From Gyrodactylus bullatarudis (Eukaryota > Platyhelminthes > Monogenea > Gyrodactylidea > Gyrodactylidae): DNA of 64,000 nucleotides. The notes beneath the pieces are model-generated. The model was not told where the DNA came from. It did no database searches and saw nothing but the letters and a program-made list of their open reading frames with translations. The position numbers and the translations under genes are program-made. The stretch covers positions 1-64,000 of the forward strand of contig SSNU01000265.1 of the NCBI GenBank assembly GCA_012064415.1, in the 5' to 3' direction. Shown here piece by piece: positions 1-64,000 of the stretch; the stretch's first letter is position 1; the number at the start of each line of letters is the position of its first letter.

Positions 1-130
1 ATAGTCTTTTCTTGAGGGTCAAGTAAATCCTTATGGATTAAACTGAATAATCTCTGGGTTTTAAATACAATTTTCAATTGTATATTGTCATAATGTTGAT
101 CGATGAGATTGATCAGTTTTCTCCTAATCT
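1..130 (-). repeat. Fragment of a GIY-YIG (Penelope-like) repeat
   Basis: The first ~130 bases closely resemble 55,440-55,560 (shared stretches such as AGTAAATCCTTATG and GGGTTTTAAATACAATTTTC). The 55-kb copy lies beside a recognisable GIY-YIG endonuclease remnant read on the minus strand, so this is taken as the same retroelement family, broken by the window edge. No open frame survives here. Confidence 0.5.
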
Positions 131-279
131 TCGTTTAATCTTCAACTAGCGTGGCCTATGTGAGCTTTTTCACCTTTTTCTCTTCACTGTTGCTATTTAT
201 TGAAGAGTTTTTGGTTTTTTTTCAGCTTACATTATATTTCTATTTCCACTCATGACTCTTATATTCTTTAACATTTCCT

Positions 280-959
280 GGTTTGATTAAATAATATTTA
301 CAAAGTTTTCAATGAATAAGTAGTAAGAGAAAAATAGTAAAATTGATTTACAAAACTTCCAATTGATGAAAAACCAATAAACTTCTCCATTCTATGTTTT
401 TTAAGTATAGAGAAGAAAAATTAAAAATCAATTGGGCCAAGGTAACTGCAAGTCATGAAGATGGTTCTTTTGGATGCATAGGTTAGGGTCCTCTCTCATT
501 ATGAAGAACTATTCTTGTTGAGATGCTCATGGATTTTTATAGCAAGTCTTCTTTTGGTCCTTCCAATGTATTCAGCGCCACAGGTAGCTTCGAAGCAGTA
601 AATGAGATTTGATTGTTCTTTTGGTTCTAGCCTGTCTTTAAGTTGAAATTTGATCAAACTTTCGATTTTGAATACAACCTTCAATTGTATGTCATCATAA
701 TTTTCATTCACAAGTGTGTTCAGCTTTCTTCTTAAGTCATGGCTATGTTCATCTCCCTTGAATGTTAGTCTGACATGAATTTGGACATTTAATTCACTTG
801 GCCCAATTGATTTTTAATTTTTCTTCTCTATCCTTAAAAAAACATAGAATGGAGAAGTTTTTTGGTTTTTCATCAATTGGAAGTTTTGTAAATCAATTTT
901 ACTATTTTTCTCTTACTACTTATTCATTGAAAACTTTGTAAATATTATTTAATCAAACC
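280..959. repeat. Inverted-repeat-bounded segment carrying a GIY-YIG remnant
   Basis: Positions 280-441 and 797-959 are near-perfect inverted repeats of about 162 bp (outer edge GGTTTGATTAAATAATATTT). The ~355 bp between them encodes a GIY-YIG fragment on the minus strand. The layout could be a palindromic rearrangement of a Penelope-like element or a foldback element that captured one. No target-site duplication is obvious. Confidence 0.65.
499..711 (-). pseudogene. GIY-YIG endonuclease fragment (Penelope-like element)
   Basis: About 70 codons remain open on the minus strand. The segment CGAEYIGRTKRRLAIKIHEH matches the core of the GIY-YIG nuclease of Penelope-like retroelements: the Cys before the second motif, Y-I-G, then Arg and Glu-His at the expected spacing. 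The upstream GIY part is poorly preserved (IYCFEATC), and there is no adjoining reverse transcriptase. It lies between two inverted repeats and is a dead fragment. Identification as GIY-YIG is fairly secure; assignment to Penelope-like elements rests on family knowledge and on the related pieces near 55 and 57 kb. Confidence 0.6.
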
Positions 960-1408
960 AAGATTAGAGATTGATAAGACCTGGCGAAATATATATTTCT
1001 CTTATAAAATTCTTTTTATAAAATAACCAATGATAAATAAATCTCTATAGAAAAGGAACATTCAGTTTTTATTAAAAATGATCTGCATTTAAAAGGATTG
1101 CGTAACATCACTTACTACACTTTCTTAATCAATAATCAATAAAAATCATAAGAAATTTACATTGCACAAAGCTATTCTTTTGTTGTGAGTATATGCCTAA
1201 TCTGTTTTGAGTAGGTATTACATATTATATAATAAGTTATTTTCTTCAGGTAATCCCTCATTGGCTAGAATCAACAGTTAGGAGTTACCATGGTGTAGAA
1301 TAAAAAATGAAAGGTGTAATTACACAAGAGAATTACAATTTTATGAATATATAAATATTGTAGCGGTAATAATCATGAGATTGCTCCAGGTGAATATCAA
1401 CAGACCAA
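960..1408. other. Intergenic stretch with a repeat scrap
   Basis: AT-rich DNA without a supported gene. Positions ~974-990 (GACCTGGCGAAATAT) resemble the conserved core of the palindromic MITE family best seen at 13,057-13,480. Nothing else is recognised. Confidence 0.4.
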
Positions 1409-1735
1409 ATGTCAAATCCAATCGATTACTTCTCTGCCGATATGGGCGGTGGTCCAATGAAGGCTGATGCCTCTGCAAAAACAGAATCGGAAATTGTCCC
1501 ACAGAATAAAGAAAACAAGCCCAAAGAGGACAAGAAGAAGCCTGAAACTAAGGAGGGGAAAGAAGAAGAATCTTCTAGTTCCGGTACAGAAACCGATGAT
1601 TCTCAGTTATCCGAGGATAAGAAAAAGAAGCGTCGTAATAAGAGAAATGGAAACCCAGGAAAGGGTAAAGCTCAAGGTCATGGACGTGGACGCGGCCGCG
1701 GAAAGGGACTTAAAAAGGGATCTGACTCAGATTAA
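1409..1735 (+). CDS. Small lysine-rich, RG-tailed hypothetical protein
   Basis: A 108-codon frame from ATG to TAA, more GC-rich than its surroundings, which is why I think it is coding. The product is low-complexity: an N-terminal stretch beginning MSNPIDYF, a Lys/Glu-rich middle, a Ser/Asp run, then a basic KKKKRRNKRN segment and a Gly-Arg repeat (HGRGRGRGKG) near the end, as in some nucleic-acid-binding proteins. No domain is recognised. A CCAG stands just upstream (~1,389), so this may be an internal or last exon and not a single-exon gene. The overlapping frame 1,467-2,060 is judged a shadow. Function unknown. Confidence 0.45.
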   Translation: MSNPIDYFSADMGGGPMKADASAKTESEIVPQNKENKPKEDKKKPETKEGKEEESSSSGTETDDSQLSEDKKKKRRNKRNGNPGKGKAQGHGRGRGRGKGLKKGSDSD

Positions 1736-1853
1736 CTTTGGTGTCTTGAATTACTTGGAGACAACAAGCTATTTTCTTTTCAGATTTCTACACCTTTCAA
1801 ATACAGATTATTTTCAAACCTTTCTTGAATTCTATCTTTTTCATTTACTTACA

Positions 1854-2112
1854 CAAATTCATAGGAAGATACAGTCCACTGCGAAACTCATGGATATCAG
1901 GGATAAAATATCAGGACTCGATATTCTTCTATCCTCTCAGGGCCTTCTCACAAATAGCGATAAAAAATGTTCTAAAAGGATTTCCAATCATTTTGGTTGT
2001 AATCTTTTCATGTGTCATTGTAACGTCGCTGTGTGTGAGCACTTACAAGTCAAAGACTAACATGACAGAGAACCGGAAGAAGAGCTTTTCCAGGCAACAA
2101 AGACCGTTTTGA
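1854..2112 (+). other. Possible exon of a single-span membrane protein
   Basis: After an acceptor-like TTCATAG, a frame runs to a stop near 2,112. It contains a basic and aromatic segment followed by a hydrophobic stretch (GFPIILVVIFSCVIVTSL, about 18 residues) that could span a membrane, then a polar tail. I do not recognise a family, and no partner exon is firmly identified. It may be chance coding potential in a 3' UTR. Confidence 0.2.
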
Positions 2113-2559
2113 TTCTGGGATTGAGCTATGCAATTTTCGAGGGAGGCTTCTTGAGAAGATTATCAACATTCATTTTTCGTAATGATTTTGAAAAATCCAA
2201 TCAATTTTACCATTAGTCATTATTTAAATAGATTATTTGATGCAAATTTTTCAAAAGTCTATAAATTAGGCATTCAATCAGATTTTAAGACAATATAATT
2301 AATTCATTTTGTTTTCTTCATTATACTCGTGAGTAGAAAAATAATTATATTTATTATTATTAAGAAGTAACGCCTTTTAATGAAAGACATTACATTAGGA
2401 GAAAAATATCATTCAAAAAACTTTATATTAATCAAATATAAAAAATTAACAAATTATTGGGTAAGCAAAACGAAATTAATTGGGATCAAATCAGGTACCG
2501 ATTGCATGTTGACCATGAAATTGGAAAATTTTGTAGGGTTGATTGCTGGTTTTTTCCAG

Positions 2560-2746
2560 AAAAATTTGTTTCATTCAGTCACCCATGATGAATATTGCTG
2601 GAAGTAATGAAGCCATACCTTCATTTCTGACCCTTCCACCGCAGCACCCAGCACAAGCTGACAAGTCGGTCACCAATAAAGTCAAAACAAGGAGCAGACA
2701 TAGGAGAACTGAACGGAGAAGAATGCTGGTCAATGAGGAATTTTGA
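2560..2746 (+). other. Possible terminal exon encoding a basic C-terminal tail
   Basis: A good acceptor (TTTTTTCCAG) precedes a frame ending in TGA at 2,746. The product ends in a basic run (RSRHRRTERRRM), and base composition is higher in GC than the flanks. No family is recognised. It could belong with the candidate exon at 1,854-2,112 or the ORF at 1,409-1,735, but phases were not resolved. Confidence 0.25.
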
Positions 2747-3086
2747 CTGACCATCAGAGCGTATAGTTAAAATAAGTGTTATTCCTTGACAAAGTATATA
2801 TATTTGATTTATGCGCAGAATAATCGAGCTTTTCACACTCTATTTGTCCTGTTGTCAGATCATAAATAAAAAACGTTTTATAAACATGAATATATCAATA
2901 TTTAGAAATATGACTAAAGTTTCTAGCCTGATATATTAATTTTTTTATTTTTATTGTGAATGTATTCTTTGAATTACATGGTATGTAAAATCTGTGTTTT
3001 AATTCTTCTAAAATTATTGATCTAATTTAAATTGGATCAGCTGGTATTTTTATCTATTTGCCTGTTTGAGGCTTAAAAATCCTCAA
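2747..3086. other. Upstream region of the FIP200 gene
   Basis: AT-rich spacer before the first FIP200 exon. It must hold that gene's promoter and 5' UTR, but no TATA or initiator element stands out. Confidence 0.4.
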
Positions 3087-6000
3087 ATGAACAAGAATTT
3101 TGTTTACTTTTTCCACATGGAAAAAGGCCAGATGATCGAAGTGCCAATAAAATTTCACAATGAGAAGTAAAACATTGATTTATTCAAAATTCCTCATTTC
3201 TAGGGTTTCTAAAATATCAAAATTCATTGAGGATTATCACAAAATACCTACTTCCAGACAAATATTCATTAAGCCCGGTGGTTTCTTCCTTAATCCAGAT
3301 TGCATACTTAGTTCCCAGAATGAAGGTCTTGATGAGTCCAATCCTATTTATATTTTTACAAAAACCATCCCCGATGAGCCCCCTCTCAATCAGCCAGACC
3401 TTTTCGAATTGGAAGACTACGACATTTGTGATGAGATTAATGGCTTTTTATCATCCTTTTCCAATACACAATCTTTTATGAAAAAGTTATCTACTCTGTT
3501 GAACTTGTGTAATGAGATTAAAAAGACAAATGACCGTCTTCTTCAGGAGCAAATTACGATGGTCAATGGATTACAGGCTGCCTCGGCAAATCTAGCTGAA
3601 GTAGATCAAGATCTTGAATGTAGATTTAATTCAGCCTCGAAAGAATTAGACAAATTTGAAGAGAATGTCGTTAAGTGGGAATCGTCCTTTCGTAGATTCG
3701 ACAAGATAAAAGAGGATCTTATTAATTTACCAATATTGCCTCAGTTAAAAGACTACATCAGAGAGGAAACATCAATCGGAAAGGTCGAGGATATATACCA
3801 AGTCTTTTGTAATCTCCTCTATCCTCAGATCGTTACTTTCAACAAGGAATACTCTCTTAACGCATTTAAATCAACCACCACGAGCAATGTAGCCTCAATG
3901 AATGATTTAAGGTTCTCTCAATACGAAAAGAATTTGAATTTCACTAGGAAAAGGACAATTTCGTTTGGATTGCAAAACGATGAAGATGAGTATCCAGGGG
4001 AAACCGGGACTTCTTTTGAGTACAAGGAGAATTTAATGAATCAAACTGTCGAGACACTAGTCAAGGATATCACATACCTTCGCAAAGGAACAGACTTTCG
4101 TAAGCGCCCTGACTCTGTAATGATTCTCAATCCAACAGCCCTCTTCGAAGATGTCCCCAGTCCAAGTGATAAGAAGGAATCATTCCTCGAGTTTAATGAG
4201 AAGAAAATGAATTTTATGCGCAGTCAAATCAACTCCCTCAAGTTGAAAGTGAAAACCTACAACGATTCGAATCTACACAACTCCAAGCACAACTCTTCTT
4301 CGCAAGAATCTTCTCCCAACAGTCAAGAGGCCAGTGATCCCGATGAGAACACGTGTAGTAAATTTTATTGCGACTCGAAAAAGATGAGCACTCATCTCAG
4401 TAAAGTTGGCGAAGTTGTCTACAAAAGTGACCAGCTCCTAAGACATTCCAAGGAACTTCATTTGAGTATCACCCGGGAAATTGTGGTAATTTTTCTGATT
4501 TTTTCTTAATCAACCTCTAGGATCCCATTGATGCTGTCAAGTTGACACAGATTCAAACCCGGACCAAAAAGATTATTGAAAATTATAAGACTTTGAAAAA
4601 GTATCTCGAAGTAATGTGCAAGAAGAAACAAGCTCTTGCTGATTACATCCACGATAGACAAATGTAAGTCCCCCAAAGTCTTTGATTTTATTCTCTCAAA
4701 TATGCAGAATCTGATTCAAAACCATTTGATAGAAAGAAAATTTATTTCTTGAAAATTTACCATGTCTGAAACAAGTTGCCTATTGATGAACAATGTTCAT
4801 TGAACATTGTTTACCTAGACTATAGATAACATCAAAAATGCGTTTATTTATTAATTAATATTAATATTTATCTATTCATTTATTCATTTCTTACGTTAGT
4901 TGGCTACAAAAGATTCAATCGGAAATAACAGACATTGACAAGACCATTCAGCGTTGCTTTCGCAGGATGAAAAATATCACCACATTTGGAATTATATTCG
5001 AGCACATGGAAAATTCCCCAGAGATTTATATCAAGTGAGTTTTTGATTTCGAAAGAACTTTTTCTTGATACATTTGAGCATTCGTTAACAAGAATCTAAT
5101 CTCGATTCTAAACAAGGTCATGAGTCATATACACTATCTTTATTACTCAAATTGTACTATTCTCATACTACTATTAAAATAAAATGCATAATACAGAGAC
5201 AGGCTGTAAGAAAAAAATTTTTGTTGCACAAAAAAGCTTCTTCTAATAGTGTGTAAAAATGTTATGAATGAATTTCCTCACTCCTACCCTATTCATTCTA
5301 CAGAATGAATCTTGTATATTAATAACATATATACATTGGTATATGTGAAGGTATACTAAAATAAGAATAGATACAAAGAATTTTATTCCTTTGTTATCAT
5401 GTTATTTGGTTGGTGGATTCTAGCCAATGAAATTTGACCAATCTCTGTCTGTCTCTTTCTCTATCAAATCATTATTATAAACTTGAGTGTCATTATTAGG
5501 CATAAAGGCTACATTGTAAAATTATAACAGACAATAAAATACACTAGAATCATGTAAAGTGTACTTTTCAATTCATGATTGGCAGAATTGAATCAAATTG
5601 TATTTACTCTAAACTATACTTTGAACCAAATTGTTACTTTGTCTATGAAATAATTACGATAGAAATATTCACGTAAATTATCAAATACGTCCGAAAATCC
5701 ACATAAAATCATAATTGGAAAAGTAGAAAAAGAGGATATATTAACACCAAATGTACATTTCTCAAAGGTTCATCAGTAGCGTCTCTTTGATAACACTGGT
5801 AATAAAAAAAATATTTTACGAACTTTTATCGAGATATAAAAATTCCTATGTAAATTTTCATCCTGATTCAGAATCTATGCTCAGAATTTTCCCTATTCTA
5901 CAAGGTTTGCGTATAATTTTTGAAAATGTAAAAGAGCGAAATTAGTAAAAACAGGCATCACAAATGTTGAATTTTAAAATAGGAGAACATGTTTTTCCAT

Positions 6001-9000
6001 ATCAAATTTATACCATTTAAAAGAGCGGAAAATTTAACACATGTAAGACCTATTTTAAAATCGTTTTCATGCTCGAAAAGCATTTAAAATTGCGAGTAAA
6101 GTGAATCTGGTGCTAAATCTAACGCTCTATCTATCCACTAATGTATCGTATGAGATTATGCTATTCCTGGTCTCAAAGTTATTAAGCTCTATTCAAAAGT
6201 GTTTTTTTACTTAACTAAAAAAATTATTTGCTCGCAGAAAATATTTTTTAAAAGAATATTTTTTCAGCCTATCAAATAATTATTAGATGATGTGTGAGAT
6301 CTAAAAAAACTGAAAATTTGTTTATTATCCCATGCATAGTCGTGAATTGCCCATTTTCCCTAAATTCTCAAAATTTAACAGAAATGATCCTATTACTGTT
6401 TTGATTGTAAAACCCTTGAAGCTTTATCAGCAAAAAAGATATTCAAAAATTTTGTGCAAACGTTGTAAAAATTCATTGAAAATCTAGCGGCTTTTTTGAA
6501 AATTTCAGATTTTTAAACTTGAATATTATCACGGACAAGCATTTTGATACTTGATCTTATATAAAATAATGTTAAGAAGTCATAGTGTTGTTGTTATATT
6601 GCTCAGGACTGATTTTATATTTCAAATATTCAACTCTAATATTAATGGAAATAGTAAAAAGTTTTCTTGCTTAATTCCGATTGCTAAAAAACCAAAAACT
6701 TATTCATTCTCGAATTATTTTAATACTAAATTTATATAAATTGATAATTATCCATAATCAGAAATTTAAATTATATGAAATAAATTACTTTTCAACTGTC
6801 ATTAATTAACTTAGTTAGAATGTTAATGTTAGAATCGTAGTCAACACATTCAAATATCAATCAACATAAACTGTACTTTTATACAGGTAAAAAATATATT
6901 TTTTTAAATTCAAAGACCAAAGCTTAGTCCATATTCATACTTAATTAAAAAAAAGAAAAGCATTTGAAAAGTTTTTAATAAGAATTGAAAAGTTATTGGT
7001 GGAAAAATTTAAATAAAATTTTTATTTCATTTGAGGTTCTAAAAAATGTTTTTCTACGAAAAAACTTATTAAATTTCTCATTTCATGCGATTACTGAAAT
7101 TATTTGCTTTTTTCTCTACAAGTTACCAGCCCATAAATCATTCCAAATTCGAGATATATTTGTAAACCTTTTCATTTTGTAATTTATCGTACCGACATTG
7201 AAACATTTGGCCATTAATCTTTCAGCATTTTAGCACCCTCAGATTTCTCGATTTATTTTTTTCAAAAATAATCCCGTGGCACTTTAAGGGTTAGCATTCT
7301 TTTTACAGTTGATTGAAAATTTTAAAATCTTTAGTATGTCTGAAAAATAAACTCTTTGTTTTGATAACCCCGCCTCAAGCATAATTATGAAATAAACAAA
7401 AATCTGTTTTTTTTGAGTTTAGGGACCAAGTAGGAGGAAATACTCTAGTTTTCTGATTGGTTCAATTTTATGTGGGCTTGCTAAAAACATAAAATTATTT
7501 TCTCTATTCACCGCTAACTTATTGTAATTATTTAGAAAAATTTTAATGAAAAAGGATTAATCCTATTCCCTCTAGTCAGTCTGCACCTCAATCCTCATGT
7601 ATTTTCAAATAAAAACTGCTAAAAACAAATTAAGGAACCATGAAAAGAGTAATATCATGGATATTATTCAAATACTGTAGTTTAGATGAATAAAAATTTG
7701 AATTCTTTTCTCTATATATCATCATTCTAGAATTGATTGTAATATACATTGACATGTTTATCGATTGATAACTCGTTCATGTGATTGGCTATATATTCAA
7801 TTACATACTTAGTTATCTAAAGCTAACCTTGTGATCGATTAACATACTTCAGTATTTGAATAGTTATCTAATTTATATTTAATTAAAACTCCAACTTCTC
7901 AATGATATAAAACTCCTTCACTTTGAATAGCCTATTTTATTTATTCCCAATCTAAATTTCTTTAAGAATTTTATCATCAGGGTTTCTTTAAAAATGAAAA
8001 ATTTCGAACTGATTGAAAAATTCTAAATTACAAATTTCATTGAAATAGTAACACACGAACGTGGAATGCAAGCTGTAAAAACACCAAGATTCTTCAATAG
8101 ACTATAGTTAATAACTATTAGTTATAATTAGCAACAGTGAAAAGAAAGGTTGAAAGCTAACTACAGGTCAAGGTTGTTATGAAGGTTAAACGAATGGTTT
8201 TATTTTGAACACCCAAACTAGGTTTATTCACGGGTTTCTCCTTCGTTTCACTTTAGTTTAGGTTATGAATTTAAGTAGATTTTCTTATGTTTTTGTATCC
8301 AATGACAATAGTTTCAAGATTTTTATAGATTTTTTCAAGAGTATGAAACTTTGAAGAGTCCAAATTTTTAGTAATAATATTTCCTCCTTCAGCTATAACT
8401 GTCAATCCAGGCTGTAATACTATATGTCAAGTTACAAAATGGAAAGAAAATGTACATTAATCATTGCTTATAAGTGAATTTTTACAGTTACTATATTTAT
8501 TATGATTAACCTTTGCCTAAGCTGGAAATTATTTTGCATTCAATCACTGTAGTTAACCCTGAATGATCATAGTAAAACAGAAAAATAGTGATATAAAACT
8601 GTTCTATCCTCATCCACTGGAGCAATTGATTCCTAAACTAGTATCGGAAAATTATTTATAGGGGTATTTGCAAAATTGGTGACTCAGACCTTCCCATTTG
8701 CAGATATGGTGACAGTGATAGGCCAAAATACAATTTTGGTTACTTTTTACATTGGATTTGAGGACTCCGGAAATTTAGTTCACTTTTGGTTCCTTTTTGC
8801 AATTGAAATTTTTAAATATTGAATTTATGGTCCCTTTTTCCTGGGTTGAAAATTAATAACTGCAGTCATGGTTAGTCCTCCCTAAGATTTTACAAGATTG
8901 TAACCATAATTGTAAAATAAATATCCTTCAGCATAGGGAGGACTAACCAAGACTGCAATTATTAATGTTCAACTCAGGAAAAAGGAACCAAAAGTGAATT

Positions 9001-12000
9001 AAATTTCAGGGTTCCTTAAATCCAATGTAAAAAGTAACCAAAATTGTAATTTGGCCTACCATTTATTTTCAAAACAGGAAAAAGGGACCATAAATGCAAT
9101 AAATAGATAAATAGATTGCTATATTCAGAGTCTACAAATGGTCATCTCCTAAATTAATAGTTGGTTTTTTGAAAAAAGTGCATTTTTGTTATTAGCGTCT
9201 TCTGAAATGTTCAACTATAGGTACAATAAAATCGAGCAGAAATTTTCTCATCTTTGCATAGATTTTAGTCGTATAGCCTCTTGGAGTGAAAACTTTTTCA
9301 GGCGATGCTATCTAAGAAATATTAGCAAAATTGCGGTCTAAAAATGTCTTCTCCCAATGAATAATCCAACATCATCAAATGATAAATAAAATGATCGTAA
9401 CAAACCGATATTTATAAAAGTATACTGATAATATTCCATTGGATAATGCATATAATAGCAACAAATGTACAGTATTTTCTAATTAACAACTCCTACTTCG
9501 TTACGATTAATTAATCATAATTCAACTATAATTAAACCAGGAGAGATATATTCAACATTTCCCCATACTTAATTTTTCCTGCTAGACACAAATTTTCTTT
9601 CATCGCAACAGGATAAATTTCACGTGTCTAACTTGGACCCTCATTTGGTAGAATGCTCCATCTTTTTAATGTTTTCCACTCCAAATCTACATTTTTTACA
9701 CTCTTGAATTTATTTTATTCTAATCTTAAAATTCATATACAATAGAGATCTCGAGATAAACATGACTTACAGGGTTTTTGCCTTTCTATACAGATGAATA
9801 TTAACAAGATAGAAATATAAAATCTTCTTTGGGATTAATTTTTTGCCAATTTTTCCTTTAATCGTTTAGTTTTTGTTCTGTCTTCAAAGTCAAATTTGAA
9901 AATCTTCTTATTTCTTCTAAACTTTCATTTTTGTGCCTTCAAGTTTCCAAAGCGTAAAAACTCCTCTTTAGGAAATTATGCCTCTGCAACACCTATTCAT
10001 GGTTTTTATTAATTACAGATGCATCGTCGAAATTGTCCGCCGTCGTGAGTTCGATATGAAATGGCACATTTGGCAAAACTACTATAATTCCGAGGCAAAG
10101 AAGATTCAGACCCAGGAAATCAACATGAGGAAACAATTTCTCTCCTCATCCAATGTATCCCATCCTCTCATAATGAAATGCTTTGGATTCTTGTCAAACA
10201 TCAAAATCTCTGCCTCAAAAGTTTGTCTCCCTAATCACTATGCATTTCTCTAAAGCATTCCTAACTAAAGAGCAATTAATGTCTCAAAATAAAGAGCATT
10301 TGATGATTGACCTTTGGAAGCATAAAACGCGTAATAGCTTAATTGATTTTGATTAGGGAGTGGAAAAAGAGATAATATACAACTTTTCCAAACTTAATCA
10401 TAAAAAAACACTTAGCACTCCTTCCTATGAGACTACACTATTTTAGGAAACATGGGATTTTTGTTTATATCAGAAAATTTTATTCTTCGAGAATTAATTT
10501 TTTTCGGTTGAAACCTGAAAATCTGATTAAAGCATAGAACATTGATGGGAGTAATTAAAATTTTGTTTTACCCTAGTCCTAACGTAGAAATTTAATTTTC
10601 AAGAAATTTTAGTCAATTCTTGAATTCGCCCCAAAATTTCATCACGAGAAAGGACCAAGTCACTACTTTTGTGTGAATGTGACATGATTCTATTGATTTT
10701 GGTGAATTAACCCCCTCTGGGAGATTTGCTTTTTTAGTTAAAAAATTCACAGAGTCTTATTCTCCCTCTAATGATAATAATTATTCCTTGAGAAATAATA
10801 AATATAACCCTAACTATTTACTTTCTATTTATAACTTTATCCATACTAAATTTGAATTATCTGATTGTGATGACTTGACCAATCTTAAATTGGTCATGTC
10901 TCACATCAGGCTTAAAATCGATTACTCTAAGTCTTTGCTTTATTCTTATCTTCATTAACCAGTTGATTTTCGAATTTCTTGCAGACTCTAGTTCTCAGGC
11001 TCTACTATTGCTCAAATTTCTACAACTCGAGAGCTTTTACATTATTTTATAACTTGACATTTTATCATTTTATAATTGTACAGATCAATCTATCCATTTT
11101 ATTTATTTTATTTCTATTTATACAAGCAGATTTCGTTATAATTTGTATTTATATTCTCAATTCAATATAAGATTTTCTTCTAACAAAAAAATTTCATCAA
11201 TTTTTTCAAACTTCAGATTGGTAACTACTAACTGTTAAGTGTGAATTAGACATTCTTTCATTATGGGTCTGATTACACTTTGAATACTTTTTTATTTTCC
11301 AAGTCTCATATTATTAACTTTATGTTGTTTTCATGCTCTGAACAAGTTGCAATTCTCCTTGCACTTAAAAAGTAACTATAAATCTTGAAATTTTCCATAT
11401 ATTTAGGCCAAATAACCCGTGAAAAACATCGAATCATCTAAATTAAGTTTAGCGTGTCAGCTTTCAAAATAACACTTTGAGTATTGATTCTATATTCTAT
11501 TGATTTTATCTACTCTTTCCTCATACAAGATTAGAGGTGTTGATGTGAGTCAACAACATTCACCGAGTAATGCTACCTGAATCACTTGTAAAAGTCAAGA
11601 TAACCCATCCATACACGACAAGAAGATAGAATAATATGTTTTTTATTTTTAGAAGAAAAAGGCTACCCGTTTCAACAATACAGAATCATCACAGACAACT
11701 TCTCAAATTCGTATTATCAGACGCAATCGTGGTCCAGCCACTAGTCAAACTGACGAATCATACGATAATAATTCTATTAGCAAAGCAATCAATATTACTT
11801 CAATAAAAAAGTCTTTCAGTCATGTTAATATACCCTCGTGTCGGAGTGAAACGAACCTCGACCAAATTGTAAACTTTGAGAACAGCCCTGGCACCAAAAA
11901 GGTTAGCTAAATAATCCAAAGCTAGTTGACATGAATCTGAAAATTTATTATTTCTCCAAAAAACTCAATATCTTCCTCCGGATAGTCCACGAAATTTGGA

Positions 12001-15000
12001 GCATTTTCGAAATAATAACTATGACAAATTTTTGTCAGTTTAAATTTTTCTCAGAATTATTCCATTACTTCTTTCATCAACTATTTCTTGGTTTATTTAA
12101 AACACCTTCGCGTCCTTCAGATAAATTCGTTTTAGTGAATCGAAAATCTCGTCATGACCGTACGAGTTGTGGGAGCTGTAACGGCATGACTAAATTCTTA
12201 CAATGACCTAATTTCTTTGTTAATCTTCGATATGTATTAAATTAAATCTCTTATCAGAAAAAAAACATGTCATCATATCCAGTATTACTACCAATAATAA
12301 TTTATTAGTAATACCAATAAGAATAGATAAATGATTATACGTTTTAGCATGCAACCTTTGTCTTTTGCAATTCTCAACATAATCAATTTTTATCGAGACT
12401 TTTTTTTGAAATATTGCATACAAAATAATGAATTATGATTATTTATTATTTGAACGGTTATATTGCCAAACATCATCGAGTATATTGTTACTCGATTCTA
12501 GATAAGCTTCGGGAAATTCCTTATACTATGAATTCCTGCAAAAATTATTTCTACGAATTTGCAGAAATTTAAGAATTTTAAACAGAAAATTTTTATATGC
12601 TCACATTTCGGATGGTCTTTGGAATCTAAGAATTCATTTTGTGCATCCAGTGAACAATTTGTAATATCTCAACAAATAGTGCCTATCTGATAAGTGATTG
12701 CATTTCAATCATTTTCGATAATATCATTTCCATTTTTAAGAGACGAAGGTCTCAAAACAGTGAATCCTGTAATTGATTGCTTTGGACGACAGATTTTCTC
12801 GTCATTTAACATCTTTTTAGCTCGCCAGAAATGGTGTTATAACAGGAAAATATCAAACATTAATTTAATAAACAAAATAACACTGATACTTGAGTCAGAG
12901 AAGAAGATTTTCTGGTAATTACAGTAACTCATTGATAGATTTTTCAAAATTTCGCATTTCTTACTAAAAATACCTGAAAAATTTCTATGAGTTAAAATCA
13001 TTTGAAATATATTTAGAATCAAACTTTTTCGCAGAATCAGAAATTTTCCAAAGCTTAATTCTAGACTCATAAGGAAGGTTGAAGAACAAGCAAAAAATGA
13101 ATGACAAACGTTTTTTATTTCGCCGGATCTCTTCAGACTTAATCCCTGACAGAGATTTATATAATGTTACAAAGCATGTTTTTCTGCGTTTACATTGGTT
13201 CGGAACTGCTCAGAGAGAGAGCGATATGAATTTGCAATTCTGTTTCCAGGTGGTTTCACTTTTGTTTCTTCTTCATACTTGGGCCCCCTTTACACTTTCA
13301 CATCCGTCCCTCTCTGAGCAATTTCGAACCAATGAAAGGACAGAAAAACATGCATTGCAAGTTACAATTTGTAACACTATATAAATGTCAGTCCGGGATT
13401 AAGTCTGAAGAGACCCGGCGAAATAAAACGTTGATCACTTATTTTTGCTTGTTCTTCAACATTCCTTATGAGTCTGGAATCGAGTAAAAATAATTATTTA
13501 TAATGTTTTATTCAACTTCAGTTTGGATACATTACCAACGAGGGTCGTACAGATATCAGTCCTGTCCTCGAAATGGACAGTGACCTGGATGCCCCTAAAG
13601 AAGAGTGAGTTGTGATTTTATTCTAGTTGACCCTTATATATATGTGATGAGTATAGCTTCAAAAAATTATACCTTAAAATTCTTATTTGAGATCTTTAAA
13701 AAATTTGAAAAATAGTATTTCTCTTTTTTAAGGTATTATTTCAATACTTTATCGCGAATTTACCAAAAAAATCTTGCAAAAACTACTTACAAATATACCG
13801 AATAAAAAATAATGTTCAAATTAAATTAGAATATCGCGATAATTTCATAACTATCATCTTAGAGGATATAATATCTTGGAAGAAATCAGGCAACTTATGT
13901 CTTCCATAGACTATATATTCATATATTAGTAGAGGGGTCACAATATTTTAGTCAGTTCTTCTTTATATACTTTGTTTAGGAAGTTCACTGTTTTTTAATT
14001 TATTTCCTAATCATCTGACCTATCTGATGAAAATTTTGTTCGATCCACTGTTCAAGAGAAAAATATTTGTTTTTCTTCAGATGTCTTGAAAGTCAGATAA
14101 ATACAGATATGGTTTATAAAGTTTATATCGCATCGATCTTGTCAGGTGATCTATATTGATATTTTCTTTTCTCTTTTAATATATTTTAAAATCATCTGAT
14201 GAAATCTGACCAAAAACTAGTCACTAAATTAATAGATAAAGATTTCTAATAAGCTTGAATTTCATCATGTCACTGTTTTTCTTCTCCAGGATTAACTCAA
14301 GCTCTGAAAAGAACGATGTTAACAATCAAAGTCGGCCTGCGTCCATGTTTTTTGAGGATGCTAACATTACTCTCGACAACCTACCCAATTTAAGCAATCT
14401 TCCCTCGTTAACGCGAAACGATTTGAAATGGCTGAGTAATCGGCTCTCGCACAGTTTCAACGTCCTCCTAAATGAATCAACAAAACACGAACTTTGCTTC
14501 AGTAGCATGAATGAACCTGTATTGTCTACCACTTCATTAGCTTCTTCGAATGGCTGTGGATCTGTCCTCGTCAAGGTTCATCCACAGTCGAGACGTAAAA
14601 AGACTCTATCTGAGTGCAATACATCCTCAACAGCACCTAGTTCTCGTCTCTTCCACGAGGATGCCATCAACATTTTCGATAAGAACGGAAAACGGACCTC
14701 TATGCACGAAGAGATAAAATCTAAAGAAGCATCTCATCTAGGCTCCAACGCTGATATGAAATCTGATGAAAGTAAAAAGTAAGTCCTGCACTCTTGTCCC
14801 CAGATAAAATGTCCAAAATGAACTACCAGAAATCTATTTAAATGTCTTTTGATTTCAGAGACCAATTGTTCGATATAAGCCTACAAAATGAACAATCGCC
14901 TGGAGTTTGTGAACCCTTAAAGATTGATTGCGAGACACAAGTCGAACTTTTGGAGACTTTCGACACCGTCATACAAACAGAATCATCTGGAATTGATGTT

Positions 15001-18000
15001 AGTTTTCCCATAATCAATTTAAAAATCAAAATTCATGTTGAAAAATCCCTTTCTATTAAATCTTACATTGAAACCTATGTAATTTTTATGCAGTAAAGTC
15101 TGCCAGATGGTCTGGTCAATAGGTTTCAATTAGAAATAACTATGTATGTTTTAATTTTCAGTTTTAAACCAATCGGAATTCTTAAAACTATTCTCTATTT
15201 CCTTCTTTACGGATTTTTTATAAAAAAAAGCTGAAAAAATAATAATTAGCTAGTCTGAAAACGAATAGTCACTATTTTTCTGTCAAATAAACATGAAGAC
15301 ATTTACATAAATTTGGCATCATTAAACGTAACTTTGATCATTCTGTGATCGATTAATGACACTAGACAGCTTATTAGTTTATCCCAAATTATTTTTATTT
15401 TAAATTTGTATAGAGAAATAAAACTTCGAGTTAGCACTTGTTTTAACGTTTGTATCTCAGTACCTAAACGTCTGGAGGAGGTTTTGGAAAAAGATTGGTT
15501 ATAGTCCAATTAAATTTACTTTTACCAGTTTTTATTAAATTTTCCTTCTAGTCATTGAGTTAATCCTTGAGTATTCATTCCAGAAAAGTCAGCAGACATC
15601 ACCAACACAGAAAAAGAGTTTTGTAAACAATGCTCCGGGCTCTCTTTCCCATTTCACCAGTGAAAGTGATTTCATGATGCTGGTCCACCCCATGGATCTA
15701 CCCAATACACCAACTGTGTCAATTTTCGGTGAGACCCTTGATTTACAATCATCAAATACCCCTACTCCACTTGGTCCCAAGCGTTCTTCCTCACAAAGTA
15801 AACTTTTTCCAAATCATAGCCAAACAGCCTCTACTGTTAGTAACAGTCAATCACGAAAGGATGATGTACTCATGCAGTCCAGCTTCTACTCCACCCACAC
15901 CTATTTCACTGATAACGAATTCATGCAGTATGATCTTCAGTTGAATGGGCGTAAGATTAAGTTTATTATCACTAATCATGATTGATTAAAGTCACAAGTT
16001 TCTAATAGATCTAATTCTAATTTATGTCTCTTTTAGAGATAGATTACAGAGTCTAGCAAAATTTTTAATACTTATTGAGATAATGACAGTATGTTCAATG
16101 AAAAATGTTCATCAGATCATAATAAAAGGATTCGGAAATTATTCTAGGGTGTAGATTTCGAATTTGTGTTTTATCAATACATTTGGTCATTTTTTCAAAT
16201 TTCAAAAAATTCCCTTTATTTTGAACTTTGAGCTGAAAATGATTTGAATAGGGTGGGGGAACATGATTATCATTCAAATTTAGAGAAAAACTTCTCTTGA
16301 CAATTCTGCCACTTTTAAATCAATAAAAAATTCAAGTTCCAAGTTCAAAAATATGAAAATTTCGTGTCAAATCAAAATTTGAAAAATGATCATTTTTCCT
16401 CTTGAAGATTTTTCCTTTATTTGATCTTAATCCCAAAAAATCTCAATTATATTTGAGCTGAAAAAAATTCCTGATGAAGACAAACTCATAGATTCCCAAC
16501 TTCATACCAACAATTTTTTTTTGAATTGAAAACATTATATTGAAATTAAATCATGATACAAAAAATTAATTATAAATTCAAGGTGATGTGAGGTTTTAAT
16601 AAAGTTCAAACTGATCTTGATCCCCAAGCTAGTGCTGGCAGCACGCCAACCCAATGCACTTCACCAGAATCCGGTTCAACGACCACTTTTAATATCAGCT
16701 GTTCAAAAAGGGAACTAGGAACAGATATCAGTTGATTCTTCAGTTCAAACGTTTATCTCACAGATACAAGGTTAAATTTTATTGAACATTAAAGGTCTCA
16801 TTATCAGAGGACTTATTCAGTCAAATGAAGATTAGAGTAAAGAAGAGATTTTGTTTAGTCAAGCTTAGACCTTAGGTGACATATAATTAGGGTGGAAAAT
16901 AAATAAAATATCGCAAAAATATCTTAAAAATGGCAAACAAATCGCAATTTTATTTTTGAAAATGGAAAAATGGGGGGAAATTTTAGTCCAGTGCGTTAGC
17001 ATACGAAATACAAGTTTCTTTTTTGAATGTTTAATTCTTATCATGAAAATACATTATTTTTGAAAAATATCTTCCAACATAAGCTGAAATCGGCTTCCAA
17101 CTCAACAAAAGATTGTACTCCATAGTACTAATATTTTCATCTTCCATTTTTACATTTTTTGAATTTTTTTTCGGTTTCGCTGGCTTTTCAAGTATCCTTT
17201 TTAAAGGATCCTCTTTAAATCGAGATTCTGCACGATTTCTATTCCTTTCCTTAATGAAGTTTTATAATTCTTCATTTTTTATTCAATAGTTTTTAATATC
17301 TTCAACCCATTTTGTAGTGAACGGAGTTGGAGGCCTTTTCAAATCTGAGAGGAAATCTCTGCGTGATTTATTTTTAATGGTGCCTTAACAGAGCCTAGGT
17401 AAATTAATAGGAGAAGATGGGAAACCGAGACAAAAGAGGACACAAAAGGATTAAAAAAGGGGGAAAAAATGGAAACTTGAGATTAAAATCGCAAAATTAT
17501 CTAGGAAACTAAAAGGTGTAGAGAATTAATTTTTTGATATTTTTTTAATAAGTACCGTTGATTATGATATCAAAAATCGAAAAAATCGCAAATTTTCCAC
17601 CCTACATATAATAGACCTCAAGTCAAAAAGGTTATCACAATCCTTTAAGGAAAACTTAATTTCTAGATAATTGTAATATTTGAGAAGAAAATGATATGAG
17701 GGGTTTCTTAAATATAGTAATTCTTGTTGGCAACTAGCCTTGGAAGCCTCGTTCTCCAAGTTCTTTGGGTTTTTATCCATTTTTACCAATAATTATTTAA
17801 AACCAACCACTCTTCTTCGCTCATTCTGTCAGATTTGCACTGTAACATCATAAAATTAAGAGATTTTACTTGATTTTTATTAGGATTGAAACTGTTTAAA
17901 GGGTTTATCGTTCTAAATCAAACTCTTGTTGATAAACATGAATCTGGTCTGTGATTGCTGACAAGGATAACTCGAAATAGAACAAGATCGAAATTAAAAA

Positions 18001-21000
18001 TCCAATTATTTCACCTATCAACTTTCTCAACACGATACTTAGTTTATTTTAATTCCTTATCAAGGTGTTTCATCAAACGAGAAAAGCCCATCAACCATTC
18101 AGGATCTTGTCAATGTGCGTATAAAAGAAATCATCTCCCATTTGAAAGTTGCTCCATTATCAAACAATGATTCGATAGAGCCAAATCATCTCGATGATAT
18201 TGTAAAACAAGTAACTGATCAACTTGAAACTGTAAGTCTTTGATGAATAAAATTTTCTCCAAGTCACACTTTTCTACTTTAATATTTGGCTATCATATTT
18301 AGAAATTATCCAAGTATACATCTTTAGTTGAAATTTACGCGCATTTGGTTCTCTTTTGGACTCGTTAGTATGCCACAACCTAGGACCTCCCGCATTGTAG
18401 TCCAATAGTGCTGCACTATGACATTACAGTTAGTTAGAAAACTTCAGGGCTACGCCAGAGCAAATGTTCATTAACCCTTTCGGTGCCGATGAACATATAT
18501 GTCCATTTTCCAATTTTTTTGAGCCTTCATAAATCTACCAGTTTCTGGATCAATTAAAGTTTAAATTGAAGTCCACAATGTTAACTTGTATTGGTAATAT
18601 TTTTAGCCAAATAACTTGGTATTTTCATAGCTAAATTTTGGTTTTTATAAAAATTGTGAAATAGTCTCGGCACCGAAAGGGTTAATAAGACGAACCTGTG
18701 AGATTTATTACCCAAGCACCTAGAATATCTCATTTTTAGGGATTTGAGGTTATTTCGAAAGTATCAAGCAGGGTAAATGTTCAAAAATAGCATTTTTCTC
18801 AAATCAAACTTCAATTTCACTGTTTTTCTAATTGAATAGTATTCGGAGAAAAAACAATCTGCCTCACCCTAGTAATTAGGAATCTCGTGATGTCACTTGA
18901 AAATTAGGAATCATCATTAAGATCTATCAAAAAAGGGCGGTCAAGTAGAAATTAAAAATGAGCGATAATTAATTTTTGAACATTATCGAGAATTGAATGA
19001 TGACCCACGAATTTCTTCGTCTATTCGTGATCCTGAAACTTTTAATCACTCTCTCACTTTGAAATCCAAAAAAATTTGGCACCAATTTGAAATTGTCCAA
19101 AAATAAAACAACTGATGAAAATAAGTTTTTTTAATTAAAATTAAAGTTGTCTGTTTCGAAAACGGACCCAATTCATGATGCCTCTTGTTAAACTACTCTG
19201 AAAAATTATTACTAGGGCAATAATTCTATCATTCTGGATATGATGAATAGAGTTCCAATACAAGAAAACTTTGCCATTCAAACATGAGATGCCACTACAT
19301 CGGATCTAGTGATAGATTATTGATAGATTTATTCTTGCTTTTTTCATAAAATATACACTAATTATTACTTTTTAATTTTTTAGCTTCTAGTTGATCTTAA
19401 TAACGAAGAATTACAAAAATCAATATCAGGCGAACATTCACCCCTGCCACAAGAGTTAGAATCAACCAACAAGAATCCTACTGACATTTCTGAAGAGCAA
19501 AATGATTCTAATAGTGAGTTCTAGCTAGTGGTGAGAGTTTTAGTTTTAAGTTACATGTTCTAAGCCATAAAGAGTTTTTTGTAGATTTCATCTCAGCCTG
19601 ATTTATATTGATGATAGAAGGCGTGTAAATCTATTGTAAGCAGTCTAGACGATTTGTCACATTCAGGGTTTAAGATAATAGCTAGTTAATAAGAGCTTTC
19701 ACAGCCCTAATATAGGCTCTTAGTATACAATGTTTTACAATGCAAATTAATGGAAAACTATTGTCCAAAAGCTCTCAATCAACAAGAAACACCTTGATGT
19801 TTATAAATTGATCTTTGAAAATTATTTCAGACTCTGTGGGAGATCCGACTGAGAATAATCCAAGGATAGTTCTTGCTCAATCAAAAGTCTTCAGTCAAGA
19901 TATTGTGCCATTAGAATTAGAACCCCCACCAGCCAGTACAGAAGCAGCAGCAGTAGTCAACAAGTCTTTCACCACAGCCCAAGTTAAAAACATTTTATTT
20001 GATAATCTTTCAGTTAAGCTTAGCAAGTGAGTTTAATAAAATTGGATTTTAATGTATATTTTTGTTTCTCTGTCAAGTAGTCATCGGATATTTAGAGGTT
20101 TTCGATAGAAATAGTCGATCCGTAAGACTTATTTCAAAAATACTATATTGAAAATGATTAGAAGAAAGATATTTTAGCTTCTATCATGAGAAAAATGGCC
20201 GAAATTAAATTGAGCAAATCATTTTTACTATTGCAACCAGTTCATAAATAGACTTAGGACCATATGTTTCATAAATCATTCGAATTCTCTTGAAGAGCCT
20301 ATTCAGATTCTGACCCAGACTAAAAGTCGAAAATTGGCTAAATCCATCTCTACTGGATATTTATGACTATCGGCACCAAAAGGGTTAAGCAGCTTTTGCT
20401 AAGCAAATGCATCAAGCATAAACTTGAGAAGAAAAAAAATTTTGAATTCCAGTCAAAATATGTATGTACAGCTATTCTCGATTAATTTGGCAATTTATGA
20501 TTTTTACAAAAATCTCATATTTTTTGGTAACCGACTCAAAAGGAAAATTTAGATTAAGGTTAGAATAAAAACATTTAGATCAAAATAGATTGGTCTCACA
20601 CAGTATTTCGAATACATGTCGTACTCTTCTTCTGGTGTGAGATTTTTCCAAAAACTTATAATCTTGTATGTCCAATCAACACATTAAACCAATCAGATTT
20701 CTCCTCAACTTTAATCAATAAATCCTGACCAGCGATTTCCAATATCTATATCCTACTTAATACATAGACTTCTTACGTCGTAAGTCTATAATATGATCTG
20801 GATTATCAGCCCAGTTTTTAGCTAATGCTGACTTGTCTACCTGTACTTTTTCCATAGCCTTTTTGTGTTCTTTACACCTAAAAATAATGTTAATGATTTT
20901 CCCTAATTGAATCCGACACATTTTTCAGCTTTACTCCTTCGGACACAATAATTATAGTGCCTGCTCAGACAATTTCACCAAAAGATCCCATTCTCAACCC

Positions 21001-24000
21001 TCTAATGACCTCATCTCGGGTCTCCAATCTCTCCATGATTGATTCAATGGAATCTTCCTCTTCCTTCGATGAAGCCTCATCCACTTCAACATCGCTTTCT
21101 TCTGTCAAGAATCGAGTATGTTTAATTTTAGGTTTAATATTACTTTAAAGCTGTGCAAAGAATTTTGTGTTCACTGATCACAGTTTGACAAAAGAAAAAC
21201 AATCTAAGCATTAGTGTAGTACAAAATTTTATTTTATTCCTAAAATAATAAAAAAATTTCATTTAATTTTTCCCTTTCTCGTAGTAAAATTCATTGAAAA
21301 ATCTTGGCGCGTGTTCAAAAATTGTCATTTTCAATCAACATTTTCTATACCAGAACAAACTCGAAAACGTATGGTCTTATAGGAAAAAAATTCTTAGTTT
21401 TTGATAATCTCCAAAATGAAATTAAGGCTGGGTAAAGTTGGCCTACAATACTAAGCATGCATTCTTCTTAGATAGTATTGTTACCGTAACCAGTATAACT
21501 TTAGTGAATCAATTTTCAATCAACAAGCCCTTGTTATTGATAGATACACTTGAAAAATCCCTCATATAGAAAATCCTATATTATTGGGACTGATGGTTTT
21601 TTCAACTTACCCCAACCATATTCTTTCATTCAAATTTTCAACCTAGCGATTCCCCGTTTCACATGATTCTTCCTTATTCGAAATCTGATGAATTCACCCT
21701 TTCAAGATATATATTCTGCATTACGAAAAGCAAATACTATGTAGTTGAAAACATGGCATACTCAAAAAAATACTTTAGATTTTCTCAAATGTTGCAGGAT
21801 CCATCGTTTCACTCTGAAATTATCGGGACATTTTTTATGTCACTATGAATTTCCTCATTAACGTATTTTCTTAGAAGTAATAAAAAGATTCTGAAACAAC
21901 AAAAATTCTAAAAGCATTTCTAAGCTAGTAATGCCAAAAAAATAAAGCCCATATTCTGATTTAGCGTCCCTTAATGTATAGTGGTCGACAAAATGAATTT
22001 ATTCACTTAAAATTGCTTCTAGCTCATTTATAAAATATACCTTCAAGATGTAAAATATACCATTAAAAAGGAAATTTCTTACTCTTCTAGATATGATTAC
22101 TCCCGAACTTATTGGTTCATTGATATTCTCAAAAATACAAATTTACGATTTTTCATTGAATTAGAAAACGACAAAACATATTTGTTCACTTTTATTTTGT
22201 AAAATCTCCTTTTCCTTCTACTACTCTTAAACATCTTTTTGACATAGAGCAATATAAATTAGCTAAAGTCTCTTCGGGAATTAATCTCCACTCTTCCTCA
22301 ATCTTCTTGATAAGTTCTTGCCTGTTTAAAAATACTCTTCCCTGAGAGTAAACTTTTTGAGATAAAATTCCCCACAAGTTCTCAATAGGGTTCAGGTCAG
22401 GGCATCGAGCAGGCCATGGCAATACCGATATTCCATTCTCTTGAAACCATGTTTTTGTTGATAAAGAACGATGACACGGTGCATTATCTTTTTGAAAAAT
22501 TATTTGGGATTTTTCCATTTCTTCTTTAAACGGTAACAATTGATCTTCTAAAAATTTCTGGTATGTTTTCGAATTAAGTCTTTCTTCTATGAAAACAAGG
22601 TTACCAGTTCCTTCTTTTGTGATGTACCCCCATACCATGACACTGCCTCCACCAAATCCTCGCTTTATCTTGGTAGGTTTGGAAAGAGATTTGTCCAACG
22701 AGAGTTCATCCAAATTGAACTTTTTTTCGTCCGAGAATATTGTTTTACTCCAATCGTAGTTTTGAACAATTTTTTCATAAGCCCAGCAATACCTTATTTC
22801 TTTATCCGTGGTACTCAGATTAGGGACTATTTTAGGTTTACCCCAATAGATGTTAGGATTATTTTTTATGCAGCGTTGAACAGTTCTGACAGAGGTATTC
22901 AGATTCAATTCAGCTTTAATTTTGGAAGCTGTCGTCTTCTTCCGAATAGCTAAATAAGAAATTTTTTTCATGAGACAATTAGGTATTGCTCTCTTTCGGC
23001 CGCATTTTTTCGATTTTTTCTCTTGTTTTTTTTTGGAAAATAAATAATTTATCGTCCCGCATGCACATCCAACAGTTTTTGCAATTTTTCGATTGCTCAG
23101 ACCTTCATTTTTAAGTTTATTGACAACATTTTTGTTATAATCAGTGAGTCTTGAATATTTCGGTTTCTTACCAGTCATCCTGTAGATTCTAGAAATGATC
23201 AAGTTCAAATTTTAAAATGAATACCTACCAGTTTATCTGACAAAAATTCTGTAAAAAAACTATAAAATTAAGTTATAAACTAAAGTTTAAAAGTGAACAA
23301 ATATGTTTTGTCGTTTTCTAATTCAATGAAAAATCGTAAATTTGTATTTTTGAAAATATCAATGAACCAATAAGTTCAGGAGTAATCATATCTAGAAGAG
23401 TAAGAAATTTCCTTTTTAATGGTATATTTTACATCTTGAAGGTATATTTTATAAATGAGCTAGAAGCAATTTCAAGTGAATAAATTCATTTTGTCGACCA
23501 CTATAGTATGAAAACTCGGGTGACTTTCTTACGGTTCATGAAGAAACCCACCCTACTATTATTTAATGAATTACCAAACTCATGCTAACATATGAAATTT
23601 AGATTCAAATGGAAACTGAAAAATTTACTATGTTCCAGCAGTATATTTGTGATAAAGCTGGTCACTTTTGATCAACTACATACGATGTAATTTATCGTAA
23701 TAATCTATATCTCACTTTCTTTCTATTAGGAAATTTGGCGAGTTCTGTCTGATGATGGTAACATCTATATTCTCGATAGGAAATGCTACAAAGATCTTGA
23801 CATACCCAACATAATGCACAGAAAGGCTAAAACGGGCCTTAAAAAATCATCTTATTCAGGTAAAACTATTTATTAACTTGCCCCTCACATTTAAAGAATT
23901 TTTTCTTTTTTGATTTTCGATATATAATCATGTAAATTTGATTTATTTTTATTGAAGCATGTATTAATAGTGACTTCGTAGTAAGAATTCATTAAATACT

Positions 24001-27000
24001 GCGTGACAATTTGAAAAACATTTAGGATTTTCAACCATGAATACCATAAAAGAATAAGCCTTTTCAACCCATGTTTCAACAAAAAATAATGCTTAGCCCT
24101 TCAGTTTCTTGAACTGAAAAATACTTGTGATACTTTTATCAAATTTATTAAACTACAAAAATATGTTGCTAACCAAACTTACTTCTGCAATCGCCTGCTC
24201 GGTATTCATCTCATAGTTTAGAAGATCACTAGTTTTAGAGCAGAAAATTCCAATTTTAACCTCTATTATCATGTAAATGATAATTTGGCTTTCTTTAAAA
24301 GCGTCTGCGTAATTATTTTGGTGAGATTTTCTAATTTTTGGCATGAGAAAATAATAATTTGGGACATGAAGGGTTGGAAATGATATTTCTATTGGAAAAT
24401 ATTGTAGTAAAATGAGCTTTAAATTTTTCCATCCCAATTTTTGATAAATTCCCTTCCAACTACATTTACCAAATAATCATTGGTTTAAAATTAGACGAAA
24501 TAGTCAGATTTTTCTCATGTGATCTCAAGAATTATATCATCATTGTTTTTTAATCGAATTTTGATCTCTTGATCATTTTTACTGCTCGAAAACACATTTT
24601 TTCCTTGTTGATTTGTGATCACCCTCCTCAAGAAAAATAAAATGCGGGCTTACTCAGAATTTGAACACCATAATCTTGATTTTATATTTACATTGATGAA
24701 AAAATTGAGTTATCATCATTCATTCAAATCAAGATCCTCAAATTTTACATTTATATAGTTATACATGCTTTCCTACAAAGACTTTGAATAAACTATGGAA
24801 TTTGAATTTTATTTGTTGAGACGATACTCGACTGCAATTGATCTGTGCCACTATGTCAGAAAAGCATAAAACAGGAATAATTTCAAGAACCTGATCGTCT
24901 TCAACCCTTAAAGTGAATTTTATTCAATCTCTCTTGTCTTGTTCCTATTGAATGGGTGGTAAAAGTATTTTCTTAGGATTAGATGAATTACAATGAGTTG
25001 ATAGAATGACATGTGATAAAAATATAACCCAGTGGTACTTTGAGAATTGTCCTTACTCCAATTTGAAATGTAACTGAATTCACCTCCACTATCACACTCT
25101 GTAAAAGAGCATGTAGAATCTACATTGTAGATTCAATACACTAAATGTAGCACATGAAATATTTCACCTTTGTCTCTTTCTATCAATTAGATAATTTTCA
25201 AATTACTATATAGTATCATTTGTATCATGGGCTACATCATAATACTATATTTCATATTGCTTTCATTTCTATGGGTAATCGAGTAATTGCATCACTAAAC
25301 TTTTGATGTCATCATGATAAAAATTATTAGTTTCTGATTTCGAAAGCTGCTTAAATGTGTAAAACAGTGTAATGTAACAGGGTTTATTCAGTCCGGTTAC
25401 TTTCAATATTCTCTGCCTTTTCACAGTCCTCAATCATCAATTCACTAGAATATACGTTAACTCAGTTTGGGTTCCTATAACACCCATCTTCTGTCCAAAT
25501 TGTAGAATTGTTACGTTTCCATCAGATTTATATTTCGTATGTCAAGGATCGATCCTCTTTGATTTCGGGCTTCGATAAAAAATGATTAATTTTTTCTTAC
25601 CTTTCCTAGGTACTAAAGATTGCAAACTTTTGATTTCTAGCCTTGATCAAAAACTTGACCGCCTTCTTTAAAAGAATTTGAACTGGTTGCAATATAAACA
25701 ATGAGATTTTTCTCATGATAAAAGCTAGAATATTGTATAAAGTGTAGTAGAGTAAAGCATCCCATATGAAAGGAATTTCATGTCAGAAAGTTGACTCGTA
25801 ATAACCTTTATTCATGAACAGACGCTATTTTTTTGAAAAAATTGAAAAATCTTCATGATTGCAAAAGAGTCTCTTCTTGTTTACCAAAGATTTTAGTCAA
25901 TAAAAGTGAACTGTATCAATTTACTGTAGAATGAAAAGATGTAAAATTGTTTTTTTAATGAATCAATCCAACCCTTGAATGTGTGATGTGCAAGAAAATC
26001 GCATATTCGGTAAATTGGGTTATTTTTCAATGCAATGTAAAAATCGATGAAAGTAAAGAATTTTAAAAATTTCTTATACAATCATTACAAATGATGTAAT
26101 TATAATGATCTTTACAAAGATTTTTATCGCACCTTTCCTGTCTTTTTCTTTCGGAAGCATCAAAAGAGTAAAAAACTTTTCGAAAATTATACTTCTGTAA
26201 ATTATTTTCATAGGCAAATCTTTATTTTTTAACACCTAAAAATCAGGAAAAAGATGGAGTTGTAGATCAATTTCATTGGTGAATTACTATGACTGTCATC
26301 TTTATTCTGATTTTTAGGTGTTAAAAAAGATTCGTCAATGAAAATATTTTACAGAAGTATAATTTTCGAAAGGTTTTTTACTCTTAATGCTTCAAGGACT
26401 ACTAAAAAAGTGCTCAGGTCATTTCTGTCTTTCTATCTCATTCATATTTTTCTCTATTTAAAGTTAAAGCATTGCAAGTCGGGTTTTCAATTTTTACTGA
26501 ATAACTCGAAAACTCTAATGTAAAACTCTTTATTTGGAAATTTATTCTTAAACTGAAGTATTTTTGATTTCTAAATGGTTCTTGGTCAAATTCATGCTGT
26601 GATTCTATAGAGATTTTTTCCCATATTTAGATGATAACTTCCAATCAGTATCTTTTCTCCTGCGTGAAAGTTGCCACGTCCTAGCCCAATTTGTCTCCCA
26701 TGTCAAGATGATCAGTCAGAAGAATAACAAATTAGGCTTCCCTAAAAACCTCGTCATTTATCGAGTGAAAGCAGTGCCTCTTGGATCGATTTCGTCACCA
26801 CCAACGCCTACTCCTACTCTCCGACATTCACCAGGCAAGTTCTGCTTACCATAACAGTCATATTTCTCTTGAAATTATTACTCTTTCTTTTATTTTTATA
26901 CAGTCAAAACACTTCGAGAATATGCCACACAAACTACCCCAATGTCGAATTGTGAGTTTTCCAAAAAGCATTCTATCTCTTTCAACATTCTTGTTGTATT

Positions 27001-30000
27001 TTGTAAAGTTCTATGAATTTCATGATATAAAGCTAGTTGATATGAAGATGGGAATTTACTATTTTTACAAAAAACTCACTACTTTTCTTCGGATAGTCGG
27101 AAAGAGAAATCCTTTTTCATTCACATTGGTTGTTTATTTGAATTTTGAATAAGCCGCATTTCCTATTTTTAAGCTCAATATTTTTGTTGTTAGATATTTG
27201 ACGTCTACCTTGGTAAGATTATTAGGATTTAGCCATCGAATCTCAGAGATTTTTACGTCATCATTTTGGAAAATCAAACCATCTGCCATTTTCTAATTCT
27301 CTAATTTCTGTCGAATAGAATTTTACTATTCCACCTATCCATAGGCTAGAGATGTAACGAATTTTGACCTTTTATTAAATCAAAGTTTTCTGTGGAATTT
27401 CCTCATATAATTTTGATAACATTAAGGTGTGAGATCAAAAATAATTGAAAATTCGTTTGCAATCCCATGCGTACTCATGAATTTTCTCTAAATTCTCTTG
27501 GAGGCATAGTGGAATAACAAAATTTAACAGAAATGATCCCAACATGATTCTAATACTATTTTCATTGAAAAAACACTTGAAGCTTTATCAGAAAAAAATA
27601 TATTCGAAATTTTAGTGAAAACGTAGTAAAAATTCATTGAAAATCTGGCGGCATTTTTAAAAAATTCTGATTTTTAAACTTGAACAGCATTTTGATACTT
27701 GATCTTGTATAAAATAATTTTAGAAGTCATAGTATTGTCGTTCGAGTAGGTTTTCAAAATAGGTTGAAAAAATTGTTACATCTCTACTATAGGCTCATAT
27801 CACTCACGCATTCAAGAGGAAATTATGTTCTTAAATAAAAGAGATATTTTATACTTATATTATTATGCACCTACTTTATAGTAGATGCTCGAATATATTT
27901 TATCGATAGTAATGCTTTTCCATTCTATTGTTATTTCCATGTTGAATGTGCTTCTTACCCCCCCCCTCCATTCCCCTTATTCCTCCTTTTTCATAATTCA
28001 TTTTTCAGCTATGCAAGCCAAAGAATTGATTGATTACATCCAGAGGAAAAAGAATGATCCAGACTCCCTAAGCAATCCAATCGCCATCTTCTCCCTGTTG
28101 CCCTCAAGTTTGAATTTAACTCTTAAATTGTAAGTGACTCCCTTGGAAGTAGTTTATCTCTATATTCCATTGCCTCGTTTGTCTAATTCACATTTCAGGA
28201 TTCTTTTTTGAGATGTAGATTGATTATTCATTACTATGAATGCATCAATTTAACAATAAACAAATTAAGCCTAAAGTTTATATATGTGAAAAAAGATGAA
28301 AATATATAAAAATCTTCATGATTACTAAAGAATCTCTTCTAGTTTACCCAAGATTTTTGATTTTTTTACAAACAGCCCTCGTTGTTTGTCCTTTCTTGAT
28401 CCTATTTAGAGGTTGTATTTAATAAATACTTTGTCTGAAGAGACCCGGCGAAATATAACGTTTATCACTCACATATACGCTTGTTGTTCTCTAACCTTGC
28501 GTATATGAGTTTAAAATCTAACAATAATATTCTTGATGAGGTTCGACAATATATTATTCTACAAATACTATTTGAGATATTTGATATTTAGTATTTGGAA
28601 ATTCTGAAATATTGAAATCTAAAGCTATTCGATATTCTGATGTGAATCTATGAATTTTACAAAAATATCAATTTTTATCAGGAATTGGAATTTATTTATT
28701 AAAGATGTCCAGATCATGATGCCTACTTTTACAGGTAGAAGAACAAAAGATATGGTCATTTTCAAATTTCGATTTGGTGCCAAAATCTTACTTTTTTGAA
28801 ATTCAAACTGAAAATTTTTATTGATTGGTAATCAATGATAAGAAAGTGGTGGAACGGCCAAAAGAATTTTTTTCTAGGATCAAGATTCATTTACACTAAA
28901 TCTAGTGATCTAAATGATTAACCTTATTATCGTTTGGCAGTTGAATTTCGATTTCTTGATCATTTCCCTCTCGTGAAAATAAATAAAATTTCGAATCGGT
29001 CAAAAATATTTATGGTTTCCTTGTCTGATTCTGATCCTTAGATCGTTCAAAAGTTTTAAAAATGAAATGTAGGCATGATGATTCGGATTTCTAGTAATCT
29101 TTAATATATATTCGAATTCTTGAGATCTCAAAAAGAAAAGTTTAAACTGATATCAGTACCTACTTTGTAGTAGTTACATTTTCCAAAAAGGAAAATTAGA
29201 GAGGAGAGTGGTCACTTTCTGACAGTTATTACCGAGGTACAGGTATCTGAAAAATCATAGATTCCTAACCTCAGATAACCAACTCTTATTTTTATTAAAA
29301 AATTTTAGTTAAATCTCTAGTTTATTATTCTTATTTCAAATAACTCAGCTTCCCTCTCAAGATGAAAATTAATTCAGCATTCATTTTTTCAGTTTCGAAT
29401 CAGGTGATGTGGTTGCATTCATTCCTATTTCAATCAATGTTTCGGTGGAGAATCTCACACAATCTGCTTCCTCTGTAAGTTGATTATCTTTTGAAAAATT
29501 CTTTTGGATAAATAAGAATTTGAATAAACTTCATTGTCATGTGTTTTTCAAGTTTAACCCTTTTGTACTTTATTCCCGTCTCATCATATTACTACTCCTG
29601 TATAAATAGTAGATATTATTGTTGCTAGCAAAAGATAAGCCGGGGTTCTCACATAGTTTCTAAACTACCTTCCACCTACTTGAGAAAGATAAACCATAAT
29701 CCAAACTCTTTGAATTCATATGTAGAAACAAAAATCATCTTTGATAATCTTAATAGTCCAACCTTTTTTGTTAGAAAGAAAATCTGTATTTAATAAAATA
29801 AAATATAAATAATGATAACTAATATACAATAAATTGTTCGTACAATAGCATATTCTATTAAAGGGAATCTTCAATATCAAACATCTTAAAGAACAAAATG
29901 CTTAGCTAAATAAATATCTGAAACCTGGAATACTTTTGATGATCGAGTAGAGGTCTTGAAAAGTTTTCACATTTAGATGAAATAATTCAGAATAAGAATT

Positions 30001-30419
30001 CGATCCGTGTTTTTTGAAAATGATATAACTAGTTGAATTTCTCTCTAGAAGTTTTCAAATGCTGTTCATGAAATTTGGCGAATGCTTTCTAACGATGAGA
30101 ATGTGTACCTTCTCGACAAGGATGACTATGCAATCTTGGATGTCCACAACTTAAAGTTACTCTCTGCTAAAAGGACCAATGCTTCTATGTGTAAGAGCGC
30201 AATATTTATTCCCTAACCATAAAATGTTTTCAATGTTTTATTCTTTTAGATCAAGGAATTGAATCTTTTGGAATTATACCCATTAATCAGAGGAGATACC
30301 CCTTCATTGTAGCCAGATTCTTGGCCTTTGAACCGTGTCTAATAACAAAGGAGGGCAATAGATATCATTTACCCAAAGACTTTAAATTCTTCAAAGTCAG
30401 AGCCCAACCTCTCATTTAA
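3087..30419 (+). CDS. RB1CC1: RB1CC1/FIP200 homologue, autophagy-initiation scaffold, 21 exons, with two Claw domains
   Basis: Scaffold of the ULK1/ATG13 autophagy-initiation complex, recognised by alignment from memory to animal FIP200. Exons: 3087-3166, 3204-4485, 4521-4663, 4900-5034, 10019-10220, 11653-11901, 13522-13604, 14290-14778, 14859-14997, 15584-15950, 18065-18231, 19384-19513, 19831-20026, 20929-21115, 23730-23859, 26631-26834, 26904-26951, 28009-28129, 29393-29474, 30049-30190, 30250-30419. They sum to 4,746 nt (1,581 aa; human 1,594). Residues 1-80 match the ubiquitin-like start (SNPIYIF against human TNPIFLF); ~100-614 match the helical N-terminal domain (CIVEIVRRREF against AVVEVVRRKMF). 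Residues ~615-1155 are Ser/Thr/Asn-rich with no heptads. Two Claw domains follow. The start ATG at 3,087 is chosen because exon 1 supplies the first beta-strand, missing if one starts at 3,160. Introns 1 and 2 are 37 and 35 bp; intron 16 is GC-AG. Exons 5-12 were placed by splice signals and phase alone. Confidence 0.85.
5035..10018. other. FIP200 intron 4 (4,984 bp), repeat-filled
   Basis: No supported gene. Positions ~5,880-6,120 are a diverged copy of 34,330-34,530, and ~6,290-6,600 resemble 27,430-27,740. Positions ~7,265-7,295 carry a piggyBac-type MITE end (CACTTTAAGGGTTA). Positions 8,720-9,060 are a palindromic MITE listed separately. The remainder is plain AT-rich sequence. Confidence 0.6.
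8720..9060. repeat. Palindromic MITE
   Basis: Sequence from 8,720 (AGGCCAAAATACAATTTTGG) folds back on sequence ending near 9,060 (CCAAAATTGTAATTTGGCCT). An inner pair (GGTTAGTCCTCCCTA at ~8,870 against TAGGGAGGACTAACC at ~8,935) also matches in inverted orientation. It is a nearly complete hairpin of about 340 bp with no coding capacity, as expected for a non-autonomous DNA transposon. Confidence 0.75.
10221..11652. other. FIP200 intron 5 with a remnant ORF repeat
   Basis: Positions 10,790-10,958 (+) keep an open stretch whose translation, YLLSIYNFIHTKFELSD and onwards, clearly matches the minus-strand translation at 56,190-56,340 (LLSTYNMIENKFKISE). This is therefore a coding remnant of a dispersed element I cannot name. 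The rest of the intron is AT-rich with no further call. Confidence 0.55.
11902..13521. other. FIP200 intron 6
   Basis: AT-rich intron without a supported gene. Its 3' third is occupied by the palindromic MITE at 13,057-13,480. Short open frames here lack any family resemblance. Confidence 0.5.
13057..13480. repeat. Palindromic MITE of the AGACCCGGCGAAATA family
   Basis: Left arm from ~13,057 (ATTCTAGACTCATAAGGAAG) is the reverse complement of the right arm ending ~13,480 (TTATGAGTCTGGAAT). Further inward, TTATTTCGCCGGATCTCTTC pairs with GAAGAGACCCGGCGAAATAA. The two halves fold into a ~420-bp hairpin. Partial copies of the right arm occur at 28,433-28,560 and 58,122-58,240, with a scrap near 975. 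No coding capacity. Confidence 0.8.
15951..18064. other. FIP200 intron 10
   Basis: A 2.1-kb AT-rich intron. Around 16,615-16,730 composition is less AT-biased, and a ~33-codon open stretch exists on the minus strand, but without recognisable family or splice context. Nothing else is supported. Confidence 0.5.
18232..19383. other. FIP200 intron 11 with nested repeats
   Basis: Holds the piggyBac-type MITE at 18,475-18,681. Flanking sequence at 18,420-18,470 and 18,686-18,726 matches 63,545-63,660 in order, so the MITE sits inside an older dispersed repeat. No gene is seen. Confidence 0.6.
18475..18681. mobile_element. piggyBac-type MITE, 207 bp
   Basis: Flanked on both sides by TTAA (18,471-18,474 and 18,682-18,685). 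Its ends are inverted repeats: CCCTTTCGGTGCCGA at the left and TCGGCACCGAAAGGG at the right. TTAA target duplication and CCC/GGG termini are hallmarks of piggyBac elements. It has no transposase, so it is non-autonomous. A right-end fragment (TCGGCACCAAAAGGGTTAA) lies at ~20,370. The dispersed repeat at 63.5 kb resembles the site without the insertion. Confidence 0.8.
20027..20928. other. FIP200 intron 13
   Basis: AT-rich intron. Apart from the piggyBac-type MITE end near 20,370, nothing is recognised. Confidence 0.4.
21979..23503 (-). mobile_element. Tc1-type transposon with long IR/DR inverted repeats, apparently intact
   Basis: Inserted in FIP200 intron 14, with TA on each side (21,977-21,978 and 23,504-23,505). 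Terminal inverted repeats are 216 bp (21,979-22,194 and 23,288-23,503); I count three mismatches. Each repeat holds two direct repeats, an outer one near 21,986-22,008 and an inner one near 22,169-22,194, both built on CGACAAAA and TTCACTT. That is the IR/DR arrangement known from Tc1 relatives such as Sleeping Beauty. The near-identical ends and open transposase frame point to recent insertion. It lies antisense to the host gene. Confidence 0.92.
22192..23178 (-). CDS. Tc1 family transposase, DD34E, full-length
   Basis: A 328-aa cut-and-paste transposase. The ATG at 23,176-23,178 is chosen; upstream in-frame codons offer only TTG. The N-terminal half has paired helix-turn-helix DNA-binding segments (EGLSNRKIAKTVGCACGTIN, then ASKIKAELNLNTSVRTVQR) with a basic linker between them. 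The catalytic triad is visible: Asp in TIFSDEKKF, Asp in IFQKDNAPCH and Glu in NPIENLWG. There are 34 residues between the second Asp and the Glu, the Tc1 spacing, and GGGSVMVWG is the usual glycine-rich motif. No stop or frameshift is present and the length is normal for Tc1. The stop codon lies at the inner edge of the inverted repeat. Confidence 0.95.
   Translation of the reverse strand: MTGKKPKYSRLTDYNKNVVNKLKNEGLSNRKIAKTVGCACGTINYLFSKKKQEKKSKKCGRKRAIPNCLMKKISYLAIRKKTTASKIKAELNLNTSVRTVQRCIKNNPNIYWGKPKIVPNLSTTDKEIRYCWAYEKIVQNYDWSKTIFSDEKKFNLDELSLDKSLSKPTKIKRGFGGGSVMVWGYITKEGTGNLVFIEERLNSKTYQKFLEDQLLPFKEEMEKSQIIFQKDNAPCHRSLSTKTWFQENGISVLPWPARCPDLNPIENLWGILSQKVYSQGRVFLNRQELIKKIEEEWRLIPEETLANLYCSMSKRCLRVVEGKGDFTK
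23860..26630. other. FIP200 intron 15
   Basis: A 2.77-kb AT-rich intron. Positions ~24,905-25,045 carry piggyBac-type MITE-like sequence (AACCCTTAAAGT and AACCCAGTGGTACTTT, compare 40,950-41,454). A hairpin MITE occupies 26,152-26,397. No gene is supported. Confidence 0.5.
26152..26397. repeat. Hairpin MITE, about 245 bp
   Basis: Left arm (AAGCATCAAAAGAGTAAAAA, then TTAACACCTAAAAATCAG) pairs with the right arm (CTGATTTTTAGGTGTTAA, then TTTTTTACTCTTAATGCTT) around a ~60-bp loop. It lies just before FIP200 exon 16. No target-site duplication is apparent and there is no coding capacity. Confidence 0.65.
26952..28008. other. FIP200 intron 17
   Basis: Positions ~27,430-27,740 are a second copy of repeat sequence found at ~6,290-6,600 (shared CATTGAAAATCTGGCGGC and CATTTTGATACTTGATCTT). 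A C-rich tract at ~27,960 is the polypyrimidine run ahead of exon 18. No gene is seen. Confidence 0.5.
28130..29392. other. FIP200 intron 18
   Basis: Contains a partial copy of the AGACCCGGCGAAATA MITE family at ~28,433-28,560. The rest is AT-rich without further call. Confidence 0.5.
29475..30048. other. FIP200 intron 19
   Basis: A 574-bp AT-rich intron between the two central exons of claw 2. Nothing recognisable inside. Confidence 0.5.
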
Positions 30420-30738
30420 ACAACTAGTCCTCTCTATCTAACCCTTTCAGTCTCTATCCAAAAAGTAATTGTCATTTTTCAGAAAAAATATTACCAGGAC
30501 AATTTCATCTTTTTGTTTGCTTGTTTTAAAAAAATTACAATTTTCTTTCCAACCAACAATTTTTAGAGAACAAGCTTCTTGAAAATTTAACACATGTGAG
30601 AAGCAAGATCGAATTGAGAGACTGACCAAAAAAAAACACACACAGAGATTGATATTATCAAAAAATATTTATAAGTATCTATCTATATACATTATGTATT
30701 ATTTAATTGAAATGCTAATCAAACTATTTTTCAGTCAT

Positions 30739-30744
30739 AATAAA
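30739..30744 (+). terminator. Polyadenylation signal for the FIP200 gene
   Basis: AATAAA about 320 bp after the stop codon, followed within 30 bp by another ATAAAAAATAAA cluster. The position suits a 3' UTR end, but usage is inferred. Confidence 0.45.
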
Positions 30745-31259
30745 AAGATTTTTCGAATAAAAAATAAATTTCCCACATGCTAATTCGCCTCTATAATTAG
30801 GGTCCATATACTGGAAAAGTAATTAGAATGACTTTGTTTTTTTTTGAAAAAAATACTAATCTTTCCATGTGCTTTTCATGTCTACGTGTGTAATGCAAGG
30901 GGAGAATATTGAATCATAATTAACGTTGGTCATTAAAAGGGGAAAGTGAAAAAAAATCAAGTGACCCCTTTTTATTTATGGTTAAGATGAAAAAAAATTA
31001 CGGGGGTCCTAATTTGAGGGACTGAACCTTTTGTCTTGTTTATTTACGAAACAGGGAAACGTGCAAGCCTTGAATTAGCGAAGAGGGAGGGATTATTGCG
31101 AATACAAATTTATATTTCAGATTATTAGTATTAAAAACAAATTACAGATATACACATTGAATAATGTCAGATACAAATATATATAGTTTATGCAATATTT
31201 TGAATATTAACAATCGAATTTATACTTAAAAAATACTTTGAATATATATGGGAATGAAT

Positions 31260-31900
31260 TTAGATGATTATGGAAACTCTAACACCGATGATCGGGGGAT
31301 TTCTTTCATCTTTAACATTGGGATTAATCGACAAAACACAAATGGACTGGCTATCCTCGAAATGTGGGGCCTTGAATGTCTTTGAGAGAATAGGTAAATT
31401 CCTATGGTATATAGTCGACTTTGAATTGCTTTCAGAGTAGAATTCAAATTTTGCCTTGAAATTGGGCTGATGGAATTTTTGTTTGGGTGTAAAGAGGCGT
31501 AGCTCAATCTCACCACCGCAGGCAAAGACCCCTCGATTCTTAGAATAATTCAAAACAGGATTCTGTGTCCAGGAGTAATATAAAAAGTAATCCAGTTGGG
31601 AAATATACTTGTAATTAAGTGAGTTATGCAGCCAAGGACTTTGAAGGACTTTGGTGTTGTCTTTTGGACCGATTGCTTCGAGTGGATTATTTGTCTTTTG
31701 GGAAATAAAATCATGCCATTCATTGAGTGGTATCTTCCAAAACCAAATTTTCTCAAAATCATTAACTGAAAGCAAAGTTAAAATCTTGATTAAAGAGATT
31801 GCACTTTGAAATAAAAATAAAACTCACAGATTACCTGGGGATATTTTACCTCTTCAATAGTTTTGGTGAGGGACAAATTTTCTCCATGTGACATGAACAT
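31260..31900 (-). CDS. Unrecognised 196-aa protein, two exons
   Basis: Exon 1 is 31,835-31,900 (ATG, 22 codons, ending at CAG then GTAATC); exon 2 is 31,260-31,784 after an acceptor ending TCAAG. A 50-bp intron joins them in phase 0 and the reading continues smoothly into a Trp-rich stretch, DFEKIWFWKIPLNEWHDF. The C-terminal half looks like a beta-sandwich: GGEIELRLFTPKQKFHQPNF followed by alternating hydrophobic strands. I noted a weak likeness to C2-type folds but name no family. It lies tail-to-tail with FIP200 and just downstream of DNAI3 on the same strand; it could conceivably be further DNAI3 coding sequence, but it has its own ATG. Function unknown. Confidence 0.55.
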
Positions 31901-32239
31901 AATGTAATAATGAAAATATTATTATGATCAGAAAGGAATAATTTAGTAATGAGAACCTAGGCAATATTATTTTGTTAAATATATACAACATACATTTACA
32001 TTTGAGCGATGACTAAAATAATAATGGGGGGAGGGTTACTTTTGTACACGTAGCATTATTATTATTGGTATATAGGACAGGTATTTTTCATTTTGACCAA
32101 TAAGAATCAAGATTCATTTTGTATATCATTCTGTATGCCTAGACTCTTTTTGAATGCTATCTCAGCTTCAAGATAACGTTCATAGTCCTTCTAAAGATTA
32201 AGATGGTTTTCATTAAATGTATTGTGTACATTCTGTTTC

Positions 32240-35200
32240 TTAAAAACATACTTCCATTAATTTCAATAGTTCAGGAGTCGGATCCGAATAGTTGACTTCT
32301 TTCTCTTTAGTCAGGCTTTCTCGCAGGTCTTCAACTACAGCAGGATTATTTTTTTTACCTTCTAGATGCTCTGAGCAATACTCGATACGCATCACCTCTT
32401 GATCCATGAGTCCACATAACACTTTTATCTCATGATTTAATGTCCCAAAGGGTACAGCCAAAAACTTGGGCAACTTTATATTAATACAGTAGTTTAAATT
32501 GAATAAGAAATAGTTTTTTATGATGGAAAAATTGAGGAGAACTTAAATGCATGGAAAATCTTGTAATTGAAAAATTAACTCGTGGATTCCAACTTACAAT
32601 TTAAGGATAAAAAATATTTGTATTTGTTTAGAAAAAACTGCTTACTCTATAAAAGTTGAGCGTGCCGTTGACATCTCCGACAATTAGCAGTTGGTGTCCA
32701 TTGTAATTTTTAATGCTCATACAAGTGGGAGAAATGAACGATGTGTTAAATGTTTGAATAGGCTCATGATGACGTTGGGTTAGATCATAGATATCAACAT
32801 GTCCATCATTGCGTAAAATGAAAAAGACTCCTGGCCTCGTAATAGACCATAGGCCATCTATAACATGAGGGGGGGGGGTTAAAAATAAAAATAATTTTTA
32901 CAAACTTTTATCGTACAGTACGACCTGAGACTTATCTGTCAATAATTACCCTCTCCTCTCTGCCCCTTTTTAAAAACTGAAATAAATATGCAAGATTACT
33001 AACAAGTAACAACATTCAACACAAGAACACCTTAAAATTAAAATTATAAAATTAATATACCATATGATAGAGATTTTTCTCCTGATTTAAACAGTCTAAT
33101 TTATTGTAGGTTTATCAATATCAAAACGGTCTAAATTGTAGAAATAAAATATTTTAAAAATTAAATTTATTCTGGAAAAAAGATGTTTCCTCTCCTAAGT
33201 AAAAAAAGGCTTGTCGACTAACTCCAAAACAAACAAATGATTCATCAAACTATCTCAAGATATTCATGTAAAAGTTAAAACGTATGTTGCATATTTTTAT
33301 TAAATCGTTTCATTAAACCTGTTAACATCTGGGATAATTTTCCAAAAATCTTCTCATGAATCGAAACGTGAAAAATATTTTAAATTTTTCTGCATCCCTT
33401 ATTAATAAGGAATGTAAAGTTCTGAACTCGATTGGTTTGTTCAATTGATATAAAAATTCCTGCAGCCGATCGTACATCAATTGATTTGGAGTTTTAGGGC
33501 GGATTTTCTTACAGTATTTTTTTTGTTACATGGTTGACATTGAAACCAGTCTTTTCTGCAATCTGTTTGACAGTGAGACCTTAGTTTATTGACGAGGGTA
33601 CGGTTGTCCTGTTTCATAATTGAAACTACTGAAATTGAGTTGGTGTATATATACTCACATGGTTTCGGGAAAGATCATACATCATAGACCATACTATGTT
33701 CACCATACACTCAAGTTTACAATAGTCTACATTGTAGACTCTACAATATGTTGCTTCTATTGCTTCGAAAAATTTATCGAAAATATGTTATCATTGACGC
33801 CTACAAAAAAATTTATCTTGAAAGTGTTATTAATGAGAACAAAATTCAAATAAAAAACTGTCTAAAAGCTACAAAATGAAGTGAACCCGAAAAGAAACTT
33901 TAATAAAAATATGCAACATACGTTTTAACTTTTACATGAATATCTTGAGATAGTTTGATGAATCATTTGTTTGTTTTGGAGTTAGTCGACAAGCCTTTTT
34001 TTACTTAGGAGAGGAAACATCTTTTTTCCAGAATAAATTTAATTTTTAAAATATTTTATTTCTACAATTTAGACCGTTTTGATATTGATAAACCTACAAT
34101 AAATCAGACTGTTTAAATCAGGAGAAAAATCTCTATCATATGGTATATTAATTTTATAATTTTAATTTTAAGGTGTTCTTGTGTTGAATGTTGTTACTTG
34201 TTAGTAATCTTGCATATTTATTTCAGTTTTTAAAAAGGGGCAGAGAGGAGAGGGTAATTTTTGACAGATAAGTCTCAGGTCGTACTGTATATTAATTCAT
34301 ATTTAAATTTTCATGCTGGTTCCAAATCTGGTCTTAGAATTCTCTTGTCTTACAAGGTTTGGACATGCAAAAGAGTGAAATTAGTAAAAACACGCATCAC
34401 AAAAGTTTAATTTAAAATGGGAAAAACAAATTTTTCAATATAAAATTTACAACATTCAAAAGTTCCCCATATTATAGAAATTTGTATATTAAAGTCGTTT
34501 CCATGTTCGAGAAGCATTCAAAATTGCGAATAAAATTGAAAAATAGTGAAAATTTTCTCGGATATAAAAAGGAGAAATATAATCATAAAGTGGAAAAACC
34601 AGTGATTTGTAATGTTTTAGTCTTATATCATTGGATTTAGAGAATTTCTTAATGGTATAAATTTTTTTCCAAGAAAACATGATTAGGTTTCCTGAGAAAT
34701 TGTGATGCTGAATCATTTGAATTTGTGCTATTCCTGGTCCAGGAACTATTAAGCTTTATTCTGAGGTGTTTTTTTCACTGAATTTTAATTTACTCAATTT
34801 ACTGTGATTGGTCCACTGAATGAAAAACCCAAAAAAATTCATCTGAAAATACTCGTATTAGAAATTAGCAAAAAACCTCTCATTCGATAGAAGATCTATT
34901 CATCTCTTGGAATGAGCATCAGTTCTATCATTCACCTGACACTTATTCGAAACAAGTTTGTTCTTTTCAAAAGTAATCTCTCAGAATTATGATTAAATCA
35001 TAACTTTAATCGTGTTACAGTATCATATCTGAAGGATAAAGAAAAATGCACAATTTCAAGAAACAATCGATGACTAAGCCTTAACTAAATGTGATTATAC
35101 TAATTACATGATTTTATATCATTAGGATGATGTTTTTAGAAAAAATAGCAGAGCATATGAAAAATCCATCATAATTATCTAAAAATTAGTATTTGGTTCT

Positions 35201-38200
35201 ATAGGTAATACATCCCTAAGGTTCGTCTTATTTGGTGATGGATCACTAATCCATTGGATTAGCCCATGTCGCTAAATTTTACAGCATACGAATGGATCTC
35301 ACCGTTACTAGTACGAAAGAAACTCTTAAAGAATTTTGAAATACTCTAATAATGAATACTAATAAGTATACATATTTGGTAGACGCTTTTAATAAAGATG
35401 AATATGCTACCAGTTTATTCAGGGTACCAAATCTGTAAAGACCATTTTGTTCATAACTCTTAGTTATTACATCTATTATAGATTTGAAATCACCCCTTCC
35501 TCTATCATGGTCAAGAATTTGAATTTTGCAGTTTTCTTCTATCTTGAAAGCAGGAATATCTTAAATATTTTCCCTCAGACACACAATTCACTGACCTTCC
35601 CAGTGTGTTTGGGTAATAAGACTCACTAAAGTCACACTGATTACCATCATACACTAGTGAATTACCAAGACTCACTGATTTCCCTGACTCACGGTAACAT
35701 ATAATTAGATTATTTCTAAATGCTCTGAGAGTTTCTTTCGTACTAGTAAATGAATAAATTAATAAATTGAAACATTCAGTGACATGAGCTAATCCATTTC
35801 AAAACGAACATGTAGAATATATTATTTAAGCATCTAGAAAAAAATACACTATACCTTTTTCAGGTCTAGTTCGTAGAATGAAGAAGTCAATTTTATATTT
35901 TTTCATTTTGTATTTGTAAAACTCAATTGTCTATTTAGTATGTAATTAAGGCTGGAAAAAAAACAAAATTGAATNNNNNNNNNNNNNNNNNNNNNNNNNN
36001 NNNNNNNNNNNNNNNNNNNNNNNNNNNNNNNNNNNNNNNNNNNNNNNNNNNNNNNNNNNNNNNNNNNNNNNNNNNNNNNNNNNNNNNNNNNNNNNNNNNN
36101 NNNNNNNNNNNNNNNNNNNNNNNNNNNNNNNNNNNNNNNNNNNNNNNNNNNNNNNNNNNNNNNNNNNNNNNNNNNNNNNNNNNNNNNNNNNNNNNNNNNN
36201 NNNNNNNNNNNNNNNNNNNNNNNNNNNNNNNNNNNNNNNNNNNNNNNNNNNNNNNNNNNNNNNNNNNNNNNNNNNNNNNNNNNNNNNNNNNNNNNNNNNN
36301 NNNNNNNNNNNNNNNNNNNNNNNNNNNNNNNNNNNNNNNNNNNNNNNNNNNNNNNNNNNNNNNNNNNNNNNNNNNNNNNNNNNNNNNNNNNNNNNNNNNN
36401 NNNNNNNNNNNNNNNNNNNNNNNNNNNNNNNNNNNNNNNNNNNNNNNNNNNNNNNNNNNNNNNNNNNNNNNNNNNNNNNNNNNNNNNNNNNNNNNNNNNN
36501 NNNNNNNNNNNNNNNNNNNNNNNNNNNNNNNNNNNNNNNNNNNNNNNNNNNNNNNNNNNNNNNNNNNNNNNNNNNNNNNNNNNNNNNNNNNNNNNNNNNN
36601 NNNNNNNNNNNNNNNNNNNNNNNNNNNNNNNNNNNNNNNNNNNNNNNNNNNNNNNNNNNNNNNNNNNNNNNNNNNNNNNNNNNNNNNNNNNNNNNNNNNN
36701 NNNNNNNNNNNNNNNNNNNNNNNNNNNNNNNNNNNNNNNNNNNNNNNNNNNNNNNNNNNNNNNNNNNNNNNNNNNNNNNNNNNNNNNNNNNNNNNNNNNN
36801 NNNNNNNNNNNNNNNNNNNNNNNNNNNNNNNNNNNNNNNNNNNNNNNNNNNNNNNNNNNNNNNNNNNNNNNNNNNNNNNNNNNNNNNNNNNNNNNNNNNN
36901 NNNNNNNNNNNNNNNNNNNNNNNNNNNNNNNNNNNNNNNNNNNNNNNNNNNNNNNNNNNNNNNNNTAATTCAATTTTGTTTTTTTTCCAGCCTTAATTAC
37001 ATACTAAATAGACAATTGAGTTTTACAAATACAAAATGAAAAAATATAAAATTGACTTCTTCATTCTACGAACTAGACCTGAAAAAGGTATAGTTGTAGA
37101 TAATCTTTGTAAGAACTTATACTACAGGTGCTGCACTATTCATATTTTATACTGCTTGTAAGTAAACTATAAAAATATTTTATTCAGTTGGTTTGGGCAG
37201 ATTCTCACGTCTCAACGTGTGATCAGTGATCAGACATTTAATTATGGAATGAATGAAGATATTGTTGGACCAATCAAAAGCTCTCAGACCAGGGCTTATT
37301 ACGAGAGATCGAATCGCTTTGTAAACAATAATCAAGAAAAATAAGATTTGCTCTCATGTTAACATTTATCTGATAAGGACTTACCGAAGAAAAAGAAGTA
37401 AAAAAATTGCAACTAGTGAGGAAATATTAAAATTTATTAAAACTTAGGTCAATATTAGAATTCTCAGCCATTCACTGATTCGGAAAGTGAGGAAATATAT
37501 TTGATGGTCAAGATTGTTAATTTCAAAATTCTAGCAACATATCAAAAATAGCATTTTGACTGCCCTAATTTTTAGACTTGGACGAAATTTTCCGCCCATC
37601 GATATGAATTAATCTTCAAGCATTTTAATAATATTCCACCAAATTTCGCTCTAAAATACCATCTTATGCTTCTGGAACAAGATAAACAAAATTGTAAGAA
37701 TTTTCAAATTAAAACGTATTTTGACCGATCCGAATTCATGAAAAATAACAGAATTGGAAAAACAACTTTGATAGGATATAAATCCTTTTTGCAACTTTCA
37801 AGGAGAAAATAATTTGAATTCAAACTAAAAAACGTTTTTATTACAAAAGCATAAAAAGAAATTTTTAAGCAAAAATAATATTAAGATATTTGAAGATAAA
37901 CTTATTCATATCGATGAGCTTTTAAGTCTTCTGAATTATTACTATACTAACTCAATCTAGATATCTAATCAGTGTAACCCGAAGGATAAACGAAGGATCA
38001 AACGTGAGCCATAAAACAAATTCTTTGGAAACTTGAAGAGTTAAGAAAAATGAAATAAAAATTACTCATTAAAATAACAGAGTATTGAGATGAAACGTAG
38101 ATGGGACTGAACTCCACTCCATCTTTCCAAATATTCCACGTGTATCCGCCAACAGTGAGGATGATATTCGGGTAGAAGGGACAACGTTGACAAAACACAA

Positions 38201-41200
38201 TCGGACCCATGTGAGATCCATAACTCATTTTGGATGAGGACCTGAGGACATCTTCCTTGGAGACATCTTGGACCATGCTTATTTCAATTAAATTTCCAAT
38301 CATTGTCCCAACTAAGGCCTTGTTCAAGTTCTTCCTCTTGAGCTCACTGAAATCGGCTATTTCCGGGGAGAAATTCTAGAATAAAAAGGTTGTATTTTAA
38401 CTTAATTTTCAAGCTATAGTCTTCCTTTAATCATTTAATATTAGAATTTCTTGAAAGGAGTCTGATAATATGAATCTATCTTTGCATACTTAATTCATAA
38501 TTATGATTATAACCAGAGATAATCATGAAATCAGAAACGCAATTAATAATATTTTAAAAATGTAAATATGTTTATAAGTAGCAAGAACATCGCATAAATA
38601 ATAAATAAAATGCTATTTATAATTCTTTATAGGGTTGAAAATATCAATGTATTAGAGAGATAAAAAGTTCCTTAATTTAATTTCTTTGATCTTAATTTAA
38701 AAAATCTATTTAAAAAAAATAAATCTCATTTTTCCCAAAAACCAAAAGTTACGCTGATTTGATCAAAAAAAGATGTGTAAAAAGTGGATTTTTAATTTGA
38801 CAACTCATTCAACTCGAATTTCGAAAAGTCTTACAAGCCATTAGGAAACGTGAATTATAGTAGAAAAATTCGTTAAAAAATTGCGATTTTTATGCCGGAA
38901 CAGAGCATAAACAACGTCACTACATCAACAGCGTGAGGATCGATGGTTCTGCAATGAGATATTTTCTGAGGTGATGTAAATTAACACAAAGGTCATAGTA
39001 CCGGTCAGAAGCACCATGCAACAAACCGTATCAAATTCACAGCGGAAGTAGCCTGAAGCTACAACCTGACTGTTACACGACCAAATATATACTTGTGAAG
39101 ATATCTTACACCCTCAGCAAGAGCCAACTCTTCATTTTCTACCTCCAAATAATTTCTCACATCAACAACTTGCATCAGTACAAGTGTCAATGATCAATGA
39201 TCATGATTAATATTGACAGTTTTATTAAGCTCCAATAACACGAGTGGAGGTGGGATCAAGATGTTGTTTTCTAGCTATAGGATCTGGTATTTGAAATAAA
39301 ATTTGGCGGTCTATGAGCTGAGATAATGAGGATTTTCGAAAAACACCTCTTAAACTTTTGCTATAGAAGATTAAAAACACTAGAATAATAAATTCTATGA
39401 CAGGAATTAAAAACTTTGAACGTAATGGTGGCATTTTTATTTTTCCCCAATAGTTTTTGGACTATATTGTTCTAAAATTCTCATTTTTTCAATTCTTGTC
39501 AATATCTCCCAAACTAAACCCAATTTTCAAATTCTAAGACCAGATTCGGAATCAACGGGAAAATTTTGGATCAATAACATTATATGGATATTACCCAATT
39601 GCTTTTTTGGAAGTATTTTTTTGACACACAGTGCTATCAAAACGAGCTGTATGGTTAGATAATCGATGTGTCACATTAATATCAAACAGTTTTGAAGTCC
39701 AACCCTTGGGAACTGTTCAGAGATATGACAAAAATGTTAATTGATGAAAAATGGATTTATCCTCAAAATCAGAGAGGAAAAAGGTCTTGGAAACGAGTTG
39801 GTGAGACGGAAACTTAACCATCCCCTAACAGGTTCGCAAAGAACGTGATGCTCAGTAAAGCATGACTAACAGTCTTTTGGCCAAGAGATAAGGAATTATC
39901 CATTACAAACTGATAGATTATGATCAGACAGTTACCACTCAAGTATATCTAGACTCATTAAAGCGGATGGTGGCCAAATTGAAGGGAAATTTTTCAAGAT
40001 TCGGCAGGTTATCATTTCAACAGGATTATGCTCGACCACATCTTGGAAGGGATGTCAAAACTTTTTTTCAAAATGAGAATATCGATATAACTAAGTATTC
40101 ATCATATTTTCCTGACTTGGCCCCATGAGATTATCATCTTTTCAGGTCAATGCAGGACTTTTTGAAAGAGAGTCGAAAATAGGCTTATCAGCTTGGTTGG
40201 TTTTAAAAAGTCAAGATTTTTTATGTTTATTGGACTTCCTATTCGCTTGCAGAAATATATTAATTCAAATGGAGAATATTTTGAATAGAAATTTATCTTC
40301 ATCTTGATTTTCAAATACATTTTTCATCACAAAAATCATTTCTTTTGACGCACCCTATCACATGAAGATGTTTCGCTGGATTTTAAATGCGTCGCTATTT
40401 AATGGTTGGATTCCAAGAGAAAAACGGATTTGATGGAGTTTTCAATGATTTTGGGTAAAAATTGTTTGGCACAGACAAGAACTAACAAAATTGAACAATC
40501 AAATGACGAGAACACTATCACAGAGTACGAAGTTTATAAAGTTACGAGAAATAAAGGGAGAAAATGCGCGATCTGCAAGGCTTTCACCACTGTTAAGAGT
40601 ATAAAATGGAAAGTTTTTTTTTGTCTTTTAGAAAATAGAAATTGTTTTTCTAAGCAAACTAGTGGTTAGAAAAACAACAATTCTTCTATCTAAGAATTTT
40701 AAAAGAAAAATTTTAGTACCCTGTAAAATTTTCAGATTTTGTACACTGCCTATGGGAGGCCAACCAATCACTGAAATATTGTAATATTGTTTGACAAACA
40801 ATTTTTGTAAAGACGAATGGCTGTGTCTGAAATAAAGCAGAATAAATAACAACTTCATGCACCGCATTTCACTTAAAAATGATAGCTAGAGTCAAAGATG
40901 ATGACATAATTTAAAAGATTTCTTCATCTTAATTCATTCGAGCATAACTTTAACCCTTAAAGTCCCAGCGAATTTTTTTCATGACTCGGATTCAATCTTT
41001 TGTCTATCTAATGGTTTGTGAATTACGAATCTACAGTTGTTTTAATCTGAATATTTTTGGTTCAGAAGTTATCGATCCAAAAACAGGCTATTTTTGTTGC
41101 TTTAGCAGATAGAATTCAGGCGATTGCATATTTGAATTCTACAGGGATGATTACTCGATAAAAGTTCTCTTACTTTCTACCTATTACACGGGGATTTCAA

Positions 41201-42732
41201 GTAGGATTTCAAAAAAACGTTTTAAACAAAAATTAATTTTTTGAAGAAAATCAACTCTCTTTGAATGATATATAGTATAGGAAGATTTTGAAGAATGATT
41301 GAGCCAAATTCTTTGCGTATTCCAGGAGATTAATAAATTTCCTATCAAATGGGGGGGGGGGGTAAACGAAGTATTTTCTGAGGTTTAAATAAATAATAAT
41401 GAGTTGCTAAAATGATATGTGATAGAAATAACCCAGTGGGACTTAAAGGGTTAAATATAGTACGCTTACAAAAGAAGGAATAGGAAAGAATATTATTTGA
41501 GTCTCACTCACATCAAAAGCCATCTTAGTCAATGGAACATGAAAGTTGAAATCATTCAAGACCGAGTACATGTAAATAGGTCTCCATTTTTCATTATTGG
41601 GCATGACAGTCTTTGATTGTTTCATTTGATCAATTGACTCTTGATCCAGGTACTGAATCAGTCTTGAATCCCAAATCGACAACTTTCCGTCCATCGAGAG
41701 GGCCATTAGTTTCTCATGTTTTGAGCCTTGCGTCTGGAATGACATTCTATTTTCGTAGGGAGAAGTTTTTTCAACTGGCATGATCCAGTTGATGCATGTG
41801 ATAGAGGCGAAATGTTGATTCTTATAACTTGGATAGCAACAGGACAAAAGTATCGGAATCTCCTGAATGTTGGAAGTGGTCTTAAACTTTGTCTCGCCAA
41901 AACAAGATTTATTTCTCTCTTGTTTTCCTTCGAGATATTCTACGTAATAACTCGTGTCCCATAAAACGACAGCTCCATTATTCAAGCCACCAGCTATGAG
42001 ATTTGGAAAGGATGGATTTATGGAAAAGCAAACAATATCAAATCTACTCTCGAGTATTAGGACCGGTTTAGTTGGATTCTCAATACTCCAGAAGAGAATA
42101 TGAGAAACAGGCAATGGGAACTTTTTCATTCTCTCCAGGTACTCGGGATAGGAACAGTTTTGGGCGTAGGAAACTGCTATGATATCATTGTAGACTGGAT
42201 GAGGCTCACATTGAGTAATGTACTTTTCTCTACAAAAGGTTTGATTTGAAATCGACAAATGATCATGAATTGCTGTATCGTATTTCTGTAAAATTTCACT
42301 GACCACTTCGTTCCTGTTATTGTAATCATCATAGTAAAAGTTGTAGAGATTGTTCTCAATTAGCGCATTTCTCACAAGGTATTCAATACTTTTTAAATTA
42401 TTCAAATTAACTTTTTCGGCTTCTTCGTCAGATAGAGTTCTAAACTCATACTGGGTATTTCTATTGATGTAATGAACAATTTTAGTATTTGTAGAAGCAT
42501 CGAGACACTTTTCTTTTACACTAACATTTCTGTCAATATTCTTAAGTCTAAACTTTAATAGAGTATCTTTTTCCACTTTTATTATTCCACTATCAGAGTC
42601 GATATTGGCATCAATGCTGGTTAATTTAACTTTAGGATTGGTAAAGTTATCAATTCTACATGAAAATACCATTCTGTTATGCTTTTGAACACATGGTGTG
42701 GTGTATAGAGTACTTTTCCCATTTTCTGACAT
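32240..42732 (-). CDS. DNAI3: Axonemal dynein intermediate chain DNAI3 (WDR63) homologue, four exons
   Basis: WD-repeat intermediate chain of an inner-arm axonemal dynein, needed for ciliary and flagellar beating. Exons: 41512-42732, 38066-38375, 32646-32857 and 32240-32473, giving 1,977 nt (658 aa) with consistent phases (0, 1, 0). WD-type blocks are visible: VLILESRFDIVCFSINPSFP then LIAGGLNNGAVVLWD, MALSMDGKLSIWD, and IILTVGGYTWNIWKDGV, which closely follows the vertebrate DNAI3 segment. Exon 3 has SITRPGVFFILRNDGHVDIY, like the RPSVFYVGRADGTIEVWD of vertebrates. Exon 4 ends in a Lys/Glu-rich tail. It is shorter than human DNAI3 (~890 aa), mainly because the region before the WD repeats is short. 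The last codons VCF after a possible GTATGT donor leave the exact C-terminus open. It shares a 186-bp divergent promoter with the coiled-coil gene. Confidence 0.82.
32914..34289. mobile_element. Long-TIR Tc1/mariner-type element, non-autonomous
   Basis: Ends are perfect inverted repeats beginning TACAGTACGACCTGAGAC, and TA at each edge (32,914-32,915 and 34,288-34,289) is the likely target duplication. The inverted repeats are about 391 bp (32,914-33,304 and 33,899-34,289) with few mismatches. The ~590-bp core holds only a decayed transposase start on the minus strand near 33,500-33,600. Young ends around a dead core suggest it was moved by a transposase supplied elsewhere. Confidence 0.85.
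33440..33610 (-). pseudogene. Decayed transposase helix-turn-helix inside the long-TIR element
   Basis: On the minus strand, about 25 residues (VKQIAEKTGFNVNHVTKKIL) fit the first helix-turn-helix of Tc1/mariner transposases, followed directly by a stop. No catalytic domain remains in the element. Confidence 0.5.
35848..37094. repeat. 127-bp inverted repeat enclosing an assembly gap
   Basis: Sequence 35,848-35,974 is the exact reverse complement of 36,968-37,094; between them are 991 N (35,975-36,965). Either a long-TIR transposon of about 1.2 kb or longer could not be assembled, or the assembler mirrored one contig end. The gap length may be a placeholder. Confidence 0.85.
35975..36965. other. 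Assembly gap (991 N)
   Basis: Run of undetermined bases; nothing can be annotated here. Confidence 1.
37577..37985. repeat. Palindromic MITE, GACGAAATTTTCCGCCCATCGATATGA family, diverged copy
   Basis: Starts with GACTTGGACGAAATTTT and CCCATCGATATGA and ends with CATATCGATGAGCTTTTAAG, the reverse complement. Related copies are at 50,483-50,712 and, best preserved, 54,540-55,015. Confidence 0.65.
39730..40310 (+). pseudogene. Mariner transposase remnant
   Basis: Broken reading frames on the plus strand carry mariner landmarks in order: DEKWIYPQNQRGKRSWKRVG (first Asp region), FAKNVMLS, QQDYARPHLGRDV (second Asp; usual form HDNARPH) and YFPDLAP followed by DYHLFRSMQDFL (third catalytic region). 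Several stops and frame changes interrupt it. The D(34)D-like spacing and PDLAP fit the Mos1/mariner group rather than Tc1. It is a dead copy in DNAI3 intron 1. Confidence 0.85.
40950..41454. mobile_element. piggyBac-type MITE, about 497 bp
   Basis: TTAA lies at both edges (40,950-40,953 and 41,451-41,454). The ends are inverted repeats: CCCTTAAAGTCCCA at the left and TGGGACTTAAAGGG at the right. There is no transposase. It contains an internal poly-G run. Related ends appear near 7,270 and 24,910-25,045. Its right edge lies 58 bp before DNAI3 exon 1. Confidence 0.75.
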
Positions 42733-42918
42733 AATTTAATTTTTGATTTTGAAAAGTTTCCCCAAGAAACGGCTTAACGAAAAACTTGATACGAAATTAT
42801 TGTTTGTTTTTCCAGCGAAATTATAAATACCAAACATTTAATTTAAGTAACTTGAATTAAGTTATTTAACATTAAAATTTTGGAATAATATTCTTGTTAT
42901 TATTTTGACTGTAAAATC
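42733..42918. promoter_or_regulatory. Divergent promoter region, DNAI3 and coiled-coil gene
   Basis: Only 186 bp separate the two start codons, which point away from each other, so regulatory sequence must be shared or interleaved. No canonical TATA box is evident in this AT-rich stretch. Confidence 0.55.
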
Positions 42919-43716
42919 ATGGATGAGATTATGACAGCAGGTATTAGAGATACCCTTAAAAAGAACAATATGTTGGAAAACAAAATAATTGAGGTTTTTC
43001 AATTTATATTACAGATTTATGTAGCTTGATCAAGAAAATTGGACACTCAGGGAAAAAGTAAAGACTCTAACAAAAAAGTTATCTATAGAGATCAATAAGA
43101 CCTGTGAAAATTGTTCCAAATTGTCAGTAGTGGAGAAGAAATTGTCAGCTGATAATTTCTTTCTGAACGAACAAGTGGAAATTTTGACAAAAAAACTGTT
43201 AGTTCATCTTTTAATCGTCACAGAGAAAAGATGCAAGAAGTTAACAATAAATTAGAAGTAGAGACTGCTGAAACACTCAGAAAATTGGCTAATACTGAAC
43301 TGTCGGTATCAAGTGAAATAGAATTACCCCGAGTTCAGAGGATGAATGATGAGCTGGTTCTAGAAAATGAAAAACTCTTACAAGAAATAAGTAAGCTGAG
43401 CAAGAAGATTAGTGGACTGAAATACAGGGAAGACGGAGAAAAGTTGGAGTACTCGAAAAAGTTTCAGATTTGCAAAAGAGTCAGCAGCGAAAGTGAGGAA
43501 TTCGTGCGCTGTTTAAATGAAAAATATCAAGAACTGTATTTTATATCCATAAGGACGATGAATGAATACAAGAGATATCGCGAAACAGTTCAATCAAAAG
43601 AACAAGAGAGTATTAGAATTATTGAAGAGTTGAAAAGTGAAAACGATGATTTGTCAGCTCAGATGAATTTTCTACTAGAACAATTATCAGATAAATACAA
43701 GAGGACAATACATTAG
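42919..43716 (+). CDS. Coiled-coil protein, 246 aa, with two ultrashort introns
   Basis: Exons 42919-42993, 43025-43197 and 43224-43716 (741 nt, in frame). The introns are only 31 bp (GTTTTTC...GTAG) and 26 bp (GTTAGTTC...CACAG); reading straight through hits a stop, and both splices restore one frame. The product is almost entirely alpha-helical coiled coil with heptad-like leucines (LTKKLSIEINKT, ENEKLLQEISKLSKKISGL, ELKSENDDLSAQMNFLLEQL). No other domain is recognised. It starts head-to-head with DNAI3 and ends 37 bp from the WDHD1 stop, tail-to-tail, with AATAAA at 43,724-43,729. A ciliary or centrosomal role would fit its partner promoter but is only a guess. Confidence 0.78.
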
Positions 43717-43723
43717 ATATTTT

Positions 43724-43729
43724 AATAAA
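43724..43729 (+). terminator. Polyadenylation signal of the coiled-coil gene
   Basis: AATAAA 8 bp after the stop codon, within the 37 bp separating this gene from the convergent WDHD1 stop. The 3' UTRs therefore overlap. Confidence 0.5.
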
Positions 43730-43753
43730 ATATTTATGATTTTCACATCTGAA

Positions 43754-46700
43754 TTAGTCATCAGTAGGACAAGCAAAGGCTCCCAATTTTTTCGAGGTAA
43801 AATCTGATACTTTACGATTCTTAGCAGTGGGCTCGGGTTCAATTTCCAGAGTTGGTTGGAGTCGTTTCTTGGCAGAAGGTTTAGTGGGATTAACATTTTC
43901 TTTTGCTTTGGCCTAGAATTTAGAAAAACGGTTAAAAAGATGATATGAGAAAAAGAGAATTTATTCAAATTTGGTACCTTTGGTTTTTTAGGCTTTGCCG
44001 CTGGAGGGATGATGTTAGCTTGAGGTTTGGGCTTATCACTCGGCTTCCAATCATCAAAGACTCCATTAGCACTTTTACTTGAGGTTGCCGGTGTTTTGGG
44101 GGTGTTAGTAGAATTTTTGAATGGATTTTTCCTAATAATACTGTCATTTATTGGTGTCAGGGCAATAGTTTCCGAAGCATCAGTAGCAATTCTCTCCAAC
44201 GAATGATCCATAAACGAAGACTGGTTCTTTTTCCTACGAAAATTTGAATGAATTGTCGAATTCAATTTCTTAAATTCTCCTAAGATGAGATAAGTTGAAA
44301 TACTTACTGAGGAGATTTTTCACTAGTTACATTATTCTCTTCGGATTCACTGACATCTTGACCGGAATTCTCGCCTGATTCCTCATCGGAACTAGAAGAT
44401 GATCCTGAATTTTCTGATTCAGATTCACTAGAACTAGAATATTTATAATAGCACTAGTTAGAGACCATAATTATGTGAAATTAAAATTAACAATTCATTG
44501 AATGAGGTTCGAATCTATGCTGAGGTATTAATTTTTAATTGATCTTAAAAGTAAAGACTTGAAAAAGTTTAATAAAAAACATGATAAGGGTGTACTGTAT
44601 AAAAACACCCTGAAAAAATCCGGTCAATTTGGGGGAAATTTCCGATTTTAGTTTTCGAAAACGGCGATTACGGAGGATAAATAATCGATTGAAAGCAACA
44701 AATAGAAAACTGTTCGGAAGAAAAAATATATTTGTCTTAGTCTACTTCATGTAGGAATATTAATGAGAAATTTTTCAACTGATTCATTTCAACTCACGAA
44801 GAATCATTTCCAAGTTTACGCTTAAATGATGAAGAGTCCATTTCTTCCTTTTGAAGGGCTATAGCTCCTAGTTTCTCGGCCAACTGGTTCTTTCTAACTT
44901 TGGTAGCATAGCGAATTGCTAGTTTGACATCTTCAGAAGTCTCCATGATGCTGGCGACCTGTAGGGCAGCCCAATCATCGTCCATTTTGGTTGATAACTA
45001 AGATTTGTTTAATTATAATTAATAATAATTATTATTATTATATTTAAATTGAAAAGAATATGCTTACTGCAAATAATTTGAGAGTTGCCTTTCTTTGTTT
45101 CGCCTTCCAGTCGATTTTGAATGTGTCCAAATTGACTTCTGGGACGTCCTCTTTTAACTCGAGAAAGGGTAAATTCATGGCCATATTGCTGCGAATGACT
45201 TCTTCCTGTTAAAAGGGTTGGATTGAATTGAAGTAAAATATGGGCGTTAGAAATAACTGAGTTAATAATAACAAAGCTGAGAAAGTTCTCTTTTCCATTA
45301 TGTGAAGAGAGTAGAGACAGATAAATTGCAAAATGAAAGGATACTGGAATATCATTTGGTCGATGAAATATTGTGTCGGATAGGAATGAATAAAAAAATA
45401 ATTTTGGGCTTTATCTATATAACTCACTGTGTAACTAGCAAGTTATATCAAATATAAATGGAGCTATGCATAATATGACTTAAAAATATTCTAAAAGTAC
45501 TCAGATTTTTTAGGCTATGATTAAGTTACTTCAACATCAGTTTGGTCATCTTTGCAAAGGCCCACAAGGGGTATTTTAATGGGCATATTGTTGACAATGG
45601 GCTTCGGGTAGACGCGAGGCCATTGTGATGATTTGCAATAAATGGCCTGAATTTGGACACCTTCCAAAGCATCTTTGGTGTATTTTTCAAGGCAATTATC
45701 ATTGGTATCTTGGTCCATGATTTCATCGATATTCTCGTCTCGGTTCACTGTGGGCACAATAGAGTTGGGACTCTCCACTATTGAAACGATGAAGTAGCAA
45801 TCGTGTGATTTCTTTTTACTCTTCAATAAGTCTCTTGTATTTCCCACGACAGTCCAATGAAAGTCGAATCCTAATGGGAAATGAGCCGATTAGAATGAGA
45901 TTAGTCTAGCCATCTTTCCAGGGCCATATCAAAGTGATGCTAAAAAACTTGCCTTTTTGATATGTGAAGCGTCGGATGACACCATGACTATCGTTAGAGT
46001 AGAGATTGCCAACATCACTAAATCCAAACCATTTAAGGCGTACAATCTTCCTAGAACGAGATTCACTCTCAAACGTATCTTCCTGGTAGACGCATGGTGA
46101 TGGGGAGATGGGGAAGCATTGCCAGCCTTGATTCCAAAACGACTCCTTCTTTCCCAGGTAGAAGAGACGCCAGAGTAATTTCGGAACAGTATAATCAGCA
46201 ACGACAACAGCAAGTATTGGACACGTCGGATGACTAGCCATAGTGACGATTTGGGCGCCGGGAAGTGAGATTGGCGGGAGGAATAGTGTGGAGACTTGGT
46301 ACAACTTTAACTTGAATGAGTTTTGTCCAAGACTCCTATTGGCTGGGATGATGAAACAACGTAGGTTGTTCTTGGATGTCGCAACCATCAGATAGCCAAA
46401 TACTCCGTCAATATGAGGCTGGGCATTAACGAGACAAACATTTTGGCACAATTCACCTAGGGGTAAAGTTGTGAAACAATCGGAATTGGAACTTTCTCCA
46501 TTCATCAAGGGACGGACCATGATCTCGGCTGCTTCAGCATCACAATCTTCCGATTTTTCAAAACCCTTTTATTTAGAGGAGAATTAGTCGAAATTAATAC
46601 TTGATACTAATAGGGCAAAACTTACAGTTGATGCAAGAACCAGGGCATTGTCAGTTAGATCTGCCATTGTGTATAACTCTGATTTTGGTCCGGATATAGT

Positions 46701-48344
46701 GAATCCGTGATGTAGTTCAACATTATGAAAATTGACATGAATGGCATTCTGAGAAGGTCCCTGGTTGTCTTCACTATTCTTGATTTGTGTCACAACTCCA
46801 TATTTATTCCAGACCATGAAGCGTTCAGAGAAACCTTTTTGGGAAATTTTATTAAGGATACTACAGTTAGGGAAAAACGGTTCATCCTGCCTAGGACCTC
46901 GCTTTTTATAAAACTCTCTTGAAACTTATCAACTTTGGGTTCGAAGAATTGCGACATTCAAGTTTGCAATTTATTCTGGGTAGCGGGAATTATTTTTGAT
47001 AGCTAAGATAAGAATTACTTACTGCATGGCATAGAACCTGGTTGAAAGGGTTTTTGGGGAGCCAGGGGCGGGATGGTTTTGTAAATGATTTTATTCTCGA
47101 CATCTTTGGACAGAGTTTTAGCGCCATCATCTGGAGCATCCTCGTTATCACTGCCGAGGAATTTTGATTTTAATTTGGTCAGATTTACAGAATTGAAGTT
47201 GTCCTCATCTTCAGAGTCGTCATTCTGGTTAAAGTTTAAATGAATTGACTCATCTTCAGGTTTTTCGTTGGCCTTTTCTTCAGCAAGACGGACCAGCTCA
47301 TCCAAGTCGCCACAATCATCACCCATGAGATCAGCTAGTTCATCCCTGTCCATAGCTTCAGATTCTTTCTTTTTAACGATGCTATAAGAGAGTTTACACG
47401 AACCGACGAAACCATTTTGATCTGTATAGACTAGCTGTTTTGGTTTATCCATAGACCAATCAAATGAGCAAATTGAGGAAGAATTTGGATTCTTTAACCT
47501 AAATTTGCCACAAGTTAGAGAATAAAACAAACTTTTGTAGAACTGTACGATCTTCATAGTTGAATACCATAATGTAGCCATCCTTGGTGGAACCAACCAA
47601 GACATCAGAGTTTTTACCCCATTTCAAATCAGTGAATACGTCATGATTTGGAGAGGAATACTTTCTGAGAAAACTCCAACTACCTCTTTCGTAAACATTA
47701 ATCTGCTTATCAGCACAAACTGCAATGTATTTTCCAGCGGAAGGTTCCCAAGCAATTCTAGCCTTGGATAGGGCTAAATCAGTGTCGGCGCACTTTTGCA
47801 AGCAATTTATAACTTTTTCCTCAGAAGATGATTCGTATTTCCAAATGCGCAGAGTCCCATCGCATGAAGAGGTCGCTATGAAAATATCCATAGGATCAAA
47901 ATCCATCGAAAGAATGGGAGCTGTGTGACCCTTGAGAATACAATCAATAACCGAATCTTTGGATTTGCAAGAAACAACTGCCTTAAAGTCACTGCTGCAA
48001 GCAGCCAGCTTAGTTTTATCCTTGTTCATTGTTACAAAGTTTACAGAAGCAGTAAATTTTATGGGTATTGATTCTTGAAGACCATCAAGAACAGAGTTTT
48101 GATAGACACTAGATGAAGTAGTGGCTATATAAAACTTTTCGTCGTGAATATAAATTGAGTTAATAGTCTCTCCAAATGCAATTTCCAAGGGATTTGCGTC
48201 AGATAAATCTTCAAAAATTCTAATGTTTCCATCACTCCCACCTGTGATAATGCGTCTTTCATATAAATAAAAGATTTACTTTGTTTTATCACATACACTG
48301 AGCGTACAGAATCCAGGTTTGTGGAAATTTTTCAATGGTTCCAT
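43754..48344 (-). CDS. WDHD1: WDHD1 / AND-1 / Ctf4 homologue, replisome hub, 11 exons
   Basis: Trimeric adaptor linking CMG helicase with DNA polymerase alpha at the fork. Exons: 48280-48344, 47533-48255, 47023-47498, 46626-46834, 45953-46565, 45530-45870, 45068-45205, 44798-44997, 44308-44433, 43978-44233, 43754-43912; 3,306 nt, 1,101 aa (human 1,129). The N-terminal WD40 domain shows ITGGSDGNIRIFEDL (human VTCGSDGDVRIWEDL), GHTAPILSMDFDPMDIF and SSCDGTLRIWKYE. An acidic linker follows, then the second propeller (SepB domain: ERFMVWNKYGVV, human HRFMVWNSIGII) and the helical bundle (VKLAIRYATKVRKNQLAEKL). The tail keeps DFTSKKLGAFA (human DFSTNQKLSAFA), but I see no HMG box. Intron 1 is 24 bp, intron 2 is 34 bp, and intron 5 (45871-45952) uses a GC donor. 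Convergent with the coiled-coil gene and divergent from the 52-aa ORF. Confidence 0.92.
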
Positions 48345-48470
48345 AAGATTTTCAAATAGAATATTTTTTGAATATTAATAATATTTGAATATTATTTTTC
48401 CAAATTTGATTATATTCAAACAAAATTATAATAAGATTTTGTCGTTTAAATCTTGTCACACGCAACAAAA
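48345..48470. promoter_or_regulatory. Divergent promoter region, WDHD1 and 52-aa ORF
   Basis: A 126-bp, very AT-rich interval between two opposed start codons. No defined element is seen; shared regulation is inferred from spacing. Confidence 0.45.
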
Positions 48471-48629
48471 ATGAACTCATTGAGTTACACTGTCGATAGA
48501 TTTTTCCCAATCGAACGTGCATTAGAGATTCTTGACTCGAAAATTTCCAGCAAATTCGATAATATCAATTACTTAGAATATATTCTACAGAATAGTGTTG
48601 ATAAAAGAAAAGAAGATCGACTTGAATAA
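48471..48629 (+). CDS. Small 52-aa ORF, head-to-head with WDHD1
   Basis: ATG 48,471 to TAA 48,629, beginning MNSLSYTVDRFFPIERALEI. The product is predicted to be largely helical with an acidic and basic tail. AATAAA at 48,709-48,714 sits 80 bp downstream. The tight fit between WDHD1 (126 bp away) and the MAGUK stop (126 bp away, convergent) argues for a real gene, but I recognise no family. It might also be the first exon of something longer. Confidence 0.45.
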   Translation: MNSLSYTVDRFFPIERALEILDSKISSKFDNINYLEYILQNSVDKRKEDRLE

Positions 48630-48708
48630 AATTATTGCTACTCTATATTTGAGATTGGGAATCGGAATTAAGAAGTTCAATGTTAGTCAACAAAATTAAT
48701 TTTAATAG

Positions 48709-48714
48709 AATAAA
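48709..48714 (+). terminator. Polyadenylation signal of the 52-aa ORF
   Basis: AATAAA, 80 bp after the TAA and before the convergent MAGUK stop codon. Confidence 0.4.
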
Positions 48715-48755
48715 AAATTTTCATACATTTTAAGCTAATGATTTGGCGTTTATTC

Positions 48756-51700
48756 TCAAATCCATGAATAGGGAATCCATCGTAGGCTCTTCTTGGTACT
48801 CTCAATATAATTAATAATGTCATTCATAGTTTTTTCAACACTCTTTTGGACGAGTATCAGATCAATGAACGGCCTATAGATAAACTGCATCAATTCACTT
48901 TCTTTCACCATCATTTCCAGAGCTCCATTCTAAATTGTAATTGAATTAATAATAAAAAGTATTTTTTTTAATGCACAAACTACTTTTTAGTAATTATATT
49001 AAATATTTCAGATTATTTGAATGTCAGACATATTATATCTAGGGCGGTCACAAAATAGCATTTTTCAGAATAGAATAGCACAATTCTCAAAAAATATATC
49101 TTTTTTATAGCATATGAAAAAAATTTACACATTACTTGTAAGTAAATTATAAAAAAAATATTTTTTTCGTTTGGGTAAGACAGAAAATTGCGTCCAAACT
49201 GTTGATCAGACATCTAATTATGGGACGAATAATATCCCAAGCCTAAAGTTTTCTTCGACCAATCAAAAACCTTCAGAACATGCCATAAATTACGAGATTG
49301 AAATGTTTTAGAAACAACTTAATTCAAATGAAGAGATGATAGTAATCAAGAAAAATAAGATTTGTTCTCATACTAGAAATAGCGTTCGATTTTGAATAGC
49401 AGAAAAATAGCAAAATTATTTTCGTGAGGAAATATCCTTTATGCTCGAGAATGTTAATTTCATCAATCTCATTAAAATTCTAGCAACATATCAAAAATAG
49501 CATTTTGACCGCCCTAATATAATTTATATTATCTGCATATAATGTTTTGATTAACTTAATAAGATGAAATTCAAAAAGTTTACATTAATCATACACAAAA
49601 TTTATAAAGTCTTCCATTTGCCGCCTTGATAGAAAATCTTATTCCCTGAGAAGCTCCTATTTACAGTAAAAATATTTCTATTGAAACATCTTATTTTTAT
49701 TGAAACACGAATATTTACCCCCTGATTGAGTATTGTCTCGACCAATCAGAATGCAGCAAGTGATTTTTATCAAACATGAACGTTTTTAAATCTACGCTAA
49801 AAATCCTTGAATGAATTTTACTACGAGAATAGGTGAAATTCAAAACTACAACATTCTCAAAATGTTTAAATTTCAGCGTGAGTATAAGTTTTCCTTGTAA
49901 AAGAAATTTAGAATTTTCCTATATCAGTAAATGTATTTCTATACTGTTCTGAAGTTCAAGTTTTTATTTTCTTTTCAACTTACAAACTCTCCATTTTTGT
50001 ATAGGGATCCCACTTTTGGCAAGTTTGGATCACATGCTATGAATATGATGAGGGGATTGAACTCCGATGTCCGGAGGAATTTAAAGGACTCTGATGAAAT
50101 GTCAAGAATTATCATCTTGTCCTGATGGAGTAGCTCTCTAACTGAATTCATGCTAATACCGTACATGATAGACTTTTGACATGAGTAATCGAGGAATTCC
50201 TTCTTCATAATCTTCTCAGCCATCTCTTCCTTTGTTATAAAGTGGTAGTCTACACCATTGACTTCGTTCATGCGTCTGGTTCGTGTTGTATCTGTGTTTG
50301 AGTTTTATTTTAGATATGAATGAATGGTATAAATAACGATGAGAGTCATAAAAAAACGAAGTATTGTTCATTGATAATAATCTACTCTCTTGTTCCCTTA
50401 TAAAATTATTCTGTAATTATTGTGTCACTACATTCCCAATGGAGTAGTAAACTGTAGTAGACTTGAACGGAATTTATCAAAATTACTAAATCACAGCCTG
50501 TCGATATGATAAAATTAATCCATCAAATTTCGCTCTTGTATTCAAGATTCACGTCAGTTCTGCGCTTTTACTGGAAGCATTTGAAAATCTTCACAATCTA
50601 TGTTTAACTTATAACAGAAGTATAAAGAGATATTTCGGAACGAAATTTGATGTGGCGATTTTAAGATATTTAAAGATTAATTTTATCAAGAGGCTTTAGT
50701 AACCTAGGAAAATTTCCTCCTAGTCTATATTAGTCTATAATATAATACAGTCATTCATTCTTGAAAAAGGACACATGAGCCAAGTAAGATTTGGAAAAAA
50801 CACATGTGAAAGATTCTTTCTTAATCTTCACCAAGTTAATAGTATGTATGAAGATGGCAATTTATAAATTTTACGAAATTCTCAATTTTTTCAACAAGAA
50901 ATCGAATCAACTTATTATGACTCTCTGACTATGTAATTAACAAAAAATGGAAGTTTGCTACTCGAATTTGCCACAATTTTCATAAAAACTGATTTTTAAA
51001 ATTCATTTTATACTGAAAGTAAAAATTAGTTTTATAATAATTTATTATTAATAAAATTCATTAAAACTTGGGTCAATATTAGCATTCCTAGCTATGGTCA
51101 TCGAAACGTTTCGACGGTGATTGTCTTCACACACCTTCTTCAAGCTCATCAAAAAGAAAATACTATTTATATACTTTCATGACCACATCCCTATCAGTTT
51201 TGTCCAATCAGATTAGAGAATAGAATAATACAAGAGGTTGACCTATGATAATAAATTATTGATAATTATCAGAAGAATAGAGTAATAGACCTAATATTTC
51301 ATCAGATTCAATTTAACTTCCTTCTTTTGCCAAAAAGCTGAATCCAACACTGCTCAATGTTCACTTGACCAACATTTCCATTAAAGTATCAATATTGCCA
51401 ATTTCGAGAGCCTCATGAATTAACCTCTTTCTAAAGTTTTTTGAACACTAAGAATCTTAAACTCTTCAAAATTTATTTTTAGGCTATTTTTGAGAACATG
51501 TTGAAAAACATGTGATTTATTGCTTTGGTTGTGAATCTGAAGTTAATAACTCACAGAGAACAGGTGATACAAATCTATCAGAGTATGTTTGCAGTAAACT
51601 GTCTTTGAGCTCCTTCTTGCCAACCCCATGGACTCCTAGTAGAATGATGCATTTGCCGATAAAGCCAGTGACAGGGAAGACCTCCTCGTATGGAATGAAA

Positions 51701-54700
51701 TCTGTACCAGCATAGTAAATGGGCGAGTAGTTGAACCAATCAGATTTTTTCTTCTAAATTAAAATTAATCAAGGGTTGTGTGATAACTAGGGCTGAATAA
51801 AATGAAGAATAAGTAGAAAAAAGTACTTTAAAGTAAATTTAAGCGATTTCGAGTAAGAAATGGTACTTTACGGTCTGATAAAATCGTTTTAAGTCAAGTT
51901 TATCATTCAGTTTTGATTTGAAATTATCTTTTAGCAATTTTAACAATTTTTTCTCTGACTTGCTCTAGCAAAGGTTTGTTTCCGGGCGTTAACCGAATAA
52001 AAGGGGTATAATATCCTATTTGCTTTGTAAGAATTCGAATAGAAAAATTGTTCCACCAGTGGAACACAACTGTTTCTCGAACGATAATTTTAGCTGAAAG
52101 ATACCTACAACCCCTCATTAGAAAGGAAATTCATAAAGCTAAAAAATTAAGTATAACTCATAGAGATAGCTTTTAACTGATGTAAAACAATACCTGTAGA
52201 TTTCAATTGCCTACTCGACATCTCTTATAGTTTAGAGGATTTTAACCTCTATTATCTTTGTCGATGAAAAGTCGGATTACAAAAAGAAATTCAGAATCAG
52301 AATCAGCGTAAATATATTGGTTAAGTTGCAAATTTTCTTGTTTGTGTGACGAAAAAAATAATTTGGGACGTGAAGGGTTAAAGTAAGGGTCCTTATGACA
52401 AGATGAATTATGAAAAATTGTCATTTATAAAAACATTATAACAAGATAAAAATTGAATAGTGAACTTTTTTGTATTTATCTAAATTAAATGAGCCTAGAA
52501 TTTAAGGATTAGGATAAATTAAAAAATGTCAGATTCGGAGGATAAGAATAAAGAATAATTGTCACTGTATTTATTGGCTCAACTTAAGATATCAGCCTAA
52601 CACCCTATAATCGTTAATATATCCCTTGTAAGTAGGTATGTGATATAAAAATATAATATAATTAATTCATACTTTTAATAAAAAGCATTAAATACTCACA
52701 CAAGTTAATTTATTGACAACATGAATTTACATCAAACTTTTTAGAACTAGTTCAGCAAGAATTCTTGGATCAAGATCAATGTTCATCTGAATACTTGAAG
52801 ACAGGCCAGTTTTAATCCAAAACAAGTATATTCGTTCCTCAAATACCAATAAAGTTACATTTAATACTCCAATAAATGATTACGTCATGTCATTGACTTT
52901 ACTATCAAAATTTTTGAAAATGCTTCATGTGTAAACAAAACATATATTTTGAAGTGCTGTTTTTTATTTAAGTTAACTCAATAGAAGACAATAAAATTTT
53001 CATTTATTCGAAATTCATCATGCCCGAACAAAACATCTTCAATTATCCCATCAGTGATATATCCTTCGAAAATGTTGATAAACTTAATATCGTCAATTTA
53101 ATGTCAAGTCATGAAGATTACTTAGGAACAATCCAAATGTGTCAGAGACTTGGATTTCAGGAACATTCTTTGCCGGATCTAAATTGGCGATTGTCCAGAT
53201 CTTATCTATTATATATATGGTTCTAAAATCAGCTACGAATCTGGATTTAATTTGTGACATAGTCAAGATATCGGTTCCGACAGCCATTGACTGGACCAAT
53301 TTCATAAGGGACATCTTTGTTGAGCGATTCCTCAATCAAGATCTTGTCGTTGGTGGCTTTGCCAAAGAGGTACAAGTGGACGAAACTCATGTCGGGAGAA
53401 GAAAATACCACAGAGGCCGAGAACTTGCCACACAAGTATGGATTTTCGGCGGCGTTGACGAAGATGACAATATCTTCATGAAGATCGTTTAAGAGCGAGA
53501 CAAATCCACTCTTCATGCTTTAGTTCGAAAGCACATTGCTCCAGGTTCGCATATAGTCAGTGATGAATGGAAAGGATATGCGGGCTTGGAGAAGTATGGA
53601 TACTCAAGATCCACTGTGTGTCATAAGAATGAATTTGTCAACAACGAAGGACTTCATACTAATAGAATCGAAGCCATTTGGGGAGCATTCCAACGAATGT
53701 TTAAGAATATTAGAAATAAGAGAGGAGATTTAATTGAATCTTATATTTCTGAATTTCTCTTTAAACATTTTTATAAAGAGAATAGGATGCAAGAGTTCCT
53801 GAAAATTATGCATCAACTTTATCCCATTGAATAAATATTCTTAATCAACTTAAATGTTTTAAATATAAACTGTATAAAATTTGAGTTAACTAGATAGAGA
53901 TTGAAACATAGCTTAGTTTTGATTTCTGAATTAACCTTTCAGTCTAAAAGTTTTAGATATGAACACTAAAAATTTAAGTCAATTGGAAAATATAACATAT
54001 CTGTAAGTATTCAAATAAATAATAAAGAGGCGAATAAAACTGAGTTAACTTAAATAAAAAACAGCACTTCAAAATAAATGTTTTGTTTACACATGAAGCA
54101 TTTTCAAAAATTTTGATAGTAAAGTCAATGACATGACGTAATCATTTATTGGAGTATTAAATGTAACTTTATTGGTATTTGAGGAACGAATATACTTGTT
54201 TTGGATTAAAACTGGCCTGTCTTCAAGTATTCAGATGAACATTGATCTTGATCCAAGAATTCTTGCTGAACTAGTTCTAAAAAGTTTGATGTAAATTCAT
54301 GTTGTCAATAAATTAACTTGTGTGAGTATTTAATGCTTTTTATTAAAAGTATGAATTAATTATATTATATTTTTATATCACATACCTACTTACAAGGGAT
54401 ATATTAACGATTATAGGGTGTTAGGCTGATATCTTAAGTTTAGCCTATTTATTTTGTAAGTTCAATAAATTCATCTTGAAATGCTCTGCAGAGAGTTGTC
54501 TTGCTTTGTTAAGCCTGGTCTCTGCAGGTATTATTTAGTAAATTTTTCAAAATTACTTAAATCGCCCATCGATATGAAAAAACTAATCTTCAAGTATTTA
54601 AATATAATCCCACCAAATTTCGCTTCAAAATAACTTTTCATGCTTCTGGAATAAGATAAACAAAATTGTGAAACTTTTTTAATTTAAAACGTTTTTTGAC

Positions 54701-57700
54701 CTATCAAAATTTAATATTCATGAAAAATTAGTGAAATTTCGTTTTGAACAATTAAAAAAACAATTTTAAAAGGATTTAAGTCATTTTTACAACTTTATGT
54801 AAAGAAATAATGTGAATTCAAGTTAAAATTATAATTATAAAACAATAAAGAACGTTCTAAATTAAAAAAGTTTCACAATTTTGTTTATCTTTTTCCAGAA
54901 GCATGGAAAGTTATTTTGAAGCGAAATTTGGTGGGATTATATTTAAATACTTGAAGATTAGTTTTTTCATATCGATGGGGGATTTAAGTAATTTTGCAAA
55001 ATTTCGTCCAAGTCTATACTGTATCGGAAGTGTGACACCAAAATTACTGGTACTCAAGACCAAGTGTTTTTTCTGATTTATTAAAAATTATAATATATTG
55101 TAACAAGAAAACCAAATAATCTAATCGCTTATTTTATAATCTATTTCTTTTAATTAATAAATTTATGAAATTTTTTTATAATGCATTCAGAAATGTCGGT
55201 ATCTAAACTGTCTTAAGGACCCTAGTTAAAGTGATTGATGAAGAATTTCTCCTTCACCCACAAACCCGTGCTGTCGTCACCCGCATTTTTACACAAAATT
55301 GAAAAATCGTCATGGTTCTTCTGTTCGATATGTCTGGTCATCCTTCTTGAGGTGATCGCTTGATCTTCTTGTTAATTTCCTAATCGTGCGTCTTATATAA
55401 GAAGCTTCACAGTCATTCTGGAATTTGTAAATTAAAAGAGTATTCTCTGCTGGTCTTAGTAAATCCTTATGAATTAAATTGAATAATCTTTGGGTTTTAA
55501 ATACAATTTTCAATTATAATGTTGATTAATAAGAAAACTAAGCGTATAATCTTCAATAATAAGCCCGTCCTAAATGTTAGCTTTTTCAACATTTTTCCCT
55601 TTATCTGCTTTTTATCAAATTTTTGATTAGCATCACTTTTTGTATTTCTTTCAAGGTACGTGCAATTAATTGCATTCTGAAACAATTTTTTATGGTTAAT
55701 TTGGAACATAGGAGGTTTTATTTTATAATTAAATTTGGGCACACTAGATAACTTTAAAGAGGATGATAAAAAATATAGGAAAAAAATATTGACTAGAAAT
55801 ATTTCGTTCTAGGTGCTTAGGTAATATATCCCACAGGAACGTCTTATTTGATAATGGATTAGCCCATGTCCCTGAATGTTACAGCTTACTAATGGATCCC
55901 ACCAGACTGGTACGAAAGAAACTCACAAAGCAATATTTATTAATACAAAAAAATATAGAATCGAATTGAGTAGGGGCTATTTTTAGAATTACACTTTTAC
56001 TTTTTTTTTTGTTAGACAATATTTATTTAAAAATAATTATATACAAAATAAATAAAAATAGATAGGTTCTGTACAAGGATATACAAAATAAATTCAATTT
56101 CAGAAAAAAGGTTTCATAAAAGAAATATAAAAAATAGCGTAATGACTAAATAAGCCCTTCTTGAAATTTCACTAGATCATTCTGGAATTATTGAAGATAA
56201 AGTAGACTTTTTGTATAATCTAATTTAGATCTAATATGCAACATGATTGTCTTAATATTGGTCAAATCATTGCATTCTGATATTTTAAATTTGTTTTCAA
56301 TCATGTTATATGTAGATAACAAATAATGATTGGAGAAGGAGGAAGATCTAAGATTATGTGAATTTTCAAAAATTTTGGCTGATTTTACAAAAGTTTTTGT
56401 AATTATTGGATTAGTTTTGTGACTTACACTGGTAAGGTTATCTGATTGAATAACAGAGATCATTTTTAGTACCCTCCTTGACTGTTGAATAATTCTCATA
56501 CTCAAAAACTAGTGAAGATAAATCAAGAAGAAAACACTCCACAAATACGGTTCTCACCTGTAACTTAAATGCCTAAAATGTGTCCAAGGAATAACTTTAT
56601 CCAAAGATACGAAAATGGCTAATAAAATCTTTCACGTTTTATGAAAAAATCGATTATAATTAGATCATCAGAAAGCTTTCGTCATTTTTTAAGGATCCTG
56701 AATCACCAAAAGTTCAGGGATTTTCAAGTGGGGAAAATGATCAAAAAATATCATTTTTCACACGATGATGGGCTTATTCTCAGAATTTGATTTCTTTGAC
56801 TAATCGTGATGCTAAAAATTAACTTTGAAATCTGCAAAATATTTCAAAGTTCAAAAAAAATGAACTCTCTTACTGATTTGACACTGCTTGTCTAATCTCT
56901 ATTTCAAGATGTGAGAAGACCATCACCATCGACTTAGAGATATACAGATATAGCAAAGTATCATAACACTCCCCAAAAAAATAATAATTAATAACTGAAC
57001 TTAATTAAAATTTCCTTAAAAAAATTAAAAAATTCTATTACTCTATTATATCGCGATCTTCACTAAAATTCTAGAATGATTATTATAAAAATTTTTTGAG
57101 ATTAACATGCCAGTTACAATTTACAAACTGATTCAATTGTTTCATGTGCGATATTTTAAAGATCACTCATCCAGTTATGATTTTTATTTTTTCAAGAAAA
57201 CTAGATTTTTATTTATTTTTTATATTTTCCATTGTACATATTAATTACTCTATTTAATACAGATCATATTTCTAACAAAAAAAAGTTATGTCCATTGACC
57301 AAACTTCTAAATGGACATAACAAAGATCCCATTCCAAAGCTCAAGAAGAAAGGAGTGATCTATCTTTTCACTTGTCCATGTAGTTCAAAGTATGTCGGGC
57401 AAACTACGAGAACACTAGGTGAAAGAGTCAAGGAGCATCTAAGGCCAAAGCACAACAGTGCTGTACTGATTCACCTACAAGAAACAGGACACAAGGCGGA
57501 CGAAGGAAATTTTACAATTCTCTACCAAGCCGATCAGAGTCTTAACAGCCGTGCAAGGGAAAATGATTTATCGAGTGCAGAGATAAAATTGAAACCGGAT
57601 TTATGTGTACAGAAAGTAATCGCTTCCAACCTTGGTATCAGAGGCCCGGAAAGAATCTCAAAACAAAGGCAATTAGCGAAAATAGAGAAAATACTGAAGA

Positions 57701-59856
57701 CCACAGTCCTACCCCCTCCCAGATTTAGCTCAACACAATGCACAAGTGAAAATCAAAATGAAAATCCAGAGAAGTTGGCTGTAGCCAATAATCACCAATC
57801 ACAAGTGCAAAGTTCAGCCCCAGCAACCAATTTAGAGTTGGCAATCAATGAACAATCCGAGAAGTCAACTGTAGTTGATAATCAAATTATGAGCCAACCT
57901 ACAATTAGTGCAAATAACGAGGTGAAAAAGAATCCATCAATTAAACGTAAGCGAAAAAGATACAGCGGTCAGTTACTAATGGATGGATTTCTAAAGCGAC
58001 AAAAATGAAGCAGCCTGGAAACAGGATCATCAAAAAATAAACACCTCCCCCATCCCTGAGTTCCTTTTTATCCAATGGAAGAGCAGAAAAATTTGCAATG
58101 TAATAGTATATAATCAGAGCCCGGGATTAAGTCAGAAGAGACCCGGCGAAATAAAACTTATTATTCGTTCGTTCTCCTATCTTCCTTATGAGTTTGGACT
58201 CTAGTAATAATAATATACTTGATGAGGTTCGGCAACATTATCGTTCCTAAAAAAAGGGAATTTGGGGCCAAATCGAGATTTGAAATACATGCTATAATTA
58301 ACTAAAAATATTGATTTTTTCAAAATACATTTTCTTCATACCGTTAAAGGGAGTCCCATGATTTAGATTGACGAAAAATCTTGATCAAATAGGATTTCTT
58401 AATGAAAAAGTGTTGAGAATTTTGTAAAAATCAAAAATTCCATATCTTCATATTAACTAGCTTAATGTTAAAAGATATTTTAAATCTGGAATTATTGCCA
58501 AATTATTATTGATTTCATAGTGAAAAAGAATCAAAATTAGATTTTTAGCATCACGATTAGTCAAAGAAACTGATTATCACTATTCAGAGAACTTGAATTA
58601 TCAAAATTTTCTTAAAATAATATTCATATTAACCAGCTTTAGATAAAAATCAAGGCGGAAAACTGATGGATGAAGTGAATTTTCTTATATTCGACTGGTG
58701 AATTACTTGTTCTATATCGACAATGTCCTTGTTCATGGGTGGATTCTGTAAATCATTCATAAATTCACTAAATGTGCTAAGGGACGAAGAGGCATCATCA
58801 AAGATGAGACAATCCAGATCAATTTCGTAAGCTCCCTCCTGCGGTTTCGCAAACAAGGATGAATTACAACTGCTCATGGAACAAATAGATAGGGAAGCAT
58901 CCATAGACGTGTACAACTGATTTATTTGGTTAGAAATTTGCTTCTTCAGAGAACTTTGATTGTAATCAGATCTTGATGAAATTGAGCGACAGAGTGAAAT
59001 CTAAAAATCAAGTTAGATTGATCATAAAAGTTCTACACAAGAATAAAATATTTATTTTTTGTAACAATCAAATGCTGATCATCATTAGACAAAGAATTCA
59101 AGTTTGGCCATATAATGGTTGATTTTTAAGAAAAAGTTAATATCGGCATTCAATAGCTTTAAATCTTCGAAATTGATAGAAATTTTGAGCTCAAATGTCG
59201 TGAATGTAGAAATTTGACGCATTTTCTAAGTTCGAAAAATTGGCAAATTTTGGTCGGATTGAATTTTTTTATTTTAAAAACGGCGCATTTCAAAAAGCAT
59301 TAGTGTTCCTGAATATCCAAAAAAAATATTGAGTTTTTAGTAAAGATAGTTAATTCACATCTTCAGGTTCAAGCTTAATTTAGATGAAATTTGATTTTGC
59401 TTCGGTAGTATAAACCGTGAGATTCGTCTTGTTAACCCATGTCACTGAATGTTAAAGCTTACAAATGGATCCAGTATGAAGGATGAGATCTGTACTTACT
59501 TTACTAGGTATCCGTGAACTCAGACGAGATAGAATGGAAGTTAACTTTCGATTAAACTGTTCCGGAATCATATTGATTTGAAGATGATGCCTGGGAAAGC
59601 CGGAAAATGTTTGAAGCTGATCTGTCGGCCATTTGTCGAAAAATTCGATGATTCTCTGCATTTGAAGTTTATGACTTGGGATGATGCCAAAAGAAATTTG
59701 ATTATTCTCTGACAACTTTTTCGCTTTCCACCAATTTGAATCTCTTGTACAATACAGGTTGAGAATATCTCCGATTTCATACTTGAGACCGAATCGTTGA
59801 GCAATTGCCTCAGAATCTTTTTCTGGATCATATTCAAGCATTGCTCGAACGAAAAT
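48756..59856 (-). CDS. CASK/MPP-like MAGUK scaffold, C-terminal 443 aa (SH3-hook-guanylate kinase), 5' part outside
   Basis: Membrane-associated guanylate kinase homologue, a scaffold at cell junctions and synapses. Visible exons: 59500-59856, 58707-59000, 51555-51753, 49984-50291, 48756-48929 (1,332 nt in frame). SH3: MLEYDPEKDSEAIAQRFGLK, YEIGDILNLYCTRDSNWW and FGIIPSHKLQ (compare CASK AGLIPSPELQ). A Ser-rich ~98-residue exon forms the hook. The GK domain has PYEEVFPVTG, IILLGVHGVGKKEL (CASK LVLLGAHGVGRRHI), YTTRTRRMNEVNGVDYHF, MYGISMNSVRELL, LRTSEFNPLIIFIA and the terminal RWIPYSWI. Wording is closest to CASK, but MPP proteins are similar, so no symbol is given. Like other MAGUKs it is presumably enzymatically inactive. 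Upstream PDZ, L27 or kinase-like parts are not found before the window edge. Introns hold Merlin and a GIY-YIG ORF. Confidence 0.85.
48930..49983. other. MAGUK last intron
   Basis: Holds the TA-type MITE at 49,041-49,518. Otherwise AT-rich with nothing recognised. Confidence 0.5.
49041..49518. mobile_element. TA-type MITE, about 478 bp
   Basis: Ends are inverted repeats beginning TAGGGCGGTC and continuing with an A-rich GCTATTTTT-like block; the right end reads AAAAATAGCATTTTGACCGCCCTA. TA at the edges suggests a Tc1/mariner relative. A diverged copy lies at ~37,150-37,567, ending GACTGCCCTAAT. No coding capacity. Confidence 0.65.
50483..50712. repeat. Palindromic MITE, diverged copy of the 54.5-kb family
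   Basis: Keeps TCGATATGATAAAATTAATC, CATCAAATTTCGCTC and the inverse CGAAATTTGATGTGGCGAT. Compared with 54,540-55,015 it is shorter and eroded. Confidence 0.5.
51050..51240. repeat. Dispersed repeat with a hammerhead-like core, copy 1
   Basis: Shares about 190 bp with 60,110-60,310, including GGTCATCGAAACGTTTC and AAGAAAATACTATTTATATA. On the minus strand it reads TATAAATAGTATTTTCTTTT, a possible TATA-type promoter, then a GAAAC-GTTTC palindrome. The last 42 bp are inverted relative to the other copy. The style resembles Penelope-element terminal repeats; that is inference. Confidence 0.45.
52576..54445 (+). mobile_element. Merlin DNA transposon, 1,870 bp, very recent insertion
   Basis: Terminal inverted repeats of 405 bp (52,576-52,980 and 54,041-54,445) begin GGCT and differ at only two positions by my count. 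Both sides carry the 8-bp direct repeat TATTTATT (52,568-52,575 and 54,446-54,453), the target-site size expected for Merlin. The core encodes an IS1016/IS1595-type transposase on the plus strand, damaged by a frame change and one stop. The near-identical ends indicate transposition not long ago. It lies antisense to the MAGUK host gene, inside its largest intron. Confidence 0.93.
53020..53834 (+). pseudogene. Merlin transposase, interrupted
   Basis: The frame opens at ATG 53,020, switches frame near 53,150-53,160, runs to a TAA at 53,490-53,492, and continues in that same frame to 53,834. Conserved DDE parts are readable: GTFFAGSKLAIVQILSIIYM, VQVDETHVGRRKYHRGREL (first Asp), IVSDEWKGYAGL (second Asp, with W-x-G-Y) and a C-terminal VCHKNEFVNNEGLHTNRIEA (catalytic Glu region). 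The N-terminal zinc-ribbon expected for the family is not clear. The stop and the frame change make this copy unlikely to be functional, unless the frame change reflects a short intron. The ends could still be mobilised by another copy. Confidence 0.85.
54540..55015. repeat. Palindromic MITE, best copy of its family
   Basis: The left half (CCCATCGATATGAAAAAACT, then CCCACCAAATTTCGCTTC, then CATGCTTCTGGAATAAG) is mirrored by the right half (CTTTTTCCAGAAGCATG, GAAGCGAAATTTGGTGGG, AGTTTTTTCATATCGATGGG). It makes a near-complete hairpin of about 475 bp, immediately after the Merlin element. Diverged relatives lie at 37,577-37,985 and 50,483-50,712. Confidence 0.8.
55240..55520 (-). pseudogene. 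GIY-YIG endonuclease fragment
   Basis: On the minus strand, LLIYKFQNDCEASYIRRTIR fits a decayed GIY-YIG core (IY, Cys, then Y-I-x and an Arg-rich helix) followed by DHLKK. It resembles the piece at 499-711, and the flank matches positions 1-130. No reverse transcriptase frame adjoins. Dead copy. Confidence 0.55.
56188..56505 (-). pseudogene. Remnant ORF of an unnamed dispersed element
   Basis: About 105 codons are open on the minus strand. The C-terminal part, LLSTYNMIENKFKISECNDL then TIMLHIRSKLDYTKSLLY, matches the plus-strand translation at 10,806-10,958 residue for residue over much of its length. Two protein-level matches at unlinked sites show a repeated coding element. No domain is recognised. 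Confidence 0.5.
57232..58008 (+). CDS. GIY-YIG endonuclease-domain protein, 258 aa, retroelement-derived
   Basis: An uninterrupted frame whose middle is a GIY-YIG nuclease: GVIYLFTCPCSSKYVGQTTR holds the two motifs, with Cys residues between them, followed by Arg and the catalytic-type Glu in ERVKEHL, and HLQETGH further on. This Cys/His-decorated form is typical of Penelope-like element endonucleases. The last ~110 residues are Asn/Gln/Ser-rich and end in a basic KRKRKRYSGQ segment that could be a nuclear signal. No reverse transcriptase precedes it, so it is either a truncated retroelement 3' end or a solo gene. Codon and base composition are less AT-rich than the flanks. It lies antisense within a MAGUK intron. 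The first ~20 residues may not be genuine. Confidence 0.7.
   Translation: MYILITLFNTDHISNKKKLCPLTKLLNGHNKDPIPKLKKKGVIYLFTCPCSSKYVGQTTRTLGERVKEHLRPKHNSAVLIHLQETGHKADEGNFTILYQADQSLNSRARENDLSSAEIKLKPDLCVQKVIASNLGIRGPERISKQRQLAKIEKILKTTVLPPPRFSSTQCTSENQNENPEKLAVANNHQSQVQSSAPATNLELAINEQSEKSTVVDNQIMSQPTISANNEVKKNPSIKRKRKRYSGQLLMDGFLKRQK
58122..58240. repeat. Partial copy of the AGACCCGGCGAAATA MITE family
   Basis: Contains CCCGGGATTAAGTCAGAAG, AGACCCGGCGAAATAAAAC and the trailing CTTGATGAGGTTCGGCAAC shared with 28,433-28,560. It corresponds to the right arm of the hairpin at 13,057-13,480. Confidence 0.6.
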
Positions 59857-60109
59857 CTGTTCAAGAAAAGAATAATAAATTCTCTACTCAAAATGTTTAT
59901 TCCTAGTTATTTTTTCAGAAACCAGATACATTTGAAATGTGAAGCCTATCTAACAAGAACTTATAATCTATATTTTTACGAAATCTCTTTCCAATGATAT
60001 GTCATCATAAGAGCACCAAATTTGTTACTTTTGTTACTCGATGCTACTTTTAAGGAAAATATACTACTTTTTCCGAATCAGTGAAAAATGATCTTGAACT
60101 AGTTTTATG

Positions 60110-60310
60110 ATAAAATTTATTAAAAATTAGGTCAATATTAGAATTCTCAGCCATGGTCATCCAAACGTTTCAATGTTGATTGTCTTCAGTGGTACGACAA
60201 TCTCATTAAAAAGAAAATACTATTTATATACTTTCATGATCTCATCCCTCTTGTATTGTTCTATTCTCTAATCTGATTGGGCAAAACTGATAGGGATGAG
60301 GTCACCAATT
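60110..60310. repeat. Dispersed repeat with a hammerhead-like core, copy 2
   Basis: Matches 51,050-51,240 from GGTCAATATTAG through ACTATTTATATACTTTCATGA. On the minus strand it contains CTGAAGA ... GAAACG with a possible small hairpin between. The final 42 bp (60,250-60,291) are inverted compared with copy 1 and are flanked by TCATCCCT / AGGGATGA. Confidence 0.5.
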
Positions 60311-60971
60311 TAGATTGAATGTCCAAAAAGACTGTAATATATGTTCAGGTTATACTCTGAGTTATTGTCTGAGGTTTAGGCTTTGTTCTAAACTTAAGGA
60401 TGAATTCTCAGAAAGTATTTTCTCAAACAATTTTTCTCCTGTTTGTTTAGCGAATTTATTTATTTTTCTAATCCTAAAACCTGATCGATTACAAATTTTT
60501 TTGAATTTCTCTAAACCTCCAATCTGTTGCTTCTTCGTTTGAAGGAATGATACTTTTACTCAAAAAAAGATTAGTTTTCGTTTGAATCAAAAGAGATCAT
60601 GAAATGTAGAGAAATTTTTGATTGATCTATTTTTCCACAAATCTCTCAAACTACAAAAGAGTTACTGAGAAATACAGAAATTCTTTCGAAACTCTTTTTT
60701 TCAAAAATTTCCCTGACATGAATTTAGTAGATTTCAAAAAGATGAATATGTTTAAAAGAAAATTTAATCTGAAAATTTATTCCAGTATTAGTCCTAATGC
60801 TCAAGAATTCTCTTTTTAGAGCTAACTGAACTATGATTTTGAATCAATCAGTTCTTCATCAGGGAGCTTTTCTGGTGGAGATTCTCTTCTCACACCTAGA
60901 TGTTAGAATTCGGATAAGCAAGTATAAATTCCATAAGAGAGTCAAATGTAATATTCAACTCAAGGGAGACA

Positions 60972-61014
60972 GATGTAGACGCGTTTCGTCCTTATTAGGA
61001 CTCGCCAGTAAACC
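60972..61014 (-). ncRNA. Hammerhead ribozyme-like motif, schistosome type, probably degenerate
   Basis: Read on the minus strand: CTGGCGA (61,008-61,002), a stem II hairpin GTCC-TAATAA-GGAC, GAAA (60,987-60,984), a short self-pairing CGCGT and a C at the expected cleavage position (60,978). The outer GGTTTA / TACATC can pair as stem I with one mismatch and one G-U. The order and the GTCC/GGAC stem copy the satellite and Penelope-type hammerheads of flatworms. One core base differs from CTGANGA (A to G), which should impair cleavage. Confidence 0.55.
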
Positions 61015-61062
61015 ATAGGCAGGATTCGATCCCGGGTCTTCAACGTTGTATCAAATTTAACT
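61015..61062 (-). repeat. SINE-like B-box segment next to the hammerhead motif
   Basis: The minus strand reads GACCCGGGATCGAATCCTGC, which resembles a tRNA-type B box (GGTTCGAATCC). Together with the adjacent hammerhead it recalls schistosome SINE-like satellites. No full tRNA cloverleaf or A box was found. Confidence 0.4.
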
Positions 61063-64000
61063 GCCATTCTTAGAATTATGCAAATGTGGCTCTCATATTC
61101 AAACTGAAAATTCGATATAAATTCTTTCATAGAATGTCTATGATCTTGGAAACGAGATACAACCCTTACTGTCTATCTGATAAATGATTCCTACCTCACG
61201 TGGTTTTGACAAGTAAAAATGAAATAAAATATAAAAATACCTAATTGAATTCATTTATCCTGCCAGTGTCCAAATAAAATACACACTCCTTAATGTAATG
61301 TCTGAAGGAAGTTAGTAAAAAACAAGATAGGAAAAAACCCATAAAACTTGAAGAGCCAAGCAGCTAAAAACACGGATAAGAGGAATAAAGGAAAAATGTC
61401 CTGAAAAATGGATCTTTACTTTGAAAAAATGGGGAATAAAAACACAGAGGAATATTGTCTAGATAATTTTCTACATGACTTTCTCTATGGTGTTAGCTTA
61501 AGAAAGAAAATAATAAAACCCCTTGGTCTTAATTGGCCAAATATGAACAATAGAACTACCTCCTCAGCTCAGACTAGTAGCCAAACTCAGGAATTAAGGA
61601 GGCATTCAGATGTAGAAAATAACTCTTACAAAATTACCAAATACTTCAGCCAACAAAATTGAGATTGAAATCCATATGATCCATGACGAGTTGTATAACA
61701 CTAGTAGGTTCTGATAAAGTCCTAGGGGTGTTGTAAATAGGTTGAATCAATGATTTTCCTATCTAAATGTATTGAAAGTCAAAAAAAAATTATTTTCGAA
61801 TTTTTGAAAGCTAAAAATAATCAATCTTTGAATAAATTTTTGTTGTTGGAACCTAATTATTTGTTTAAGCCAACCATGTAAATCAAGTATTTTCTTGAAT
61901 CAATCGAAAATATCATCGATTGCTGTAGAAAATGTACAAACAACTTAAAAGTAGTGGGATTTATTTTCGTGAAAAAATGCAATTTTTTTAAACTTTGTTG
62001 TATTGACATCACCCCTAGGAAAAGGTTTTATCTAAGAGAAATTTCCCACCTAGATTCCTTAAATACTAAAGCATCTTTGTTTATGTAGGCATCTGTGAAT
62101 TTTCTGTAATCCTGAGTATTGTCAATTACGTCAAAAGCCAAACCATAACTCGAAAAACAATGCAAATGCGCTCCAACCCTGATCATTAGGAGAGCCAATT
62201 AGATTTATTTATAATTTTCTTGTGAGAATATATTTACTCTATATATTGCATGTAAGAGGCTAAAGAGAATTCCTGAAATGAAAGGGCTTATTCCTCACAA
62301 TTTTCTCGCCATCCTTTTTATTTATTTAACGTTTGGACATCTGACTGATGATATTAGAAACCATTCTGTTACCAGAAATCATTCCGTTAACTTGGAAAAA
62401 TCAGTCCAACGAGATAATAAATGAATTATTTAAATTTTTAATCGCGGATGAAGTTTTAATTTTTTACTATTTTTTACTATAATTTTTTCTCACGTCCTTG
62501 ATGTAATTCAAAAAATATTTTTGAGAGTAGGAGCTTTACCGAATAACAGTTTCTGCAAAATCAAATTACTCCGGCATGCTGTCTCATGTGATAGAATGCT
62601 GAGATTAACTGCGTTAAAATTCTCAAGCCTATTAATAACTCTTTGAAATTATCATATTTCTTTAATGGATTAACTTAACAAAAAAGAAAATCTCTTGAGA
62701 AATTTATAAATATATCTTGAAAATTGGATAAATTTTGTTGAAAGTCTCTTGTGAAAATTAAGATAGAAAACTGGGATTCAAACGGCCTAATATTGAATTT
62801 CCTTCAATATTAAATTAAAAAACGCAATTTATCATGGGCTTTGAAGTGGTCGATAGACAGAAATGAATTCTTATTTTTGATTAAAAATCAATTTTCATTA
62901 ATTTGTATATTTACTCATAAGTATGCCTTTCATTATTTATTTTTTTAAGGACAAAATTACCATTAAAATTCAATTTTTAAACGAATTTTTGGAATGAAAT
63001 GAAAACGAAAACTAATGAAAAAAAAAAATTTATTTTTGAAGTAAACCTGATTTTAAAAAGAATTTAATTTACTGGTTTTTTCGAGAGCAGAATCCAGAAT
63101 GATCTTCGATCAACAGGTCAGGGTTTAAAAAAATTTTTTTCTTGTTGATCTGATCCGATTTTCTCAAAAATTCTGATTTTTAGGTTAGAAATCTCTAACT
63201 TGTCAAATAAAATTTTTGTGATAAATTTATTCAAAAATAGTTTTTCAACCCTGTTTTTGATCCCTGAGATATGATCTTGATCGGAAATAATTATTTTTTT
63301 CTTCCCAAATTGATCATTATCCATCCCTCTTTCTGAGATATCATTTATTTGGTGCGCAATAAAAAAATAGCCAAGAAAATCATATTTTTAACGTCAGCAT
63401 CAAATCTAAGGCGAAGACTATTTCCAGAACAACTTAAAATTTTTACATTCTCATTCATTTATTTTAATTTTACTATAATTTACAAATGGATCCCAATATA
63501 TCAGGGCATCTAGATATAATCTGAGCATACATTTTTGCTGATTGAATGTAGTTAGAAAACTCAAGGGCTACGCCAGGGCATATAGAAATAATCTGAGGAT
63601 GTTGGACGACATTCATTACCAAATAAGATGAACCTGTGGGATATTTTACGAAAGAACCTTGAACAAAATAATAATCCTTGTAAGGTGTATTATTACTAAT
63701 ATATAATTTGTTAGTAATAATTTATTACACGTATCGAAGTGTAATTATTTTATGAGAAAATTTACCAATTCTAGGAACAGCCCTTTTCAGCTATATCAAG
63801 TTGGGAATATATGATTTTTGCAAAAATTTCTGAATCCTTATCATTTTACGATTTAACCCTCTATTGACCAAATTATTTTTTTCATCGTCCAAATTAGAAT
63901 ATTTGTAACCTTGCCAAAATAATTACCCTGATTCCGAATCTGAATTCGTAAATAAAATGCCGACATATCATTTAAAAGCAAATGGATGTTGAAATTGGCA

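Follow-up and report, generated by a model that had tools for sequence, protein, structure and literature searches.

FIP200 (RB1CC1) carries the Claw, the dock at which cargo receptors summon the autophagy-starting kinase complex. In the literature, FIP200 is given a C-terminal Claw domain, and the human Claw is described as dimerising through its beta0 strand and the preceding coiled coil (PMC6477179), the coiled coil of human FIP200 extending over residues 790-1500 (PMC7447430). In human FIP200, a bound CCPG1 peptide forms an additional strand next to beta4; C1565, A1567, F1574, V1576 and F1582 form the pocket for a hydrophobic residue; K1569 and R1573 contact acidic or phosphorylated residues; and p62 binding is almost lost upon substitution R1573D, F1574A or R1584A (PMC6477179, PMC7946963). 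Searches of the open-access literature for tandem, second or duplicated claws, for flatworm FIP200 and for Atg11/FIP200 architecture turned up no two-claw FIP200 in the titles, abstract openings and passages covered, which is weak evidence of novelty given that most subscription papers fall outside it. Two Claws in a row, if true, would alter how the scaffold recognises material marked for destruction.

Gene model and FIP200 identity

The window is the whole 64,000-nucleotide stretch of Gyrodactylus bullatarudis DNA analysed here (contig SSNU01000265.1). A 21-exon gene at 3087-30419 on its plus strand encodes a product of 1581 residues, a FIP200 (RB1CC1) homologue, and is laid out as follows, with a transposon in intron 14:

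3087..5034, plus strand, exons 1-4: residues 1-546, the N-terminal FIP200 scaffold region, comprising the ubiquitin-like start and the larger part of the ATG17-like region
10019..19513, plus strand, exons 5-12: residues 547-1155, completing the ATG17-like region and continuing into a middle rich in Ser, Asn and Thr
19831..20026, plus strand, exon 13: claw 1 lead-in and beta0-like strand; entry phase 1, exit phase 2
20929..21115, plus strand, exon 14: claw 1 first strand NFTPSDTIIIVP, then a Ser-rich insert; exit phase 0
21977..23505, minus strand, Tc1/IS630-like transposon in intron 14, flanked by exons of claw 1; its inverted repeats of 218 nt agree at 99%
23730..23859, plus strand, exon 15: claw 1 block EIWRVLSDDGNIYIL; exit phase 1
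26631..26834, plus strand, exon 16: claw 1 closing strands ending YRVKAVPL, then a Pro/Thr tail; GC splice donor CAG|GCAAGT
26904..26951, plus strand, exon 17: linker exon of 16 residues, phase 1-1
28009..28129, plus strand, exon 18: claw 2 lead-in and beta0-like strand; exit phase 2, the residue position matching that of exon 13
29393..29474, plus strand, exon 19: claw 2 first strand FESGDVVAFIP; exit phase 0; within the PF10377 match
30049..30190, plus strand, exon 20: claw 2 block EIWRMLSNDENVYLL; exit phase 1
30250..30419, plus strand, exon 21: claw 2 closing strands NRYHLPKDFKFFKVRAQPLI and stop

The coordinates, exon numbers and phases that a sequence-only reading had given for the C-terminal modules are correct against this gene model, and its assignment of the protein to FIP200 is borne out at both ends. 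The N-terminus matches the human RB1CC1 structure 8soi (E 5.6e-8) over two stretches, residues 7-159 (13.3 bits) and 472-587 (19.7 bits), and residues 1446-1578 of the whole protein match Pfam ATG11 (PF10377) at 27.6 bits against a cut-off of 22. PF10377 comprises the C-termini of yeast and plant ATG11 and of animal FIP200. ATG17_like (PF04108) scores 34.1 bits against a curated cut-off of 43 (E 2.7e-8; best stretch residues 360-590). Every relative recovered is from a fluke: P0001 from Paragonimus westermani and, with P0001 as the query, P0002 (P. skrjabini miyazakii), P0003 (Dicrocoelium dendriticum) and P0004 (Clonorchis sinensis). P0003 itself reaches 42.8 bits against PF04108, slightly under the same cut-off. 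A homologue search with a two-row alignment came back empty and missed P0001 too, so its silence is uninformative.

By composition, positions 11653-19513 of the window encode a Ser/Thr/Asn-rich protein middle. A crude search for heptad stretches free of Pro, run without a human control, finds none above 41 residues past residue 600 of the window protein and none above 30 residues in P0001-P0004; the same search marks longer stretches in the N-terminal domain. Flatworm FIP200 seems to be without the long central coiled coil of the human type and to carry a Ser/Thr-rich middle instead, a difference that might deserve broader attention than the second claw.

Claw modules and their origin

Two Claw-derived modules are very probably present in series, as the sequence-only reading had it: a Claw profile built without the window sequence gives claw 2 48.5 bits and claw 1 32.9 bits, with the top shuffle at 4.6. 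Claw 2 alone passes Pfam ATG11 (32.1 bits, cut-off 22), and eight of nine weak PDB matches to its closing strands are RB1CC1 claws (E 0.21-0.34). Claw 1 has no match to Pfam ATG11, with or without its Ser-rich insert, and for want of that match is to be described as Claw-derived rather than as a certified Claw; alone against the human claw it shows a weak resemblance that is above shuffles, and 27 of its 28 core positions are hydrophobic. Both modules place a beta0-like alternating strand ahead of the first Phe (LSVKLSNF and LNLTLKFF), and claw 1 ends 67 residues before claw 2 begins. We infer that both fold as Claws within one polypeptide.

The internal intron phases are 2, 0, 1 in both modules (exons 13-16 and 18-21). 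Matching phases alone were rejected as insufficient proof of duplication; the proposed origin by internal exon-module duplication is supported. Between the modules, NG86 gives dN 0.74 and dS 1.67, and YN00 gives dN 0.95 and dS 0.88. In the 77.3 Mb assembly of 471 contigs, a protein search matched each of exons 14-21 once, eight matches in all, and found no further claw copy; exon 13, which contributes few residues to the query, went unmatched, and a search of the genome with the PF10377 profile returned nothing because the exons are split.

Receptor pockets and proposed mechanism

In an alignment whose gap placement around 1568-1570 is uncertain, the human pocket residues C1565, A1567, F1574, V1576 and F1582 correspond to C, I, Y, L and F in claw 2 and to M, S, L, F and I in claw 1. 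Claw 2 keeps all three basic positions basic (K, R and K at 1569, 1573 and 1584) and departs from the human domain at F1529 (L), Y1564 (P) and K1568 (T); it looks able to read CCPG1-type peptides. Claw 1 has K, K and R for K1569, R1573 and R1584, and its aromatics are gone (F1574 to L, F1582 to I, F1529 to I). That a two-claw scaffold binds two receptors at once, which the sequence-only reading had raised, is unproven because the claw 1 pocket is without the aromatics of human FIP200.

We propose that the C-terminal Claw exon set of flatworm FIP200 was duplicated in tandem long ago and that the claws would then have diverged asymmetrically. Claw 2 would be the receptor-reading Claw, having retained most of its basic and hydrophobic pocket, and claw 1 the partner, keeping the fold core, the beta0-like strand and the basic charges around an aliphatic pocket. 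Claws 1 and 2 could pair within one chain, the 67-residue spacing being long enough, with claw 1 serving as the other half of the dimer and perhaps adding a distinct peptide specificity of its own. Taken whole, an old internal tandem duplication with asymmetric divergence, perhaps yielding an intramolecular claw pair, is the best explanation, and we put it at about an even chance. The pseudo-dimer mechanism is more tentative, with the balance somewhat against it. Its fullest form is doubtful: here an asymmetric intramolecular claw dimer would replace the coiled-coil dimer, claw 2 would read phospho-FIR/LIR motifs and claw 1, with its aliphatic pocket and basic residues, another peptide class, so that pairs of receptors might be recognised.

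Splicing and alternative explanations

The phases of the gene model allow both claws to be joined in one open frame, as the sequence-only reading supposed, and both are probably made together as one protein. A transcript can join the whole of claw 1 to claw 2 only through the GC donor at 26835. Intron 16 (26835-26903) is a GC-AG intron of 69 bases, and its donor CAG|GCAAGT, the sole non-GT donor among the gene's 20, scores 6.1 in a gene whose donors range from 2.2 to 9.9. Retention of this intron ends the protein after claw 1 with SPGKFCLP, and skipping of exons 13-17 leaves claw 2 alone; the skip and three swaps between matching exons were all in frame (4/4 tested). Alternative splicing might then pick the claw, giving a claw-1-ending form, a claw-2-only form (13-17 skipped) or, by a swap from exon 14 to exon 20, a fluke-like single claw. 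We think this unlikely, as the GC donor is mid-range among the gene's donors and CAG|GCAAGT fits the GC-AG consensus. The idea that the true claw is a hybrid of exons 14 and 20-21 was demoted, Pfam ATG11 giving the hybrid 20.8 bits, or 24.5 without the insert, and ranking claw 2 alone higher; the swap is thus unneeded for a good claw. Two transcription units, one a FIP200 ending in claw 1 and the other a short claw 2 protein whose transcript starts at a separate promoter or is formed by spliced-leader trans-splicing onto exon 17 or 18, are a good deal less probable. A stop lies 15 bases beyond exon 16, an in-frame ATG codon begins exon 18, and AATAAA (27834) and ATTAAA (27374) stand ahead of it, but AATAAA turns up 133 times, about twice per kb, in a scan of the window's plus strand, so that one in 1.2 kb is no more than chance, and the phases of exons 16, 17 and 18 fit cis-splicing.

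Claw 1 could be a decaying duplicate, translated and without a receptor role, that acts as a spacer only, and several features lean that way: claw 1 is further diverged from the fluke sequence P0003 (31/117 identities, against 45/119 for claw 2), it is unseen by Pfam, L and I replace F1574 and F1582, the codon score of exon 15 is near zero (0.005), and a transposon with ends 99% alike lies within its intron 14. We nevertheless consider decay rather improbable. The reading frame of exons 13-17 stays open for 765 coding bases, against 14 and 21 stops in the other two frames; the splice sites are good; the 27 core hydrophobics are kept despite a synonymous divergence of roughly one substitution per site or higher; and exon 21 of claw 2 scores below exon 15 (-0.051). 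With a codon score trained on the remaining exons of the gene, exons 13-17 reach 0.124 per codon, above 2000 of 2000 non-exonic pieces (stops dropped), though their wrong frames score 0.042 and 0.09, so that the score largely reflects base composition. An artefact, whether a haplotype duplicate in the assembly or chance similarity, is highly improbable: nothing was found in its favour, the modules are too different for an assembly duplicate (34/121 identities), their scores are far above shuffles, and the genome search found no further copies.

Genomic surroundings

The Tc1/IS630-like element of intron 14 carries a transposase ORF at 22192-23211 on the minus strand (DDE_3, 63.3 bits) and is apparently a recent insertion. 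In intron 15, nested inverted repeats at 26164-26385 (63-nt arms 90% and 32-nt arms 94% complementary) are possibly a small non-autonomous element. Elsewhere in the window, an ORF of a WDHD1-like gene lies at 47499-48275 on the minus strand (WD40_WDHD1_1st, 208.6 bits), and a plus-strand ORF at 57205-58008, perhaps part of a Penelope-like element, has a GIY-YIG-like domain (21.9 bits vs a Pfam cut-off of 22.6). The plus-strand ORF at 53115-53492, which to our eye resembles an ISXO2-type transposase, has no Pfam match at E 0.01.

In the rest of the genome, ATG101 and ATG8 were found, and ATG13 went undetected in a blunt exon-wise search run without a positive control. Receptor-type domains occur as PB1 (three places), ZZ (six) and a sub-threshold NBR1-type domain (one), with no shared contig, in exon-wise searches too blunt to call p62/NBR1 absent. 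The assembly's COX1 has AAA at the Asn of the DRNF motif, along with 15 in-frame TGA codons and 11 AGA/AGG codons. To judge by these codons it is a fit to the flatworm-type mitochondrial code, which is shared with echinoderms; taken with the fluke matches, this indicates a rhabditophoran flatworm.

Comparison with known systems

Judged from sequence, the architecture is real and unusual, a tandem-claw form of a known protein with a plausible mechanism. A natural tandem Claw would part the needs of folding and pairing from those of peptide reading, and would test the role of claw dimerisation in avidity.

The closest known systems are fluke FIP200, the Pfam ATG11 family and the human FIP200/RB1CC1 Claw. 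P0001 is laid out similarly along its length to the window protein (26% identity), and both window claws match the same place in P0001 and in P0003, each of which has a single claw. The second claw, for which the sequence-only reading suggested searching related genomes, is found in neither of the two flukes with a complete claw; by our reading of the alignment, the P0002 and P0004 models are without a complete one. Fluke FIP200 has a Ser-rich insert past the first claw strand, like claw 1, and closing strands like those of claw 2. Against Pfam ATG11 (PF10377), claw 2 stands above the curated cut-off, whereas claw 1 has no match.

With human FIP200/RB1CC1 (Claw structures 6DCE, 6GMA, 7CZG and 7D0E in the PDB) the window protein has in common the N-terminal scaffold, the C-terminal Claw, the closing strands (in claw 2) and the beta0-like lead-in. 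Human FIP200 has one Claw, which follows a coiled coil of 710 residues and dimerises across chains (PMC6477179, PMC7447430), whereas the window protein has two Claw-related modules, and a long coiled coil is not evident in it. Of the human receptor pocket, claw 2 keeps most, and claw 1 keeps the charges but not the aromatics.
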